From Pseudomonadota bacterium (lineage in GTDB: Bacteria; Pseudomonadota; Gammaproteobacteria; Ga0077536), in NCBI GenBank assembly GCA_018668255.1, contig JABISZ010000072.1, positions 1 to 64,000 on the forward strand: a stretch of DNA of 64,000 bases, written 5' to 3'. Below the pieces are notes generated by a model. The model was not told the origin of the DNA and ran no database searches. It saw only the letters and a program-made list of their open reading frames with translations. Made by a program: the position numbers and the translations under genes. Shown piece after piece: positions 1 to 64,000 of this stretch (the first letter of the stretch is position 1; every line of letters starts with the position of its first letter).

Positions 1-1087
1 CCCAGTGATCTGGATGTCGATGCAAAACATAAGGAGTTATAGCAATGTAGCTATTGGCCGGCACAGTATACCCACGGAAATTATTTTCATTAGTGCTCCG
101 TCTCGCTATTCCCCATACAGGAGGATAGAGGCGCATAGATTCTTGGACTACTTGTTTTAGGTAAGGGAGTTGTGTCAGATCACCGCTCTCAGGTGTCCTT
201 CCTTGAAGAACATTCTCTAGCTCCTCTAGTAACTTTTTTTCGATCTCAGGGTGCTGCGACAGTAAAAAAAAAGTCCATGTTAAGCCAGTCGATGATGTTT
301 CATGCCCTGCAAGCATTAGGGTGACAACTTCATCTCTGATCTGCTTTTTATCCATCCCTTCACCTGTTTCAGGGTCAACTGCTTTCAACAACCTATCAAC
401 AATATCATCGCTCTCGTTAGTGCAATCTTCGTGAGTTTTTATCAGGCTATAGACAATTTCGTCTAGACGTTTATTGGCTGCTTTAAATCGCCCGTTACTA
501 GGTGTGGGTATATAAGGAAAGAGACGAAGTAGTGCATCTAATCGAAGGGGATGTATATTTAGCAACATCAAGATATCGATCATTTCATCCGCAACTTCAT
601 CTATATCAGCACCAAACAATGTCCGGCTAACTATTTGAAAAGTGATTCGACTCATTTCTCTATCAAGCCAGATATTCGTATTTCCGTTGCTTTTCCAGTC
701 GTCGACTATATTTTGCGTGACGCTATTGATGATTGTATCGAATCCGTTAACTGATTTGCTTCCAAAGACAGGCTGCATGAGCCTTCTCTGGCGAGCCCAG
801 CTTTCTCCTTCATTGGTGACGAGACCTTTACCAAAGACAGTCGAGATAACTTTGTAGTCTATAGTGTCTCTTGTGAATTCAGGCCAGGCTTTGGTCAGAA
901 TCTCTCTGACAGATTCAGGATTGCTGACCGAATAAACAGGGAAAGCACCTTGAAACTTAACGATGTCACCATATTTTTTAGCAAGCTGTAATAGATAGAC
1001 AGGCGGGCTGGATCTAATGGCTTCCAACATGTTGTGCCATGGGGGGCCCGGAGGTGAAACCCTACTTGATGTCGAATTTTTATCCAT
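1..1087 (-). CDS. Cytochrome P450, C-terminal part cut by window start
   Basis: Haem-thiolate monooxygenase; about 362 residues are visible. The reading frame begins at the ATG at 1087 and runs off the window at base 1, so the haem-binding cysteine loop is missing here. Visible P450 landmarks are a proline-rich hinge (SPPGPPW, residues 11-17), a C-helix WARQRR (97-102), the I-helix oxygen-activation motif AGHETSS (260-266) and the K-helix ExxR motif (ESMR, 316-319). No N-terminal membrane anchor is apparent, so it is probably a soluble bacterial P450 that needs ferredoxin and reductase partners not encoded here. It follows the LLM monooxygenase at 1185-2225 on the same strand after about 97 bases, which suggests co-transcription. 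The substrate is unknown. The truncation is due to the window edge, not to damage. Confidence 0.93.
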   Translation of the reverse strand, partial: MDKNSTSSRVSPPGPPWHNMLEAIRSSPPVYLLQLAKKYGDIVKFQGAFPVYSVSNPESVREILTKAWPEFTRDTIDYKVISTVFGKGLVTNEGESWARQRRLMQPVFGSKSVNGFDTIINSVTQNIVDDWKSNGNTNIWLDREMSRITFQIVSRTLFGADIDEVADEMIDILMLLNIHPLRLDALLRLFPYIPTPSNGRFKAANKRLDEIVYSLIKTHEDCTNESDDIVDRLLKAVDPETGEGMDKKQIRDEVVTLMLAGHETSSTGLTWTFFLLSQHPEIEKKLLEELENVLQGRTPESGDLTQLPYLKQVVQESMRLYPPVWGIARRSTNENNFRGYTVPANSYIAITPYVLHRHPDHW

Positions 1088-1184
1088 GAGCAGGGATTAT
1101 TGCCTTTATTATGGGATTTGACAGATTAAATATGAAGTTTAATACGGCCTTATCATTTAACTGATGCTAAGGCCGAATTAGTTT

Positions 1185-2225
1185 TTATCGTTTAAAGTGC
1201 GGCATCACGTCTCTAGAAAACAAGTCCATACTGTTGCGAATCAAATTAGGCGCTAAGCCTGACATCGCCATTCCCATAACCAAATGTGTCATGCGACCGC
1301 GACTTTGATAATCAGCAATCATTTCAGTCACATCAGCCGGAGTTCCGACGATTGAGTCTTCCCCAAAGAAGTCAAAATGCTGAGTCCTTATAATTTCTTC
1401 AACAGATTTAATTTCATCTAGTCCTTGATCGTCTCCGGGACTGTCATTTGCTTCCGCAAACCATTGTGAGTACTTTTTATTAGTATAATGAAGTGCTTTG
1501 GCGCAGTTCTCCCAAGCTTCTTCCCTTGACGGTGCCACATGCACCCATCGGAGTTGGGCTACATTGTAGTCAGTAGGTCTTCTACCCGCAGCTTCTAGAC
1601 ATTTATCATAGTGTTCAACAGATTCGACTGGTGCCGTACACTGAAAATGCATCCCCATTTTGGCCGCACGTTCAATTGCTTTAGGTGCAATTGCGCCGAC
1701 CCACATTGGCGGATGTGGTCTTTGAACCGCGGGAGGCACGATTTGTATTTCTTTCAGGTGATTATGTTTCCCATCAAACGTAACCATCTCGTCACTTAGC
1801 AGCCGCTGGATGATTTCCACCCCTTCTTTCAATCTAGCTCCTCGCTCTGCGCTAGGTATTCCTTGATCGTCAAATTCTTTTGGTCGATAGCCTAACCCAA
1901 CACCCAAGTCGAAGCGTCCGTTTGACATGATGTCAATGGTCGCGGTGTCTTCGGCTACTCTGACCGGATTATGCAGTGGTAGAAGTACCAAAAAAGTTCC
2001 AATCCTCATTCGAGTCGTTCTTTGAGAAATGGCACCAGCAATACTCATAAGTGATGGCGAGTAACCATCATCAACAAAATGATGTTCGGTTAGCCATGCG
2101 TGATCGTAACCCATAGCTTCCGAGTCTGAGATTAAATCAAGATGTGATCGATATAAGTCAGTCCAAGGAACCTTTGCAAATTCCGGGTTGCGGAAAGGCC
2201 ATAGTAATCCAAATTTTAAGTTCAT
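1185..2225 (-). CDS. LLM-class flavin-dependent monooxygenase (bacterial luciferase-like)
   Basis: A 346-residue TIM-barrel flavin monooxygenase of the luciferase-like (LLM) superfamily, expected to use reduced FMN or F420 supplied by a separate reductase. Seen: an N-terminal strand MNLKFGLLWPFRNP, WLTEHHF, a GRFDLGVGLGY segment and a WVGAIAPKA phosphate-loop region, all typical of the superfamily. A start at 2267 is possible, but the ATG at 2225 follows an AGGGGAA ribosome site by about five bases and puts the first beta strand at the N-terminus. It is the first gene of a minus-strand pair with the P450 and diverges from the aminotransferase cluster. Its closest relative in the window is the LLM at 6373, which shares the N-terminus and the TEHHF and DGRFDLGVG motifs. 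The substrate cannot be read from sequence. Confidence 0.93.
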   Translation of the reverse strand: MNLKFGLLWPFRNPEFAKVPWTDLYRSHLDLISDSEAMGYDHAWLTEHHFVDDGYSPSLMSIAGAISQRTTRMRIGTFLVLLPLHNPVRVAEDTATIDIMSNGRFDLGVGLGYRPKEFDDQGIPSAERGARLKEGVEIIQRLLSDEMVTFDGKHNHLKEIQIVPPAVQRPHPPMWVGAIAPKAIERAAKMGMHFQCTAPVESVEHYDKCLEAAGRRPTDYNVAQLRWVHVAPSREEAWENCAKALHYTNKKYSQWFAEANDSPGDDQGLDEIKSVEEIIRTQHFDFFGEDSIVGTPADVTEMIADYQSRGRMTHLVMGMAMSGLAPNLIRNSMDLFSRDVMPHFKR

Positions 2226-2282
2226 GTTGTTCCCCTTTAAGTTGGTATCTGATGAATTAATTTTCACTAATTTTTCTTAGAT

Positions 2283-2325
2283 TTTTAGAGTAAAAACGAA
2301 AAATATTATCATTATGACTCTAAAA
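2283..2325. repeat. Perfect 9-bp inverted repeat between divergent operons
   Basis: TTTTAGAGT at 2283-2291 and ACTCTAAAA at 2317-2325 form a perfect 9-base inverted repeat with a 25-base AT-rich spacer. It lies in the 280-base gap between the divergent LLM (start 2225) and aminotransferase (start 2506), where an operator would be expected. No cognate regulator is encoded nearby. A chance repeat in AT-rich DNA is possible. Confidence 0.3.
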
Positions 2326-2505
2326 GAAAGATGGATTTACCTTCCTCACTTCCAACTCTCTTTTTCGATTATAGAAGAAATGTATTATTTCGCAATTTTG
2401 GTAGCTTGTTTTCGCAGCTTAAGGGTTGTATGTTAATTTTTTGGGGCTAAGGCAAGTTGCAATGAAACAAGAAAATGAAAAAAATAACATTTTTTGTTGG
2501 TTAAA

Positions 2506-3816
2506 ATGAGCTTAGAACTTGAGCCTTTCTGGATGCCATTCACGCATAATCGGATGTTTAAGAAATCTCCTCGGTTAATAGAACGGGGAGAGGGGATGTA
2601 TTATCAAACGTCTGATGGCCACAGCGTCTTGGATGCTATCTCTGGATTATGGTGTTCAAATGCAGGACATAGGCACCCAAAAATCGTACAAGCGGTTAAG
2701 GATCAACTAGACGAACTAGATTTCACGGCACCCTTTCAGTCCGGCCATCCAAAAGCTTTCATGCTAGCTGAGGCTATAAAGGAGGTATCTCCTGTTGGTC
2801 TTAATCATGTTTTTCTTACTAGCTCAGGCTCTGAGGCCTGCGACACCGCCCTCAAAATAGCGTTGGCCTATCATCATTCAACAGGCGAGGTCCAGAGAAC
2901 GCGCTTCGTAGGACGCGAGAAAGGCTATCATGGTGTCGGTTTTGGAGGTATTTCTGTTGGAGGAATTGATGCCAACAAAAAAGCCTTTAAAGCGTCATTG
3001 CTGCCTGGGACTTTGCACTTGCCTCATACACATAATTTGTCAAAAATGGCTTTCTCAAAAGGACAGCCAGTTTGGGGTGATCATTTAGCAGATAATTTAG
3101 AGGCTCTAGTTGATGCAAATGGTTCAGAGACAATAGCCGGCGTGATTGTTGAGCCGATGCAAGGATCGGCTGGTGTGATCGTACCACCGCTTGGCTATCT
3201 GAAAAAGCTGAGGAGTATCTGTGACGCGCATCAAATTTTATTGATTTTTGACGAGGTGATAACGGGATTTGGGCGATTAGGAGAATGGTTTGCGGCCGAT
3301 AGGTTTGGAGTTATTCCCGATATGATCATTTTCGCGAAAGGCGTCACCAGTGGTGTCGTTCCTCTAGGGGGTGTCATAGTGCGAGACAGTATCTATAACG
3401 AGATCATGGTTGGCCCGAGTCATTTAGTTGAGTTTTTTCACGGCTACACTAACTCTGGTCATCCGCTGGCCTGTGCTGCGGGCATTTCGGCTATCAATGT
3501 TTACGAGAGCGAGGGTTTATTGGCTAAATCTCGTAAGCTTGAGATCGAACTTGAAGAGGCAATTCACTCTTTGCGTGATGAAGCGCATGTGGTTGATATA
3601 AGAAACATTGGGATGGCAGCTGCTATAGAATTTGAAACACGTAATAATCAAACCTCGATGCGTGCTATGGAGATATTCCAATACTGTTTCGACCATGGAG
3701 TCATGGTCCGCTACACGGGCGATATAATTGCGATTGGTCCTGCCTTAGTTTGCGACGAGACAGAGATAGAGGTCATAATTGAAACAATACGATCGGCCAT
3801 TCGTGCCGTCGCATAG
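2506..3816 (+). CDS. Class III aminotransferase (omega-amino acid:pyruvate type)
   Basis: PLP-dependent class III transaminase of 436 residues, most like omega-amino acid (beta-alanine):pyruvate aminotransferases, which move an amino group from an omega-amine to pyruvate. Seen: the subfamily N-terminus FWMPFTHNR, GLWCSNAGHRHP, the LTSSGSEA cofactor-binding loop, DEVITGFGR, and Lys278 in FAKGVTSG as the Schiff-base lysine. A longer reading frame begins at a TTG at 2494, but the ATG at 2506 matches the family N-terminus; neither has a strong ribosome site. It heads a plus-strand cluster with a RutA-like LLM (26 bases downstream), SDR, PEBP and a second LLM. The cluster context suggests removal of an amine from a substrate that is also oxygenated. 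Exact substrate unknown. Confidence 0.92.
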   Translation: MSLELEPFWMPFTHNRMFKKSPRLIERGEGMYYQTSDGHSVLDAISGLWCSNAGHRHPKIVQAVKDQLDELDFTAPFQSGHPKAFMLAEAIKEVSPVGLNHVFLTSSGSEACDTALKIALAYHHSTGEVQRTRFVGREKGYHGVGFGGISVGGIDANKKAFKASLLPGTLHLPHTHNLSKMAFSKGQPVWGDHLADNLEALVDANGSETIAGVIVEPMQGSAGVIVPPLGYLKKLRSICDAHQILLIFDEVITGFGRLGEWFAADRFGVIPDMIIFAKGVTSGVVPLGGVIVRDSIYNEIMVGPSHLVEFFHGYTNSGHPLACAAGISAINVYESEGLLAKSRKLEIELEEAIHSLRDEAHVVDIRNIGMAAAIEFETRNNQTSMRAMEIFQYCFDHGVMVRYTGDIIAIGPALVCDETEIEVIIETIRSAIRAVA

Positions 3817-3842
3817 GATTTTAGCTACGAGGTTAAATATAG

Positions 3843-4988
3843 ATGAAGAATGAAGAGACTATGCATGCTGATGATATAGGCCAATGGCGCCTTAATAATG
3901 TGCCTGCCTATAATAAAAATAAAATGAAGCTCGGAGTGTTTGCTACTAATTGCAGTAATGGGACGACGATGACGCATGCACCAACGACCTTCGAACCCAC
4001 CTACAAACATAACGTTAAAATAGCTAAGCTTGCCGACACTTTGGGGTTTGAACTACTTGTGCCCGTAGGCAGATGGAAGCATTTTGGAGGGAGTACTCAG
4101 TTTAACGGAGACAATATGGAAGTGTATACGTGGGCCACAGCAATGGCCTGTAATACTTCTAATATTATGGTGTGTGCAACTTCTCATACCCCCACCGCAC
4201 ACCCTCTGTTCGCTGCAAAGCAGGGTTCGAGTATCGATAACATTTCGGGAGGGCGATTTGCCCTTAATATAGTGTGTGGTTGGTTTCGACCTGAAATTGA
4301 AATGTTCGGTAAAGAACAGTTACCCCATTCGGAAAGATATGCAATGGCGCACGAGTGGGTAACTTGCGTTAAGAAGGCTTGGTCGGAGCAAGATTTTAGC
4401 TTTCAAGGAAAGTATTTTTCCATCAAGGAAGGTTTTTTGTCACCCAAGCCGATACAGAAACCGGGCCCTATTTTACTCAATGCCGGAAACTCTGAGGATG
4501 GCCGAGAATTTTCAGCAAGAGAAATGGATTTTAATTTTATCACTATGGCGACACCAGAGGAGGCCGGCAATCTAGTCAAAGACATCCATAAGCGGGCAGC
4601 TATTTATAAAAGGCAGTGCGGTGTCATGAGCCAGGCATTTGTTTGCTGTCGTGAAACAGAAAGTGAAGCTCGCGCAGTCTATGACACCATTCTTGAGCAG
4701 GGCGACTGGGATGCGGCTAGAAACGTTATGGAACTGCTGGGAATTGAGAGTGGATCGTTTGATGCTACTATCAAACAGTTTGCAGAGCGATTTGTGGCGG
4801 GATGGGGAGGGTACCCGTTAGTGGGTACTCCAGAGCAGGTGGTTGAGAAGATGAAAGAGCTGGGTGATTTAGGTGTTGAAGGGCTTATTTTATCTTGGCT
4901 TGACTACCATGAAGAGCTGGAATTTTTTGGAGATCGTGTGCTCCCTTTGATGGAACAAGCTGGATTGAGACTGCCCAAGATCGTATAG
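3843..4988 (+). CDS. RutA-like LLM flavin monooxygenase
   Basis: A 381-residue luciferase-like monooxygenase of the RutA / dimethylsulfone monooxygenase branch. RutA itself opens the uracil ring, and related members act on sulfones and haloaromatics, using FMNH2. Seen: first strand KLGVFATNCSNG, GRWKHFGG, SGGRFALNIVCGW (compare NLVTGW in RutA) and a C-terminal FGDRVLPLM. The NCSN motif after the first strand is shared with the LLM at 25183-26259, so the two form a sub-branch. It follows the aminotransferase by 26 bases; a GAGG lies about ten bases before the ATG. No dedicated flavin reductase (RutF-like) gene is present in the window. Substrate unknown; it is not RutA proper because the rest of the rut operon is absent. 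Confidence 0.92.
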   Translation: MKNEETMHADDIGQWRLNNVPAYNKNKMKLGVFATNCSNGTTMTHAPTTFEPTYKHNVKIAKLADTLGFELLVPVGRWKHFGGSTQFNGDNMEVYTWATAMACNTSNIMVCATSHTPTAHPLFAAKQGSSIDNISGGRFALNIVCGWFRPEIEMFGKEQLPHSERYAMAHEWVTCVKKAWSEQDFSFQGKYFSIKEGFLSPKPIQKPGPILLNAGNSEDGREFSAREMDFNFITMATPEEAGNLVKDIHKRAAIYKRQCGVMSQAFVCCRETESEARAVYDTILEQGDWDAARNVMELLGIESGSFDATIKQFAERFVAGWGGYPLVGTPEQVVEKMKELGDLGVEGLILSWLDYHEELEFFGDRVLPLMEQAGLRLPKIV

Positions 4989-5011
4989 ATAATTAATATG
5001 GAGAGTAAATT

Positions 5012-5779
5012 GTGGGACGACTAGAAAATAAGGTTGCGATAATCAGTGGTGCGCTAGGCGGACAAGGACAGGTAGCAGTGAGCCGATTCGTTGCAGAAGG
5101 GGCTAAAGTTGTGGCAACAGACATGTCACCTGAGCCTGACGGAAGGGTGGCTGAGTTAGTTTCAGAGACTGATGCGGCTGTGGCATATATTGGTGGAGAC
5201 CTCTGCGATTACAGTCTTTTAGATAGAATTGTCGAGCTTGCTATAGCTCGATTTTCAGGACTAGATATCCTCTTCAGTAATCACGGAATTATGGTAGGTA
5301 AACCTTTTTTAGAGACTACCGTAGAGGAGCTTGATAGCGTGCTGACGGTGAATTTACGCGCACCATTTCTTCTCAGCCAAGTCGCTGCGCGAGAAATGTC
5401 AAAAAGAGGAGGAGGCTCAATTATTCATAACTCGTCTGTGGGAGGATTGGTAGGGTTCCCAACCATGGCGGCCTATGGCGCTTCCAAAGGAGGGCTAGCT
5501 CAGCTGGCACGTTCTATGGCGACTGACCTTGCGGAATACAACATCAGAGTGAATGCTATTTGCCCTGGCGTTGTAGATACTCCGATGCCTGAGCGGTACG
5601 TAGAGGGCTTAGGTGTCAATAAAGAATCAGTATTTGCAGAGATGGAGGGGATGCATTTAATGAATAGGTTGGGACGTCCCGAAGAAATTGTTAATGTTGC
5701 ATTATTTTTAGCCTCTGATGAAGCTTCTTTTATGACCGGAGCGGTAATCCCCGTAGATGGCGGGCTGTCTGCGATTTAA
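5012..5779 (+). CDS. SDR-family NAD(P)-dependent oxidoreductase
   Basis: Classical short-chain dehydrogenase of 255 residues. Seen: a cofactor loop (SGALGGQGQ, the TGxxxGxG motif in variant form), NHG in place of the usual NNAG, a catalytic Ser in HNSSVGG, the Tyr-x-x-x-Lys pair in YGASKGG, PGVVDTP and a C-terminal VDGG. The start is GTG at 5012, preceded by GGAGAG about nine bases upstream. It sits 23 bases after the RutA-like LLM and 33 before the PEBP gene, so it is part of the same transcription unit, probably oxidising an alcohol intermediate. Substrate unknown. Confidence 0.93.
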   Translation: MGRLENKVAIISGALGGQGQVAVSRFVAEGAKVVATDMSPEPDGRVAELVSETDAAVAYIGGDLCDYSLLDRIVELAIARFSGLDILFSNHGIMVGKPFLETTVEELDSVLTVNLRAPFLLSQVAAREMSKRGGGSIIHNSSVGGLVGFPTMAAYGASKGGLAQLARSMATDLAEYNIRVNAICPGVVDTPMPERYVEGLGVNKESVFAEMEGMHLMNRLGRPEEIVNVALFLASDEASFMTGAVIPVDGGLSAI

Positions 5780-5812
5780 TTTATTAAAAGTATCAAATAC
5801 GGAGTAAGTAGA

Positions 5813-6313
5813 ATGAGTTTGGTTTTAAAAAGCGAGAGTTTCAAAGATGGTGATAGGCTAAAGACGCCGCATGTTTTATCTGAGGCGTATGGCTTTGGTT
5901 GTACTGGCGGTAATTTGTCACCTCAGTTAGCGTGGAGCGGAGTCCCTGAGGGGACAGAGAGTTTTTCGTTGACTTGCTATGATCCTGATGCGCCGACAGG
6001 AAGCGGGTTTTGGCATTGGAATGTAGCTAATATTCCGGCTAATATTTTCTCTTTAGAACTAGGATCAGGGGACCTTTCGGCGGGGAAAATGCACCCTGAT
6101 GCGGTGGAAGTTAGAACGGATTTTGGAGTCCCGGGATATGGCGGCCCTTGCGCGCCAGAAGGTTCAAATATCCATCGATATATTTTTACTGTCCATGCTG
6201 TAAACGTAAAATCACTGCCTGTGACACCAGATACTACGGCTGCAATACTTGGGTTTTACCTAAATTTTCACACTATAGAGAAAGCGAGCTTAATTGGGTT
6301 GTTTAGTCGGTAG
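5813..6313 (+). CDS. YbhB/YbcL family PEBP protein
   Basis: A 166-residue phosphatidylethanolamine-binding-protein (Raf kinase inhibitor-like) family member. Seen: the family's CYDPDAPTG ligand-pocket segment, FWHWNVANIP, a GYGGPCAPEG turn and HRYIFTVHAV. Bacterial homologues (YbhB, YbcL) are soluble small-molecule-binding proteins of unclear role. No signal peptide, so cytoplasmic. It lies between an SDR and an LLM in the same direction. Membership of a catabolic operon suggests that it handles a hydrophobic substrate or product, but that is inference. Confidence 0.9.
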   Translation: MSLVLKSESFKDGDRLKTPHVLSEAYGFGCTGGNLSPQLAWSGVPEGTESFSLTCYDPDAPTGSGFWHWNVANIPANIFSLELGSGDLSAGKMHPDAVEVRTDFGVPGYGGPCAPEGSNIHRYIFTVHAVNVKSLPVTPDTTAAILGFYLNFHTIEKASLIGLFSR

Positions 6314-6372
6314 GCGTTTTTAATTAAGGAATTTAATTTATCTAAGTTCATTTGCTTAAGGGGAGCAAGGTA

Positions 6373-7398
6373 ATGCGATTTGGGATAATGTATGATTTTA
6401 GAAACCCACAAAGATGGCATATACCGTCGGCACGGTTTTATCGAGCGATGCTCGACCAGATGGTCGAGGCAGAGAGAATAGGCTTCGACCATGTTTGGTT
6501 AACTGAACATCATTTCACCGAAGATGGCTACAACCCTTCATCCTTATCTATGGCTGCTGCTGTTGCGGCGGTAACTTCACAAATCAGGATAGGCACTTTC
6601 ATACTGCTATTGCCTTTTATTCATCCTGTCAGGGCCGCAGAAGATGTTATCTTGGCGGATATTATTTCTGATGGCCGATTTGATTTAGGAGTTGGTCAAG
6701 GCTATACCCATGATGAATTCAATGCATTTTGTATAGACCGTAAGGAAAGAGCACCGAGGCTTTCCGAAGGTATTGAATTGATGACGAAGCTCTTCACAGA
6801 GAATAACGTCACTTTTAATGGGAAGTACCACCAAGTGTCTAATATGACATTATCCCCCAAAGCCATTCAAGCGCCTCACCCACCGCTGTGGATCGGAGCT
6901 CGCGGCCCTAAAGCCATCAGGCGAGCAGCGGAAATGGGGGCTAACCTGATGACTACGCTGGGGCCAGATCCGGCGCCATTGTATATAGATACGCTTAAAG
7001 AGCTCGGGAAAGATCCTGCCAACTTTAAAATTGCGCAACTCAGGATGGTTTATTGTGCCGATTCTGAAGATCAGGCTTGGGAAGATATTCAACATCACTT
7101 AGCCCATGTTTTCGGCTATTACGAAGCTGTGCTGAAAGAAGCTGGTGATGTTGAGGGTGATGAGCTGTCTATGCCATACAATTCCCCAGAAGAGATCCGA
7201 GACTCTGTTTTGGCGGAGACTGCAATCATGGCGGGCACAGTTGAGCAAGTGGCAGACAAGATGTCTGACTTTAAAAAGAATTTCGAATGCACAGATTTCA
7301 TCCTTTCGAGCCACTTTGCTGGGATTGATCCTAGGAAAAGTTCCTATTCAAACGCACTTTTCGCAAAACATGTGATGCCTAAATTTAAAGCCTCCTAG
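6373..7398 (+). CDS. LLM-class flavin-dependent monooxygenase (paralogue of 1185-2225)
   Basis: A 341-residue luciferase-like monooxygenase. The ATG at 6373 follows AAGGGGAGCAAGG closely and gives the family N-terminus MRFGIMYDFRNP; an upstream TTG at 6352 is less likely. Seen: WLTEHHFTEDGY, IRIGTFILLLP, DGRFDLGVGQGY and WIGARGPKA. It resembles the minus-strand LLM at 1185-2225 along its whole length, so the two are paralogues on the outer sides of one cluster. Last gene of the aminotransferase/LLM/SDR/PEBP/LLM unit. Cofactor (FMNH2 or F420H2) and substrate are not determinable from sequence. Confidence 0.93.
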   Translation: MRFGIMYDFRNPQRWHIPSARFYRAMLDQMVEAERIGFDHVWLTEHHFTEDGYNPSSLSMAAAVAAVTSQIRIGTFILLLPFIHPVRAAEDVILADIISDGRFDLGVGQGYTHDEFNAFCIDRKERAPRLSEGIELMTKLFTENNVTFNGKYHQVSNMTLSPKAIQAPHPPLWIGARGPKAIRRAAEMGANLMTTLGPDPAPLYIDTLKELGKDPANFKIAQLRMVYCADSEDQAWEDIQHHLAHVFGYYEAVLKEAGDVEGDELSMPYNSPEEIRDSVLAETAIMAGTVEQVADKMSDFKKNFECTDFILSSHFAGIDPRKSSYSNALFAKHVMPKFKAS

Positions 7399-7431
7399 CG
7401 TGGAAAGATTTCGGTAGCCCTTCTGTTTTAG

Positions 7432-8319
7432 CTAACTGTCGGTTTTTTTGTAATCGATTACTTGCATCGCAATGATTGCGAGAAGCACGATGCCTCCTCC
7501 GACTGCTTGGGGAAATTCGAGTACTTCACTAAATAACATCCAGGCTGCGATCACTGCAACGACAGGTTGGATATTTACTGCCATACCTGCCTTGAGAGCG
7601 CCGATTCTAGAAATTGCGTAAAGATATAAAGGTGTACCGCCACTTTGGAACAGTCCGACTCCGAGTGTCCCGGCCCAACCTGTCCGACTTGTAGGTAAAT
7701 TTAGAGAGCCAAGAAATAGGCAGATAGCAATCAACGTGATTAAGCTGAAGCAGCTGATATGGAACGCTGTGACAAAAGCATTTTGAGCACCGAAATGCTG
7801 CCTTATCTGGATAGCATTAAACGCCGTGGCTACAGCTCCCATAAGAGCTAATGCCCCGCCTCTCCAGTCTATAGCTTCTGAAGATGCACCGAGCATCACA
7901 ATAAGCCCGGAGAAGGCAACAATAATTGCGATTAATTTTGATAAGGTAACTTTCTCTATACCAAACATGAACACTAACACAGCGATCATTACAGGGAAGG
8001 TGAAAAATATTAATGTTGCGAGGCCGACCGAGATGAATTTAATAGATCCTAGATAGCCTAAGGTCATCAATACAAAAAGAATGCCGTTTACTATTGTTGG
8101 CTTCAATAGAACTCTCGACAATGTGTAATCTATTTTTGTAATCAACAGAGCTAACCAGAGAAACACTACGACAATAAACGTTCTTATTGTGACTAAACTG
8201 ACGGCATCTATCCCGCCGTCATAGGCATATCTGGAGACCACTGCCGCTCCCGCCAATAAGGTGCCGGCGAGAAGCGCACAGAAAAACCCCTGCATGTTGG
8301 TTTTAGGATTGTTTGACAT
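7432..8319 (-). CDS. DMT-superfamily transporter (EamA type)
   Basis: A 295-residue inner-membrane protein with about ten hydrophobic helices in two EamA repeats. Such drug/metabolite transporters usually export amino acids, purines or other small metabolites. The start is the ATG at 8319, five bases after GGAG; the GTG six bases upstream overlaps the ribosome site and is rejected. It is convergent with the LLM ending at 7398 and lies downstream of the BVMO gene on the same strand. It may export a product or substrate analogue of the neighbouring pathway; specificity is unknown. Confidence 0.9.
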   Translation of the reverse strand: MSNNPKTNMQGFFCALLAGTLLAGAAVVSRYAYDGGIDAVSLVTIRTFIVVVFLWLALLITKIDYTLSRVLLKPTIVNGILFVLMTLGYLGSIKFISVGLATLIFFTFPVMIAVLVFMFGIEKVTLSKLIAIIVAFSGLIVMLGASSEAIDWRGGALALMGAVATAFNAIQIRQHFGAQNAFVTAFHISCFSLITLIAICLFLGSLNLPTSRTGWAGTLGVGLFQSGGTPLYLYAISRIGALKAGMAVNIQPVVAVIAAWMLFSEVLEFPQAVGGGIVLLAIIAMQVIDYKKTDS

Positions 8320-8413
8320 GGTCACTCCAGTTTCGTGTCACAAATTATGGAGAGTGCCCTTAATCTCTACCTACAGGACCTGTCATAGTAAAGTTACAAG
8401 TCACCCGGTGCTT

Positions 8414-10015
8414 TTAGGAAAAATGATACCCGGCGTAATTTTCAGCTTGAACCGCTTTACACTTTCGTTCGTAACGTTGGAAGCCACCGACATAAGGCAT
8501 GAATATCCGAGGTTTCCCCGGAATATTTGCGCCTAAATACCAAGAGTTACAGGTCGGGTAGATAGTTGTATCGGCGATATTATTAATATGTTCAACCCAA
8601 TTAATTTCAGCAGTTTCGCTCGCTTCTATTGTCATGAGATTATTGTCTTCAATGTGTTGAATACATTCGGATATCCACTCCCCGTGCTGCTCCGAACCAA
8701 CTACCATGTTTGCCAGTACGGATGGGCTCCCAGGACCTGTCATAATAAATAAATTCGGAAAACCAGAGACTGATAAACCAAGGTATGAAACTGGCCCTGC
8801 TTGCCATTTTGATTTGAGTGATTGTCCATTTCTTCCTTTAATATTGATCCTATCGAGCGAGCCTGTCATGGCATCAAATCCCGTGGCAAAAATGACATTA
8901 TCTAATTCGAAGTGACGGTCTGCAGTTTCTATCCCATTTCTAGTGAACGAGATAATAGGGGAGGCTAACACATCTATCAGAGAGACATTCTTTTGATTAA
9001 AAGCTTCATAGTAACCTGTGTCCGAACATGGTCTTTTACATCCGAATAAATGATCGGGACTTAGCTGTTTAGCAGTTTCGGGATCTTCAACGATCTCTTC
9101 TATTTTATTACGGATAAAGTTGACAGCAGTTTCGTTAGATTTCTTGTTTGACACTAGATCATTAAAGCAGGTGAGAAAGGAGAGCCCACCTTTTTTCCAA
9201 TAGTCTTCATAGACCTCATTACGCTCCACGTCGTCGGCTTCTAACGCACCCTGTCTCCGGGGTAAGCTATTGCAGGCCGCTGGCAATCCTCGTTGTTGTT
9301 TTCGAAAGGCGGAGTAATTTGATTTTAGAGAATTCTGGTCTTGATCGCTTAGCGGTGTATTTCCTGCGGGCACTGAGAAATTTGGGGTGCGCTGAAAAAC
9401 GAAAAGATGCTTAGCTTGCTGGGCAACTATCGGGGTAGACTGAATCCCAGAGGACCCTGTTCCAATTATCCCTACAGTTTTGCCAGAAAAATCCACTTTG
9501 TCATGGGGCCAACTACCGGTGTGGTAGGTTTTTCCTTTGTAGTCCCTCAGCCCTGGAAAGTCAGGTACGTTGGTGGAGGAGAGTGGGCCAGTGGCCATTA
9601 TGCAATATTTTGCCAAATAGTTATCTTTTGTGGTTTGCACACTCCACAAGTTAGTGGTTTCCGAAAATTCACAGTTTAATACTTTTGTTTCTAGATTAAT
9701 GTCGGCGCGCAGTTCAAATCGATCTGCGACATGTTCGAGATACCTTAAAATTTCTTCTTGACCTGCAAATCGCTCCGTCCACACCCAATCTTGTTGTAAG
9801 TCTTCGCAAAAGCTATAGGAGTATTCCATACTTTCAACATCGCAACGGGCTCCTGGATAACGATTCCAATACCACGTACCACCAACTCCTTTTCCTGCCT
9901 CGATAACTTTCGCTGTTAGCCCTAGTTCCTTTAATTTGTACAGCATGTACAGTCCGGAGAACCCAGCTCCAACTATTATGGCATCGACTTTTATGTCGTT
10001 GTCGTCTTTTGTCAT
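8414..10015 (-). CDS. Flavin-containing Baeyer-Villiger-type monooxygenase
   Basis: A 533-residue FAD/NADPH monooxygenase of the class B (BVMO) type, which inserts oxygen next to a carbonyl to give esters or lactones. Seen: an N-terminal FAD site GAGFSG (16-21), GGTWYWNRYPGARCD, the BVMO fingerprint region YKGKTYHTGSWP (159-170, with Tyr replacing the first Phe and His165 in place), a second Rossmann site GIIGTGSSG (182-190) and ATGFDAMTG near the C-terminal FAD contact. It is homologous to the tandem BVMOs at 38124 and 39901. It is monocistronic or co-transcribed with the DMT gene downstream; an esterase that could act on its product is not adjacent. Confidence 0.94.
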   Translation of the reverse strand: MTKDDNDIKVDAIIVGAGFSGLYMLYKLKELGLTAKVIEAGKGVGGTWYWNRYPGARCDVESMEYSYSFCEDLQQDWVWTERFAGQEEILRYLEHVADRFELRADINLETKVLNCEFSETTNLWSVQTTKDNYLAKYCIMATGPLSSTNVPDFPGLRDYKGKTYHTGSWPHDKVDFSGKTVGIIGTGSSGIQSTPIVAQQAKHLFVFQRTPNFSVPAGNTPLSDQDQNSLKSNYSAFRKQQRGLPAACNSLPRRQGALEADDVERNEVYEDYWKKGGLSFLTCFNDLVSNKKSNETAVNFIRNKIEEIVEDPETAKQLSPDHLFGCKRPCSDTGYYEAFNQKNVSLIDVLASPIISFTRNGIETADRHFELDNVIFATGFDAMTGSLDRINIKGRNGQSLKSKWQAGPVSYLGLSVSGFPNLFIMTGPGSPSVLANMVVGSEQHGEWISECIQHIEDNNLMTIEASETAEINWVEHINNIADTTIYPTCNSWYLGANIPGKPRIFMPYVGGFQRYERKCKAVQAENYAGYHFS

Positions 10016-10209
10016 GTGGGAGTTACCTTTTGTATTTTAATCATTACTGCTTGAGCAGTCTGTTGCTTTTCCGAAAGCATAACTATCTAAAACTATTTTT
10101 TTACATCGATTTAAATACGACAGTATATTATAAAGTACTCCTGTGTGCAGGCCTCATGGAGCATCTAAACTTACCGCTTATATCTCACGATGAAATTAAT
10201 AAGAGGGGT

Positions 10210-10242
10210 AAAAAAAACCCGCTGGGACTAGTCGCAGCGGGC
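10210..10242 (-). terminator. Rho-independent terminator of the TorF-type porin gene
   Basis: Read on the minus strand, CCCGCTG and CAGCGGG (10218-10242) form a 7-bp stem round a loop of about 11 bases, directly followed by eight Ts (10217-10210). It lies 26 bases after the stop of the porin gene at 10269, in the expected position and orientation. Confidence 0.9.
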
Positions 10243-10268
10243 TTAAAACACTCATTGTTTTAACGGTA

Positions 10269-11036
10269 TTACCAAGAGCTAGATACTGCAAAGACCACGG
10301 CTTCACATGCACTTTGATCGCCGTCACAGTAGTTATCAGCGTCATTCCACGAGATATCAAATGTGAAGGCCCCAAAATCTTTTGAAGCACCTACAGCATA
10401 ATGCCAGTAGTCAAAACCTCCAGCAGTAGTTTTGTCTCCGGACACGTCTTGATAACCTATGTTGAAGTAGGGGTTGATACCCGCAGGCAGAGAAACACCA
10501 ACCGAACTATTCACATAGATTCCATCATCGTCCTCACCGTAAAAGTCTGGAGACCAAGCAAAGCCAACAGACACGGAAGGAGCCAGCGATCCGCCAAATT
10601 CCTTACCGATAGAGCCGTAAATTTCCCAGAAGTCATAATCTCCACCAGCGGCATCTTCATTTTGACCGGTATACAAGTAATACAAGTATCCAACGTCATA
10701 GGAGAGCCCCGCAAAGTCAAAGCCATACCCTCCATAGAAATTCATCTCTAGTGAAGCGGCATCAGTCGTGGAAGGATTAAACTCCAAGCTGGAAGCCCAG
10801 GTCCCTGCATAAAAACCCGAAGAGTGCGCGTAATCCATTCCACCTTGGATAGTTGGATCTTCATTAGTTTGCGTTATCCCACGGTAAAGGTACTCAGTCG
10901 CAATCAGGACATTAGCGCTAAATGTATGGCCGGACGAGGCGTCTTCATGGTGTTCGGCCGCAGCATTAAACGAGGCGACTAGCAAGGCTGCTGAACAAGC
11001 AAATCCAATTATTGTCTTCATGAAAAATTGATTCAT
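10269..11036 (-). CDS. TorF-family putative outer-membrane porin
   Basis: A 255-residue protein with a cleavable signal peptide (MNQFFMKTIIGF, hydrophobic core, cleavage near NAAAE at 24-28) followed by amphipathic beta strands rich in Tyr, Gly and Asp. It fits the TorF/Gcw_chp family of putative porins (YLYRGITQTN, GFYAGTWAS, NPYFNIGYQD), ending in a hydrophobic C-terminal strand with Trp. The start at 11036 has GGAGAG five bases upstream. It is flanked by a strong terminator and a long upstream gap, so it is a single-gene unit. The role is probably outer-membrane uptake of small solutes; the solute is unknown. Confidence 0.9.
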   Translation of the reverse strand: MNQFFMKTIIGFACSAALLVASFNAAAEHHEDASSGHTFSANVLIATEYLYRGITQTNEDPTIQGGMDYAHSSGFYAGTWASSLEFNPSTTDAASLEMNFYGGYGFDFAGLSYDVGYLYYLYTGQNEDAAGGDYDFWEIYGSIGKEFGGSLAPSVSVGFAWSPDFYGEDDDGIYVNSSVGVSLPAGINPYFNIGYQDVSGDKTTAGGFDYWHYAVGASKDFGAFTFDISWNDADNYCDGDQSACEAVVFAVSSSW

Positions 11037-11587
11037 TTTTCTCTCCTATTTTTTTGTTAAACTTTCTTATTCTTCACATTGATATTTTTTTTGCAGACCA
11101 ACACTGGTCAACACATAACAAGACCATGCATATTTGAGGCCAGCTTTTGTTTTTCAATAAAAAGGTGATAGTTACAGCTTATAGTGGCTTAATCTGTAAA
11201 GCTTTAAACCCTAGGGTTGCATTTTGGGAGCACTATAAACGGACACTTTTTTTCTAATGCACTATTAAAGAGCGCTAAGACTAGAGTCTTGAGCTATTTT
11301 TTGACATTCGTTCGTTTTGGACATCATAGAATATCCAATATGGATTATAAAGCTATGATATATAGAGGTTTTATAAGAACATTTTCTTAAGTTAAGAACT
11401 TTCCAAATATATTGGGTTCTTCACAGTAGGAGTGTGAGCAGTATTTGTATTGCTAATAGATAGATATAGCTTTAGTAGGAGGTTGTCATGAGTTAGAGTC
11501 TAGAACTTGATCTTTTTGGGTTACCTAAGGGGTTGTGCCCAATGCACGTCTGCCACAGACGAATTTACTATAATTAGAGGCTTAGCT
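11037..11587. other. 550-base intergenic region between porin and SDR
   Basis: This gap between the divergent porin and SDR genes holds no convincing gene. It contains a short dyad GACCA-ACAC-TGGTC at 11096-11109 about 60 bases upstream of the porin start, which could be an operator and includes TTGACC, a possible -35 on the minus strand. It also contains a consensus ribosome site TAGGAGG (11477-11483) followed by ATG-AGT-TAG (11488-11496), a two-codon open frame. TGATCT at 11508 resembles the -35 of the ECF promoters at 16221-16295, but no matching -10 follows at the same spacing. Confidence 0.5.
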
Positions 11588-12349
11588 TTGCAACAAAATA
11601 ACAGACAAGTCGTTTGGATTACCGGAGCAAGCAGTGGCATTGGTGCTGCTCTTGCAAAAACGTATAGTCATAAAGGTGCTAAATTATTGCTTACTGCTAG
11701 AAATAGCCAGAATCTCGAGCTAACTCGCGCGAGCTTGTCGGCCCCCGAACTTGCCGAGATTTATCCGGCAGATGTCACTATTAGGGAAGACATGTCTCAT
11801 TTGATGGATAAGTTCGACAGTCTAGGGTCGTTTCCTGATACGATTATTTTAAATGCTGGGACTTATAAGCCAATGTCCGTAGCCGATTTTTCGAGTGGCT
11901 CAATTAGGGAGATAATGGATTTGAATTTCCATAGTGTCGCTCTAGCTATAGAGTTATTGCTGCCCAGACTGAAATCAAGAGGTACGGGGCATATTGCAGT
12001 TGTATCATCCTTGGCCGCCGATAAAGGGTTCCCCTTTGCAGGGGCCTACAGTGCCAGCAAGTGCGCCTTGGTGCGCCTGTGCGAATCCCTTCAAGTAGAA
12101 TTGCTGGATTTAGGCATATATCTTTCTGTTGTGCAACCTGGCTTTGTGAGCACTCCTTTGACAGCCAAAAATAAATTCCCTATGCCTTTTATGATAGGGG
12201 CAGATGATGCCGCTTCTCTAATATTTAAAAAGCTACAAAAAAAGCACCTATCTATTCGGTTTCCGTGGCAAATGTCTTGGATAATGAGGGTTATCAGCTG
12301 CCTGCCTGAGTCTCTAGCGCTTAAGGTTAATCGCTGGATGGCTAAATGA
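11588..12349 (+). CDS. SDR oxidoreductase of the RpoE-ChrR regulon
   Basis: Short-chain dehydrogenase of 253 residues. Seen: WITGASSGIG cofactor loop, LNAG, catalytic Ser in VVSSLAA, YSASKCA (Tyr-x-x-x-Lys), PGFVSTP. The frame stays open to a TTG at 11507, but the TTG at 11588 has AGAGG seven bases upstream and places the cofactor loop at the usual distance from the N-terminus, so I chose it. No ATG is available. The stop overlaps the ATG of the NTF2-like gene (ATGA at 12346-12349), so the two are translationally coupled. This SDR + NTF2-like + CFA + DUF1365 + FAD-oxidoreductase + sigma + ChrR set recurs in proteobacteria as a singlet-oxygen-responsive lipid-modification cluster. Start confidence is moderate. 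Confidence 0.85.
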   Translation: MQQNNRQVVWITGASSGIGAALAKTYSHKGAKLLLTARNSQNLELTRASLSAPELAEIYPADVTIREDMSHLMDKFDSLGSFPDTIILNAGTYKPMSVADFSSGSIREIMDLNFHSVALAIELLLPRLKSRGTGHIAVVSSLAADKGFPFAGAYSASKCALVRLCESLQVELLDLGIYLSVVQPGFVSTPLTAKNKFPMPFMIGADDAASLIFKKLQKKHLSIRFPWQMSWIMRVISCLPESLALKVNRWMAK

Positions 12350-12804
12350 TCAATGAGCTAATGCGACTGCGCAACTTAGGGCGCTACGTAGTCGCATTGG
12401 AGTCACTGAACCTTGAGAATATTGATGCATTAGTTACTTTGGTGGCGGAAGATGTCGTTTTTTTTGATCCGTTTAATGACACGCAAGGCAAAAGGGCTTT
12501 TCACAAAATTTTCTCTGATATGCTCCTTAATATGAAAAGCCACGACTTTCATGTAACACAAACAGCAATATCAGCACCTGTCGAGGGAGTTTCGATTGCT
12601 TTTTTGAAATGGGAACTAGATGCTGTTATTAGTAAGTCCTTGGGAGGTAGTTGGCATGTGAAGGGTTGCTCTGAGATCCATTTTTCTCCAGAAGGACTGG
12701 TTACCGCTCATATAGACTTCTGGGATGTGGGCAGAGACTTTTATGAAAAAATACCTATTTTGGGTAAACTTGTACGATTCATAAGAGGTCGCTTAAAAAG
12801 TTGA
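12346..12804 (+). CDS. NTF2/SnoaL-like protein of the ChrR cluster
   Basis: A 152-residue protein with the cone-shaped NTF2-like fold signature (early helix with LNLENIDALVTLVAEDVVFFDPFND, later beta strands HVKGCSEIHF and AHIDFWDV). Members bind small hydrophobic ligands or act as isomerases or cyclases; the one found with DUF1365 and CFA-like enzymes has no established reaction that I know of. It overlaps the SDR stop by four bases. It is convergent with the CFA-like gene ending at 12859. Confidence 0.85.
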   Translation: MINELMRLRNLGRYVVALESLNLENIDALVTLVAEDVVFFDPFNDTQGKRAFHKIFSDMLLNMKSHDFHVTQTAISAPVEGVSIAFLKWELDAVISKSLGGSWHVKGCSEIHFSPEGLVTAHIDFWDVGRDFYEKIPILGKLVRFIRGRLKS

Positions 12805-12858
12805 AATATCTAGTGACACTGATTCGGGACGGTCATCCAATCTAGAGTCACGGACATA

Positions 12859-14076
12859 CTAAATATGTTTCAGAGTGATCTGTACCACATCAGTGCTTTT
12901 TCGTTGGAATCCGGTTTCACAGTAGACGAGATAGAATTCCCACATTCGTCTGAATGACTCGTCAAAGCCAAGCTCGAGTGCACTGAGCCAATTCTCTAAA
13001 AATTGATTGCGCCAAAGCGAGAGAGTTTTGGCATAGTCGTTCCCAAAAGAAATACTATCGATGATTTGTAGTCCTGACTCTACGAAAGTTGACTCGAGCA
13101 CGGAATAACTTGGGAGCATGCCCCCGGGGAAAATGTAGCGCTGAATATAGTCAGGAGTGTCACTATACGAGTCGAAGCGTTCTTCTTCAATAGTTATTAC
13201 TTGCAAGACTGCGGTACCATTTGTTGATAGTAAACTTTTTAATTTCTGGGCATAAGTATTCCAGTATTCCTTTCCCACTGCTTCAAACATCTCTATCGAT
13301 ACTATGTGGTCGAAACTACCTTCGACATCGCGATAATCACAGATTTCTATATTGACATTCTCTCTCTTTTTTCCATGATGTAATCTTTTTAGCGCGTAGT
13401 CAGTTTGTGCTTGTGAAATTGACACGCCTAAAATACTGGCTTTTGTTTGATTTGCGGCATGCTCTAGGAATCCGCCCCATCCGCAGCCTATCTCGAGCAG
13501 CGAGCTACCGGGTTGCACATCCAGTACATCGAGTATTCGTTGATACTTGCTTTCTTGCGCTTCTTTAAGAGTTACATTTTTCCCCTTAAATAACGCAGAG
13601 GAGTAGGTCATAGTCTCGTCCAGCCAGAGGTTGTAGAAGCTGTTTCCAAGGTCATAATGATACGCAATGTTCTTTCGAGCCTGCTTCTTTGAATTTATTT
13701 TTCCCTTATGACTCTTTATATCTCCTAATCTGAGTAACTTCCTGCTGCGTTTAGGACCATCAAGTTGTTTCTCATTAGTGGCAGCGAAAGAAAGTAGTAT
13801 TTTAAGGTCTGGAGTACTCCAGTCTTGGTGGATATAGCTTTCGCCAAACCCTAACGAGCCACGCGTAATAACAGCCCAAAGTGGTTTCCAGTTATGTAGA
13901 TGCCATACCGCGATAGCGGCGCGGTCTTTTTTAGCTTCAAACTTCCATAATCGGTCCGATGGAGTTTGGATGTGCAGACAACCATATTGAAGATTTCTGA
14001 AAAAAAAGCGCAAGATAAATTTTAATAGTGTTTCGAATATGAGAGATATGAACAAAGTTTTATTTTTCCGGCGCAT
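12859..14076 (-). CDS. Cyclopropane-fatty-acyl-phospholipid synthase-family methyltransferase
   Basis: A 405-residue SAM-dependent methyltransferase that modifies unsaturated acyl chains of membrane phospholipids. Seen: the family segment HYDLGNSFYNLWLDETMTYS (140-159), the SAM site LLEIGCGWGG (193-202), and FSxxMFE-like EMFEAVG. The N-terminus has a hydrophobic helix (about residues 8-27) that may attach it to the membrane. It overlaps the DUF1365 gene by 17 bases and is the third gene of the minus-strand operon FAD oxidoreductase - DUF1365 - CFA. Transcription probably starts at the ECF promoter at 16221-16247. In relatives this set makes methylated or furan-type fatty acids as singlet-oxygen scavengers, which I infer here. 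Confidence 0.92.
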   Translation of the reverse strand: MRRKNKTLFISLIFETLLKFILRFFFRNLQYGCLHIQTPSDRLWKFEAKKDRAAIAVWHLHNWKPLWAVITRGSLGFGESYIHQDWSTPDLKILLSFAATNEKQLDGPKRSRKLLRLGDIKSHKGKINSKKQARKNIAYHYDLGNSFYNLWLDETMTYSSALFKGKNVTLKEAQESKYQRILDVLDVQPGSSLLEIGCGWGGFLEHAANQTKASILGVSISQAQTDYALKRLHHGKKRENVNIEICDYRDVEGSFDHIVSIEMFEAVGKEYWNTYAQKLKSLLSTNGTAVLQVITIEEERFDSYSDTPDYIQRYIFPGGMLPSYSVLESTFVESGLQIIDSISFGNDYAKTLSLWRNQFLENWLSALELGFDESFRRMWEFYLVYCETGFQRKSTDVVQITLKHI

Positions 14077-14869
14077 TATTTTTCCTAGAAAATAGTTTGG
14101 TTGTGGTTTTTACATGTTTCACAAGCGGGATGCCTTTAGCCCAAATCCGTAAAGCTTCGAAGTGGATCCCCAAAGTTACTTTCCACGTTAGTGCAGGATA
14201 TTGCGCTATCAGTTTTAGTAAATTTCTGATCGTGAAAGACCTGTACTTTCCTGAAAATGTCGCGGTCAGAACTTTAGTATTATCTTTGAAATAATCTATC
14301 TTGAGCCTCAGTTCTTCAGAAGGTCTGTCTATCTGAAATTGATAATGTCCAGACATGCTGAAAAAAGGCGAGACAAATAGCGCTTTTTCACAAGATTGTT
14401 GAATAGGTGTCGAATTGTCCAACACAGGGCATAGATAATGGGTGCGCTCTCCAAAAGTGTTGTTAACTTCATATATTATCGCGACTAGAAAATCTATTTT
14501 GTCGTAACAATAAATAACAGAGATTGGATTAAATACGTACCCTAAAATTCTGGGCATGGCGAGGATTTGGAAGCTGAAAGGACCATTCTTAATCCCTTTA
14601 TGCTCCAAGAAGTCTTCAGCCCATGCTTTAAGGCTCTCCTCTCCGGCGCCATGGCGCCGGTCGTAAAAACTAAACCAAGCAGGCCCATTTCTTTTGAAAA
14701 TTAGAGAGTTATGATTTATTGACTTTTTTTCATCGAGGTCAATGAGGAAATAAAAAACCGAGTATAAAAATTGGTGCTTAGGAATGGAGTGTCGTTGGTG
14801 GAATACTTTACCGGTATAGATCCCTGTTGTCATTTTGCCCTGCAGAGAATAGTCCTTGGATACTGACAT
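14060..14869 (-). CDS. DUF1365 family protein
   Basis: A 269-residue DUF1365 protein. Seen: the family N-terminus TGIYTGKVFHQRHSIPKHQF, FSFYDRRHG, RILGYVFNPISVIYCYD and HVSPFF-like ALFVSPFFSMSG. DUF1365 proteins almost always occur beside an FAD-dependent amine-oxidase-like protein and a CFA-like methyltransferase, as here. Their biochemical role is not firmly settled but is tied to modified lipids. The ATG shares one base with the stop of the FAD oxidoreductase upstream (TAATG), so translation is coupled. Confidence 0.93.
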   Translation of the reverse strand: MSVSKDYSLQGKMTTGIYTGKVFHQRHSIPKHQFLYSVFYFLIDLDEKKSINHNSLIFKRNGPAWFSFYDRRHGAGEESLKAWAEDFLEHKGIKNGPFSFQILAMPRILGYVFNPISVIYCYDKIDFLVAIIYEVNNTFGERTHYLCPVLDNSTPIQQSCEKALFVSPFFSMSGHYQFQIDRPSEELRLKIDYFKDNTKVLTATFSGKYRSFTIRNLLKLIAQYPALTWKVTLGIHFEALRIWAKGIPLVKHVKTTTKLFSRKNNAPEK

Positions 14870-16200
14870 TAGTCATAGCTCGAAGGTAAGCGGTTATATC
14901 CTGCGTGTTCCCAGGGTGGAGGACTACCAAGTTGGCCTGCTACCCACAAACCCGATTGAATACCATCTTCATGAAAGCCGTGTCCCAAATAGCTGCCGCA
15001 GTACCAAGTTCGGTGAGAGCCTTGCAAGCTTATAGAAAGCGATTGAGCAGAATCTGTTTGAGTGTTGAATATCGGATGTTTGTAGCTATATTCGCCATAG
15101 GTGAGGCTCCTTTTAGGAGAAGTCTCAGGGTTTAAGGTCACAAAAATATCTTTAGTAGTCGGTAATTGTTGGAGATTATTCATCCAGTAAGTTATGCACA
15201 CTCCGGATGGGGCTTCAAGCTTATGACCCCGCATATAGTTCCAGCTTGCCCAAGCTTTTTTCGAGTGTGGCATTAAAGCTGCATCAGTATGTAAGCAAGC
15301 CACGTTATTACTATACTTAAAGAAAGATAATACTTTTCTCTCTAGTGAGGTCGGATCTTTTAACAAGGCAAGAGCTTCATCTGCATGTGTTGCCATCACG
15401 ATTTCGTCGAACTCGTATACGTTGCCTCGGTTGTCATGACAGTAAGCTGCATTGGCCTCACGTCTAACTTCAGTAATATGACATTCTTTATAAGTCTTAA
15501 TCTGACTGTCTTTCAAAAGTAGACAAACATATTGTTTGCTTCCGCCAGCGACTGTTCTCCACTGTGGTCTATCGTGCAGTCTCAGTAGACCATGATTCTC
15601 AAAGAAGCGAAGGAAGGCACCGGATGGGTAGGCAAGGATATCTGAATCGGCGGTAGACCAAATAGCTGATGCCATGGGAAGCAAATGGTCTTCTTTAAAT
15701 GTTTGTGAGTAATTTTCTCGATCCAGTAATTGTCCAATCGTCAAACCAGAAAGATCCTCGCTCATATAGCGATTTGCATTTTTATAAAAGCGTCGAATAC
15801 CTTTCAACATCCGCCAAAACCGTGAATTCACTATGTTCTTCGGTTGAGCTAACAATCCACTGAAGCCTGAACCAGAGTATTCGAACTTGCCATCATCGAG
15901 TGATGCGGAAAATGACATGTCACTGGCGCAGGTATTTACAGAGAGGGAATCAAATAGGTTGACTAAATGAGGGTAATTGACATCGTTATAAACAATGAAG
16001 CCTGTGTCCACATTAAAACCTTCGCCTTGAAGGTCTATCCGGACGGTATTTGCATGCCCACCGAAGTAGGTATTTTTGTCAAACAGAGTGACGTCATGGC
16101 GTTTACTCAAGGCCCAGGCAGCAGATAAACCTGCTATACCAGAACCAACAACGCCTATTCTCCGTCGCTGGGGTTTACTATTTTTTATATTAGAACTCAC
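14869..16200 (-). CDS. FAD-dependent oxidoreductase (amine-oxidase/desaturase fold) of the ChrR regulon
   Basis: A 443-residue FAD/NAD(P)-binding protein. Seen: an N-terminal dinucleotide site GVVGSGIAGLSAAW, FDKNTYFGGHANTV (GG motif), and VDTGFIVYND. Such proteins pair with DUF1365 and CFA-like enzymes and are thought to oxidise fatty-acyl chains. The frame stays open to an ATG at 16260, but that start would lie upstream of the predicted promoter whose start site falls near 16213. The GTG at 16200 gives MSSNIKNSKPQRRRIGVVG and has AGG nine bases upstream, so I prefer it. First gene of a three-gene operon. Confidence 0.9.
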   Translation of the reverse strand: MSSNIKNSKPQRRRIGVVGSGIAGLSAAWALSKRHDVTLFDKNTYFGGHANTVRIDLQGEGFNVDTGFIVYNDVNYPHLVNLFDSLSVNTCASDMSFSASLDDGKFEYSGSGFSGLLAQPKNIVNSRFWRMLKGIRRFYKNANRYMSEDLSGLTIGQLLDRENYSQTFKEDHLLPMASAIWSTADSDILAYPSGAFLRFFENHGLLRLHDRPQWRTVAGGSKQYVCLLLKDSQIKTYKECHITEVRREANAAYCHDNRGNVYEFDEIVMATHADEALALLKDPTSLERKVLSFFKYSNNVACLHTDAALMPHSKKAWASWNYMRGHKLEAPSGVCITYWMNNLQQLPTTKDIFVTLNPETSPKRSLTYGEYSYKHPIFNTQTDSAQSLSISLQGSHRTWYCGSYLGHGFHEDGIQSGLWVAGQLGSPPPWEHAGYNRLPSSYD

Positions 16201-16219
16201 AAATTTTAGCCTAAGTTTG

Positions 16220-16247
16220 TGTACGAACAGCCATGATCTAAGGATCA
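16220..16247 (-). promoter_or_regulatory. ECF (RpoE-ChrR type) promoter for the FAD oxidoreductase operon
   Basis: On the minus strand TGATCC (16247-16242), a 16-base spacer and CGTACA (16225-16220) match the known architecture of ChrR-associated ECF sigma promoters (TGATCC-type -35, CGTA-type -10). The predicted start of transcription is about 13 bases before the GTG at 16200. The facing promoter at 16268-16295 has the same spacing. Confidence 0.75.
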
Positions 16248-16267
16248 ACGGCGAGAACAAGAGAAGA

Positions 16268-16295
16268 GTGAGCCGGTTACCGGTCTCTGTCGTAT
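16268..16295 (+). promoter_or_regulatory. ECF (RpoE-ChrR type) autoregulatory promoter for the sigma/chrR operon
   Basis: TGAGCC (16268-16273), 16 bases, then CGTATT (16290-16295) on the plus strand. It differs from the facing TGATCC promoter by one base in the -35 and has the identical 16-base spacer. It lies 45 bases upstream of the sigma-factor start, which fits autoregulation of the sigma gene. Confidence 0.7.
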
Positions 16296-16340
16296 TAACT
16301 CACATTAGCTATACTAAGCAACAGGATATTAATAGACATA

Positions 16341-16940
16341 GTGAATATTTTGAAATTTGCCTCATCAAAGACGACTGATACAAGTGAAGCGAGAAAGCAA
16401 GAAACAGCTCTTCTGGTGCGCGTCCGCGACGACGGCGATGAGGCTGCTTTTGCGGAGTTTTTTTCGATATTCACACCCAAGCTTGTAGCTTGGGCCATTG
16501 GTCGTGGTTGCGCCTCGGGTGAAGCCGATAGCGTCGTGCAAGATGTCATGATGACTGCTTGGACCAGAGCGAAGTCTTTTGATTCTAACAAAGCATCAGC
16601 ACGCACATGGATGTACACGTTAGTTAGAAATAGGATGATTGACCTTTATCGTTCCAATAAGAGACGACGCAGTGCTTATGAGGAGGCGGCTGATATCGCT
16701 AACATTGTTGATGTTACGGAGCCTGAAAAAGTCCAGTCAGATGTGGTGAGGTCTGAGATATATGAAATGTTACAGCTCCTTCCTGAGGAGCAAAGGCAGG
16801 CAATGTATAAGGTTTATTTTCTAGGCAAGTCTCATAGGGAAATTGCTGAAGAGTTATCTTTGCCTATAGGAACTGTTAAATCACGAACTAGACTAGGTTT
16901 TCAAAAGCTTCGTAAAGTTCTAGCGGAGCATGCATCATGA
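16341..16940 (+). CDS. rpoE: ECF sigma factor partnered with ChrR
   Basis: A 199-residue extracytoplasmic-function RNA polymerase sigma factor. Seen: region 2 (DDGDEAAFAEFFSIFTPKL ... DSVVQDVMMTAW ... ARTWMYTLVRNRMIDLYR) and region 4 (LLPEEQRQAMYKVYFLGKSHREIA with the helix-turn-helix GTVKSRTRLG). Its gene overlaps chrR by four bases (ATGA), the usual arrangement of this sigma/anti-sigma pair, which responds to singlet oxygen. The start is GTG at 16341 with no strong ribosome site; GTG or TTG a few codons later would remove only a non-conserved tail. Predicted targets are the divergent FAD-oxidoreductase operon and its own operon. Confidence 0.93.
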   Translation: MNILKFASSKTTDTSEARKQETALLVRVRDDGDEAAFAEFFSIFTPKLVAWAIGRGCASGEADSVVQDVMMTAWTRAKSFDSNKASARTWMYTLVRNRMIDLYRSNKRRRSAYEEAADIANIVDVTEPEKVQSDVVRSEIYEMLQLLPEEQRQAMYKVYFLGKSHREIAEELSLPIGTVKSRTRLGFQKLRKVLAEHAS

Positions 16941-17587
16941 TTCATCATCATCCGAGCGACTCATGGCTGCTCGACTATGCCTGCGGAAATGGCTTGTCGT
17001 TGTTTCAAGAAGTTCTGAAGGCACACGTTGGTGTATGCAGTACCTGTCGACGCACTGTTTTGGAGGCGGAGGAGTTAGGTGGTGAGCTTCTTGGTTTGGC
17101 AGGGCCATCTGATCGATCTTTAGAAAGGGCTCCTAGATCGAGCAAATGGGAGCAATCATCGAATGACGACATGCAACCCTCGTTTGCAGAAAACGTGGGT
17201 GAAATAGCTGATTTGGAACAGTTTGTTAGCACTTTTCTAGACAAAGGATTAAATGCTCTGCCATGGAAGACGCTTGGAGAAGGTTTGAAATTATGTCGGC
17301 TTGAAAAAAGTGGCGATACACAGATGTGGATGCTTAGAGGCCAGCCTGGTTTGGTATTGCCGGCACACAGCCATCGAGGAGGTGAGTTAACCTTAGTACT
17401 GAAGGGATCGTATTTCTGTGGATCTCAGATTTTTTCTGCAGGAGATATCGAAGAGGCGGATGAGCATTTAGAGCATCAGCCGGTAGTCACCAAGCAGGGC
17501 GAGTGTATTTGTTTGGTGGTGACGGAAGGACGTCTAAAATTTAAGCAAGTGGTCCCCAGAATTCTTCAGAAATTTATTGGTATCTAG
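16937..17587 (+). CDS. chrR: ChrR-type zinc anti-sigma factor
   Basis: A 216-residue cytoplasmic anti-sigma factor that holds the ECF sigma until singlet oxygen triggers release. The N-terminal zinc anti-sigma domain shows His3-5, His30, Cys34 and Cys37 (H-x3-C-x2-C). The C-terminal cupin shows the metal set His144, His146, Glu150 and His177/His180, then Cys190 and Cys192. These positions correspond closely to those described for Rhodobacter sphaeroides ChrR. ATGA overlap with the sigma gene couples their translation. Nothing in the sequence suggests loss of function. Confidence 0.95.
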   Translation: MIHHHPSDSWLLDYACGNGLSLFQEVLKAHVGVCSTCRRTVLEAEELGGELLGLAGPSDRSLERAPRSSKWEQSSNDDMQPSFAENVGEIADLEQFVSTFLDKGLNALPWKTLGEGLKLCRLEKSGDTQMWMLRGQPGLVLPAHSHRGGELTLVLKGSYFCGSQIFSAGDIEEADEHLEHQPVVTKQGECICLVVTEGRLKFKQVVPRILQKFIGI

Positions 17588-17612
17588 AAGCATTCATTTC
17601 TTCTTTGTGGTG

Positions 17613-17630
17613 AGGTCTAACCTTTTTTTT
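17613..17630 (+). terminator. Possible weak terminator after chrR
   Basis: A short stem AGGT-CTA-ACCT (17613-17623) is followed by a run of eight Ts (17623-17630), 26 bases after the chrR stop. The stem is only four pairs, so the call is weak; the T-run also encodes the lysine-rich C-terminus of the convergent methyltransferase. Confidence 0.35.
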
Positions 17631-18621
17631 TAGCGTGAAGAATACTATAACCGCCAGAGATCTGTTTGCGTTGGATATTTTCTAATCCTGCTTCTAGGAA
17701 AAAACTACGGTACTCGCTCTCTGTATAAGCCTGGCCGTTAGGGTACACATTTAAAAACATTACATTGACAGCTACAGCTTCTGTTGGTGATAAGCGGGAG
17801 TCATCCAGCATCCTTCCCAGCATGAATATTTCGCCATTCGGTTTAAGGGCTTTTGTGGCATTTTGCATGGTGCTTCGAGCATCTTCTGGGCTCATCACCT
17901 GGAGAACGGAACGAAGGACAATGGCGTCGAAATTAAGGGTTGGCTGAGAAGATGTGAGATCAATTTCTACAGTCTCTATAGTTTCTGCTAGACCTTCTGA
18001 CTCTATACATTCTTTAGTAATAGGGACTACATTTCCAAGCTCTCCCACTGTTAGTTTTATCTTGGGGCAAAGCTTTGAAAGTGCGATTGCTAGGCCACCT
18101 GAGCCCCCTCCGGCATCGAGTAAAGTCTGGAACCGACTCATATCAAACTCTTTGTGCAATCGTCGTGCCGAGGCGCTAGCGCCGGCATCCAACCCTGTAA
18201 CGAAAGATCGCAGTTCGTCATGTGTCATTTTAGAGAAATTGTGCTCTGCTATTGGAGACCCTTGCCTTATGGAGTCTGCAGTATGCATGGTGGCCGACCA
18301 CAGGTCAGAATAAGCACTATGCATGCTGCCAATGTATCGATTTTTCCCTTTGATTAAAAATTCTTTAGCTTCTTCTGTATTATAGAAAAGCGGTTCTTTT
18401 ACTCTTAGCAGGTTCGCACATACCAGCGCATATAATAAAGGTCTGAGTTTTAGTGGATGGACATTCAACTCTGTCGCAACTGTATCAAGTGTGATTCCTG
18501 ACTCTCCTATTGCAGTAAAAACTTCTAGCTGCATTCCTGCCATCATCGAGAGAGCGGGATATACGTTAGCTAAGTGCGAATTTATTACAGTCGGCATTAA
18601 CAGTGGATTTTTGGTTGACAT
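17617..18621 (-). CDS. SAM-dependent O-methyltransferase-like protein with winged-helix N-terminus
   Basis: A 334-residue class I methyltransferase of the plant/bacterial small-molecule O-methyltransferase type. Residues about 1-100 look like the dimerisation winged helix (GITLDTVATELNVHPLKLRPLLYALVCANLL shape), and the SAM site is LLDAGGGSGG. Such enzymes methylate hydroxyl groups on phenolic or polyketide compounds. The ATG at 18621 follows AGGGGG by ten bases and matches the family; an ATG at 18678 adds a Tyr-rich tail without a ribosome site. It is convergent with chrR. The substrate is unknown, and no biosynthetic partner is adjacent. Confidence 0.85.
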   Translation of the reverse strand: MSTKNPLLMPTVINSHLANVYPALSMMAGMQLEVFTAIGESGITLDTVATELNVHPLKLRPLLYALVCANLLRVKEPLFYNTEEAKEFLIKGKNRYIGSMHSAYSDLWSATMHTADSIRQGSPIAEHNFSKMTHDELRSFVTGLDAGASASARRLHKEFDMSRFQTLLDAGGGSGGLAIALSKLCPKIKLTVGELGNVVPITKECIESEGLAETIETVEIDLTSSQPTLNFDAIVLRSVLQVMSPEDARSTMQNATKALKPNGEIFMLGRMLDDSRLSPTEAVAVNVMFLNVYPNGQAYTESEYRSFFLEAGLENIQRKQISGGYSILHAKKKG

Positions 18622-18912
18622 GAATAGGTAGCCCCCTATTTTGCTGTAGTTAAATGAGTAATAGTAATTTGTTTTCATGAAAACTTAAGAAACAATCGAC
18701 ACCCTCATCTTCGAAAAGAGCTGTCGACTTTCAGACCTTGCTGGTTTTTTGATTGTTATAACCAGTTTCTTCCAGAGGTTAGCTCAGTGTCATCAAAATG
18801 TCACAAAACATAATTATGTTGTTCTGGTCGCTACAACAGTTTTGAGAAAATAAGATTCTAGAAAAACAAGACGTAGCAACGTAAAAAAACTAGTGAATTA
18901 AAACATGGAGAA

Positions 18913-20178
18913 ATGACAGTGAGTCTGGCTAGTAAGAGTAGTTCGTTTTTAGTAGTTGCAGGTTTTGTGTTCTTATACGCTCTTTCATTGTCAGTCAATG
19001 CTTCTAATGAGGCCCTGACTGATTTGCTAAAAGTACTAATGGAAAGAGGAACTATCACTTCAGAGGAATATTTGGCACTAAAAAGCGCCGCACATGCAGA
19101 TGCTGAGAAAGTATCTTTTGTAACCCCTGAGAAGGTTATAGTGGTTGAGAAAAAGCTTAGTACCCTTGAGAGTAAAACTAAAAAATCACTTGGGAAAATC
19201 AAGTGGGCTGAAAAAGTTAAGGTCGAAGGTGACATCAGAACGCGCTATCAGTTTGAAGACAACACTGGAAGCGAAGAGAGAAGTAGAGGTCGAATTCGTT
19301 ACCGCTTAGGAGTCATTGCTAAGCCGATCAGTAACTGGCAAGTAGGAGCAGGACTCGCTTCAGGTGGAAGCGATCCCCGCTCAACCAATCAAACTATGCA
19401 AGATGCCTTCTCTACTAAAAATATCAACTTAGATTATGCTTATGCTCAATACACTCATGGTAACACGGGCTTAAAAGCCGTTGCTGGTAAGTTCAAGCGT
19501 AAAGCCTATCTTTGGGCTCCTACTGATGTAATGTGGGATGGGGATATCAACCCTGAAGGTGTTGCGGTTAGCTTTGCTCCTAAGAAAGGACCTCTGTGGT
19601 TAAATGTCGGTATCCTTGTTTTAGAAGAGAACAAAAGTGCCACAAAGCACGACTCACATATGGGTTATGGGCAACTTGGGCTAAAATTCAAATCGGGTAA
19701 TATGTTTGGTAAGCTCTCAGGTACTATCTATACATTCGGTCAAATGAAAACAGCTGGCTCGGATGCTTATACTGGTGCAGGTGGGACCAATACTGATAAC
19801 AACCTTGGTTCATTCAACTTGGCGGGGGAAATAGGTAGAAAAGTCGGCGCGGGCAAGTTTAGTGTTGTTGGCGAGTACATTAACAACTACGAAACCAACG
19901 CAGCAGAAGATACTGCTTATATCGTTGGTTTCAAGTACAAAGTCGGCAAGTGGAAGATGAAATACTTGTATGCTGATATTGAACACAACGCAGTTCCAGA
20001 TTTTTTGCCAGACTCAGACCGTTTTGGTGGAGATACTGGTATTAAGGGGCATGAAGTTGCGTTGGGATACGCGATTAACAAAAAGGTATCGGTTGGGATT
20101 GACTACTATGCGACTGAAGATTCAGTCACGAAGAAAGATCAAGATCTTTTCCAACTAGACTTGACAGTTAAATTCTAA
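18913..20178 (+). CDS. Putative outer-membrane porin (Porin_5-like)
   Basis: A 421-residue outer-membrane beta-barrel. Seen: a signal peptide (residues 1-31, ending LSVNASNEA), a short helical coiled region LLKVLMERGTITSEEYLALKSAA (EEY-type segment common in these porins), a Lys-rich linker, and then alternating beta strands (VKVEGDIRTRYQFED, RIRYRLGVIAK, NLDYAYAQYTHG) ending in the aromatic strand LDLTVKF. GGAGAA lies directly before the ATG. Single-gene unit with its own terminator. It probably admits small solutes; substrate not determinable. Confidence 0.9.
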   Translation: MTVSLASKSSSFLVVAGFVFLYALSLSVNASNEALTDLLKVLMERGTITSEEYLALKSAAHADAEKVSFVTPEKVIVVEKKLSTLESKTKKSLGKIKWAEKVKVEGDIRTRYQFEDNTGSEERSRGRIRYRLGVIAKPISNWQVGAGLASGGSDPRSTNQTMQDAFSTKNINLDYAYAQYTHGNTGLKAVAGKFKRKAYLWAPTDVMWDGDINPEGVAVSFAPKKGPLWLNVGILVLEENKSATKHDSHMGYGQLGLKFKSGNMFGKLSGTIYTFGQMKTAGSDAYTGAGGTNTDNNLGSFNLAGEIGRKVGAGKFSVVGEYINNYETNAAEDTAYIVGFKYKVGKWKMKYLYADIEHNAVPDFLPDSDRFGGDTGIKGHEVALGYAINKKVSVGIDYYATEDSVTKKDQDLFQLDLTVKF

Positions 20179-20211
20179 ATAAATATTTAGACTATTTGCT
20201 TGCTGAAAGCC

Positions 20212-20238
20212 CTGGTAGATTTTTCTACTGGTCTTTTT
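20212..20238 (+). terminator. Rho-independent terminator of the porin gene
   Basis: CTGGTAGA (20212-20219) and TCTACTGG (20224-20231) pair over eight positions, two of them G-U in RNA, round a TTTT loop. TC and five Ts follow (20234-20238). It lies 33 bases after the porin stop. Confidence 0.8.
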
Positions 20239-20342
20239 GCATGTGTGATGTATCAGATATATTGTGAATCTGCTTTATTATGAGTTATAAAAAGGATCCA
20301 TTTATGAGCCCAATTTCCAGTTTATTGTTAATCTAAGTATTT

Positions 20343-20611
20343 ATGTTATCTCAAGTATCGGCTAATAGTCACCAATGTCGAGCCGAAGCGGCCGAGTTGC
20401 TCATTGACTTGCGTGCACAGTCTGAATTTACTTATTCTGGCGAGGCTGTTGGCTTTGCAAGAGTCGCTTCGCTTGCTATGTGTGAGCGACTGGCCGGTGA
20501 AAAAGTATAAATAAGATTGCAATAGAGGAACTGACAGCATCTGCGGGAACCGAAGATACTTTTCTAGGTATCCCCGTTGGTAGCTCTGAGCGTAATGTAG
20601 GTCATCAGTGA
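20343..20611 (+). pseudogene. Small gene split by a one-base frameshift (about 89 residues when joined)
   Basis: An ATG at 20343 opens a 55-codon frame (MLSQVSANSHQCRAEAAELL ... ARVASLAMCERLAGEKV, stop at 20508-20510). Coding-like sequence continues in another frame (SINKIAIEELTASAG ... FLGIPVGSSERNVGHQ) to a TGA at 20609-20611. The two join smoothly if one A is added to the run of five As at 20501-20505. I do not recognise the family. It could be a decayed gene, a sequencing or assembly error in a homopolymer, or a slippery-site frameshift. It lies in an otherwise empty 450-base gap between the porin terminator and the VOC gene. No strong ribosome site is visible. Confidence 0.5.
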
Positions 20612-20632
20612 CTTAAGAAAATTAAATAATAC

Positions 20633-21322
20633 CTAACTATCTGGCGTTGGGGTAATGCCAGTAAGTGAAGCTCGAGCCGAAATCTCAATCCAGTTCCCAT
20701 CAGGATCTGTGACGAACCCATATCGAGCGATCTTTCCTATTGTACGAGGATTTTGAGTAATCAAACCGCCCTTTTCTTTGATAGCGGCACACTCTAAATC
20801 CGCATCATAGATCTGGACCGTAAGATATCGGAAGTTTGGTCCGACAAAACTGTCCGTTTTATAGCCAGCATGGCCTTTTGTTACGAACAGGATGGTGTCG
20901 CCACATTGCAGAGTGTTAGTTGCGACGAGATCAAAACCCATAACCTCAGTGTAAAAATTCACCATATTTCTTGGGTTGCTCGTAGAAATTTCGATCCCGA
21001 TCCCGACTATACCATCAGTCCCAGGAGTAACGAGTGATACAAAGTCACCGCCAGGGTGTTTAAGCAGTTGATTAGGTAGGTTGGCGCTCGCAATTTTCAG
21101 ATGCTTATATCCAGAGGCGGGTTCGTTTTGGAATGGCTTAGCGTGATGGTTCACTTTTATCACTGAACCATGAGCATCATATCTGTGCTGTGTTATGTCT
21201 TTGTTGAACTTGAGTTCATGATCGAGCTTAAGTCCTACTGTCTTACTCCAAAAGTTGTGATGGCTATCAATATCATTAGTGAAAAGCCCAATATCTAAAT
21301 GATTTTTTGCTAGTCTGAGCAT
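20633..21322 (-). CDS. VOC-superfamily (glyoxalase/extradiol dioxygenase fold) protein
   Basis: A 229-residue vicinal-oxygen-chelate protein with two modules: an N-terminal one (HLDIGLFTNDIDSHHNFW) and a C-terminal one (GIGIEISTSNPRNMVNFYTEVMGF ... GFVTDPDGNWIEIS). The C-terminal DPDGNWIE segment is the typical metal-binding last strand. Members include glyoxalases, dioxygenases and epimerases, so the reaction is unsettled. Last gene of the six-gene minus operon 26259-20633, 20 bases after the kinase-like gene. Confidence 0.85.
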   Translation of the reverse strand: MLRLAKNHLDIGLFTNDIDSHHNFWSKTVGLKLDHELKFNKDITQHRYDAHGSVIKVNHHAKPFQNEPASGYKHLKIASANLPNQLLKHPGGDFVSLVTPGTDGIVGIGIEISTSNPRNMVNFYTEVMGFDLVATNTLQCGDTILFVTKGHAGYKTDSFVGPNFRYLTVQIYDADLECAAIKEKGGLITQNPRTIGKIARYGFVTDPDGNWIEISARASLTGITPTPDS

Positions 21323-21342
21323 CTGTTCTGCCTTTACGTTTC

Positions 21343-22410
21343 TTAAAGTAAATCCATAGCGCCATTATCAAGTGCTTGGTACGCGCCATCAGTCACCATT
21401 TTTATGAACAGGCGGTCTCCTCGATCTGACCGCTTCACGATGACTGCCGCAGCAATAGCTACAGCCAATACCGCAAAGCTGTAGTGCATGTAATCATTCT
21501 TGAGCTGACTTAGTGCATAGTTTGAGACTCCTTCCGCTAAGAGCGTCTGATGGTATTCGCGGAGGAGATCATGTTCTACTGCTTGTCTGGTGTCTCTGTT
21601 AAATGCACTGCCTATAAAATACGCAACATCCATACCTGTCGAGAGGTAATTACTTGTTTGCCAATCAACCACGGCGACTTGTTTTTCACTGAATAGCATG
21701 TTGTCGACGCGGAAATCATTATGTGAAAAGCACTTTGGACCACTTCGAGGTTGATTCCATTTTTCGTGAGAGGCCACGTATTGGTCACACACCTCTATCA
21801 CTTTGGCATCCATTTGGCTTCCATGAGTGGCCCGAAAATAATCCCATGAGCTGTGTATTAGATCAGTCGTATAAAAGCCTTGAGCACCATCAGGAACATA
21901 TAGCCAGTCTTGCTTTTCCAATAAGTGATCATTCCAAAACGCAGCGTGTAAGAAAGCAGCCTCTTTCATTGCCAGTCGAGCATCATTGACAGAACAGCCA
22001 GCCATATGGTCGCCGGCAGTCGCCGGTGCAAGATCTTCGAGTAAAAGAACAAAGTTGTTCTCTTGATCTATTTCAGCTGCGTAGCATTTAGGGGTCTTTG
22101 TTTTTGTTCTATCTGCAAGCTCCCTATAGAACATCACCTCTCCACGATAGAATCCCATATCTTTTCCAGTTGTAGCCGCGACCGCACTGTTGGAAGGGAA
22201 CTTGCCGACAAGTGTTTTTGGGTGCTCAAGAGATTTATCGCCATTGTACTCGATGATAAATCGTCTTGTTTCTCCAAGTTGGCCGGTACCCACTTTCTCA
22301 ACCGAAAAGCTTTTGATCTCCGCTTTAATACCAGAGTTTGATAATGCTTGCTCAAGCCATTCAATAGTGACCTCATTTGGGCCGAAGACCTGTAGCTTGT
22401 TTGCAATCAT
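21343..22410 (-). CDS. APH/EcKinase-like phosphotransferase
   Basis: A 355-residue kinase-fold protein of the aminoglycoside-phosphotransferase superfamily (ecdysteroid-kinase-like branch often found in lipid and xenobiotic operons). Seen: ATP-lobe strands with LVGKFPS, the catalytic loop SHNDFRVDN (HxDxxxxN) and the metal-binding VDWQTSN. The ATG at 22410 has GGAAG six bases upstream and is preferred over a TTG at 22431. In actinobacterial and marine proteobacterial operons such proteins may phosphorylate an alcohol of the catabolic substrate; that is inference. It lies 24 bases after an LLM gene and 20 before the VOC gene. Confidence 0.87.
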   Translation of the reverse strand: MIANKLQVFGPNEVTIEWLEQALSNSGIKAEIKSFSVEKVGTGQLGETRRFIIEYNGDKSLEHPKTLVGKFPSNSAVAATTGKDMGFYRGEVMFYRELADRTKTKTPKCYAAEIDQENNFVLLLEDLAPATAGDHMAGCSVNDARLAMKEAAFLHAAFWNDHLLEKQDWLYVPDGAQGFYTTDLIHSSWDYFRATHGSQMDAKVIEVCDQYVASHEKWNQPRSGPKCFSHNDFRVDNMLFSEKQVAVVDWQTSNYLSTGMDVAYFIGSAFNRDTRQAVEHDLLREYHQTLLAEGVSNYALSQLKNDYMHYSFAVLAVAIAAAVIVKRSDRGDRLFIKMVTDGAYQALDNGAMDLL

Positions 22411-22434
22411 AATTTGCTTCCGATGAGCCAAGAT

Positions 22435-23508
22435 TTAGAGTTTAGCTATAACCTCATTACCAAACTCTCTTATAATATTTCTTGCATCAGTGCCACATAC
22501 ATTGAGTGCAAGATTAGTGATTCCCGCATCTTCAAGTTCTTTAACGCGGTCAATTATCTCGGCTGGCGAACCTGTCAAAGTGGCAAGTTTTATTAACTCT
22601 GGGGTTAGATACTCCGCCTCGCCTTTTTGCAGTTTAGTAAGGTGTCCGGCATGCATCTCCTGATATCGCTTGCTCATAGGGGTTTTCATCTTCATGATGC
22701 GCTGGGTGTAATATTTTTTTGCTAATCCGGCTACTTCGGGAGGCGCAAACGGCCCTGGCATCATTTTTTTCGGATCCCAGTTTGTGTGTAATAGAAGTAT
22801 CGCTGACGGCCCAACTTGTCTAATAACTCTTGGCGACATAATGTCTTCACCCGGTCTCAGTACACACCCACTTGTCAGATTTGTTGTATATAGAGACCTC
22901 ATGTTCCGGCCGTGATTTTTTGCAGCTGCTTTTATCTGCGCGATCCCGGCTTTTATGTATTCTGGGTTCAATCCTATCGTTACCCAGCCATCGGCAAGCT
23001 CACCGACCATATCGTTTGCCTTAGGACCATTGGACGCCATATATAATGGAATCCCGTCACGTACATTAATATAGCCTTCATTACGGTTTAAAAAACGGAT
23101 GTCGCGCTCTATGGTGCCCTCGATATAGCGAGCTTCCTGTCCTTTAAGTAATTTTTTTATGACCTCGATTTCATGACGCATCGTTTTAAGTTTTGCAGGA
23201 GGCATGCCCATTACGTTCCTACCCGTGAAACCAGAACCTACCCCCAATATGACTCTTCCAGGAGCAAGTTCGTTAATGGTGGCGATTGAATGAGCGGTCA
23301 CTGGCGCGATACGATTTCCCAGTATTGAAACAAGAGTGCCAAGTTTTATATAACGACTGTGTTCCGCAGCCAGTGCCATTGTCGCGTATACATCGCTGTA
23401 GCACATTTGGGAGTCATAGAACCATGCATGGGTGAATCCATAGTCTTCCGCCATTTTTACGTCATGGTAAGCCCTAATATAGCTGGGGAAAGTAATTCCA
23501 AAATCCAT
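22435..23508 (-). CDS. LLM-class oxidoreductase (F420/MTHMPT-reductase-like branch)
   Basis: A 357-residue luciferase-like protein, more like the 5,10-methylenetetrahydromethanopterin-reductase / F420-dependent branch than the RutA branch: MDFGITFPSYIR, YGFTHAWFYDSQ, IKLGTLVSI, GRVILGVGSGFTG, PLYMASNGPKA. The cofactor is therefore less certain (FMN or F420), and no F420-biosynthesis gene is in the window. AAGGAT precedes the ATG. It lies 14 bases after the SRPBCC gene in the six-gene operon. Substrate unknown. Confidence 0.9.
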   Translation of the reverse strand: MDFGITFPSYIRAYHDVKMAEDYGFTHAWFYDSQMCYSDVYATMALAAEHSRYIKLGTLVSILGNRIAPVTAHSIATINELAPGRVILGVGSGFTGRNVMGMPPAKLKTMRHEIEVIKKLLKGQEARYIEGTIERDIRFLNRNEGYINVRDGIPLYMASNGPKANDMVGELADGWVTIGLNPEYIKAGIAQIKAAAKNHGRNMRSLYTTNLTSGCVLRPGEDIMSPRVIRQVGPSAILLLHTNWDPKKMMPGPFAPPEVAGLAKKYYTQRIMKMKTPMSKRYQEMHAGHLTKLQKGEAEYLTPELIKLATLTGSPAEIIDRVKELEDAGITNLALNVCGTDARNIIREFGNEVIAKL

Positions 23509-23522
23509 TTTTTATCCTTCTA

Positions 23523-23963
23523 TTATTGATTTTCTGAAAGCATGAGCTGTTCTACATTATCTAAAGCTAAGTTATATAGTCCGTTAAATGCGACGACAAG
23601 CTCCGCTTCATCTAATTCTGTATCCCAGGTACTCTCCCAGGTCACCTCGCAAGAATCTTTTGAGATCGCTTTAACAGACATTCGCGCAAGATAGTTAGTT
23701 ATTGGGATGGGGTTGTCTCCAACAACGCAATAACTGAAAGACATTTTATGTAAATCGAACGTTTCTAGTCTTTCCGATATTCTGCCAGGGAAACCAGTTT
23801 CTGGTGCAAGATCTGCACTTCGTAGCGAGCCTATGCCGGATCCTTCTACTACGACCGGACCTACTCCAGGTATCCATTTATCCGTACCCCCCCAGTTAGA
23901 CACAAATTCCCAAGCTTTACTCGCTGGAACAGGCATGGCTTTTGTAGCGGTGACATGAGGCAT
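23523..23963 (-). CDS. SRPBCC (START/Bet v1-like) family protein
   Basis: A 146-residue SRPBCC-fold protein, related to polyketide cyclase/dehydrase-like proteins that bind hydrophobic ligands in a deep pocket. Seen: VTATKAMPVPASKAWEFVSNWG at the N-terminus, VEGSGIGSLRSADL, SFSYCVVGDNPIPI and a long C-terminal helix. AAAGGAA precedes the ATG. It lies between Fe-ADH and an LLM in one operon and may bind or cyclise a pathway intermediate. No catalytic residues can be assigned. Confidence 0.88.
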   Translation of the reverse strand: MPHVTATKAMPVPASKAWEFVSNWGGTDKWIPGVGPVVVEGSGIGSLRSADLAPETGFPGRISERLETFDLHKMSFSYCVVGDNPIPITNYLARMSVKAISKDSCEVTWESTWDTELDEAELVVAFNGLYNLALDNVEQLMLSENQ

Positions 23964-24020
23964 ATCGGTTCCTTTATGTTAATTACAGATGCATAAAGAT
24001 ATTACCTAATGAGCACACTT

Positions 24021-25163
24021 TTACCAAGCGTCCTCAAGTAAGTTAAGAATATCTGCGGATGTCCCCAAAAATCTAGGGTTAGTTGCAATCCAGATATCGA
24101 GCATGGATTCTTCTGCAAGCTTGGGTAGCAAGTCCTTAGGTACCCCCGCATCCCTTAGCCGGCCCGGTAATTCAAGTTCTGAGACTAGTGATTGCACCTG
24201 ATCGGCCAAAGGATGATTAAGATTGCCCATCGCAGCAGCTAATATTGCTTGGCGATCGGCATTCGTTGAACTGTTGTATCGGAGAACATGCGGGAGCATG
24301 ACACACGACGTTTCCCCGTGGGGCATCCCGGCCGTACCACCTAAAATATGACCAATGCCATGACTTGCTCCTAGATCTACCCCGTTAGCCACACCTTGTA
24401 TGGAGAGCCATGAGCCAACTAAGCATTCTAAGCGGCTCATTTTGTCACTTGGGTCAGCTTTACATTTAGGTAGTGCGCTGGCTAACAGGTTTAGGCCATG
24501 AAGAGAGCTAGCTTCCACTAATGGATTAGCGTTTATAGAGCAATATGTTTCTATCGCATGGTCAACCGCTCTTACACCCGTGCCAAAGAATAGTCGGTCT
24601 GGTGTGACACTCGTCATTTCCGGATCTAAGATGACTACATTGGGAACCATTCCATTGTGGAAAAACAGTTCTTTCCTCGGTATCGTTTCATCGGTAATTC
24701 CAGCGAAGCCGGTATACTCGCCAGCGGACAATGTCGTAGGTATTGCGATGTGTTTAATTTTTGGAGAATTTAGCTCATCGGATGCTAATTGGCCAATGCC
24801 ATTCTTTGAACTCACTCCATTTTCGAGCGCTAGACAGGCAACTTTGGTAGTGTCGCAAACAGAGCCTCCACCTAAAGTAACGACAATATTCGCACGTTTT
24901 TCCTTTAGTTCTTTTGCAAGTGTAATGACATCTTGGCGTGGTGAGTGAGCTTTGAGTCCTTTGACTTCGCCAACACATACTTTGCCTAACGCTTTTTTTA
25001 CGATGCCTGCTAGTCCGCCAATCTTTGTGAGACTAGTATTAGTTACAAACATCACCATTGGATCCGACGTATCACCGATCGCTTGGTTAAGTGCCTCAAT
25101 TAACTCCTTGCCGTAGATTACTTCCTGTATCGCACCTGTTTTGTAGTGGCCTTTGAAATTCAT
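24021..25163 (-). CDS. Iron-containing alcohol dehydrogenase (maleylacetate-reductase-like)
   Basis: A 380-residue group III (iron-type) dehydrogenase. Seen: nucleotide loop LGGGSVCDTTK, AIPTTLSAGEYTGFAG (as in maleylacetate reductases), metal ligands in VRAVDHAIETY, HGIGHILGG and MPHGETS. Maleylacetate reductases reduce maleylacetate from hydroxyquinol or chlorocatechol routes, while other members oxidise alcohols. The resemblance is suggestive, but no ring-cleavage dioxygenase for that route is adjacent. AAGGAG lies before the ATG. Second gene of the operon, 19 bases after the RutA-like LLM. Confidence 0.9.
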   Translation of the reverse strand: MNFKGHYKTGAIQEVIYGKELIEALNQAIGDTSDPMVMFVTNTSLTKIGGLAGIVKKALGKVCVGEVKGLKAHSPRQDVITLAKELKEKRANIVVTLGGGSVCDTTKVACLALENGVSSKNGIGQLASDELNSPKIKHIAIPTTLSAGEYTGFAGITDETIPRKELFFHNGMVPNVVILDPEMTSVTPDRLFFGTGVRAVDHAIETYCSINANPLVEASSLHGLNLLASALPKCKADPSDKMSRLECLVGSWLSIQGVANGVDLGASHGIGHILGGTAGMPHGETSCVMLPHVLRYNSSTNADRQAILAAAMGNLNHPLADQVQSLVSELELPGRLRDAGVPKDLLPKLAEESMLDIWIATNPRFLGTSADILNLLEDAW

Positions 25164-25182
25164 ACGTCTTCTACTCCTTAGT

Positions 25183-26259
25183 CTAGCTTAATTTGCTGAT
25201 GACGCCCATCTCATACAATAGAGGCATTATTTCTTTTCTAAATCTTATCGTATCCTGCAGATATGCTTGAAATATCATAAGTACTCCTTTTAACCCTGCA
25301 TCATGCATAGTTTTTATCTTTGTTGCGACTTGTTCAGCAGTGCCAATGACATGAACAGCGCCCGCCCCTACCGTCATCATGTCTAGTGTGAATTGATCAA
25401 ACGATCCACTGCCGATTGCTAGCCCATCTAGCCAATTTTGGGCCGCAACTTCATCTTTTTGAGCAATAATTTTCTCCAACTCATTTTGAGCTTCGTCTTC
25501 GGAATCACGCCATAGAACAAACGGGAAAGCGGCACATTCGACTTGTTTTTGTTTTTTGGCTGCTCGCAGAGAGATATCCTCCACAATCGAGGAAATCGCC
25601 TCAACGGTTGGTGTAGAGATAAAGGCCCAGTCGCATAAGCTAGTGGTCATTTCCTTCGCATCTTCGGATGTGCCAGCATTCGCTATTTCAGGCATCCGTT
25701 TCGGCTGAGGCAAGCAGTATCCGTCTTTGACGTCATACCAAGCTGAGTGGTGATTAAAAGTGCCTGGTGTATCTGCCCATAAACCCTTCAGAATTTCTAT
25801 AAATGCAGCAGTTCTCTGGTAGCGCTCTTCATGCGGCAGGAGTTTAACTCCCATCATTCCAAATTCCTTTTCACTCCACCCGCTTACTAAATTTACTCCC
25901 CATCTACCCCGGCTGATGTGATCTAGAGTCGCTCCCATTTTTGCGACTACTACCGGATTAAAGACCGGGACGTGCACGGTCGAGAAAATTTTGATTTTAG
26001 AAGTGACGGCCAATAACGCTGCGGCCCATGTCATCGTTTCTAATGAAGTCCCTAGATAATCTGTCTCCCCTCCAAATCCGCGCCATCGGCTGACGGGAAA
26101 CAAGAGCTCAAAACCTGCGCTTTCGGCAGCAAGCGCTATACTTTTATTCGACTCGTAAGGCCACTCATCTTCAACTATCCGATAAGTTGAGATTGCAGAC
26201 ATGTTCGAGCAATTTGGCATGAACAATCCGAGTTTCAAATAATCTTCAATTGACGACAA
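25183..26259 (-). CDS. RutA-like LLM flavin monooxygenase
   Basis: A 358-residue luciferase-like monooxygenase in the same branch as the one at 3843-4988. They share the first strand ending PNCSN, the GRWGVNLVSGW segment (SGGRFALNIVCGW in the other) and SRWRGFGG. The start is TTG at 26259, nine bases after AGGA; the first internal ATG would cut into the first beta strand. First gene of the six-gene minus operon. Predicted FMNH2-dependent oxygenation that initiates breakdown of an unknown substrate. A reductase supplying FMNH2 is not encoded nearby. Confidence 0.9.
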   Translation of the reverse strand: MSSIEDYLKLGLFMPNCSNMSAISTYRIVEDEWPYESNKSIALAAESAGFELLFPVSRWRGFGGETDYLGTSLETMTWAAALLAVTSKIKIFSTVHVPVFNPVVVAKMGATLDHISRGRWGVNLVSGWSEKEFGMMGVKLLPHEERYQRTAAFIEILKGLWADTPGTFNHHSAWYDVKDGYCLPQPKRMPEIANAGTSEDAKEMTTSLCDWAFISTPTVEAISSIVEDISLRAAKKQKQVECAAFPFVLWRDSEDEAQNELEKIIAQKDEVAAQNWLDGLAIGSGSFDQFTLDMMTVGAGAVHVIGTAEQVATKIKTMHDAGLKGVLMIFQAYLQDTIRFRKEIMPLLYEMGVISKLS

Positions 26260-26486
26260 TTTTTAATTCCTTTCTCTCAACAGCCTTGGGAGTATTAAAT
26301 TTCTGCACTAACAGCTAAGAATATATCGCGGTTTCTAAGTTTTCGGGTTAAGTATCTAGCTAGTGTTTTAGTATCCGCTTCTTGCGGTAATATACAGAAC
26401 ATATTCTAACTATAAACAATTTATTGAGTGCAAAAACGTTTAAATCACGATAGGTTGAAATATCTTTAAGTCGGGGAGCGTAAATT

Positions 26487-27692
26487 ATGTTGATGCTTGA
26501 GGGAGTGAAGGTGCTAGACCTTACCCAGTATCTGGCAGGACCAACGGTAGGAAGACTAATGGCTGAGATGGGTGCTGAGATTTACAAAGTAGAAATCGGT
26601 CCAAGTGGCGATCCCTCCAGAGGACTTCCTATTACTGAAGATGGGCGGAGCGGTTATTTTATCCAGCAGAATAGAGGAAAAAAAAGTATCGGGCTTGACC
26701 TGCGAAATCCAGAGAGTGTTGGCATACTTCATGATTTAATTCGAAAGGTAGATGTCATAGTTGAGAACTTTGGTCCAGGAGTGATGGAGAAAAAATCACT
26801 TGCTTGGTCAGATGTGCAGAAAATAAACCCTGAAGTAGTCATGGCTTCCATTTCTGCTTATGGCAGAGAAAGTCCTTTGTCTCATAAAACTGGATTTGAT
26901 TGGGCTGCGCAGGCATTTTCTGGACTTATGCATATGAATGGAGAGCGCGACGGCCCACCATTACCCGTCGGCATAGGTATCGCAGATGTTGGAAGTGGGG
27001 TACACGCTTTCTCCGCAATCGGTTATGCCTTGTTTCATCGGTCTCGGACCGGGAGAGGTCAGTGGCTAGATATTAGTATGGTGGATGCGATGTTTCATAA
27101 CCACGATATCTCTTTGCAGGGCTACTCGCTTACAGATGGTAAGTTTAGGCCGCACCGTCAAGGTGCTCACCATGAGTTAATAGCACCTTTTGGAACTTTT
27201 AAAGGTCCTTCGGGGTATATTGTGATTTTAACGCTTCAGCCTCAATGGAAGAACGTATGTGTTGCTATTGGTCGACCTGATCTAGAATTAGACCCTCGGT
27301 ATCGTGAGCCAAAGGATAGAGGGGCTAGGCAGGATGAAATTATCGACATAATTGAGGCATGGATGGCAACTTACCCGGACAATGAGACTATCCTTAATCA
27401 TTTAGATGAACATCGGGTGCCCACTGCCCCGGTTATGGATCCCGTTGATGCGATCAATCATCCTTATTTCAGGGAGCGAGGTATGATCAAGGAAATTGAT
27501 GACCCCGTTATGGGTAAGCTTACAATCCCAGGTTTCCCTCTTAGGTTCTCGGACCAGCCTGAAAGGCTCGAGCTAGTAGCACCTACTTTGGGCCAACATA
27601 ATCAAGAAATTCTTGAACAGGTTTTAGATTATTCCGAAGAAAAAATAAACGAGCTTAAGGCGTCCGGAGTATTAGTTTCTGGTCCTCGCTAA
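26487..27692 (+). CDS. CaiB/BaiF family class III CoA-transferase
   Basis: A 401-residue class III CoA-transferase that moves CoA between carboxylic acids through an aspartyl-CoA intermediate. Seen: the N-terminus LEGVKVLDLTQYLAGPTVGR, AEIYKVE, the conserved ENFGPGVME, and the probable catalytic Asp in ISMVDAMFHN. GGGGAG lies eight bases upstream of the ATG. It leads an operon with an amidase (29 bases on) and HyuA. It diverges from the LLM operon. Likely activates the acid left after C-N bond cleavage; donor and acceptor unknown. Confidence 0.93.
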   Translation: MLMLEGVKVLDLTQYLAGPTVGRLMAEMGAEIYKVEIGPSGDPSRGLPITEDGRSGYFIQQNRGKKSIGLDLRNPESVGILHDLIRKVDVIVENFGPGVMEKKSLAWSDVQKINPEVVMASISAYGRESPLSHKTGFDWAAQAFSGLMHMNGERDGPPLPVGIGIADVGSGVHAFSAIGYALFHRSRTGRGQWLDISMVDAMFHNHDISLQGYSLTDGKFRPHRQGAHHELIAPFGTFKGPSGYIVILTLQPQWKNVCVAIGRPDLELDPRYREPKDRGARQDEIIDIIEAWMATYPDNETILNHLDEHRVPTAPVMDPVDAINHPYFRERGMIKEIDDPVMGKLTIPGFPLRFSDQPERLELVAPTLGQHNQEILEQVLDYSEEKINELKASGVLVSGPR

Positions 27693-27721
27693 AAAGAATA
27701 GAAAGGGAAGAGGAAAGTAAA

Positions 27722-29143
27722 ATGCATGAGATTTTAAAGTGTTCGATGATCGAGCAAGCCAGATTAGTGAAGACGGGAAAAGTATCCCCTCGCGAGTTAC
27801 TCGAAGCAGCTATAGAGCGCATTGAAGCCGTGAATCCTCAATTGAACGCGGTTGTCCTTCCCATGTACGCTTTAGCTGAAAAAGCCTTGTCTGAGCTAAA
27901 AGGTAGTGAACCTTATGCGGGAGTTCCGATGCTCCTCAAAGACGTTTTAGCTGAGTATGCCGGTTCTCCAATGACAGAGGGATCACGCTTCCTGCAAGGA
28001 TATGTCTCGTCTCGAGATTCTGAGTTGGTTCGACGTTATCGTACCGCTGGTTTCATCGTATGTGGTAAAACTAATTCTCCTGAATTTGCATCAATGCCTA
28101 CGACAGAGCCAGAGTTATATGGCCCTACAAAAAACCCTTGGGACCTTTCCCGGTCGCCGGGAGGTTCCTCTGGAGGGTCAGCTGCAGCAGTAGCTTCCGG
28201 AATGGTTTCTGTCGCACATGCAAATGACGGTGGCGGATCGACTCGTGTGCCGGCATCGGCTTGTGGTTTGGTTGGTTTGAAAGGGACTCGAGGACGGAAC
28301 CCCATGGGACCGGATTATGGTGAGATTGGGGCTGCTGGTTTATTATCTGAGCATGTAGTCACCAGAACGGTTGCAGATAGCGCTGCGATGCTAGATGTGA
28401 CAGCCGGATCAGATTTAGGAGCTCCATTTGGGTCTCCTCCTAAGCCAAAGTCTTTTTTGGATCTTGTGAACAGAGCACCTAGAAAGCTGCGAATAGCATT
28501 TTCTGATCAACCTGTCTTAAGTACTCCGGTGCATAGCGATTGTGTGACCGCCGTGCACGATATAGCAGCCCTTTGTGAAGAATTAGGACATGATGTCGTG
28601 GAAGCGAAGCCTGAGGTAGATGCGGAGCATTTCAACCAATTTTTCTCTACTATTTGGTTAGCGATGGTTGGTTGGATGATACGCGATTGGGAGCGTCGTC
28701 TTGGCCGAAAAGCGGAACCTGAATTTTTTGAGAGACATACATGGAAAATGTACTTATTAGATATGGAAAGGCGTCCTTCTGATCTACTACTTGCGATTCA
28801 CGACATGCATAAGTTTGGACGTGATGTTGCTCCCTTTTTTGAAGAACATGACGTATGGCTGACGCCAACATTGACTGAGCCTCCTCCATTACTAGGACAT
28901 TTTGATTTCGATCCTAAGAATCGCCGACAAGCCACTGAAAGGTTAGAGCAATTTCCACGATTTACATCTTTTGCAAATGTCACAGGGCAACCTGCTATTT
29001 CTTTGCCGCTGCACTGGAGTAATACTAGCCTCCCAATTGGTGTCCAGTTTATTGGTCGCTATGCGGATGAGGGGACTTTATTTCAGTTGGCAGGTCAATT
29101 AGAGGAAAGTCGCCCTTGGGCTCACCGTTGGCCGCAGATATAA
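27722..29143 (+). CDS. Amidase (amidase-signature family)
   Basis: A 473-residue amidase-signature hydrolase with a Ser-cisSer-Lys triad. Seen: Lys in MLLKDV, the Gly/Ser-rich stretch [18 protein letters not shown], and [20 protein letters not shown] containing the nucleophilic Ser. It cleaves a carboxamide to acid and ammonia or amine. It lies between CaiB/BaiF and HyuA, 29 and 10 bases away. Specificity cannot be read; the family also covers aryl-acylamidases and Glu-tRNA amidotransferase A, but a gatCAB context is absent. Confidence 0.93.
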
Positions 29144-29153
29144 GGGTGTTGCC

Positions 29154-31196
29154 ATGACTGAGAAGAAGATTGTTAGTATCGATGTAGGCGGCACGTTTAC
29201 TGATGCCCTCGTTGTAGCCGCCGATGGTGCAATCTGCGCGCATAAATTCAATAACAGTAACAAGTTACAGATCAAGAAATTTCTGCAGCAGCACGAAGAC
29301 TCTACTACTACTTTTCTATATAGCACTACCGCCGCTGTGAACGCGCTTCTAACAGGAGATTTTCCGAATGTAGGTCTGGTTGTTAACGAAGGCTTTCGCG
29401 GATTACTTGAAACGGCACGCTTGCCTGAAAGAGCGGGAAAAGACAAAGGTAGCCAGCTTCCAAGGAGGCTTGTACCTTCAGAGTTTGTGAGAGAGGTGAG
29501 TTGTAGAGTGGGTGCTGATGGCACAGTGAGTAGATTAATCAATCCAGAACAAGTAAAGAATGTCGCGGCAGAGTTTAGAGGTTTGGCTGTAAAGCGTGTT
29601 GTTATATCGCTTTTGCATAGCTATCAATTCCCCGAGCAGGAGGCGGCAATAGCGGCATTATTTGCTGTCTACGCGCCAGATATAGAAGTTATTGTTTCAA
29701 GCGATGTTTTGTCTGAATCTAGGGAATATGAGCGCACCATTGCCGCTGTCTTAAGTGCCTGCTTAGGTCCTGTATTAGAGGAGAATTTAGAGTCTATTTT
29801 AGGCCCTAATAGCGACAGTAAGAATATTTTGGTTATGCAAGGTAACGGAGGGCTTGCCAGTGCTCAGTCAGCTTTAGAGCACCCATTGACAACAATTTTT
29901 TCAGGCCCAGTAGCTGCAGTTTCTGGGATGGCTTGGTTGGCAAGCTTAGCCGGATACGAAAACCTTATTACCTTTGACGTAGGGGGTACCTCTACTGACG
30001 TTTCTCTCATTCAAGACGGTAAATACCAGACGTTTCCAGCGACGGAGATTGCGGGTTTTCCTCTAAGGATCCCGATGGTAGATGTACTCTCGATAGGGGC
30101 AGGAGGAGGATCGATCGCTTTTGAAGCAGCGGATAAACGCTGGCATGTAGGCCCTAATAGTGCCGGTGCAGAGCCTGGGCCTGCATGCTATGGGCTTGGC
30201 GGTACAGAGCCGACGCTCACCGATGCCAACTTAATTCTGGGTCGGATCCCTAAGGGCTTGCTTGGCGGTGAAATGATATTAGACGAAGACGCCAGCTTAT
30301 CTGTGCTTACTAACTTTGGCTTAACAAGAGGTCTTAGTCCTGAAGCTGCAGCTATAGGGATGTTAGAAATAGCGATCAACTCAATGTGTGGGGCTATTAG
30401 ACGGGTATCAGTTCTACGAGGGAGAGAAGCTGCTAGTCTCACTCTTGTTGCGATGGGTGGTGCGGGTCCAATATTCGCAGCAGAGGTGGCCGAGCTTATA
30501 GGTATTACGACTGTGGTAGTTCCACCTGATCCTAGTTTAGCTGCAGCATGGGGAGTTTATGTCGCCGACATCACCCGTGATTTTTCACTTGCATTCGAGT
30601 ACCTCGCAGATACTGTCTGTTCCGAAGAACTGGAGTCAGGATTTATGGAATTGGAGAAAAAATCCTCAATCTGGATTGAGACAGAACTTCTTAAATTTAG
30701 TGACTGCAAGGTAGTTAGGAAGCTGGATCTAAAATATGAAGGGATGACACATGGGACGACTGTTGATTTTAAATTAGGTAGCAATATTAAAAATAGCTTG
30801 GAGGAGGCCGTTGAATTATTCCATCACAGGCATGCTGAACTAACAGGCCATCTTTGGAAGGAGCATGAGAGAGTAGAGATTATTAACTTAAGGTTAGCTA
30901 TCAGCGCCGCCCAGTCAAACTCGTTGCCGTTACCGCAGAAGCCAGCGAAGCAAATTAATGCTAACAATTCAGCACTCAAGCGAATATTTTTTCACGGCGG
31001 GTTTGGCTCTATTGAGAGCCAAGTGTATCAGCGGAAAAATTTGCCTTCATCTTTTTTCATTGTTGGTCCGGCACTTATTGAACAAGAAAGCGCGACCATT
31101 GTCTTGCCTCCTAACTGGAACGCCAGCACAGATGAAAGCGGGAATTTAATACTTAGATCGCACCAACCAGACTCAGAGATGTTGCCCATCGTTTAG
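29154..31196 (+). CDS. Hydantoinase/oxoprolinase subunit A, not paired with a B subunit
   Basis: A 680-residue HyuA-family ATPase-fold protein. Seen: N-terminal nucleotide loop SIDVGGTFTDA, FDVGGTSTDVSLI, GAGGGSIAF and EPGPACYGLGG, all typical of hydantoinase A / 5-oxoprolinase. These couple ATP hydrolysis to opening of cyclic amides or, with other partners, to carboxylation. No B subunit follows it; the only HyuB in the window belongs beside the second HyuA at 33090. It starts ten bases after the amidase stop. It is convergent with the acyl-CoA synthetase. Confidence 0.92.
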   Translation: MTEKKIVSIDVGGTFTDALVVAADGAICAHKFNNSNKLQIKKFLQQHEDSTTTFLYSTTAAVNALLTGDFPNVGLVVNEGFRGLLETARLPERAGKDKGSQLPRRLVPSEFVREVSCRVGADGTVSRLINPEQVKNVAAEFRGLAVKRVVISLLHSYQFPEQEAAIAALFAVYAPDIEVIVSSDVLSESREYERTIAAVLSACLGPVLEENLESILGPNSDSKNILVMQGNGGLASAQSALEHPLTTIFSGPVAAVSGMAWLASLAGYENLITFDVGGTSTDVSLIQDGKYQTFPATEIAGFPLRIPMVDVLSIGAGGGSIAFEAADKRWHVGPNSAGAEPGPACYGLGGTEPTLTDANLILGRIPKGLLGGEMILDEDASLSVLTNFGLTRGLSPEAAAIGMLEIAINSMCGAIRRVSVLRGREAASLTLVAMGGAGPIFAAEVAELIGITTVVVPPDPSLAAAWGVYVADITRDFSLAFEYLADTVCSEELESGFMELEKKSSIWIETELLKFSDCKVVRKLDLKYEGMTHGTTVDFKLGSNIKNSLEEAVELFHHRHAELTGHLWKEHERVEIINLRLAISAAQSNSLPLPQKPAKQINANNSALKRIFFHGGFGSIESQVYQRKNLPSSFFIVGPALIEQESATIVLPPNWNASTDESGNLILRSHQPDSEMLPIV

Positions 31197-31241
31197 TGGT
31201 AACTTTCTTGCATCTTTCGGCCTCCTGAAAATCAGCAGCAA

Positions 31242-31255
31242 AGCGTCGCGACGCT
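31242..31255. repeat. 14-base perfect palindrome between convergent genes
   Basis: AGCGTCGCGACGCT reads the same on both strands. It lies between the convergent HyuA and acyl-CoA synthetase genes and includes part of the latter's stop codon. It has no T-run, so it is not a normal terminator, although it could form a cruciform or be chance. Confidence 0.4.
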
Positions 31256-32870
31256 ACCCTAGAATATCCACAGCTTGCTTTCTTAGCTTCGCTTTCTGTA
31301 CTTTCCCGGAAGAGGTCATTGGAAATTCCTGCACAAAAATAATATGCCGGGGTATTTTGAAGCTAGCAATTTTACCTTTTAAAAACCCGGTAATCTCGTC
31401 CGGAGCAAGCATGATATCGCTTTTTAATATCGTAAATGCTACGCCTACCTCATGCAGGCGTTCGTCTGGATAAGCAACTACCGACGTTGCTTGAATCCCA
31501 GGAATTTTCATTAGGTGTGCTTCTACTTCTGCAGGAGAGACATTTTCTCCGCCTACCTTAAGCATATCTTTGTATCTGCCTAAAAAAATTAAACGACCAT
31601 CTTCCCGGACCTTTGCGGTGTCACCTGTTTTAAACCAACCATCCTCAGTAAAGCTTTCTGCAGTAGCTTTGGGTTTTTTATAATAGCCTTGCATTAGAGT
31701 ATAACCTTTCACTCTGAGCTCACCCAATTCATCTGGTTGCACTGTGATACCACTATCGGGGTTGACTACTTTGAAACTAATGTCGCTCATGGGGTAGCCA
31801 GATGCATAGATTCTTTGCTCGCGTGTGTCGGTTGGGAATGAGAGAGCTGCAAATGCCCAAATCTCTGTCATGCCAAACCCAGATACCGTAGGGCAGAAGA
31901 CATCTTGAGCCAATTCGGCAACAGGGATAGTTGCTTCGGTTCCCGCCGGCAAAGTTCCTAATCGGAGTGTTGAAACATCCGCTTGTAGGCTTCTTTGTGC
32001 GTCCAGTAAATCTTTCCAGTGAGTATCAAACCCATGGGCTAAAGTCACCTTCTCTTTTTCGATTAGGGTAAGGGCTTTGCCAGCATCAAAGTTTTCCATT
32101 AAGATCTGTTTTGCTCCTGTTAGAGCGCATATCATCATTATTTCTGACAATGCATAGATGTGGAACATAGGTAGATAATTGATATGAATATCCGTAAAAG
32201 TAATTCCAAGAATCGAGGCTCTTTCCATACAGTTTCGAATGTTGGTATGGTTGTGCATCACTCCTTTGGGATCGCCCGTAGTACCTGATGTATAACCTAT
32301 CAGCATTAGATCATCTGGTGCTACTTGTGACTCACGTTCTTGGAGCTGTTCGTCTGTGATTTTTTCTCCAGAGGATAGAACTTCCGTCCATAAGCTTGTA
32401 TCACCGTAATGCTCTGTACCTACGAAAACAATTCTGCGGAGGTCTGGAAATTCACTGATCCCATCTTTAAGAGACTCAGGGTTTGGTATGACTTCTTTGA
32501 TCATTTCTAGGTAGTTTACTGGACCGGATCTATCGTCTGATAAAAGTGTTCCAGTGTTGGATTGAGAGAGTACATATCTTATGTCATCGCTACGATACCG
32601 GGTATTTAGGGGCACTAAGACTCCACCGACTTTGGCAACCGCATACATCAAGAAAAGCCACTCTGGTTTGTTATTCATCCAAAGGGCAACTTTCTCTCCA
32701 GGTTCTACGCCCAGAGAGATCAGACCTTTAGCTGCAGCCGAAACACCGGCTTCAAACTCCAACCATGTCCACCTGTTTTCTCCAAAAACTAGTGCTTCAC
32801 GGTTTCCCCATTTTTTCGCTGCTTCTTTAGAAGTTTCGCCTAACGTTCTTTTTTCGAACCATTCTGACAT
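31254..32870 (-). CDS. Acyl-CoA synthetase (AMP-binding family)
   Basis: A 538-residue adenylate-forming ligase that activates a carboxylic acid to acyl-AMP and then acyl-CoA. Seen: the phosphate loop IGYTSGTTGDPKG, FGMTEIW, a GWFKTGDTAKV segment and the C-terminal catalytic Lys in SSGKVQKAKLR. The length fits medium- or long-chain and aryl-CoA ligases. It is single on its strand, flanked by HyuA genes on the other strand. The acid is unknown; context suggests the product of ring opening or amide cleavage. Confidence 0.93.
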   Translation of the reverse strand: MSEWFEKRTLGETSKEAAKKWGNREALVFGENRWTWLEFEAGVSAAAKGLISLGVEPGEKVALWMNNKPEWLFLMYAVAKVGGVLVPLNTRYRSDDIRYVLSQSNTGTLLSDDRSGPVNYLEMIKEVIPNPESLKDGISEFPDLRRIVFVGTEHYGDTSLWTEVLSSGEKITDEQLQERESQVAPDDLMLIGYTSGTTGDPKGVMHNHTNIRNCMERASILGITFTDIHINYLPMFHIYALSEIMMICALTGAKQILMENFDAGKALTLIEKEKVTLAHGFDTHWKDLLDAQRSLQADVSTLRLGTLPAGTEATIPVAELAQDVFCPTVSGFGMTEIWAFAALSFPTDTREQRIYASGYPMSDISFKVVNPDSGITVQPDELGELRVKGYTLMQGYYKKPKATAESFTEDGWFKTGDTAKVREDGRLIFLGRYKDMLKVGGENVSPAEVEAHLMKIPGIQATSVVAYPDERLHEVGVAFTILKSDIMLAPDEITGFLKGKIASFKIPRHIIFVQEFPMTSSGKVQKAKLRKQAVDILG

Positions 32871-33089
32871 TTTTTATTGCCCTTTCGTTGTTCTTGACTA
32901 ATTGTGGATAACAGGCATGGTTCTATTTTTAGCTGATCGTTGTCAACTACCACGCTTTAAGAGTTTTTCAGTACTTGCCGAGAGTCTTTTTGCACGGCAT
33001 TATAAGTAAGTATCTGTCGATGTTTCTAGCTTTGTCTGTTTGGCCGAAGTATAGAGTCGATCGTGGTCACGAAAACAGGGGAGCAAGCT

Positions 33090-35156
33090 ATGGCTTGGCG
33101 GCTAGCAGTAGATATCGGTGGAACTTTTACTGATGTGGTGGCATTGGAGGAAGGCTCTGGCGAAGTGCACCTTATGAAAGTTCCCACCACTCCGGGAGAT
33201 CCATCGCGTGGATTTATCCAAGGGATAGAAAAAATTACTGAACTTGGTGGTGTTTCGTCGAGTGACGTCGCCGCGGTTTTTCACGGCACTACGGTCGCAA
33301 CCAATGCAATACTTCAAAGACGCTATTCTAAAATTGGTTTGGTGACTACTATCGGTTATCGTGAGCAACTAGAAGTTGCTAGGCAAACAGTCCCAGGAGA
33401 ATTCGGAGATATAACTTGGTGGGTGAAGCCAGAGAGAGTCGTGCCTTTAGAACTCGTAAGAGAAGTCACTGGTCGAATCAATGTTGAAGGAAAACAGCTA
33501 ACGCCGATTAACAGGGATGAAGTTCGAGCAGTGGCTCTCGAGTTTCGTAGGCTTGGAGTTTCTGCGATTGCTGTATCGTTACTTCATTCTTATCGCGACC
33601 CTTCTCATGAGCGACAGGTGAGGGAATTTATTAGAGAGGTTTACCCTGAGTGCTTCATCTCCATTTCTTCTGATATATTGCGAGAGTATCGAGAATACGA
33701 AAGAACTAATACCACTTGCCTGAATACAGCATTGATGCCTCTATTATCAAATTATCATGAAAAATTGAGCGCCGAGTTAGCCGATAAAAAAATAACTGCG
33801 CCTTTTTATATTATGAGATCAAGCGGGGGACTCGCTAAAGCGGAGGAGATCTCTCGTCAACCAATTACAGCTGCGTTATCTGGCCCTGCCGCAGGAGTTA
33901 TAGCTGCCTGTCACTTTGGAAAGCTGAGCGGATTTGAGGATGTAATATGTTTTGATGTTGGGGGTACATCGGCTGATATCTGTCTCGTGGAAGGAGGTCA
34001 GCCAAGGATGCTAACAGAGGGGCGAGTAGACATTTATGATGTGAAAACCCCAATGATCGATATGCACACAGTTGGCGCTGGTGGAGGCTCTATCGCTTGG
34101 TTAGCTGGTGGGCGGAGTTTGAAAGTGGGGCCTGAGAGTGCAGGAGCCTTGCCAGGGCCTGCATGCTATGGGCGTGGCGGGGAGTTACCTACTGTTACTG
34201 ATGCTAACGCAGTTTTGGGTCGTTTAACGACTGCCTTAGCGGGGGGTGATGTGAGCCTAGATTATGCAAGATCTGAAGGTGCTATCAAAACGATTGCAGG
34301 ACCCCTTGGCCTTAACTTGACGGATGCTGCTGATGGAATACTTCGGATTGCTATAGAAAATATGGCGGCCGGGATCAGGACAGTTTCAGTGAAACGAGGG
34401 AGAGATCCACGAGACTACGCTCTGATTGCATTTGGAGGCGCTGGACCTTTGCATGCATGCTACTTGGCTGATTGGTTAGGGATGAAAAAAGTGGTGATTC
34501 CTCCTAGTCCTGGAGTTACCTCAGCTTATGGGTTATTACTAACTGATGTAAGAATTGATGCTGTTCACACAGCGGTGCAGCGAGAAGACAAATTTAGCGC
34601 AGCTGCTATTGAGCAGCATTTTTTGGAGCTACAGACCAGAGTAAAAGATAACCTTTTCAGCGAAGGTTTCAACTCGGATAATATTGAGCTGCAGCACTTT
34701 GTCGATATGCGATATGGAGGTCAGGCCTATGAAGTAAGGCTACCTTTTCTAAACGATATAAGTTCTACAGAAGATAAATTACAACAAGCCATCAGTGACT
34801 TTCATAGTTCTCACCAGGACTTGTATGGCTATTCCTATGAAGGTAGAGAGCTTGTGGAGCTCGTGAATGTGGGTGTCACAGGTCTAGGTTTGTTAGAAAG
34901 ACCCAAAATTCGGAAACAGAAAATTGCCGGAAAATCACCTGAACAGGCGATGCGTGGAAAATCTCGAGTCTACTTCCCGCAAACCCAAGGGCGTGTCGAG
35001 TGCCCTATTTTTTCCCGAGAGTTACTAGTGGCAGGCAATGAGATTATAGGCCCAGCAATTATAGAACAATACGATTCGACTACGGTTCTTAACCCAGATT
35101 GGGTGGCGCGATTAGATGAATGGGGATGTCTAGTTTTAAGTCGTCACGAAGACTAG
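33090..35156 (+). CDS. hyuA: Hydantoinase/N-methylhydantoinase subunit A
   Basis: A 688-residue HyuA-family protein. The ATG at 33090 follows AGGGGAG by six bases; an upstream GTG at 33063 is unlikely. Seen: AVDIGGTFTDVV, FDVGGTSADICLV, GAGGGSIAWLAGG and LPGPACYGRGG. It is followed after 18 bases by hyuB, which makes the ATP-dependent A/B pair that opens cyclic imides, hydantoins or oxoproline-like lactams. It is about as long as, and homologous to, the orphan HyuA at 29154. The exact substrate is not predictable because this family also includes acetophenone- and acetone-carboxylase-like members. Confidence 0.93.
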   Translation: MAWRLAVDIGGTFTDVVALEEGSGEVHLMKVPTTPGDPSRGFIQGIEKITELGGVSSSDVAAVFHGTTVATNAILQRRYSKIGLVTTIGYREQLEVARQTVPGEFGDITWWVKPERVVPLELVREVTGRINVEGKQLTPINRDEVRAVALEFRRLGVSAIAVSLLHSYRDPSHERQVREFIREVYPECFISISSDILREYREYERTNTTCLNTALMPLLSNYHEKLSAELADKKITAPFYIMRSSGGLAKAEEISRQPITAALSGPAAGVIAACHFGKLSGFEDVICFDVGGTSADICLVEGGQPRMLTEGRVDIYDVKTPMIDMHTVGAGGGSIAWLAGGRSLKVGPESAGALPGPACYGRGGELPTVTDANAVLGRLTTALAGGDVSLDYARSEGAIKTIAGPLGLNLTDAADGILRIAIENMAAGIRTVSVKRGRDPRDYALIAFGGAGPLHACYLADWLGMKKVVIPPSPGVTSAYGLLLTDVRIDAVHTAVQREDKFSAAAIEQHFLELQTRVKDNLFSEGFNSDNIELQHFVDMRYGGQAYEVRLPFLNDISSTEDKLQQAISDFHSSHQDLYGYSYEGRELVELVNVGVTGLGLLERPKIRKQKIAGKSPEQAMRGKSRVYFPQTQGRVECPIFSRELLVAGNEIIGPAIIEQYDSTTVLNPDWVARLDEWGCLVLSRHED

Positions 35157-35174
35157 TTTAGAAGGAGTAATAGC

Positions 35175-37196
35175 ATGGCATCTGAGCCACATCAGCCGCA
35201 GTCTTATTTTGATAAAGAAGACGAGGCGACCGCCTTTACTGACTACGCACCGTTTCGTTACGGTTTGGTAGAAGTAGATTCGTCTTATATCTCTAAAATA
35301 AAAGTAACTCGGGAAACACTCGACCCAATTTTAGTAGATATTGTGGATGGAGGGATAGAAGCCGCGGTCATGGAGGCTGAAGCCGCAGTTGAGCGGACTG
35401 CGCGGTCCACAATTATAAGAGAGCAACATGACTATCGAGCCTCTCTAAATACTCTGGACTGCCTTTCTGTATCAAGAGTTTCATGGGCCGCTACAGCTGA
35501 TCCTATACGGATGAAATTCCCCATAAGTGAAATTAATGAAGGAGATGTTTTTATTTATAATGACGTCTATGAGTCCGCTGGGACGATTGGACATTTACCT
35601 GATTATTGTGTGGTTACTCCAATCTTTGTGCAAGATCGTCTTATCGGATTTGCGCAAATTTTTGGCCACGTAAGTGATGTAGGAGGGCGCATGGCAGGTT
35701 CTTGGCCAAATACCTCTGAAAGTATTTTTGAAGAAGGCACGATGTGCCCACCTGTTAAACTTTATACGGCGGGTATGCTGAATGATGGAATTTACGACAT
35801 TATATTACGAAATTCTCGTTTCCCTGAAGATTTGCGAGGGGATATAGATGCATTTGTGGGCGCAAATGAGATTATTCGTCGTCGTGTCGTCGAGTTGTGT
35901 GAGCGGTTCGGAACTGACGAAGTTGAAGGTGCATTTTATGAAATCATTGAACGTTGCGCGGAAGTCGTGCGTGAAAAAGGGTTGCCTTTTTTCCCAGAGG
36001 GCGAATTCATTGGAGAAGATTTCATTGAGAATGACGGGCTGACACTGGATGAGCCGGTTAAGCTTAAAATTACAATGCGGAAATACAAACATAAGATGGT
36101 GCTTGATTTTGAAGGTACAAGCCCTCAGGCGAAAGGCCCTATTAATTGGCCACTTGATGGTCGACATTACTCCAAATGGCTAGGAGCGTTCTTTAAAGCT
36201 CAAATTCCTGGGATTATCATCAATGAAGGCGTTACTGATGTTTTTCGTTGCCGTATTCCAAAGCGAACGATTCTAAGCTCGGAATTCCCGGCACCTGTCG
36301 TGTCCAGAATGACATGTATGTTGCGGATGATAAGTGCCTATACGGTTGCTCTTGCGAAAGCATTTGATGGTCAAGTTGTCGCTGATATGCAGTGCATACA
36401 AATATACGGGCTCTATGGAACAGACCCGTCAGGGAAACTGTTTCTAATGCGTGAAATATTTGGTGCTGGTTCCGGAGCTCGCCCTCAAGGGGATGGTACT
36501 GATGCAGTTGATTTGGTTCCTTATTCGAAAAATCTTCCAGCCGAGTTTATTGAACAGCGGTTTCCTGTAACAGTAGAGCGGGTTGGCTTGGCTATAGATT
36601 CGGGTGGCCCTGGGAAATATAGAGGAGGGCTTGGATATGTTAAGGAAATTCGAACTTTGGTTGATGGCCACTATACAACAGTGACGGAAAGGACTGCCTT
36701 CTCCTCCATTGGCATAAAAGGTGGTTTGGCCGGTCGGCCGGGTGGCTCTATGAAAAACCCAGATACAGAGGAAGAGGAGAGCGTTTTTTTCAGTCGAGAT
36801 GCGGTCCCTGTAAAAAGAAACGATCTTATTCGTTTGATCACTCCGGGCGGAGGAGGCTGGGGTGATCCGTTAGAGAGAGATGTGGAGCTTGTCAGACTTG
36901 ACGTGCTTAGGCGTCTAGTTTCTACCGAGAGTGCCCACAGAGATTATGGAGTTGTTATCCAGGCAGACACCGGAGACGTCGATCATAAAGCTACGGAGAT
37001 TTTGCGTAGAGATTTTGCGGAGGCGCGGGGACCCACAAAACTTATTAATCGAGGTGCCTATGCTCAGACGCTGATTGAAAAGGGACACATTGCTGTTAGT
37101 GACCCCCATCTAGAAAGTTCTGATTTGGCTAATGATGAGGTCTTGACGCACTACTGGAAAGATTTGTATAAGTACTCTAACAAGCCCAGCGCATAG
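35175..37196 (+). CDS. hyuB: Hydantoinase/N-methylhydantoinase subunit B
   Basis: A 673-residue HyuB-family protein. Seen: a long N-terminal helix-rich part, FGHVSDVGGRMAG, NTSESIFEEGTMCPP, FEGTSPQAKGPINWP and the C-terminal TPGGGGWGDPLERD hallmark of hydantoinase B. It follows hyuA by 18 bases with GAAGGAG before its ATG. It carries about 80 to 100 residues beyond the GGGGWGDP motif. It forms the catalytic pair with the HyuA directly upstream. Confidence 0.94.
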   Translation: MASEPHQPQSYFDKEDEATAFTDYAPFRYGLVEVDSSYISKIKVTRETLDPILVDIVDGGIEAAVMEAEAAVERTARSTIIREQHDYRASLNTLDCLSVSRVSWAATADPIRMKFPISEINEGDVFIYNDVYESAGTIGHLPDYCVVTPIFVQDRLIGFAQIFGHVSDVGGRMAGSWPNTSESIFEEGTMCPPVKLYTAGMLNDGIYDIILRNSRFPEDLRGDIDAFVGANEIIRRRVVELCERFGTDEVEGAFYEIIERCAEVVREKGLPFFPEGEFIGEDFIENDGLTLDEPVKLKITMRKYKHKMVLDFEGTSPQAKGPINWPLDGRHYSKWLGAFFKAQIPGIIINEGVTDVFRCRIPKRTILSSEFPAPVVSRMTCMLRMISAYTVALAKAFDGQVVADMQCIQIYGLYGTDPSGKLFLMREIFGAGSGARPQGDGTDAVDLVPYSKNLPAEFIEQRFPVTVERVGLAIDSGGPGKYRGGLGYVKEIRTLVDGHYTTVTERTAFSSIGIKGGLAGRPGGSMKNPDTEEEESVFFSRDAVPVKRNDLIRLITPGGGGWGDPLERDVELVRLDVLRRLVSTESAHRDYGVVIQADTGDVDHKATEILRRDFAEARGPTKLINRGAYAQTLIEKGHIAVSDPHLESSDLANDEVLTHYWKDLYKYSNKPSA

Positions 37197-37288
37197 ATTC
37201 TTGCGGTGAATCGCAATGTGATAATATGGCAATATTGTTCGATTAATGACTTGTCAAATTTCTTAATTTATTCAGCCTTGGAGAAACG

Positions 37289-38071
37289 ATGATTAAAACG
37301 TCACTGTTTGATCTTTCTGGTAAAGTCGCTCTGGTTACCGGGTCAACTAAAGGTATCGGAAGATCAATAGCAACAGAACTGGCTAGGCATGGAGCAACAG
37401 TGGTTATCTCTAGCAGAAAATCCGAGGCCTGCGATGCCGTCTCTGCAAGTATCAATGATGAATTAGCAGAACATCCTGGTGGTGCGGTTTCTATTCCGGC
37501 AAATATTAGCCATAAGGCCGAACTTAATTCCTTAGTCAATTCTACTTATGAGAAACTAGGAGGAATTGATATTTTGGTTTGTAATGCTGCCGTCAATCCC
37601 GCCTATGGCCCAATGAGTGATTTGTCTGATTCCGCATTTGAAAAAATACTAACTGTAAATATCATGGCTAATCACTGGTTGGCTCAACTTATTATCCCTC
37701 AGATGCGGCTAAAAAAGAGTGGCTCGATTGTAGTTATCTCATCGGTAGGTGGACTGAGAGGGCATGAGAAGCTGGGAGCTTACTGTATTTCAAAAGCTGC
37801 GGATTTACAGTTGGTTAGAAATTTGGCATTAGAAAATGGTCCTTACAATATTCGAGTGAATGCAGTTTCTCCAGGCTTAATTCGTACTGACTTTGCTAAA
37901 GCACTTTGGGAAGATCCTGACACACTGGCGGTACGCACAGAAAATGATCCGTTGAGGCGGATAGGGGAGCCAGAGGAATTATCGGGCATTGCAGTTTACT
38001 TGGCATCTGATGCGAGTAGCTTTACTACGGGCCAAAACTTTGTTGTAGATGGCGGTAGTACGATAGTTTAA
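37289..38071 (+). CDS. SDR-family oxidoreductase
   Basis: Classical SDR of 260 residues. Seen: VTGSTKGIGRS cofactor loop, CNAAVNP (NNAG equivalent), catalytic Ser in VISSVGG, YCISKAA (Tyr and Lys of the YxxxK pair), PGLIRTDFA and a C-terminal VDGGSTIV. GGAGAAA precedes the ATG. It lies 92 bases after hyuB on the same strand, so it could be in the same or a separate unit. The substrate is unknown; family breadth does not allow more. Confidence 0.92.
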   Translation: MIKTSLFDLSGKVALVTGSTKGIGRSIATELARHGATVVISSRKSEACDAVSASINDELAEHPGGAVSIPANISHKAELNSLVNSTYEKLGGIDILVCNAAVNPAYGPMSDLSDSAFEKILTVNIMANHWLAQLIIPQMRLKKSGSIVVISSVGGLRGHEKLGAYCISKAADLQLVRNLALENGPYNIRVNAVSPGLIRTDFAKALWEDPDTLAVRTENDPLRRIGEPEELSGIAVYLASDASSFTTGQNFVVDGGSTIV

Positions 38072-38123
38072 ATTGGGCTCGGAATCCGTTAAATCAGCTT
38101 TATGCATCTGACTGCTCTTCTCC

Positions 38124-39710
38124 TTAGATGGACTCGAAAGAGAACCCTTCATAATCGTTCGCTATCACGGCCTCACACTTTTCTACGTAGGTAGGAAAGC
38201 CAATATATGGCATGAATACTCTGGGCTTACCAGGCACATTTGCGCCAAGGTACCAAGAGTTGCAATTGTTGAGCAGGGTCGACCCAGCTACCTCATTAAC
38301 GTGACTCACCCACGAATTTTCGGCTTCGGGTGTCGCTTCCATTGCAACGGCATTTTTATTTTTCATATGAGTGATTGCCTCCCCTATGAAATCTACATGC
38401 TGTTCGATGGATGTGACCATACAAGTCAAGACTGATGGGCTTCCGGGCCCAGATATAATAAACAAGTTCGGAAATCCTGCTGATTGTAATCCTAGGTAGG
38501 TCAATGGACCGGCCTCCCATTTTTCTTTTAAAGTGAGTCCATCACGGCCAATAATTTTTATCCTATTCAAGCTTCCCGTCATTGCATCAAAGCCCGTTGC
38601 CGAAATTATTGCATCAAGCTTATGATGGTCTTCGCCAACTTTTATTCCTTGGTCAGTAAAAGTGTCGATAGGGTTTTTTCTCAGATCGACTAATGTTACG
38701 TTGTCCCTATTAAACGTTTCATAATAATTGGTGTCTGCACAAAGGCGTTTACATCCAAAGACCGAATCAGGCATTAACATTTCTGCGGTCTGAGGGTCTT
38801 TGATTTTACGTTTTATTTTTTCACGCACAAAATCTCCAACAATATCGTTGGTTCTTTGATCAAGGATTATGTCTGAAAAAGCCCCGTACCAATTAAGTGC
38901 GCCTAATTCCCAGCGGTTTTCGCATTCTTCTAATATTTCTTCATCAGATAGAGAGGCGCCTGGTTTAATATTTTGGTAGGTGTCGTAAGCGAGTATTTGT
39001 CCTTTCCCTTTTTCTCTAACCGCACTGTAATTCGCTTTTATGGCTCTTTGTTTTTCAGGGGTCAATGGCTCATTCTGTGCAGGCACGGAAAAATTAGGTG
39101 TTCTTTGAAAGATAGTTAAATGTTGTGCTTGTTCTGCAATGATCGGAATTGCTTGGATAGAAGAAGACCCTGTTCCTATTATACCCACTCTTTTTTGACT
39201 AAATTCTGGGCTTTTTTTGGGCCATTCTCCAGTATGATAGATAGGACCTTTGAAAATTTCCTTTCCTATAAAGTCCGGCATGTTCGCTGAGGAAAGGCAA
39301 CCTGTAGCCATAATGCAGAACTGGCTGTCATAAGTCTCCCCATCGGTATTTATAGTCCATCTGCTAGAGCTTTGGTCGTATTCAGCAGACATAACCCGAG
39401 TATTAAACAACATGTCGGAACCAAGCTCATATCTCTCTATTACATGTTGAATGTATTTTAGTATTTCCGGCTGAGAGGCATATTTTTCACTCCATTCCCA
39501 TTCTTGTTGGAGTGCATCATCAAATTGATAAGAATACTGCATACTCTCTATGTCGCAACGAGCACCAGGATATCGGTTCCAGTGCCAAGTGCCACCAGCT
39601 TCATCACCGGCTTCCAAGAGTTTCGCTTTTAAGCCAATTTTTTTGGCTTTATAAAGCATATAGATACCTGCAAAGCCACCGCCGACTATCACTGCGTCAT
39701 ACTTATTCAC
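38124..39710 (-). CDS. Baeyer-Villiger-type flavin monooxygenase
   Basis: A 528-residue BVMO. Seen: GGGFAG FAD loop (10-15), TWHWNRYPGARCD, the BVMO fingerprint FKGPIYHTGEWP (153-164), GIIGTGSSS second Rossmann site and SATGFDAMTG. The start is GTG at 39710 with only a distant GGAG. It is tandem with the BVMO at 39901 (190 bases apart) and related to the one at 8414, so these are recent or retained duplicates. It converts ketones to esters or lactones with NADPH and O2. Substrate unknown. Confidence 0.93.
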   Translation of the reverse strand: MNKYDAVIVGGGFAGIYMLYKAKKIGLKAKLLEAGDEAGGTWHWNRYPGARCDIESMQYSYQFDDALQQEWEWSEKYASQPEILKYIQHVIERYELGSDMLFNTRVMSAEYDQSSSRWTINTDGETYDSQFCIMATGCLSSANMPDFIGKEIFKGPIYHTGEWPKKSPEFSQKRVGIIGTGSSSIQAIPIIAEQAQHLTIFQRTPNFSVPAQNEPLTPEKQRAIKANYSAVREKGKGQILAYDTYQNIKPGASLSDEEILEECENRWELGALNWYGAFSDIILDQRTNDIVGDFVREKIKRKIKDPQTAEMLMPDSVFGCKRLCADTNYYETFNRDNVTLVDLRKNPIDTFTDQGIKVGEDHHKLDAIISATGFDAMTGSLNRIKIIGRDGLTLKEKWEAGPLTYLGLQSAGFPNLFIISGPGSPSVLTCMVTSIEQHVDFIGEAITHMKNKNAVAMEATPEAENSWVSHVNEVAGSTLLNNCNSWYLGANVPGKPRVFMPYIGFPTYVEKCEAVIANDYEGFSFESI

Positions 39711-39900
39711 AAAAATGTAAGCTCCAATCTTTCTAATTGAGTAGTTTATTCAGAAACTATGATAGGGAAGGGACAGCGCACAAACATTAATCTCTATTGA
39801 ATTTTATCGTTACTTGCGCGCGCAAGCAAGATGGTTATTGTTGTGGGCCAATATGGACCATTGATGGTAAGTCGCTAATAAGTATCACATGTCTCAGTAC

Positions 39901-41505
39901 TTAAGAGAATTCGAATCCCGTGTAGTTGTTACGTGCGACACTTTCGCATTTTTCTACATAAGGAGGGAATCCTAAGTAAGGGAGAAAGGTCCTTTTTTTG
40001 CCGGGAATATTTGCTCCCAGGTACCAAGAATTACACGTAGGAAAAATCGTCTGGCCCGCAACTTCATTGACATGCTCTGCCCAAGTTTCTTCTGCTTCTA
40101 ATGTAGCTTCTATAGAATCAAATCCCTTCGATTTTGTCCAATTAATACAGTCTGTTATCCAGTTTACATGCTGTTCAATAGAAGGAAGCATGTTCGTTAA
40201 AACTGAAGGACTTCCTGGTCCGTTTATTGTGAACAAATTAGGGAAACCTGAAATGCCAAGACCAAGATAGGCTTTGGGGTTTTCGATCCATTTTTCTCGA
40301 AGAGAATTACCTTGTTTCCCAGTCACATGGATTTTTGAGAGGGCGCCTGTCATGGCGTCAAAGCCGGTAGCGAGCACCAAGTTATCAAATGTCCATTCTC
40401 CATTCGAAGTAGTAAGACCCATAGATTGAAAGCTCGATATTGGGTTATTACTTATGTCAATCAAAGTAACGTTATCGCGGTTAAAAGTAGAATAGTATCC
40501 ACTATCTGCACATAGCCTTTTGCAACCCACTTTATGATCTGGCATCAGCAGTGAAGCAACCTTCGGATTTTCCACAATAGAAGAGATTTTTTGTCGAATA
40601 AACTCGGCTGCAGTTTCATTCGCGTCTTCATTGATTAGAAGATCTGAAAATGCGCCTAAGAACATTAATCCTCCATTTTCCCAGCGTTTTTCGTATTCTT
40701 CTAACCTCTCATTAGAGCTAACTTCACTAGCACTTTTTTCGTTTAAATGCATATCGTAGCCAGTAAATTTATTCGCACATTCTTTTCGAAACTCTGAGTA
40801 TCGTGCTTTGATCTTGTTAGCTTCTTGCTGGTTAGTCGGACCATTTGCGGCCGGAACCGAAAAATTGGGTGTGCGTTGAAAGACATATAAGTGGTCAGCT
40901 TGTTCAGCAATGATAGGTATAGACTGAATTGCTGACGATCCTGTACCAAGTATTCCTACGGTCTTGCCCGTGAAATCAATCTCGCTTTTAGGCCAATTCC
41001 CAGTGTGAAACACCTCGCCAGCATATTCTTTTATTCCCGGAACATCGGGTGTGTTAGCGGAGGATAGGCAGCCAGTTGCCATTACGCAGAAACGAGCAAA
41101 GGCTTCACCTTTGGAGGTTTTCACATGCCATTGTTTTTCTTCTTCGTTGTAAGTAGCTGACTCTACCCAAGTTTGTAGCTGAATGTCCCGTCTGAGATCG
41201 AATCGGTCGGCTACATGGTTAATATACTTGAGGATATCAGGTTGCGATGAATATCTTTCAGGCCATTCCCACTCTTGTTGCAGTTGTTCGTCAAATTGGT
41301 AGGAGTATTGCATTGACGGGACGTCACACCGCGCGCCGGGATACCGATTCCAAAACCAAGTCCCGCCGACGTTATCACCAGCTTCAAACACGACTGCCGA
41401 CAACCCTTCTTTTCTTAATTTGTGCAGCATATAAAGACCTGAAAAACCGCCACCAACGACAATCACATCATATTCTTGCGCACTTTTTTTATCTACGTTT
41501 ACCAT
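39901..41505 (-). CDS. Baeyer-Villiger-type flavin monooxygenase
   Basis: A 534-residue BVMO, homologous to its tandem neighbour. Seen: VVGGGFSG, TWFWNRYPGARCD, fingerprint YAGEVFHTGNWP (161-172, Tyr for the first Phe), GILGTGSSA and ATGFDAMTG. GGGAG lies ten bases before the ATG. An alpha/beta hydrolase follows upstream on the same strand at 41607-42473; it might hydrolyse the ester or lactone formed, which is a common pairing, but the 100-base gap makes co-transcription uncertain. Confidence 0.93.
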   Translation of the reverse strand: MVNVDKKSAQEYDVIVVGGGFSGLYMLHKLRKEGLSAVVFEAGDNVGGTWFWNRYPGARCDVPSMQYSYQFDEQLQQEWEWPERYSSQPDILKYINHVADRFDLRRDIQLQTWVESATYNEEEKQWHVKTSKGEAFARFCVMATGCLSSANTPDVPGIKEYAGEVFHTGNWPKSEIDFTGKTVGILGTGSSAIQSIPIIAEQADHLYVFQRTPNFSVPAANGPTNQQEANKIKARYSEFRKECANKFTGYDMHLNEKSASEVSSNERLEEYEKRWENGGLMFLGAFSDLLINEDANETAAEFIRQKISSIVENPKVASLLMPDHKVGCKRLCADSGYYSTFNRDNVTLIDISNNPISSFQSMGLTTSNGEWTFDNLVLATGFDAMTGALSKIHVTGKQGNSLREKWIENPKAYLGLGISGFPNLFTINGPGSPSVLTNMLPSIEQHVNWITDCINWTKSKGFDSIEATLEAEETWAEHVNEVAGQTIFPTCNSWYLGANIPGKKRTFLPYLGFPPYVEKCESVARNNYTGFEFS

Positions 41506-41606
41506 CGCTTGGTAGCTCCCTGTTTAGACAATTTTTAGTATATGTTATGACTACGATACCGCAATCCATTGGGTGTTACTCGACTAATTTTTCTCTACCA
41601 TATTAT

Positions 41607-42473
41607 CTAGGTGTTACGTTTCAAAAAGCTTAAAATCGATTTGCCGAAAATGTCGTTTCGATCTCCTGCAACCATATGTGCTGCATCAGTAATGTTGACG
41701 TATTCCGACTCTGGATGCAGAGAGAGAAAATGTGCAGCGCCTTCTTCACTTAGTATGTCCGATAGTGCTCCTCTCACCAACAGAGTTGGCACGTTTAGTG
41801 TGCGCGTACATTCATTCAACCTCGCTTCACGGTTTTGAATCTCACTTCTCATTGTCATGAATCGTGGATCCCAGTGCCAAGAGTATTTCCCCATAGGGTT
41901 AAGCCTTAGGTTCTTGGCGAGGCCGCTCAAATTAGAACTGCTCTTTCGGTGAGGCTGGTAGGCACTGATCCAGTCGGCTACCTCTTGCAAAGACTCAAAC
42001 CCTTCGGGTTTGTGAGCCATAAATTCGCCTATTCTCTTGACGCCACTTGGCTCTGTTTGTGGTGCGATGTCTACCATTACTAAGCCTTTTGCACGGATAT
42101 GACCTTCACCGATGGCCATTAGGCTGCTAATCCCTCCCATTGAAGCCCCCACTAGTATTGGGTTAGGAGTACCTAATGAAGCTAGCACGCAAGTCAGATC
42201 CGCTACCATTAAATCTTGCGAGTAGGCTCCATCAGCAGCCCAATCAGAGTCTCCATGCCCACGGGCATCTATAGCAACGGCATGATATCCAGCTTTAGCA
42301 AGTAGTTCTCCGGTCCCTTTCCAAGCATGTCTTGTTTGCCCCCCACCATGAAGGAGCACGACGGTTGTACTATTCCCTTTTCCCCACATGTCGCCCGCAA
42401 TCAAATTTTTGTTGACTCCCTCCCAGAAGTGCATTGGGACTGGTGTACCATCTAGTTTTTCACCTGCGCTCAT
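41607..42473 (-). CDS. Alpha/beta hydrolase
   Basis: A 288-residue alpha/beta-hydrolase fold enzyme. Seen: oxyanion loop LLHGGGQ, IDARGHGDSDW, nucleophile elbow GASMGG and the catalytic His near ITDAAHMVAGD. It has no signal peptide. It lies upstream of the two BVMO genes on the same strand and diverges from gloB. Candidate esterase/lactonase for BVMO products; other esters or epoxides are possible. Confidence 0.9.
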   Translation of the reverse strand: MSAGEKLDGTPVPMHFWEGVNKNLIAGDMWGKGNSTTVVLLHGGGQTRHAWKGTGELLAKAGYHAVAIDARGHGDSDWAADGAYSQDLMVADLTCVLASLGTPNPILVGASMGGISSLMAIGEGHIRAKGLVMVDIAPQTEPSGVKRIGEFMAHKPEGFESLQEVADWISAYQPHRKSSSNLSGLAKNLRLNPMGKYSWHWDPRFMTMRSEIQNREARLNECTRTLNVPTLLVRGALSDILSEEGAAHFLSLHPESEYVNITDAAHMVAGDRNDIFGKSILSFLKRNT

Positions 42474-42594
42474 AGTTAGATTGCTCCTAGTTGCATTTAG
42501 TTTTCGTATTCCTCACTATTACCATAAACATTTTTGTTGTGCGCTTGGTGACGAACGTGCCCTTATATTAAAGCAGAATCGAAGGAGTTTCTTG

Positions 42595-43380
42595 ATGCAC
42601 GTTGAACAAATATGGACAGGGAATGCTTATCGTAATTTTAATTACCTTATCGTATGCGAAGCAAGCGGAGAAGCACTAGCTGTGGATCCATTAGATTCAG
42701 ATAAATGTTTGGCAGTTGCTAAAAAGCATGGTTGGGAAATCACTAAGGTTTTGAATACGCATGAGCACTTTGATCATACAGGCGGCAACGAAGCCGTAAT
42801 AGCTGCCACTAAAGCAAAGTTATTCGCTCATGCTAAAGCAGCTATTGAAGGCGTAGATGTTGGCCTAGGAGTTGGTGATGTGGTGAGTGTTGGCACATCT
42901 GTTGAGTTAGAGGCATTGGATACCCCTGGTCATACAATGAGCCATATTTGTCTTTATGCACACAGCGACAGCCCTGCTCTTTTTTGTGGAGATACACTTT
43001 TTAACGCTGGAGCAGGAAACTGCCATAACGGCGGTGATCCAGATGATATGTATATGACCTTTACACATCAGCTCTCCATTCTGCCTGACAGCACCCGAAT
43101 CTATCCAGGCCACGATTATATCGATAATAATCTGAGATTTACGTTAGACCGTGAGCCTGATAATGAGGCCGCACAACAAATCTTACAGAAAACAGAAATG
43201 CAAGATTTGGACAAAGCTTTAATATCTACCCTAGCTTTAGAAAAAGAAATCAACACATTTTTTCGTTTGCAAAATCCGACTGTGATAGCGAGATTGCGCG
43301 AAAAATTTGACGAACTTCCTGAGCAGGTCGATGCGAGAACTGTATTTTTAAAGCTTAGAGAATTACGTAATAACTGGTAG
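42595..43380 (+). CDS. gloB: Hydroxyacylglutathione hydrolase (glyoxalase II)
   Basis: A 261-residue binuclear-metal enzyme that hydrolyses S-lactoylglutathione in methylglyoxal removal. Seen: THEHFDHTGG metal motif, DTPGHTMSHIC, GDTLFNAGAGNC, PGHDY and the C-terminal LEKEINTFFRLQNP helix typical of glyoxalase II. The frame extends upstream to 42388, but the ATG at 42595 has AAGGAG about eight bases upstream and gives the normal length. It is divergent from the hydrolase and lies upstream of glnD. No glyoxalase I is next to it. Confidence 0.93.
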   Translation: MHVEQIWTGNAYRNFNYLIVCEASGEALAVDPLDSDKCLAVAKKHGWEITKVLNTHEHFDHTGGNEAVIAATKAKLFAHAKAAIEGVDVGLGVGDVVSVGTSVELEALDTPGHTMSHICLYAHSDSPALFCGDTLFNAGAGNCHNGGDPDDMYMTFTHQLSILPDSTRIYPGHDYIDNNLRFTLDREPDNEAAQQILQKTEMQDLDKALISTLALEKEINTFFRLQNPTVIARLREKFDELPEQVDARTVFLKLRELRNNW

Positions 43381-43480
43381 TCCCAACCATGTATAGTAGG
43401 ATCGTGTTGTGGTGTGCAGAGATTAAACTAGACTGTCGTGTTTTTTAGCACATAAGGACATGCTCCCACCTCGCGAGCAG

Positions 43481-43486
43481 TATAAT
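43481..43486 (+). promoter_or_regulatory. Candidate -10 element upstream of glnD
   Basis: TATAAT at 43481-43486, 59 bases before the glnD start, in the 164-base gap after gloB. No good -35 is visible at the usual spacing, so the call rests on the -10 alone. Confidence 0.35.
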
Positions 43487-43544
43487 AAAAACGTATAACA
43501 CAACATGCGCAATAGAAGTAAAACTCACAGTTAGTAGATAAAGT

Positions 43545-46148
43545 ATGTCAGAGAAAAACCCGTCAATAATTTCTGTGGAAAGCCTGAAGTCTGCACGCGC
43601 AAAAATATTGAATACGGCTGAGAAAAGACTTTATGGACGACAAGGAGGAAGAGCAATCGTGAAAATGCTCAGTTCTTCTGTGGATACTTTTTTAATTGAT
43701 CTTTGGACTCAAGTGGGTGGCAGTGATCATACTAATGTTGACCTCGTAGCGGTAGGCGGTTATGGCCGGTCAGAGCTTTGTCCTCACTCTGACTGGGATA
43801 TTCTTTTCTTGGTTGCTGAAGGCAATAACACTAACGTAAGTCAAAAAATTCAGTCCTTCATTCAATGTATATGGGACTCTGGAGCAGTGTTGGGTCACGC
43901 TGTAAGGACGCCTAGAGAGGCGCGTGAATTCAGTAAGACAGATCACCATAGCCGCACAGCATTGATGGAGAGCCGACTTGTTAGTGGTTCCGGCATGCTA
44001 TATAAAGAGCTACAAAACTATATCCATCCCCAACATTGGAGTAAGAAAAAACGATTCGACTTTTGCATCACAAAAATGGAAGAGTGCAAGGTTCGAAGAC
44101 GGTCTCAGGGCGGGACTGCTTTTGTGATGGAGCCAGACTGCAAGAATGGTCAAGGTGGTTTGAGAGATGTCAGCACAATTTTCTGGCTCGCAATGGGGTG
44201 GTATGGGGTGCCTAAAGCCAGAGAGTTATTGCGAAAAGGTTTGGTAGATGAAGCTGAGTTCAGCGGGTTTGTAAGTGGACGAGATTTTTTATGGCGGGTG
44301 CGCTCAGGGCTTCATTTTCTTGCGGGTAGAGAGAACGATCGCTTGCTTTTTAGTTATCAAACAGAACTAGCTACGAGCTTTCGTTATCGTGATAGCGAAA
44401 AATCTAGCGCGGTCGAACGTTTTCTTAAGAATTATTTTTTAAATGTAAGACGAATAGACGATCTTACCAGTTTGTTTCTACAACACTTCGAAGAGGAAAT
44501 TTCTCCGCCTTCGAAATTTTCGCGGCGTATTTCTTTAGGACAAGGTATTCAACTGAGAAAGAATCAAGTAAGCATTTCTGATGTAAGTGAGTTTACTGCG
44601 AACCCATTAAATCTCCTCAGTATCTTTAGCCTTGCACAAGAAAAAGAGAGATATTTAGATAGCAAGGCATTGCGTATCATTAAGAAAAATGCTGCTCTTG
44701 TCGGTTCTGAAGTCCGTAACTCGCGAGAAGGGAATAGTATTTTTTTAAGCATTCTTCGTTCGGGTAGGAATGTGACTACGGCTCTGAGTCAAATGCACGA
44801 AACTGGAATTCTAGGACAATTTTGTCCAGAATTTAAGAGAATTACAGGTCATGGACAGTTTGACCGGTACCATCATTATACCGTAGATGCTCATACTATC
44901 CGCGCTATAGATATCCTGCGTGATTTTAGGACAGGGAGTGGTCAATATATCGAGATGCCTTTGGCCTCGGAGCTTATGAGAGAACTGGAACGTCCAGAAT
45001 TACTTTATATAGCTTTGTTATTTCATGACATAGCAAAAGGTCGAGGTGGAGATCACTCGGTTATAGGTGAGAGCTTAGCTAAGAAGTTTTGTAAAAGACT
45101 AAGACTGTCGATTGATGATCAGGAGATTGTTGGTTGGCTAGTATTACATCACCTTCGTTTATCGAAAACTGCGCAACATTATGACCTTACTGATCGAGAG
45201 GTCATTGCAGATTTTAGTAACTTTGTGGGTGATCGAGAACGGCTCATCTATCTCTTTGTTCTGACTGTGGCGGATGTAACAGCTGTTGGCCCGGGTACCT
45301 GGACGGAATGGAAAGGACATCTTTTTACTCAGCTATTTCGCGCTTCAGAATCTTATTTAAGAATGGGCGAAGTGGTTCCAATAAATGAAGCAGAGCGTTT
45401 GCGTATCAGAAAGAGAAGTGTTCTAAAAAATACAATTCCTAGTGAAAAAAAAATGGTCAGCAAAATGTTAGATGTTTTTACTAATACACTGACTATGCGC
45501 TACACCCCTGGTTTTCTTTTGATACTATGCCGCCTGCTTGGGAATGACTCTGGCGTTCATTTCATCTCCAATAAAGAGGGTGGATATACCCAAATGCTGA
45601 CATGGGGAATAGATAGATCAAGATTGTTTTTCGAGCTAACTTCAACGCTTGCCGATGCCAACACCATTATTCTTGTGGCTCATGCCTATGCATTGCGAGA
45701 TGGAAGGGTTTTAGATGAGTTTCAGATTACAGATGCAAAAGGTGCCGCAATTACTGAGAAAGGACAGTTAGAAAGAATTAAGCAGCGTGTTATTGATGCG
45801 CATGCTGGTAAAGCATATCAGGTGTCTAGAGAGCCAATTAAGCTCGATGTACTTATGGAGTCTGTACCAGTAAGTGTTCGACATCATGAAGCAGCCGCAT
45901 TAAGCCTCACCGCGGTGGAAGTTGTCGCAGCTGACCGAAAAGGATTGTTGTCTCTATTAGCAAAGGCAATTTCAGATTCAGGTGTGAGTATTCGCGGAGC
46001 GAATATCACTACTTTTGGGGCTCAAGTTGTCGACGTTTTTTTCTTAAGCGATCAAGGTGGCCAAAAGCTAGACGAGAGTTCCTTGTCTGCCGTGATCTCC
46101 AGTTTAGAGTCTGTCGCCCGGTTAGAAAAACCCTCTATACAAAGTTAG
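43545..46148 (+). CDS. glnD: [Protein-PII] uridylyltransferase/uridylyl-removing enzyme
   Basis: An 867-residue bifunctional nitrogen sensor that adds UMP to PII proteins when glutamine is low and removes it when glutamine is high. Domains in order: nucleotidyltransferase with GGYGR (71-75) and Asp83/Asp85 in HSDWD; central GQGGLRDV region; HD hydrolase with FHDIAKGRGGDHS; two C-terminal ACT domains (TADRKGLLSLLAKAIS). The length fits the family. Its usual neighbours (map, dapD, glnB) are absent, and it lies between gloB and catabolic genes, so its position is atypical. Confidence 0.97.
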   Translation: MSEKNPSIISVESLKSARAKILNTAEKRLYGRQGGRAIVKMLSSSVDTFLIDLWTQVGGSDHTNVDLVAVGGYGRSELCPHSDWDILFLVAEGNNTNVSQKIQSFIQCIWDSGAVLGHAVRTPREAREFSKTDHHSRTALMESRLVSGSGMLYKELQNYIHPQHWSKKKRFDFCITKMEECKVRRRSQGGTAFVMEPDCKNGQGGLRDVSTIFWLAMGWYGVPKARELLRKGLVDEAEFSGFVSGRDFLWRVRSGLHFLAGRENDRLLFSYQTELATSFRYRDSEKSSAVERFLKNYFLNVRRIDDLTSLFLQHFEEEISPPSKFSRRISLGQGIQLRKNQVSISDVSEFTANPLNLLSIFSLAQEKERYLDSKALRIIKKNAALVGSEVRNSREGNSIFLSILRSGRNVTTALSQMHETGILGQFCPEFKRITGHGQFDRYHHYTVDAHTIRAIDILRDFRTGSGQYIEMPLASELMRELERPELLYIALLFHDIAKGRGGDHSVIGESLAKKFCKRLRLSIDDQEIVGWLVLHHLRLSKTAQHYDLTDREVIADFSNFVGDRERLIYLFVLTVADVTAVGPGTWTEWKGHLFTQLFRASESYLRMGEVVPINEAERLRIRKRSVLKNTIPSEKKMVSKMLDVFTNTLTMRYTPGFLLILCRLLGNDSGVHFISNKEGGYTQMLTWGIDRSRLFFELTSTLADANTIILVAHAYALRDGRVLDEFQITDAKGAAITEKGQLERIKQRVIDAHAGKAYQVSREPIKLDVLMESVPVSVRHHEAAALSLTAVEVVAADRKGLLSLLAKAISDSGVSIRGANITTFGAQVVDVFFLSDQGGQKLDESSLSAVISSLESVARLEKPSIQS

Positions 46149-46153
46149 AGGGT
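46126..46153 (-). terminator. Rho-independent terminator of the NTF2-like gene
   Basis: On the minus strand ACCCTCTA (46153-46146), an eight-base loop and TAGAGGGT (46137-46130) form an 8-bp perfect stem followed by five Ts (46130-46126). It lies 12 bases after the stop of the NTF2-like gene and overlaps the end of convergent glnD. Confidence 0.8.
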
Positions 46154-46164
46154 CACCCGATTGA

Positions 46165-46551
46165 TTAGGGTTTTTGTTTACGCATTGAGTTTTTGATTAA
46201 TATTTTACCGTCTTTGAATGTGTAGACGTCACATCCTCTAGCTTTTACCTTGGTTCCATCTGTCTTTCTCGTGCCGGTGAAAATCCATTCGCTACAGCCG
46301 CGGTCACCCAAAATGATATCTTCTCCGATTGCTTCAAAGTGAGCATCTGGGTAACCAATCCAGAGGCTCGCAAATCCCTCTCGTACTTTTTCAGTTCCCG
46401 TCCATAACGCGCCTTCAGTTTCTAACCCTACTGATGCCATAAATACGCAGTCGTCGGCCATATGACTCATTAATTTATCTATATCTTTGTCATTCCAGGC
46501 TTGTGTAAATGATGCGAGGAATTCTGGAGTGACTTGATTTTCTTGTGCCAT
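46165..46551 (-). CDS. NTF2/SnoaL-like family protein
   Basis: A 128-residue cone-fold protein. Seen: TQAWNDKDIDKLMSHMADDCVF, WTGTEKVREGF, AIGEDIILG and a final strand KDGKILIKN. This is the ketosteroid-isomerase-like arrangement used by many small binding proteins and isomerases. It is a single gene, convergent with glnD, with its own terminator. Function unknown. Confidence 0.87.
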   Translation of the reverse strand: MAQENQVTPEFLASFTQAWNDKDIDKLMSHMADDCVFMASVGLETEGALWTGTEKVREGFASLWIGYPDAHFEAIGEDIILGDRGCSEWIFTGTRKTDGTKVKARGCDVYTFKDGKILIKNSMRKQKP

Positions 46552-46745
46552 GACGTGGTTGCTTTCCTTATTCGATTTAAAATATGTAGCCAGAAGTATG
46601 GCTAAATCCTAGTGCTGTTCTGTTTGCTGATAGGTCTTCCCTAAGTATAAAATATTGTTGTGCGATCCAGCAAGGCGATTTCTTATAATCCTGGTGTGAT
46701 TGGCAGCGTCTACAACGTCATAGTTAGAATAAGAGGATAAGGTTT

Positions 46746-48251
46746 ATGACAGTAAAGCGACCGAATTTGGACGAGATACAAGCCATTGGTAAGCAACTAC
46801 ATATGCAGCTGGATTCGGAAGAAGCGAAAACTCTGAAAGAGCTACTTGAGAGCAACCTCGCCGTTTACGATGTGTTAGATAGTATTCCAGAAGATGTGCC
46901 ACCGATACTCTATCCGAGAGATTCGGGTTTTGAACCAGATAAAGAAGACAACCCGTATAATGCCTGGTATTGGAAGACGGAGATACAAGGTGAATTAACA
47001 GGTCCGTTACGGGGTAAGCGGATTGCGTTCAAAGATAATATTATGGTGGCGTCAACTCCGATGATGAACGGCTCTTCGACCTTAGAAGGGTACATTCCTG
47101 AAGTAGATGCGACTGCAGTGACGCGAGTACTCGCATCTGGAGGTACAGTAGTAGGAAAGGCACATTCAGAATATTTCTGCACTTCTGGAGGAAGCCACAC
47201 GAATGCGAAAGGACCTGTGTTAAATCCGCATGACATCAGTCGTACTGCAGGAGGATCGTCGAGTGGTTGTGGGGCGCTGTTAGCAGCTGGTGAGATCGAT
47301 ATGGCAGTTGGTACCGATCATGGGGGTTCATGCCGAATTCCCGCTTCTTTCTGCGGTGTCGTGGGGCTGAAACCAACCTTTGGCTTGGTTCCATACACTG
47401 GAGTCATGCCTATCGACATGACGATTGACTACGTCGGGCCTATGACTAAAAGTGTTGAAGATAACGCTTTGCTTTTGGGTGTTCTGGCTGGTGCAGATGG
47501 CGTTGATAACAACCAGGCTAGAATCCAGGTCAGTAATTATTTAGATGGTTTGGACGAAGGGGTCAGCGGGTTGAGGATCGGTGTGGTGAGAGAGGGCTTT
47601 GGGCACGACAACTCTGATCCTCAGGTAGATCTATGTGTTCGCAATGCCGCCGCTAGATTGAAAAGTTTAGGAGCAGAGGTTGAAGAAATTTCAATTCCTA
47701 TGCATTCGGTTAGCGCGGCTATATGGACACCTATCTATATAGAAGGGTTAGTCGATTCTATGATGCATGATAATGGCTATGGTAAGAACAGAAGAGGTGG
47801 GTATGTGGCGAGTTTGATGTCCTACCATTCGAATTGGAGAACTCAAACTCATAAATTCGGTCCACAAACTAAGCTGGTTATGCTGACTGGTGAGTATATG
47901 AGCCAGACTTATGGTGGAAAGTATTATGCCAAAGCTCAGAACTTGCGTTCTCGTCTGACGGCAGCTTACGATGAAGCGCTTTCAAAATGTGATATTTTAT
48001 TAATGCCAACACTGCCTATCACAGCACCACCTATCCCTGCGTCTTCGGCGTCGCCCGGGGAGATCGTCTCTCGAGCTCTTGAAATGGTGCCTAATACCCC
48101 AGCGACAGATTTGACTGGACACCCATCTATTTCGATACCCTGCGGAGAAGTAGAGAACCTACCCGTTGGATTAATGTTGGTTGGGCGTCCTTTTGAAGAG
48201 AAGTTGGTCTATAAAGCTGCCCACGCCTTTGAGCAATCCGAAAGTAATTAA
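46746..48251 (+). CDS. Amidase (amidase-signature family)
   Basis: A 501-residue amidase. Seen: catalytic Lys in AFKDN, the Ser-rich loop TAGGSSSGCGALLAAG and TDHGGSCRIPASFCGVVG with the nucleophilic Ser. The N-terminal ~80 residues hold a helical segment before the core. It is longer than, and not closely matched to, the amidase at 27722. It lies 18 bases before an alpha/beta hydrolase gene, so both are probably co-transcribed. Substrate unknown. Confidence 0.92.
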   Translation: MTVKRPNLDEIQAIGKQLHMQLDSEEAKTLKELLESNLAVYDVLDSIPEDVPPILYPRDSGFEPDKEDNPYNAWYWKTEIQGELTGPLRGKRIAFKDNIMVASTPMMNGSSTLEGYIPEVDATAVTRVLASGGTVVGKAHSEYFCTSGGSHTNAKGPVLNPHDISRTAGGSSSGCGALLAAGEIDMAVGTDHGGSCRIPASFCGVVGLKPTFGLVPYTGVMPIDMTIDYVGPMTKSVEDNALLLGVLAGADGVDNNQARIQVSNYLDGLDEGVSGLRIGVVREGFGHDNSDPQVDLCVRNAAARLKSLGAEVEEISIPMHSVSAAIWTPIYIEGLVDSMMHDNGYGKNRRGGYVASLMSYHSNWRTQTHKFGPQTKLVMLTGEYMSQTYGGKYYAKAQNLRSRLTAAYDEALSKCDILLMPTLPITAPPIPASSASPGEIVSRALEMVPNTPATDLTGHPSISIPCGEVENLPVGLMLVGRPFEEKLVYKAAHAFEQSESN

Positions 48252-48269
48252 AAAAAGAAGGATACTACA

Positions 48270-49034
48270 GTGATTTTAGGACACGAACTTTACGGCTCAG
48301 GATCAGAAGGTGTCATCGTAATGCATGACTTCTATGGTTGCCGAGACACTTGGGAATTTGCGCGTAATTTTTTTGATACCTCTAGATTCACTTATGCTTT
48401 TGTCGAGGTTCGAGGCTATGGAGAGTCCCGCAATATTCCAGGAGACTATACACCTGCGGAAGCGGCGGCCGATATTCTCGCTTTAGCTGACAATGTAGGA
48501 TGGGAGAAATTCCATATAGTAGGACATTCGATGAGTGGGATGCTAGCTCAGAGAGTAGTATTAGACGGCGGCTCACGTATCAAATCCGCGATACTAAATA
48601 CCCCTGTAGCTGCCTCTGGGTTAAGTTTTACTCCTGAAGGTTTTGAGATTATTAAAGGCTCGATTGTTAGCAATGAGATGTTAGAGAAAGCCTTCGATGC
48701 TTTGACTGGAGAGCGACTGTGTGATGAATGGATAGCATTTAAGGTTCGACAGACCCGCGCTTCTAGATTAATGAAGGCGCAACATGGCTACCTTGAAAGT
48801 CTTTCGAATCAGGGGTTTTTAGATGAAATTGAGGGGAATACCACTCCGATGTTAGTTATTGGGGGAGAGTATGATATGGAACCCTTTACACCAAAGATAT
48901 TGGAAGAGACTTTTTTGAGTTGGTACCCTAACGCAGAACTTGTTATTTCTGGAAATGCTGCTCACTATCCGCAACAGGAGACTCCTGTTTACGTAGCTAC
49001 GGTAATGAATGAGTTTCTTGCTCGGCAGATTTGA
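48270..49034 (+). CDS. Alpha/beta hydrolase
   Basis: A 254-residue alpha/beta hydrolase. Seen: VMHDFYGCRDTW (oxyanion region), VEVRGYGES, nucleophile elbow GHSMSG and catalytic His in GNAAHYPQQET. The start is GTG at 48270 with AAGGAT eight bases upstream. It follows the amidase by 18 bases. Such enzymes act on esters, lactones or C-C bonds; no specificity is visible. Confidence 0.9.
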   Translation: MILGHELYGSGSEGVIVMHDFYGCRDTWEFARNFFDTSRFTYAFVEVRGYGESRNIPGDYTPAEAAADILALADNVGWEKFHIVGHSMSGMLAQRVVLDGGSRIKSAILNTPVAASGLSFTPEGFEIIKGSIVSNEMLEKAFDALTGERLCDEWIAFKVRQTRASRLMKAQHGYLESLSNQGFLDEIEGNTTPMLVIGGEYDMEPFTPKILEETFLSWYPNAELVISGNAAHYPQQETPVYVATVMNEFLARQI

Positions 49035-49097
49035 GGCTGAGATCTGACCGCAACATAGGAAGACGGTTCCCTAGGTATTTCGATGGCTTGAGATATT

Positions 49098-49511
49098 TCA
49101 GGCGGGTTTGAAAAAAGGAAGTGTCAACTCTTTATCTATAAGCTCGAAGCCTGCTCGTACAGGGAGTCCTAACCGAATATTGAGAGTAGTTGAATGTCTG
49201 AAGGGAGCTACTAGGCGAGGGCCTTCTTCAAGCTGAACTGTTAACAGGGTATATGGGGCATCATCAGAAAATGCAGGGTGAAAAGTATGATGGCAGACCG
49301 TCCAGCTATATATGAGACCTGCCTCAGAAACTTCCTTCCAATCGAACTGCATTGAGTGACAAGCATCACACATTGGTCGAGGATAATGCCGCAGGAGTAA
49401 GCAGCTCTTACAGCGCTGAATTAAAAGCTTATGAGATTTCAGACCTGTCCAATAGGGCTCGCTCAATGTTGTAATGAGTGGGCGTGGTCGGGAGGATATC
49501 GTGCTGTTCAT
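49098..49511 (-). CDS. DUF35 OB-fold zinc-ribbon protein (thiolase partner)
   Basis: A 137-residue Zn-ribbon/OB-fold protein. Cys34, Cys37, Cys48 and Cys51 form the ribbon (CKSC and CDAC), followed by an OB-fold domain. DUF35 proteins bind acyl-CoA and form complexes with SCP-2-type thiolases or thiolase-like aldolases. It starts five bases after the thiolase-like gene, as expected for such a complex. Last gene of the four-gene minus operon. Confidence 0.92.
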   Translation of the reverse strand: MNSTISSRPRPLITTLSEPYWTGLKSHKLLIQRCKSCLLLRHYPRPMCDACHSMQFDWKEVSEAGLIYSWTVCHHTFHPAFSDDAPYTLLTVQLEEGPRLVAPFRHSTTLNIRLGLPVRAGFELIDKELTLPFFKPA

Positions 49512-49516
49512 TTTCT

Positions 49517-50674
49517 CTACCGATGTAATATGGCGATGGAGCCGTCGCCTAGATCACCAAATCCAGTCACGAGCCCAACTTCTGCGCCTTTTATTTGGCG
49601 TTCACCACAGTGCCCCCTAAGTTGCCGAACAAGTTCATTTATATGGTTCATCCCGGCCATATGTGCCTCAGACAGCAGGCCACCGTGAGTATTTATCGGT
49701 AAACACCCGCTACGCTTTAGAGCTCCACTAGCGACAAAATCACCACCTTCTCCTTTTTTACAGAAACCTAAGTCTTCGAGCTGACACAACACAATATAGG
49801 TGAAGCAGTCATAAATTTGGGCGACATCGATATCAGACAGTTCCACGCCAGCATTTTTAAATGCAATGGGTGCGGCTTTAGAAATCCCCAAAGTGGTCAT
49901 CAAAGGACGTTGCGTAATCGCACTAGGAGAGTCTGGATGTCCCTCAGCAACCCCTCCTATATAAATTGGCATATGTTTCATGTCACGAGCAGACTCCGCA
50001 CTACTCACTATGACCGCAGCTGCTCCAAAGCTCTCGAGAGAGCAATCAAATAGTCTCAGGGGATCGGCGATCATGCGTGAGTTCTGATGGTCATTTATTA
50101 GCATTGGCTTGCGCATGATTGCACGGTCGTTTAGTTGCGCGTTTGCTCTACAGACCATTGCTATTTCCGCAAAATGTTCGCTTTTTGTGCCGTATAATTC
50201 CATGTGGCGTCTCGCCATAGGAGCATAAAACTGTGCCGGAGCATTTGCTCCAACCGGCATTTCAAATTCTGCAACCACATGCATTTGTGGCATTTCCGCT
50301 AGACGCGAAGTTATCCGTCCTTCGTTGCCCATAGCGTTGCTTCGCCCTAGACATACCAGTACATTATTTGCCACACCAGTTGTTACAGCCATTGCCGCTG
50401 TTTGCAACGCGGCCACTGGACTGGCTCCTCCTAGTGGAGTTGTCGCAGAGTATCTTAGATCGTCGATTCCAAAATTTGTGGCGATAGCTTCGGCTGTGAC
50501 CCCTTGTGAGCTGTAAGGAATAATGCCATCTATATCTTTAGGCGTTAAGCCCGCGTCATTTACCGCCGATAAAGAAGCCTCTAAAACCAGTTCCAGAGCG
50601 CTTTTTTCAGTGGACTTATAATATAAGGTCTCTCCCACTCCCGTTATTGTCGATTTGTCTTTAAGAGAAGCCAT
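49517..50674 (-). CDS. SCP-2-type thiolase-like protein without the catalytic cysteine
   Basis: A 385-residue thiolase-fold protein of the lipid-transfer (SCP-x) branch. Seen: ITGVGETLYYKS, the A-helix segment AVNDAGLTPKDIDGII, GGASPVAALQTAAMAVTTG where normal thiolases have a Cys nucleophile, and HGGLLSEAHMAGMNH near the C-terminus. The nucleophilic Cys is missing, so a standard acetyl-CoA C-acyltransferase reaction is unlikely. Cys-less members with a DUF35 partner (such as the steroid-side-chain aldolase Ltp2) carry out retro-aldol cleavage. This assignment is inference from the operon and the missing residue. Confidence 0.88.
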   Translation of the reverse strand: MASLKDKSTITGVGETLYYKSTEKSALELVLEASLSAVNDAGLTPKDIDGIIPYSSQGVTAEAIATNFGIDDLRYSATTPLGGASPVAALQTAAMAVTTGVANNVLVCLGRSNAMGNEGRITSRLAEMPQMHVVAEFEMPVGANAPAQFYAPMARRHMELYGTKSEHFAEIAMVCRANAQLNDRAIMRKPMLINDHQNSRMIADPLRLFDCSLESFGAAAVIVSSAESARDMKHMPIYIGGVAEGHPDSPSAITQRPLMTTLGISKAAPIAFKNAGVELSDIDVAQIYDCFTYIVLCQLEDLGFCKKGEGGDFVASGALKRSGCLPINTHGGLLSEAHMAGMNHINELVRQLRGHCGERQIKGAEVGLVTGFGDLGDGSIAILHR

Positions 50675-50683
50675 CTTATGCTT

Positions 50684-51346
50684 TTATGATAGCCCGACGA
50701 CTGGAATAAGTGCGCCATGAATGTCTTTCGCTTTGTCAGAAGCTAAAAAGCACATAAGTTCTGCAACACTGACGGGCGAAACCCATGCGCTGAAATCGGC
50801 ATCAGGCATATCAATTCGGTTTGTGGGGGTATCTATTATGCTAGGTAGTATTGCATTTACATTGACGTCAAATGACCGGACTTCTTGAGAAATAGTTTCT
50901 GTGAGTCGCATGACTGTATTTTTTGCTGTGATATATGCCCCCATCATTGCTTGCCCTTGAATAGCGGCGTTTGCACCAATATTAATTATGGAGCCATTCC
51001 TGTTCTCAATCATCTGGGGAAGGGTTGCCGTCACCATGTTGCGCATAGTTTTAACATTCACATTATTCATGTGTTCCCATTCCTCTTCGCTGGTCATCGC
51101 CACTGAGTTGCCCATACTAAAGGCTCCAGCGATATTAAAGATGGCATCAATTTTGCCTTGAGATGCAAGGCAGATTTCTACAGCTGCTAAGTCAGTAAGA
51201 TCAACACAAAATTGAGAAATGCTTTTGTTTGTGAAATCTATGTCTAATTCAACAACTGCGGCACCATAGCTCTTCGCAATTTGGGTTGCGGCTTTTCCAA
51301 GTGTTCCGTTAGCACCGGTTATTAATATATTTTTCCCGTCGAGCAT
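50684..51346 (-). CDS. SDR-family oxidoreductase
   Basis: A short 220-residue SDR. Seen: LITGANGTLGK cofactor loop, FNIAGAF at the NNAG position, YITAKNT (Tyr and Lys at the YxxxK position) and a final GALIPVVG. It lies nine bases before the thiolase-like gene and 22 after the HD gene, in the same operon. Probably oxidises a hydroxyacyl intermediate, which is inference. Confidence 0.9.
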   Translation of the reverse strand: MLDGKNILITGANGTLGKAATQIAKSYGAAVVELDIDFTNKSISQFCVDLTDLAAVEICLASQGKIDAIFNIAGAFSMGNSVAMTSEEEWEHMNNVNVKTMRNMVTATLPQMIENRNGSIINIGANAAIQGQAMMGAYITAKNTVMRLTETISQEVRSFDVNVNAILPSIIDTPTNRIDMPDADFSAWVSPVSVAELMCFLASDKAKDIHGALIPVVGLS

Positions 51347-51368
51347 ACCGTCTCTCTTTATTGTTTTT

Positions 51369-51968
51369 CTATTTGATGGTTGTGTAAATCGTATTTTTTG
51401 CTTCCGAAAATATTTTTTTAACCATAGGAATAAATAGTTCGATGTCTAACAAGGGTTTTTCTGAGTCGAATGCAGGCCCATCGTATTTACTAATGAATTC
51501 TTCTGTATGGTCATAGTAGGGAGAGCTTTTATATCTGTCACGCATATTTCGGTCCATCCCTAGATGGTGGAAAAATTGGTACCCCTGAAAGATTCCGTGA
51601 TGTTTTACCATCCAATGATTCTTTTCCGAGACAAAAGGAAATAATATCGCAGCAGCAATATCTGGATGATTTGCGCTGCCAAGAGTGTCCCCTATATCGT
51701 GGAGCAGCGCACAAACCACATATTCTTCATCTCTCCCGTCATTCGCGGCAAGCTCAGCGGTTTGTAGGGAATGCTGCAGCCTATCAATAGGGAAACCTCC
51801 ATAGTCATTCTGCAGTAGCATAAGATGATTTATGACCCGCTCTGGCAAACCAGCGAAAAATTTCCTGTGTTCTGCCCGTATGATTTCCCAATCATCGGCT
51901 GTACTTTTATCCATCGATTTGAAACGCGACTTACTAACATCAGCCGCCGGATGATTTAATGTGCCCAT
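51369..51968 (-). CDS. HD-domain protein resembling PhnZ/TmpB-type diiron oxygenases
   Basis: A 199-residue HD-superfamily protein. Visible candidate metal ligands are His66 (LQHSLQTAELA), His90-Asp91 (LLHDIG), His101, His118/123/124 (KNHWMVKHHG) and Asp163 in KYDGPAFD. The LQHSLQ, LLHDIG and YDGPxF pattern recalls the phosphonate oxygenase PhnZ and related mixed-valence diiron oxygenases rather than ordinary HD phosphohydrolases. The ATG follows AAGGAA by eight bases. First gene of the operon HD - SDR - thiolase-like - DUF35. The reaction is unknown; hydrolase activity cannot be excluded. Confidence 0.82.
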   Translation of the reverse strand: MGTLNHPAADVSKSRFKSMDKSTADDWEIIRAEHRKFFAGLPERVINHLMLLQNDYGGFPIDRLQHSLQTAELAANDGRDEEYVVCALLHDIGDTLGSANHPDIAAAILFPFVSEKNHWMVKHHGIFQGYQFFHHLGMDRNMRDRYKSSPYYDHTEEFISKYDGPAFDSEKPLLDIELFIPMVKKIFSEAKNTIYTTIK

Positions 51969-52155
51969 CAGTTAATTCCTTCTAGGTGGGTTTTCTCTCA
52001 AAACATTATCCCTCCACCTATTCAAAGATACCTATATTTGGACAAGAAATTAAGGCCTAAGTTGATTTCACCTCTTTTTTTACAAATAGGTGTCTTTATT
52101 TGGTTGCGTGGCATAATCATAGTTGGCTGGTTCTAGTAATTTCGATGGAGGTTGG

Positions 52156-53586
52156 ATGAAGTTTACAGACGGGATAATTGTCGTGGTAAAAAAGGACTGT
52201 CCTACATGCCTGCTTATAGCTCCAGTACTTGAAGAGTTGGAACAGTCAGGTAAGGAAGTAAGTGTCTATTATCAAGACACATCAGATTTTTTATCAGTTA
52301 CCAATGTGATCGACGATCGAGAATTGGAGGTGTCTTATAGACTTAATATCGAGATAGTTCCGACACTACTAATGTTTTCCGGTGGGAAAGAATCCAGTCG
52401 CTTAACTGGATGGGAGCGAGAAGAGTGGCGAAGCTGCCTTGAGCTTGAGTCTTTGGGTGAAGATCTTCCTGATTGGCGACCTGGATGCGGTTCTCGTTCT
52501 GTAGAGCCTGAGATAATTGATGTTTTGGAAGCTAAGTTCGGGAACTTTGATTTTTCTGCGCGAAAAATTCCCTTGCCATTACTAGCTGACGACATTGAGT
52601 ATTGCTTTGAGAATGGATGGACTGACGGATTGCCGGTAGTCCCACCGACTCAAGAGCGGGTGCTGCGAATGCTTAAAGGGACCTCACGAGCACCGAACGA
52701 AGTACTGGGGGTCTTACCGCCGTATTCCATTCAATGTACCGTATCTAAAGTTGCTATAAACGCGGTGTTAGCCGGGTGTAAGCCAGAATATTTTCCGGTT
52801 GTGCTTGCTGCAGTAGAAGCAGCATTAGAACCGGCATTTTGTTTGCACGGGTTGTTAGCCACAACTTGGTTTTCTGGTCCTATGGCGATCGTAAACGGGC
52901 CAATACGCAGTGAGATTAATATGAACTGGAGTGGCAATGTGCTGGGCCAAGGTAGTAGGGCGAACTCTACTATCGGAAGGGCGCTGCAGTTAACTGTGCG
53001 TAATGTTGGAGGAGGCGAGCCTCAAAAAACTGATCAGTCTACTTTTGGCTCTCCTGTTAAATACGGATTTTGCTTTGCCGAAGATGAAAGTACTTCCTGG
53101 ACCACGTTGTCTGAAGAACGCGGGTTAGATCGGGGTGTCTCCGCGGTGACACTATTTAGTGCTGATGGACCGATCGGTTGCGTTGACCAAAAGTCCAGAG
53201 AGCCAGAGGGTTTAATCTACTCACTTGTAGGGACATTAAAAGGCATCAATCATATCGATATGGCCAACGGTTCTGATGCTGTAGTCATCATTGGCCCAGA
53301 GCACGGAAGAGTGTTTGACAATGCTGGGTGGAGCAAAGAAAGAACGGTTGATGCTCTCCAATCAGCTCTTTTGATACGCGGGGAAAACCTTGGAATGGGC
53401 ACAGACCCCGAAGTAGCGAGCAAGGAACAATCGAGCCAATCTGAAAAAATTGCAAAGTTCCGTGAAGGTGGCTTGACTCTGGTTAGAGCAGGCGGACAAG
53501 CGGGTCTTTTTTCAGCAATAATTCCGGGATGGATCATGAAAGGTGCACCAGGGACAGACCCTGTAACTAAGGAGATTAAACTATGA
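52156..53586 (+). CDS. Thioredoxin-fold protein fused to a large unassigned domain, upstream partner of the selenoprotein
   Basis: A 476-residue protein. The ATG at 52156 is preceded by GGAGG; the frame's TTG at 52123 adds an unlikely tail. Residues 1-80 form a thioredoxin-like domain with CPTC (Cys15, Cys18) in VVVKKDCPTCLL and a cis-Pro region VPTLL. The C-terminal part (about 120-476) has NGWTDGLPVVPPTQERV, GPIRSEINMNWSGNVLGQG and IVNG segments; I do not recognise a named family. Its stop overlaps the selenoprotein start (ATGA at 53583-53586), so they are coupled and probably act together, perhaps reducing the selenoprotein. Single or double gene operon. Confidence 0.8.
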   Translation: MKFTDGIIVVVKKDCPTCLLIAPVLEELEQSGKEVSVYYQDTSDFLSVTNVIDDRELEVSYRLNIEIVPTLLMFSGGKESSRLTGWEREEWRSCLELESLGEDLPDWRPGCGSRSVEPEIIDVLEAKFGNFDFSARKIPLPLLADDIEYCFENGWTDGLPVVPPTQERVLRMLKGTSRAPNEVLGVLPPYSIQCTVSKVAINAVLAGCKPEYFPVVLAAVEAALEPAFCLHGLLATTWFSGPMAIVNGPIRSEINMNWSGNVLGQGSRANSTIGRALQLTVRNVGGGEPQKTDQSTFGSPVKYGFCFAEDESTSWTTLSEERGLDRGVSAVTLFSADGPIGCVDQKSREPEGLIYSLVGTLKGINHIDMANGSDAVVIIGPEHGRVFDNAGWSKERTVDALQSALLIRGENLGMGTDPEVASKEQSSQSEKIAKFREGGLTLVRAGGQAGLFSAIIPGWIMKGAPGTDPVTKEIKL

Positions 53587-54101
53587 CTTCTGTTTTACTT
53601 GACCCTACGGGCGAATTACAACCTATCGAAAGGTCCCCCATAAAGAAAGTTAAGTCTCTATCGGGATTGAAACTTGGTCTTTTAGACATATCTAAAGCGC
53701 GTGGTGATGTGTTCTTAGATCGGCTGGACGGCCTATTTTCTGAGGCTGGAGCCACTGTTTTTAGATATAAAAAACCTACATTTGCAAGACCAGCGCCTAT
53801 CGGCCTGATTCAAGAGATTGTTGGGAATGTAGATGCTGTTATAGAAGGTCTCGCTGACTGAGGTTCTTGTACGTCGTGCAGTTTGCAGGACATAAAAGAA
53901 TTAGACAGTAGGGGTATTCCCGGAGGCTTTATTGCTTCTAGTGTTTTTGAAAATGCAGCGATAGCTCATGGTGAAGCTGTGGGCTTTGCGGCAGATAGCC
54001 TTTTCGTAGCCCATCCTATTCAAGATAGAACTGATGAGGAAATGAAGTTGTTGGCCGAGACTGCATTTGAGCGAGCAGTGGCCTTGATTTGTCATGGTTA
54101 G
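53583..54101 (+). CDS. UGSC-motif selenoprotein (in-frame TGA at 53859-53861)
   Basis: A 172-residue protein when the TGA at codon 93 is read as selenocysteine. The first 92 codons and the part after TGA are in the same frame, and the frame continues to a TAG at 54099-54101. Around the site the protein reads VIEGLAD-U-GSCTSCSLQDI, the signature of the marine UGSC (Sec-Gly-Ser-Cys) family. A hairpin that can act as SECIS follows the TGA by 11 bases (53873-53891). AAGGAG lies eight bases before the ATG, and its ATG overlaps the stop of the thioredoxin-like gene. Reaction unknown. Reading the TGA as a stop would leave two half-proteins, of which the second starts with TTG and no ribosome site. 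Confidence 0.9.
53873..53891 (+). promoter_or_regulatory. Putative bacterial SECIS element for Sec93
   Basis: GTC-G-TGCA-GTT-TGCA-G-GAC forms a hairpin with a seven-pair stem interrupted by a G/G mismatch and a three-base loop (53881-53883). It begins 11 bases after the TGA, and its loop starts 19 bases after it. Sequence and distance resemble the Escherichia coli fdhF SECIS, where TGCAGGTCTGCA lies at nearly the same place. Confidence 0.7.
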
Positions 54102-54131
54102 TTCGCTGGAAGAATATAGGGTTGGTCAGAG

Positions 54132-55319
54132 TTAAGTAAAAATAGGAAGTGGTTGGAATTTTCCTTTCAAGATGTCATCAGCTTTTTGTGACTCCAGCCA
54201 ACCTTCAATCGCAGTCGCATATACGCGCCTGAAATCTGTGGTGAATTTTAAATTGTCTGTATCGTTAAGATCTAAAAGGTTAGGCGTTTTTCCGTAATGC
54301 CCTCCCTTTACAGGTTTGCCTGCGAAGAACATTGTGTTCGCTGTTCCGTGATCGGTACCTAGGTTGGCATTTTCGCCTGCGCGCCTGCCAAATTCAGAAA
54401 ACATCATAAGGGAAACATTGTCAGCCATACCCAGACGTTCCATATCATCGAGAAAGCCTCTTACTGCATCGGCAGCATATGTTAATAACCGTTCATGGAG
54501 ATTTACTTGATGCACATGAGTGTCGAAGGCATTGTTTCGAAAGGCGACATAATAAATCTGAGTAGGGAACTCTGCAGCGATACAAGCTGCAACTTTATCG
54601 AGTTGACTGGAGAATACGCCATAATCAACAGGAGAGCTATATTTTTCCCATGCGTTCCTGACTTTCAACGATGAGGCGGTAGCGCTTCTGGCTATGTTAT
54701 TTAAGAAGTTGAGTGATAGATTCGCTTGGCTACTTTCGATTTTTATCTCTGGGATTGCCGCGAGTTGCTCGTTCCGTATTATTCTTCGAAACTCCGACGG
54801 ATCGTCGAACACAATCGGGGTGTGATATTTACTTTGTACAGCTAAAGATTGAGAAGAATCGATATTGATAATATAGTTTTCTGGCGCATGGGGCGCTAGA
54901 GCATCAGCTGTTCTACCAACCCAGCCATATGGATCTCCGCTGTTAGGAGCAGCCGTATGCCAATAAGCCATAGAAGTGAAGTGTGAATATGACGGTCTTT
55001 CATAACCACAACCATGTATGATCGCCAGATCCCCACGGTCCCAGATCTGTTTCATTCCCGCGAGTCCTGGATTCATTCCCCATTCATCATCAATTTTTAG
55101 TATTTTGTTTTTGGGTAGTGCAATTGAAGGGCGCAGCTTGTAATACTCATCATCCCTATAGGGGACAATTGTATTTAGCCCGTCATTTCCTCCAGATAAT
55201 TCGAATATCACGAGCACTCGCGGCTTGGGTGCGATGAGAGGCGCCCCGATCGACATCGCCGGCTGCAACGCGACTCCTGCGAGTGCTGCTGCCTGCTTTA
55301 GTAGTTGGCGTCTGTCCAT
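54132..55319 (-). CDS. DUF1501 domain-containing protein with Tat-like signal
   Basis: A 395-residue DUF1501 protein. The N-terminus MDRRQLLKQAAALAGVAL looks like a twin-arginine signal peptide, so it is probably exported folded. Seen: LVIFELSGGNDGLNTIVPY, YWHTAAP and MFSEFGRRAGENANLGTDHGTAN typical of DUF1501. DUF1501 proteins usually travel with DUF1800 proteins, here directly upstream (seven bases). The pair's function is unestablished; they have been suggested to act on sulfated or other polymers or to be periplasmic hydrolases, which I cannot confirm. Confidence 0.92.
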   Translation of the reverse strand: MDRRQLLKQAAALAGVALQPAMSIGAPLIAPKPRVLVIFELSGGNDGLNTIVPYRDDEYYKLRPSIALPKNKILKIDDEWGMNPGLAGMKQIWDRGDLAIIHGCGYERPSYSHFTSMAYWHTAAPNSGDPYGWVGRTADALAPHAPENYIINIDSSQSLAVQSKYHTPIVFDDPSEFRRIIRNEQLAAIPEIKIESSQANLSLNFLNNIARSATASSLKVRNAWEKYSSPVDYGVFSSQLDKVAACIAAEFPTQIYYVAFRNNAFDTHVHQVNLHERLLTYAADAVRGFLDDMERLGMADNVSLMMFSEFGRRAGENANLGTDHGTANTMFFAGKPVKGGHYGKTPNLLDLNDTDNLKFTTDFRRVYATAIEGWLESQKADDILKGKFQPLPIFT

Positions 55320-55325
55320 AGTATA

Positions 55326-57119
55326 TTATCCCAATTGATATTCCGGGAGGCTCAAAATAAGATGGAGTAACATCCTAAGAGGGTACTCCAAAGAGCCGGC
55401 CACTTGCGAAATTTGTCGAGTGCCAATTTCGTTTTGAAGAAACTCGCTTAGCGATTTTTGAGTAGACAGGTCAAGAGGAACGGACAGAAATCGGTCAACG
55501 AAGTAGCTAACCACTTCTTCAGTGTTTTCTATTCCGTTGTTTAAGATCATGTCGGTCAGGTTGATGGCTGGAAGATCCCGCTCTATGGGTTTAACTCTTT
55601 CTATCGCCATTTGCCAACCGCGATAACTTCCAAATCGAGTATTGAATTCTTCGTTTCTGTCTGGTTGATTTGAAAGCGCGGCCTCGCCGTAGTCGACATC
55701 TGCTTTAGTGGCGTCAGTTATTGTTAATCCTTCCCTGACTTTTTTATGTACACTTAAGATACTGTAGCTATTATCCCCGTCTGGGTAACGATCCCATGGG
55801 ATAAAGGCTATGTCAGGGAAAAGCATATCATGGATGAAATTGCTTCTTTGTATAATTAGGCTGGGTGTGATCCACGATCTTCCGTAACTCCAACCTGCGA
55901 CAGTAGGAGGATGCATTAGCCTTTGCCCTAAGCGGCCTGTTGTGTAGTTGAAATCTGGAGTGCCTGGCAGGTTATCCAGCCCAAGCTTACGGTATGTTGA
56001 TACGACTAACTCAACTGGACTTTTTATACGGGTTGCTACTACCGGGCTTGAATAAAATATTTGAGATGAAAGTATGTCTTTTAGAAAAGGTTTCAGTTCG
56101 TATTTTTTGCTTTTTAAAGAAACGCCTAATTCCGCTTTTAAATCATCAGTGATTTTTTGACTTGCGAGAAAACCATAGATTTTCCCAGCAATAAATTCAG
56201 AAGTTACTTTTTGTTCAAGTATGATGTCGATAACATCAATACCGTCTAGATTTCCGGAGTGACCCAAAAATGTCTTACTATCGTTATCGTGTTCTAAGGC
56301 ATTAATCTCAAAATCCAGCCCTTTGAAATTCCAACCAGTAAAGGTTCTCGCAGCTTCTCTGACATCCTGTTCTGTGTAATGACCAACACCCATCGTAAAA
56401 ATTTCAACAATCTCTCTTGCAAAATTCTCATTGGGAGCTGATTTTATATTGACTCCAGCATCCAGAAACATCAGCATTGCGGGGTTTTGCGATACAGCTA
56501 TCATTAACGTTCTAAAATCGCCAAGCCCTTCACTTTGGAACAAAGTTAACTGCTGAAGCATTTTGCGGTAGTCTCTTACTTTGTCTTCATTCGTTGCAAA
56601 GTGTCCGTGCCAAAAAAGAGCCATTTTTTCCTGTAAGGGATAGTCTGAAACCAGCATTCTTTGGCCCCACCACTGTGTCACCCTGTCGGTTTCAAGTCGA
56701 CTAGCTCGCAGCCAATAGAAGAATTTATCTACTATGGGTTGTAGCGGACGGTTGCCATCAGGCCTAACTTTTATACCTAAAGCTGAACCAGTTTCCTTAG
56801 CTAAATTGGTAGTAGCCGGCCTGCTGGGAGGGAAAGGATCTAACCCAACATCAAAAACGCCAGAATGCACAAAGTCGTCGAATTTTTTCGAGCGGTTTTT
56901 TGGTCCATCTACGATTAGATCCACGGCATCTTTGAGAGAGAGTTGGGAGAATTGGTGAATTTCTTCAGGGGTGGAGCCGAACCCAGTGCGCTCGAGTAGG
57001 TGTTTTGCATTGCTGGCATTCCAGTTTTCTACTGTTAAGCGCTCGAGTGCCACTCCCTCATTAATAGTGCCGAGGAAAGCTAACAGCAGGACTAAAAATC
57101 TGTATTTAACCCTAGGCAT
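55326..57119 (-). CDS. DUF1800 domain-containing protein with signal peptide
   Basis: A 597-residue DUF1800 protein. The ATG at 57119 gives a signal peptide (MPRVKYRFLVLLLAFLG, cleavage near NEGVA) and overlaps the amidohydrolase stop by eight bases; an upstream start at 57140 is possible but less likely. Seen: AKHLLERTGFGSTPEEI, RVTQWWGQRMLVSDYPLQEKM with WHGHFATNEDKV, NENFAREIVEIFTMG and AARTFTGWNF, all DUF1800 hallmarks. It forms the usual pair with DUF1501 downstream. Exact activity unknown. Confidence 0.93.
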   Translation of the reverse strand: MPRVKYRFLVLLLAFLGTINEGVALERLTVENWNASNAKHLLERTGFGSTPEEIHQFSQLSLKDAVDLIVDGPKNRSKKFDDFVHSGVFDVGLDPFPPSRPATTNLAKETGSALGIKVRPDGNRPLQPIVDKFFYWLRASRLETDRVTQWWGQRMLVSDYPLQEKMALFWHGHFATNEDKVRDYRKMLQQLTLFQSEGLGDFRTLMIAVSQNPAMLMFLDAGVNIKSAPNENFAREIVEIFTMGVGHYTEQDVREAARTFTGWNFKGLDFEINALEHDNDSKTFLGHSGNLDGIDVIDIILEQKVTSEFIAGKIYGFLASQKITDDLKAELGVSLKSKKYELKPFLKDILSSQIFYSSPVVATRIKSPVELVVSTYRKLGLDNLPGTPDFNYTTGRLGQRLMHPPTVAGWSYGRSWITPSLIIQRSNFIHDMLFPDIAFIPWDRYPDGDNSYSILSVHKKVREGLTITDATKADVDYGEAALSNQPDRNEEFNTRFGSYRGWQMAIERVKPIERDLPAINLTDMILNNGIENTEEVVSYFVDRFLSVPLDLSTQKSLSEFLQNEIGTRQISQVAGSLEYPLRMLLHLILSLPEYQLG

Positions 57120-58290
57120 CGCCGACCGCCAAATGAGCACCTACGGGGACTTCAACCCGATAAAGTTTCGCAGCATTTCCCCATAAGATTTTTTCTTTAA
57201 CTTCTGGAGCACAGTCACCTAGGCCCTCACTAATCCTATCGTTTATTTCGGAGCCAAAGAGGGAGGTGGGATGAGGAAAGTCTGTTTCAAATAATATATT
57301 GTCAATGCCCACCTTATCTAACAGTCTTTTAGGAGCGACTTGCTCGAACCAGTAACAACTGTATACGTTCCTGCGAAAGTATTCGGATGGAAGCATATCA
57401 AGATCAGGCCGCTCGCTTTGCACGCTATTCCCCTCAAATTGATAATCTAAAGCCTCTAGCATAAACGGTATCCACCCTATTCCCGACTCTACCGATACAA
57501 ACTTGATTGTAGGAAATTTGGCCAAGACTCCTGACAGGAGTAAGTCACTGAGTTGAACGCCGTTGCGCATAAAAAATTCCACTGAAAGCTCTGCAAATGC
57601 AGCCATTTTTCCGACAACAGCCGATTTCTCTTTAGTAAGGCCGGTTTCCATATTTCCAGAGCCAATATGAAAACTAATTGGCAAGTCGTATTCACAAGCG
57701 ACTTCCCATAGCGGGTCCCAATGCGGGTCACCTAGGAAGGGGTGGCCAAATGATTGAGGGTCACCAGTGAATAAAATCCCTTTATGTCCAAGTTTGGCGC
57801 AACGATGTATTTCAGAGACCGAAGCTTCTACGTCCCAAAATGGGATAGATGTGATAGGTAGCAAGCGTCTCGAGTCAGCCGACGCCCATTCGGTTTGCCA
57901 ATCATTATAGACTTTAACGCAAGTAAGCATGAGCTCAGGGTCTTTGAGTTTCAGAAATGCTTGGTTCCCAAAGCCTCCGACATTTGGGTACATTACCATG
58001 GCCCAGATATTGTACTTGTCCATATATTTGAGGCGCTCAGCAGCATCCCACGCACCCGGGTGCATATCATCATAGCTATTAGGTGGATTCAGCATACTGC
58101 CGACTCCGGCGGTGGCACTATAGCCGAGACGGGCAATAGGTGTCTTTCCTATGTACCAAAGATAGCGACCATGTTTGTCTTTTCTGACTGTTGGGACAGC
58201 ATCTTTCATCTTTGCTGGGACTCGTTTGGTCCAGAGATCAGCACTTTCGGTAACATGAGTGTCTACGTCAATAATCGAATACTGTTGCAC
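57112..58290 (-). CDS. Amidohydrolase (amidohydrolase_2/ACMSD-like)
   Basis: A 392-residue metal-dependent hydrolase or decarboxylase of the ACMSD-like branch. Seen: IDVDTHVTESADLW (metal motif DxH in place of HxH), ISFHIGSGN, a C-terminal ETDFPHPTSLFG that holds the conserved Asp. The start is GTG at 58290 with AGGGGG about six bases upstream. It overlaps the DUF1800 gene and diverges from the deacylase. Reaction unknown: ACMSD-like members decarboxylate or hydrolyse small acids. Confidence 0.9.
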   Translation of the reverse strand: MQQYSIIDVDTHVTESADLWTKRVPAKMKDAVPTVRKDKHGRYLWYIGKTPIARLGYSATAGVGSMLNPPNSYDDMHPGAWDAAERLKYMDKYNIWAMVMYPNVGGFGNQAFLKLKDPELMLTCVKVYNDWQTEWASADSRRLLPITSIPFWDVEASVSEIHRCAKLGHKGILFTGDPQSFGHPFLGDPHWDPLWEVACEYDLPISFHIGSGNMETGLTKEKSAVVGKMAAFAELSVEFFMRNGVQLSDLLLSGVLAKFPTIKFVSVESGIGWIPFMLEALDYQFEGNSVQSERPDLDMLPSEYFRRNVYSCYWFEQVAPKRLLDKVGIDNILFETDFPHPTSLFGSEINDRISEGLGDCAPEVKEKILWGNAAKLYRVEVPVGAHLAVGDA

Positions 58291-58389
58291 AGTGCACCCC
58301 CTGCGTATAGCTTATATGAAGTTAGTAATAGACTAACCGGAGACAGACGATATTGCCAAGTAAAATGTGTCGGATTTGGAGGGGATTTC

Positions 58390-60093
58390 ATGACTTACGA
58401 TTTATTAATTAAGAATGGTTTTGTAGTTGATGGAACGGGAGCATCAAGGTTTCGAGCGGATGTGGGTGTGAAAAATGGAAAAATCGCTCATATAGGGAAA
58501 ATAAACGAGAGCGCGTTAGAGACGATTGATGCCGAAGGACAAGTTGTTACCCCCGGCTTTGTTGATGGGCACACACACATGGATGCCCAAATTTTCTGGG
58601 ATCCTTTAGGTCAGTGCTCCTGCTTCCATGGTGTGACTACAGTCATGATGGGTAATTGTGGATTCACACTTGCACCTTGCGCTGAAAAGGATGCTGATCT
58701 TGTTTTCAGAAATCTTGAAAGAGCGGAAGATTTGCCTCGCGATGCGATGAAGGAAGGAATCAATTGGCAGTGGGAGACTTTCCGAGAATACTTGGCGGTT
58801 ATTGATGCACTACCAAAAGGGATTAACTATGGCAGTTATATCGGACATTCCGCCCTCAGAACCTATGCTATGGGCGAGCGCGCGTTTACAGAATTAGCTA
58901 CGCCAGATGATCTGAAAAAAATGCAACTGGAACTCGAAGATGCTATGCGTGCTGGTGCTATTGGTTTTTCTACTTCCCGCACGGTCAATCACTTGACGGC
59001 AGACGATCGACCGGTCGCGAGCCGCGTTGCAGACTGGGCAGAAGTAACGTCTCTGGTTAAAACAATGGGTAATGTGGGTGGCGGTATTTTTGAATTAGCC
59101 AGTGAAGAACCTGGTCGCAGCCCACAGCGAAGAAAAGATTATTTTGATCGGCTAAAAAATCTGGCAGTTGAGTCTGGGTGCCCAGTTACTTACGGTATGC
59201 CAAGCATCCGAGTGGCGCCAGAGTTGTGGCCTGCTTTTTATGATTTGGGTGATGAAGTCGCTGAGGCGGGGGGCACTTTATTCATTCAAGCGCATAGTCG
59301 GTCCATCTCGACGATGCTGTCTTTTCGTTCACAAACGCCTTTTGACGCATGGGATGTGTGGCGTGATGTGCGAAACAAACCGATAGAAGAACAGATGGTT
59401 TTAATGCGCGATCCTGAAGTTAGACGCAAGCTAATTGACGTGGCTTCAAGGCCGTATGAAGGTCCGAAAGCAGCAGGTGCCGAGGCTAGACCTCCTGAAT
59501 GGGATTGGGTCTATTTATTTAACGGTGTGGGTGATGAACAGTTGATGTCTGAAGTTGCCAAAGAGCGAGGAGTCCATCCGGTAGAAGCGATGATAGATAT
59601 TGCCTTGGAGCGTAACTTTGATGTTTTTTTTCGCCAACCTTTGGCTAATGAAGACCAAGAGTCAGTGCTAAAAATGATGAAACATCCTAGAAGTGTGGTT
59701 ACTTTCTCTGACTCTGGCGCTCATGTTGCGCAGATAATGGACTCATCTCTACAAACGCACTTATTGAGTCACTGGGTAAGAGAAAAAGAGGCTTTCACGC
59801 TTGAAGAAGCGGTAAAATTAATAACATCTGACACAGCAAATGCTTGGGGATTAAAGGATAGAGGAGTCATTAAAGAAGGGATGAATGCCGATATATTGGT
59901 TTTCAATCCAGAGACCATAATGCCTAATATGCCTGAACTTGTTAATGATTTGCCTGCCGGAGCGCAACGCTTAAAGCAGACATCGACTGGGATTTCAAAC
60001 ACTATTGTAAATGGTTCAATACTGCTGAAAAACGATAAGCCGACGGGTGCACTTCCAGGACGATTGGTTAAAGGGATGAGTGCTAAGCTATAG
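58390..60093 (+). CDS. N-acyl-D-amino-acid deacylase family amidohydrolase
   Basis: A 567-residue amidohydrolase. The ATG at 58390 has GGAGGGG a few bases upstream; an open frame to 57895 is not translated evidence. Seen: LLIKNGFVVDGTGASRFRAD, VTPGFVDGHTHMDAQ with the HxH metal motif, GVTTVMMGNCG, and near the end TFSDSGAH and a DILVFNPE strand. It removes N-acyl groups from D-amino acids or similar. It diverges from the ACMSD-like gene and precedes an AOR by 102 bases. Confidence 0.92.
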   Translation: MTYDLLIKNGFVVDGTGASRFRADVGVKNGKIAHIGKINESALETIDAEGQVVTPGFVDGHTHMDAQIFWDPLGQCSCFHGVTTVMMGNCGFTLAPCAEKDADLVFRNLERAEDLPRDAMKEGINWQWETFREYLAVIDALPKGINYGSYIGHSALRTYAMGERAFTELATPDDLKKMQLELEDAMRAGAIGFSTSRTVNHLTADDRPVASRVADWAEVTSLVKTMGNVGGGIFELASEEPGRSPQRRKDYFDRLKNLAVESGCPVTYGMPSIRVAPELWPAFYDLGDEVAEAGGTLFIQAHSRSISTMLSFRSQTPFDAWDVWRDVRNKPIEEQMVLMRDPEVRRKLIDVASRPYEGPKAAGAEARPPEWDWVYLFNGVGDEQLMSEVAKERGVHPVEAMIDIALERNFDVFFRQPLANEDQESVLKMMKHPRSVVTFSDSGAHVAQIMDSSLQTHLLSHWVREKEAFTLEEAVKLITSDTANAWGLKDRGVIKEGMNADILVFNPETIMPNMPELVNDLPAGAQRLKQTSTGISNTIVNGSILLKNDKPTGALPGRLVKGMSAKL

Positions 60094-60195
60094 CGTACGA
60101 TTTCCTTGATTTTTTTCATTGAAGTTCGTATCTAAATCTTTAAAATACATACCGATAAAAGTCGTAGTAACGAATTAAAACTAGGTGAAATTTGA

Positions 60196-61917
60196 ATGAG
60201 AAAGTATCTCCACATTGACGTAGATGATAAATCAACGAGGGAAGAACAGTTTGTTGGGGAACAGATAGCTAGAGCAGGCAGATATTTCATCGCTAAGACT
60301 TTGGTGGACTTAGATGTTGCAAAGGTTGATCCGTTGGGGCCCGACAATCCTCTTATATTCTCGGCAGGTCCTTTTGCGGGAAGTAATTTTTCTAATGCTA
60401 ACCGTACCAGTGTCGGGTGTAAAAGCCCACTTACTGGAGGGATAAAAGAAGCCAATGCAGGCGGTTCCTTTGGATTGGCTATGGGTCAGCTTGAAATTGC
60501 AGGCTTTACTCTTTATGGCATGAGTGAGGAATGGCAGGTCATTCATTTGAAAAAAGATGGCTCTATAGAATGGAGTTCTGCAGATGCCTTTTTGGGTAAA
60601 GGGACTGTTGAATGTGCGGCCATGTTACATGAGAAGTTTGGATCAAAAGTCAGCCTGGCAATTTGTGGTCCTGTTGGTGAGTATGGCGGATTAATTTCCG
60701 GTATTTCAATGAGCGACACAGATCAGCGGCCATCTCGAATCGCTGCGAGAGGCGGAGTGGGTGCCGTCATGGGTTCAAAGAAAATCAAGGCGATTGTGAT
60801 TGACTTGCATAAAATGCCAGGTTTCGCTGATCGAAAAAAGCTGTTGAAAGGGATTAAAGAATATGGACGTATGATCCGGGAAGATGATGCCACTATGGCT
60901 CTTAAGGATTACGGTACCGCGATGATGGGCGATTACACCAATTATGTAGGTGGCTTGCCGACAAACAACTTTAGTGCAGGTAGTCAGGCTACGGGCGAGG
61001 GTGACGTATTCGAAATGGGAGGACAGCATATCCGTGAACGGAATATGGAAAGAGGAGGCGAAACGTCGCATGCATGTATGCCTGGATGTATGATCGAATG
61101 CAGTAATGTGTACGTGGATGAGAAAGGAGAAGAGATAACTTCCCCAGTCGAATACGAGACATTAGGGATCATGGGTACTAACTGTGGAATCACTGATCCT
61201 GATGATTTGGCTCGACTCAATTGGCATGCAAATGATCTCGGGATAGATACCATCGAGACTGGTGCTGCGATGGGTGTCCTTTTGGATGCTGGCCTAGCAG
61301 AGTTTGGCGACGTTGATTTCCTGACCTCGGTAATGCAAGAAATACGTGAAGGGACCGAAAATGGAAAGCTTTGGGCCCAAGGGACAGGCGCTGTGGGGAA
61401 ACATTATAAGGTCCACAGAACTCCAGTCATCAAAAACCAAAGTATCAGCGCATATGATCCAAGAGTTATTGAGGTTACTGGGCTTTCAATGATGCTGACG
61501 GCGCAAGGAGCAGATCACACCACAGGAAACGCGGCAAAATATGAATGCAGTGGAAAAGGGGTGAAAGAGTTAGTAGCTGTGAGTATGGATGCCCAAGTAA
61601 TATGCGCTACCGCTGACTCTCTCGGTTTATGCTTGTTTGGACGGTCGGTTACAAATACTAACGTCGAAATGATAGTTGGCTTGATTAACGACGCGCTAGG
61701 AACAGACCTTGAGCCTGAGTTCTTCTATGAGATCGGGAAAGAAACTTTGCTATTGGAAGACGAATTCAATAAAGGAGCTGGCTTTACTGAGATTGATGAT
61801 GAGCTGCCCGAGTTCTTTTATGAGGAAGCTCTAAGCCCGAGTAATCAAGTTGCGCGCTTTCATGCGCATGAGGTTAATGAGGCTCTACGCGAGTGGTGGT
61901 CAGAAAACGCTGCATAA
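60196..61917 (+). CDS. Aldehyde:ferredoxin oxidoreductase family protein
   Basis: A 573-residue AOR-family protein, expected to carry a tungsten or molybdenum bis-pterin cofactor and a [4Fe-4S] cluster. Seen: an N-terminal domain opening with LHIDVDDKSTREEQF, FSAGPFAGSNF, and the cluster Cys set Cys294, Cys298, Cys302 (CMPGCMIEC) with Cys479 in GLCLFG. The spacing is C-x3-C-x3-C rather than the classic C-x2-C-x3-C. It oxidises aldehydes to acids with ferredoxin or another acceptor. No ferredoxin subunit or cofactor gene lies beside it; AGGTGA precedes the ATG. Confidence 0.92.
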   Translation: MRKYLHIDVDDKSTREEQFVGEQIARAGRYFIAKTLVDLDVAKVDPLGPDNPLIFSAGPFAGSNFSNANRTSVGCKSPLTGGIKEANAGGSFGLAMGQLEIAGFTLYGMSEEWQVIHLKKDGSIEWSSADAFLGKGTVECAAMLHEKFGSKVSLAICGPVGEYGGLISGISMSDTDQRPSRIAARGGVGAVMGSKKIKAIVIDLHKMPGFADRKKLLKGIKEYGRMIREDDATMALKDYGTAMMGDYTNYVGGLPTNNFSAGSQATGEGDVFEMGGQHIRERNMERGGETSHACMPGCMIECSNVYVDEKGEEITSPVEYETLGIMGTNCGITDPDDLARLNWHANDLGIDTIETGAAMGVLLDAGLAEFGDVDFLTSVMQEIREGTENGKLWAQGTGAVGKHYKVHRTPVIKNQSISAYDPRVIEVTGLSMMLTAQGADHTTGNAAKYECSGKGVKELVAVSMDAQVICATADSLGLCLFGRSVTNTNVEMIVGLINDALGTDLEPEFFYEIGKETLLLEDEFNKGAGFTEIDDELPEFFYEEALSPSNQVARFHAHEVNEALREWWSENAA

Positions 61918-61952
61918 GCGAAACCGCCAGTGCCAGAGACAAAGGATAATAG

Positions 61953-62501
61953 ATGGGTAGAGTGAAACTATTTGCTTTGTTACTGATGGCATTCTTATTT
62001 CCTGGCGATATTTTGGCATCTCTACCTGATACTCAAAAGAATTTCTCTCTAGAAAAATATATGGGGGATTGGTTTCAGATTGCCCTGATTCCGAATCGCT
62101 TCCAAAAGAAATGCGTGGGACAAGCACGGGCCAACTATAGGCTTTTACCGTCTGGAGATGTGGCGATTGTGAATCAATGTATTGAAAGTGATTTCAAACT
62201 AAAACGCGCTGACGGTATTGCTAAGATCAATAAGACGTTTAATGACAATGCTCGGCTAATGGTGCGCTTCGCACCAAAATGGTTGTCTTTATTATCCTTT
62301 GTTTGGGGTGATTACTGGGTATTGGCTATCGAGTCAGATTACTCTGCAGTGCTCGTGGGTTCGCCCGACAGAAAGTATCTATGGGTTTTGGCCCGAACCC
62401 CCACGATTTCTAAAAAAGTCTATAGACGACTTACCAGTATTGGCTTGGCACAAGGATTCAATATATCGGAACTAGTACTGGAAGGCGCGCTTCTTGATTA
62501 G
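61953..62501 (+). CDS. Secreted lipocalin (Blc-like)
   Basis: A 182-residue lipocalin. The first about 22 residues (MGRVKLFALLLMAFLFPGDILA) form a signal peptide; no lipobox Cys follows, so it is probably periplasmic rather than a lipoprotein. Seen: LEKYMGDWFQIA (lipocalin GxW), CVGQARANYRLLPSGDVAIVN, and the C-terminal RxP strand. It binds a hydrophobic ligand. It follows the AOR by 35 bases, so they may be co-transcribed. It is convergent with the SnoaL-like gene, overlapping by four bases. Confidence 0.9.
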   Translation: MGRVKLFALLLMAFLFPGDILASLPDTQKNFSLEKYMGDWFQIALIPNRFQKKCVGQARANYRLLPSGDVAIVNQCIESDFKLKRADGIAKINKTFNDNARLMVRFAPKWLSLLSFVWGDYWVLAIESDYSAVLVGSPDRKYLWVLARTPTISKKVYRRLTSIGLAQGFNISELVLEGALLD

Positions 62502-62887
62502 CCGAACACTGAAGTGACATGCTCTGTATCTAAGTATTCCCTCACGGCAATTATTTTTCCTTTATTGATGACCATCATGAAGTGATAAATATTCTTATAA
62601 GTCTTCCCATTACTTATTTCTCCATAAGATGTGGCTTCTACTGAAACTCGATCATCTTCAGCGGTCATCAAGTTAGGCGTAACCGTTAATCCATTGGGTG
62701 CTAAAGGGACTACCTGCTCTAATAGGGTAGAAAATTCGCTCTTCGAATAAGTGCCTGACAGGCTTGTTGAGCCAGCAACCCACCAAGTAGCATCATGACT
62801 TAACATGTCGAGAGCTGAGGAATAATCGCCAGCAGAAAAATTTTCCCAGAACTGTAGGACTATCTTTTTGTTACTTTCAGCATCCAT
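62498..62887 (-). CDS. SnoaL/NTF2-like family protein
   Basis: A 129-residue cone-fold protein. Seen: VLQFWENFSAGDYSSALDMLSHDATWWVAG, AEDDRVSVEATSYGE, and YHFMMVINKGKIIAVREYLDT, the pattern of SnoaL-like polyketide cyclases and limonene-epoxide-hydrolase-like proteins. It overlaps the end of the lipocalin gene by four bases on the other strand and diverges from the acyl-CoA synthetase. Function unknown. Confidence 0.88.
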   Translation of the reverse strand: MDAESNKKIVLQFWENFSAGDYSSALDMLSHDATWWVAGSTSLSGTYSKSEFSTLLEQVVPLAPNGLTVTPNLMTAEDDRVSVEATSYGEISNGKTYKNIYHFMMVINKGKIIAVREYLDTEHVTSVFG

Positions 62888-63065
62888 ATCTCTGTCCCTT
62901 TAAACACTAAACTTGAGTCTCTAGAGCTTAATTGAAATGCACTTCATAGCATAGCCTTTTGGCTATTCACGCCGTTTGTTATTCGAGTAACCGCAACATT
63001 GATTTTTCCGTCTGAATAAACCAAGCTCTCACTTCAATATCTAAAATATTTGAAAGGACTGGAAG

Positions 63066-64000
63066 ATGAGGCCGATAGACTACTTTGAACGGGGAGTTAG
63101 ATTGGATCCTGACCGCACTTTTTTGGCGAGCGAGGATATTAAATACTCCTACCAGGATGCCAAAAAGTTGATTGATGCGGCTACTAAAGGTTTATATGCG
63201 GCTGGGTTTGAGATCGGAGACTCGATAGCCGTGTACTCTCATAACCATGCAAGTGCTGTTTTGGGAGTGTTCTCTAGCATGAATGCTGGCGGTGCATGGA
63301 TTCCTGTAAATGTTCGCAACAGTGCTGCTACAAATGCTGAGTACATGTCGTATACACGAACGAAGTGGCTCTTCTACCACTCCCAAGTCTCTGAACAGGT
63401 TTCAGAATGCATTCCATTACTGCCAGAGCTTAAAGGGGTGATTTGTTTGGATAGGAAGGATAACGGTCACCCTTCCTTAGTAGATTTTTCTGATGCTGGG
63501 AAAATGGTTGATGTCCCTGATTGGTCTGATCCGTTTGGAGCTCCAAATATGGTCTTTTCTCGTTGGCCGACAGGCGGGACTACAGGGCCTTCGAAAGGGG
63601 TAGAGATAAGCAATGCAAATATTTTGACGATGTTCGAACTAGGTTTGAAACACTATGTGGGGGAGGACACAAAAGATGTCGTCCATTTGGCTGTTGCGCC
63701 CATCACCCATGCAGCGGGTGTTATTATTGGTATCTTTTCTGCGGTCGCGGGAACTACCATTGTGCATCCAGCATTTGATCCTAAGAAAGTACTTGAGAGT
63801 ATCGCTCGTGACAAAGTGACACATATATTCCTTCCGCCTACCGCTTATTATGCTCTACTTGAATGCCCTGATGTCAAATCATATGACTGCTCAAGTTTGA
63901 GGCAAATTTTGATCGCTGCTGCACCAGTTTCTCCTGACAAATTTCGAAGAGGGGTTGAGGTTTTTGGTGACGTGATTTGTCAGTGCTATGGACAGGCAGA
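63066..64000 (+). CDS. Acyl-CoA synthetase (AMP-binding), C-terminus cut by window end
   Basis: An adenylate-forming ligase; the first about 311 residues are visible and the frame is open at base 64000. The ATG at 63066 follows GGAAG. Seen: a YSYQDAKKLIDAATKGLYAAGF segment, the phosphate loop PTGGTTGPSKGVEISN, and LRQILIAAAPVS with QCYGQA at the window edge. The full protein should be 500-550 residues. It is not closely matched to the synthetase at 31254-32870. Acid substrate unknown. Confidence 0.92.
   Translation, partial: MRPIDYFERGVRLDPDRTFLASEDIKYSYQDAKKLIDAATKGLYAAGFEIGDSIAVYSHNHASAVLGVFSSMNAGGAWIPVNVRNSAATNAEYMSYTRTKWLFYHSQVSEQVSECIPLLPELKGVICLDRKDNGHPSLVDFSDAGKMVDVPDWSDPFGAPNMVFSRWPTGGTTGPSKGVEISNANILTMFELGLKHYVGEDTKDVVHLAVAPITHAAGVIIGIFSAVAGTTIVHPAFDPKKVLESIARDKVTHIFLPPTAYYALLECPDVKSYDCSSLRQILIAAAPVSPDKFRRGVEVFGDVICQCYGQA

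Follow-up and report, generated by a model that had tools for sequence, protein, structure and literature searches.

The window, a stretch of 64,000 nucleotides, carries a minus-strand run of six genes (20633-26259) and, divergent from it, a set of genes on the plus strand. The features are listed below.

20633..21322, minus strand: VOC-superfamily protein (Pfam Glyoxalase)
21343..22410, minus strand: EcKL/APH-fold kinase (Pfam EcKL)
22435..23508, minus strand: LLM2, Mer-like, probably an F420-dependent oxidoreductase (NCBIfam TIGR03842 and Mer below cut-offs; structure matches)
23523..23963, minus strand: SRPBCC (Polyketide_cyc2) protein of ligand-binding type (Pfam PF10604)
24021..25163, minus strand: Fe-ADH-family oxidoreductase with Arg at the metal-ligand Asp, GVRAVDHAIE (Pfam Fe-ADH/ADH_Fe_C)
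25183..26259, minus strand: LLM1, RutA/SfnG-type luciferase-like monooxygenase, TTG start (NCBIfam, PDB, invariant residues)
26260..26486, no strand: intergenic region separating the divergent LLM1 and CaiB genes; in L011 and L012 it contains a gene for an AgcS-type Na+ symporter
26487..27692, plus strand: CaiB/BaiF family III CoA-transferase, divergent from LLM1 (Pfam CoA_transf_3, 353 bits)
27722..29143, plus strand: amidase, co-directional with CaiB after a 29-bp gap (Pfam Amidase, 318 bits)
29154..31196, plus strand: hydantoinase A/CapA-like protein, 10-bp gap from the amidase (Pfam Hydantoinase_A)

Read from the sequence, the minus-strand run consists of six genuine, closely spaced ORFs, in agreement with the first-pass annotation, which had described an operon-like series of six genes with gaps of 14-57 bases. 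The gaps are 19 bp (LLM1-ADH), 57 bp (ADH-SRPBCC), 14 bp (SRPBCC-LLM2), 24 bp (LLM2-kinase, assuming the kinase ATG at 22410; 3 bp with the upstream TTG at 22431) and 20 bp (kinase-VOC). No ORF is disrupted, dN/dS in a comparison with one close relative is low (0.03-0.26), and a chance series of ORFs is excluded. Profile searches placed the products in Bac_luciferase (two genes), Fe-ADH, Polyketide_cyc2 (SRPBCC), EcKL/APH kinase and Glyoxalase/VOC. A promoter and terminator scan found fewer sites than in shuffled sequence, and an Rfam search gave no match.

LLM1 had been called RutA-like, and RutA and SfnG are its nearest characterised families, although it passed neither curated model, scoring 219.6 bits against a cut-off of 383 for SfnG (NCBIfam TIGR04021) and 170.7 bits against 498 for RutA (NCBIfam TIGR03612). 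The best PDB match was SfnG (8t0u), followed by 3rao and RutA. LLM1 resembles RutA in the LLM fold, the RGFGG-T-LE motif and length, and its T94, N123, W128 and E132, invariant in 27 homologues, correspond to RutA T105/N134/W139/E143 (T, N-x-V-x-G-W, E), which we take to be the residues lining the flavin/O2 site. The conserved residues of the broad RutA/SfnG-type group C LLMs are therefore present. It differs from RutA in reaching only a third of the model cut-off and in its operon; SfnG provides the nearest solved structure and NCBIfam model, but LLM1 has RGFGGET in place of the TAGYGAE of SfnG, and the surrounding genes are different. Group C enzymes of the RutA kind use a flavin-N5-peroxide to break bonds between carbon and a heteroatom (PMC8283759), and by analogy our best guess is that LLM1 is an FMNH2-dependent oxygenase of this cleaving type, placed between RutA and SfnG.

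With RutA and SfnG as the nearest families, LLM1 could be a genuine member of one of them and the operon could serve pyrimidine or dimethylsulfone utilisation. We regard this as very improbable, and both routes were rejected because LLM1 falls far under the two cut-offs. In addition, the neighbours scanned on both sides belong to other families, with no rutB-G-like (rutBCDEFG) or sfn genes identified among them, and the ADH, CaiB and kinase partners are foreign to those systems.

In the LLM1 tree, Halieaceae LLM1 groups with the proteins of three genera (g1, g6 and g7) in a supported clade (100/97). The conserved Halieaceae cluster (L036:2-11044 and other loci) comprises Fe-ADH, TetR, CoA ligase, TonB receptor, P450 and LLM1; a B12-dependent mutase, encoded divergently, is nearest to 2-hydroxyisobutyryl-CoA mutase, has an unusual EHDRNT motif and lies alongside MeaB. 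The P450, CoA ligase and B12 mutase suggest that the LLM1 relatives act on other substrates there.

The Fe-ADH gene had been annotated as maleylacetate-reductase-like. The motif G[VIM]R[AS][VL]DH is found in all LLM1-linked Fe-ADH homologues, indicating that Arg replaces the usual metal-ligand Asp while the three His are kept; the Asp plus three His of a classical metal-dependent Fe-ADH is thus not present in the operon protein. MAR1 (9ph0) has the same Arg for Asp and shares the TLSAxEYT and G-R-AVDHA-E motifs, which is in keeping with this part of the annotation. The PDB score for MAR1 (124 bits), however, was tied with that for lactaldehyde reductase (123 bits), and the operon differs from the MAR1 system in that no ring-cleavage or maleylacetate genes were identified in it. 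A maleylacetate/aromatic route was also considered for the region, and neither a ring-cleavage dioxygenase nor maleylacetate genes were identified nearby. An apparent ADH fusion in L016 and L017 proved to be merely a 5′ extension of the frame.

LLM2 gave 131 bits against a cut-off of 295 for TIGR03842 and 125 against 349 for Mer, passing neither of these curated F420 models. Its structure was modelled with a pLDDT of 70, and F420-dependent enzymes, all of them dehydrogenases or reductases, fill the first 29 places among the Foldseek matches of the model and the first 15 in VIA-align. VIA-align Z was 28 for Mer, 24 for Adf and 23-24 for FGD, and the first FMN-type enzyme appeared at 21.8. Both attributes expected of an F420-dependent LLM, nearest folds among F420 enzymes and F420-biosynthesis genes in the host, are found here, which agrees with the earlier placement of LLM2 in the F420 branch. 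The same structural matches argue against its description as one of two LLM oxygenases: judging from the model, LLM2 is probably not an oxygenase but an F420-dependent oxidoreductase. Identity to Mer, Adf and FGD is about 25%, and the context is not methanogenic, in contrast to the likeness of fold.

For the remaining three genes, Pfam matches bear out the SRPBCC, APH-like kinase and VOC identities given before. The SRPBCC protein is strongly conserved among orthologues and adjoins ADH in UBA981 (L015) as well. The kinase passed the Pfam EcKL model (76.8 bits, cut-off 22) and conserves the catalytic HND...N and D (FSHNDFRVDNM...VVDWQT). In six aligned orthologues the VOC protein keeps an N-terminal His, the His of QHR and the Glu of the C-terminal NWIE; it scored 37.3 bits against a cut-off of 120 for the curated glyoxalase I equivalog and passes only the broad Pfam VOC model. 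Its predicted structure (pLDDT 33) was excluded from the analysis.

Conservation was compared within and outside the genus. The full six-gene order is present in L010, L011, L012 and L013, and L009 keeps the first four genes before its contig ends; protein identity across the six genes is 64-89% (L010 and L012). Because within-genus synteny spans the surrounding ~20 kb, from HyuA33 to g148, the conserved order carries little weight by itself. Beyond the genus it is broken, and hence the gene-order check proposed with the first-pass annotation came out positive within the genus only.

In other genera the six genes separate into units. In UBA981 (L015), LLM1-ADH-SRPBCC is found with a divergent AgcS-CaiB-amidase, and in g7 (L016) a single locus holds LLM1-ADH, AgcS, CaiB and amidase. 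CaiB-amidase-HyuA is divergent from ADH-SSF in g10 (L115 and L117), and SDR-CaiB is divergent from ADH in g4 (L112 and L122). LLM1 and ADH are adjacent in g1, g6 and g7, joined by SRPBCC in g1 and g6; CaiB adjoins ADH in g4 and g10, so that this contact extends to other genera too, and CaiB, amidase, AgcS and LLM1-ADH occur together in g6 and g7. The CaiB-amidase pairing is conserved in four genera. Symporters at the module are AgcS (g1, g6, g7) or SSF (g10); in the window species AgcS is missing at 26260-26486, and the only other AgcS of the genome is 39% identical. The kinase and VOC genes form a tight same-strand pair in 8 of 10 sampled genera (L012, L109, L112, L125, L126, L142, L143 and L144) with varying neighbours, at a spacing of ~11 bp or less, or overlapping, as measured on stop-to-stop frames. 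LLM2 orthologues (65-75%) are solitary outside the genus.

The FeADH-LLM1-CaiB grouping also recurs with diverged copies. L060 (apparently contig C215 of G014, in g10) has CaiB (40%), ADH (37%) and LLM1 (50%) at spacings of 40 and 4 bp, and L067 has ADH (34%) and LLM1 (60%) with CaiB (62%) downstream. Binatia MAGs have LLM2-like (41%), CaiB-like (32%) and LLM1 (59%) genes together. The module can do without LLM1: ADH/CaiB occur with no LLM1 nearby in g4 and g10, and LLM1 in turn occurs apart from ADH and CaiB (e.g. L018, L020 and L029). On this comparative evidence, FeADH-LLM1-CaiB is the best-supported functional core; with the amidase and a Na+ symporter it makes up the best-supported unit, to which the other genes would be attached modules.

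These patterns bear on the proposal that the six genes encode a full linear route for just one substrate, which we consider unlikely. The common strand, the short gaps and the order retained at 64-89% identity in the genus favor it, as do the kinase-VOC pair near CaiB-ADH in G022 and the LLM1, ADH, SRPBCC, kinase and LLM2 orthologues lying within ~52 kb in UBA981. On that UBA981 contig (C17), however, LLM1, ADH and SRPBCC are at 700, 701 and 702 kb, the kinase at 728 kb and LLM2 at 752 kb, and the proximity of these five genes is regional, not operonic. Kinase-VOC is an independent pair in eight genera, LLM2 stands alone elsewhere, and the genes with the closest ties to the core, for the CoA-transferase and the amidase, do not belong to the six-gene run. 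Since the six genes split into LLM1-ADH-SRPBCC, LLM2 and kinase-VOC, and CaiB, amidase and symporter fall outside, the complete one-substrate route suggested earlier is not established.

An alternative view, that compaction brought unrelated genes together in a small genome, where they are read through and only LLM1-ADH-CaiB share a pathway, is likewise unlikely. The genome is 2.3 Mb, whereas most other members of the family have 3-6 Mb and carry the genes apart; the modules are separate in other genera, and LLM pairs are common through density. Nevertheless, the order is retained across diverged species of the genus, the spacing is operon-like, and regional proximity is present already in UBA981.

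The genome of the window (2.30 Mb, 98% complete) belongs to a marine bacterium related to uncultured Gammaproteobacteria/Proteobacteria represented by MAGs and SAGs (UBA4457, AG-390-I23, UBA981 and others). It contains 55 LLM (PF00296) genes, several of which fall in the window (1-7398 and 20633-26259), and 15 close LLM pairs (≤3.5 kb), compared with 4.5 expected from uniform placement. For this reason, two LLMs in one operon are unremarkable here. Flavin monooxygenase paralogue expansions are described for SAR202 (PMC6946804, PMC5395668), which is likewise marine, with comparable LLM density, but belongs to Chloroflexota, not Gammaproteobacteria. One proposal is that such LLM expansions enable bacteria of the ocean to oxidise recalcitrant dissolved organic matter (PMC6946804). 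A search for CofD found it in the host genome and in each of 15 further genomes of the family, but in only one of nine genomes from elsewhere in the class, and a CofG/H-type ORF (814 aa, over the cut-off) is present in the host, where contig G000:C51 carries F420 genes. These F420 genes suggest that some members of an apparent "monooxygenase" expansion may in fact be dehydrogenases that depend on F420. The genome has two flavin reductases, both outside the six-gene operon. The window also holds three Baeyer-Villiger-type flavin monooxygenases (8414-10015, 38124-39710 and 39901-41505).

Gene content and order, the module boundaries and the recurrence of the core are observed directly in these genomes, and the operon likely represents known kinds of parts in an uncharacterised combination. 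We give an even chance to the reading that it is a genus-specific composite catabolic operon, in which three older modules were joined, with LLM1 and the Arg-type Fe-ADH as core and the divergent CaiB-amidase as partner; the six genes would then be co-transcribed. The amidase, the hydantoinase-like genes and the amino-acid-type symporter weakly suggest a small solute containing N, such as an amide or lactam, as substrate class. Such a solute would enter the cell through a Na+ symporter, which in relatives is AgcS, and LLM1, with O2 and FMNH2 supplied by one of the two flavin reductases encoded elsewhere, would break a bond between carbon and a heteroatom in the manner of RutA/SfnG. The Fe-ADH could interconvert the resulting alcohol and carbonyl with NAD(P)H, the amidase could hydrolyse amide intermediates, and CaiB would load the acid onto CoA for entry into central metabolism, while SRPBCC may serve as a binder or carrier of an intermediate. 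LLM2, presumably by F420-dependent hydride transfer, and kinase-VOC would be older separate units that were attached in a compact genome and co-expressed, perhaps to deal with side products or with substrates of a related kind.

A bolder proposal, which we consider quite unlikely, is that LLM1, Arg-type Fe-ADH and CaiB form an undescribed oxygenolytic core (flavin-peroxide cleavage, redox, CoA transfer) recruited in several lineages, and that in this compact marine genus, with its F420-biosynthesis genes, an F420-dependent reductase and kinase-VOC were coupled to it, giving a new pathway that acts on some recalcitrant compound containing N. Paper searches on the catabolism of homarine or trigonelline, on ring cleavage by an LLM alongside an amidase, on an LLM found with 2-hydroxyisobutyryl-CoA mutase, and on MAR1 yielded no name for the substrate. 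LLM paralogues are hard to assign to substrates, and the conserved partners (Fe-ADH, CaiB, amidase and Na+ symporter) provide a testable pathway context for one LLM subfamily.

Near the operon, the interval 29154-37196 contains two genes of HyuA-like and one of HyuB-like type, which resemble caprolactamase or acetophenone carboxylase, below cut-offs. On the other side, a small gene that is intact between VOC and porin in L010-L012 survives in the window only as a decayed remnant at positions 20350-20500, with 40% identity over 47 aa.
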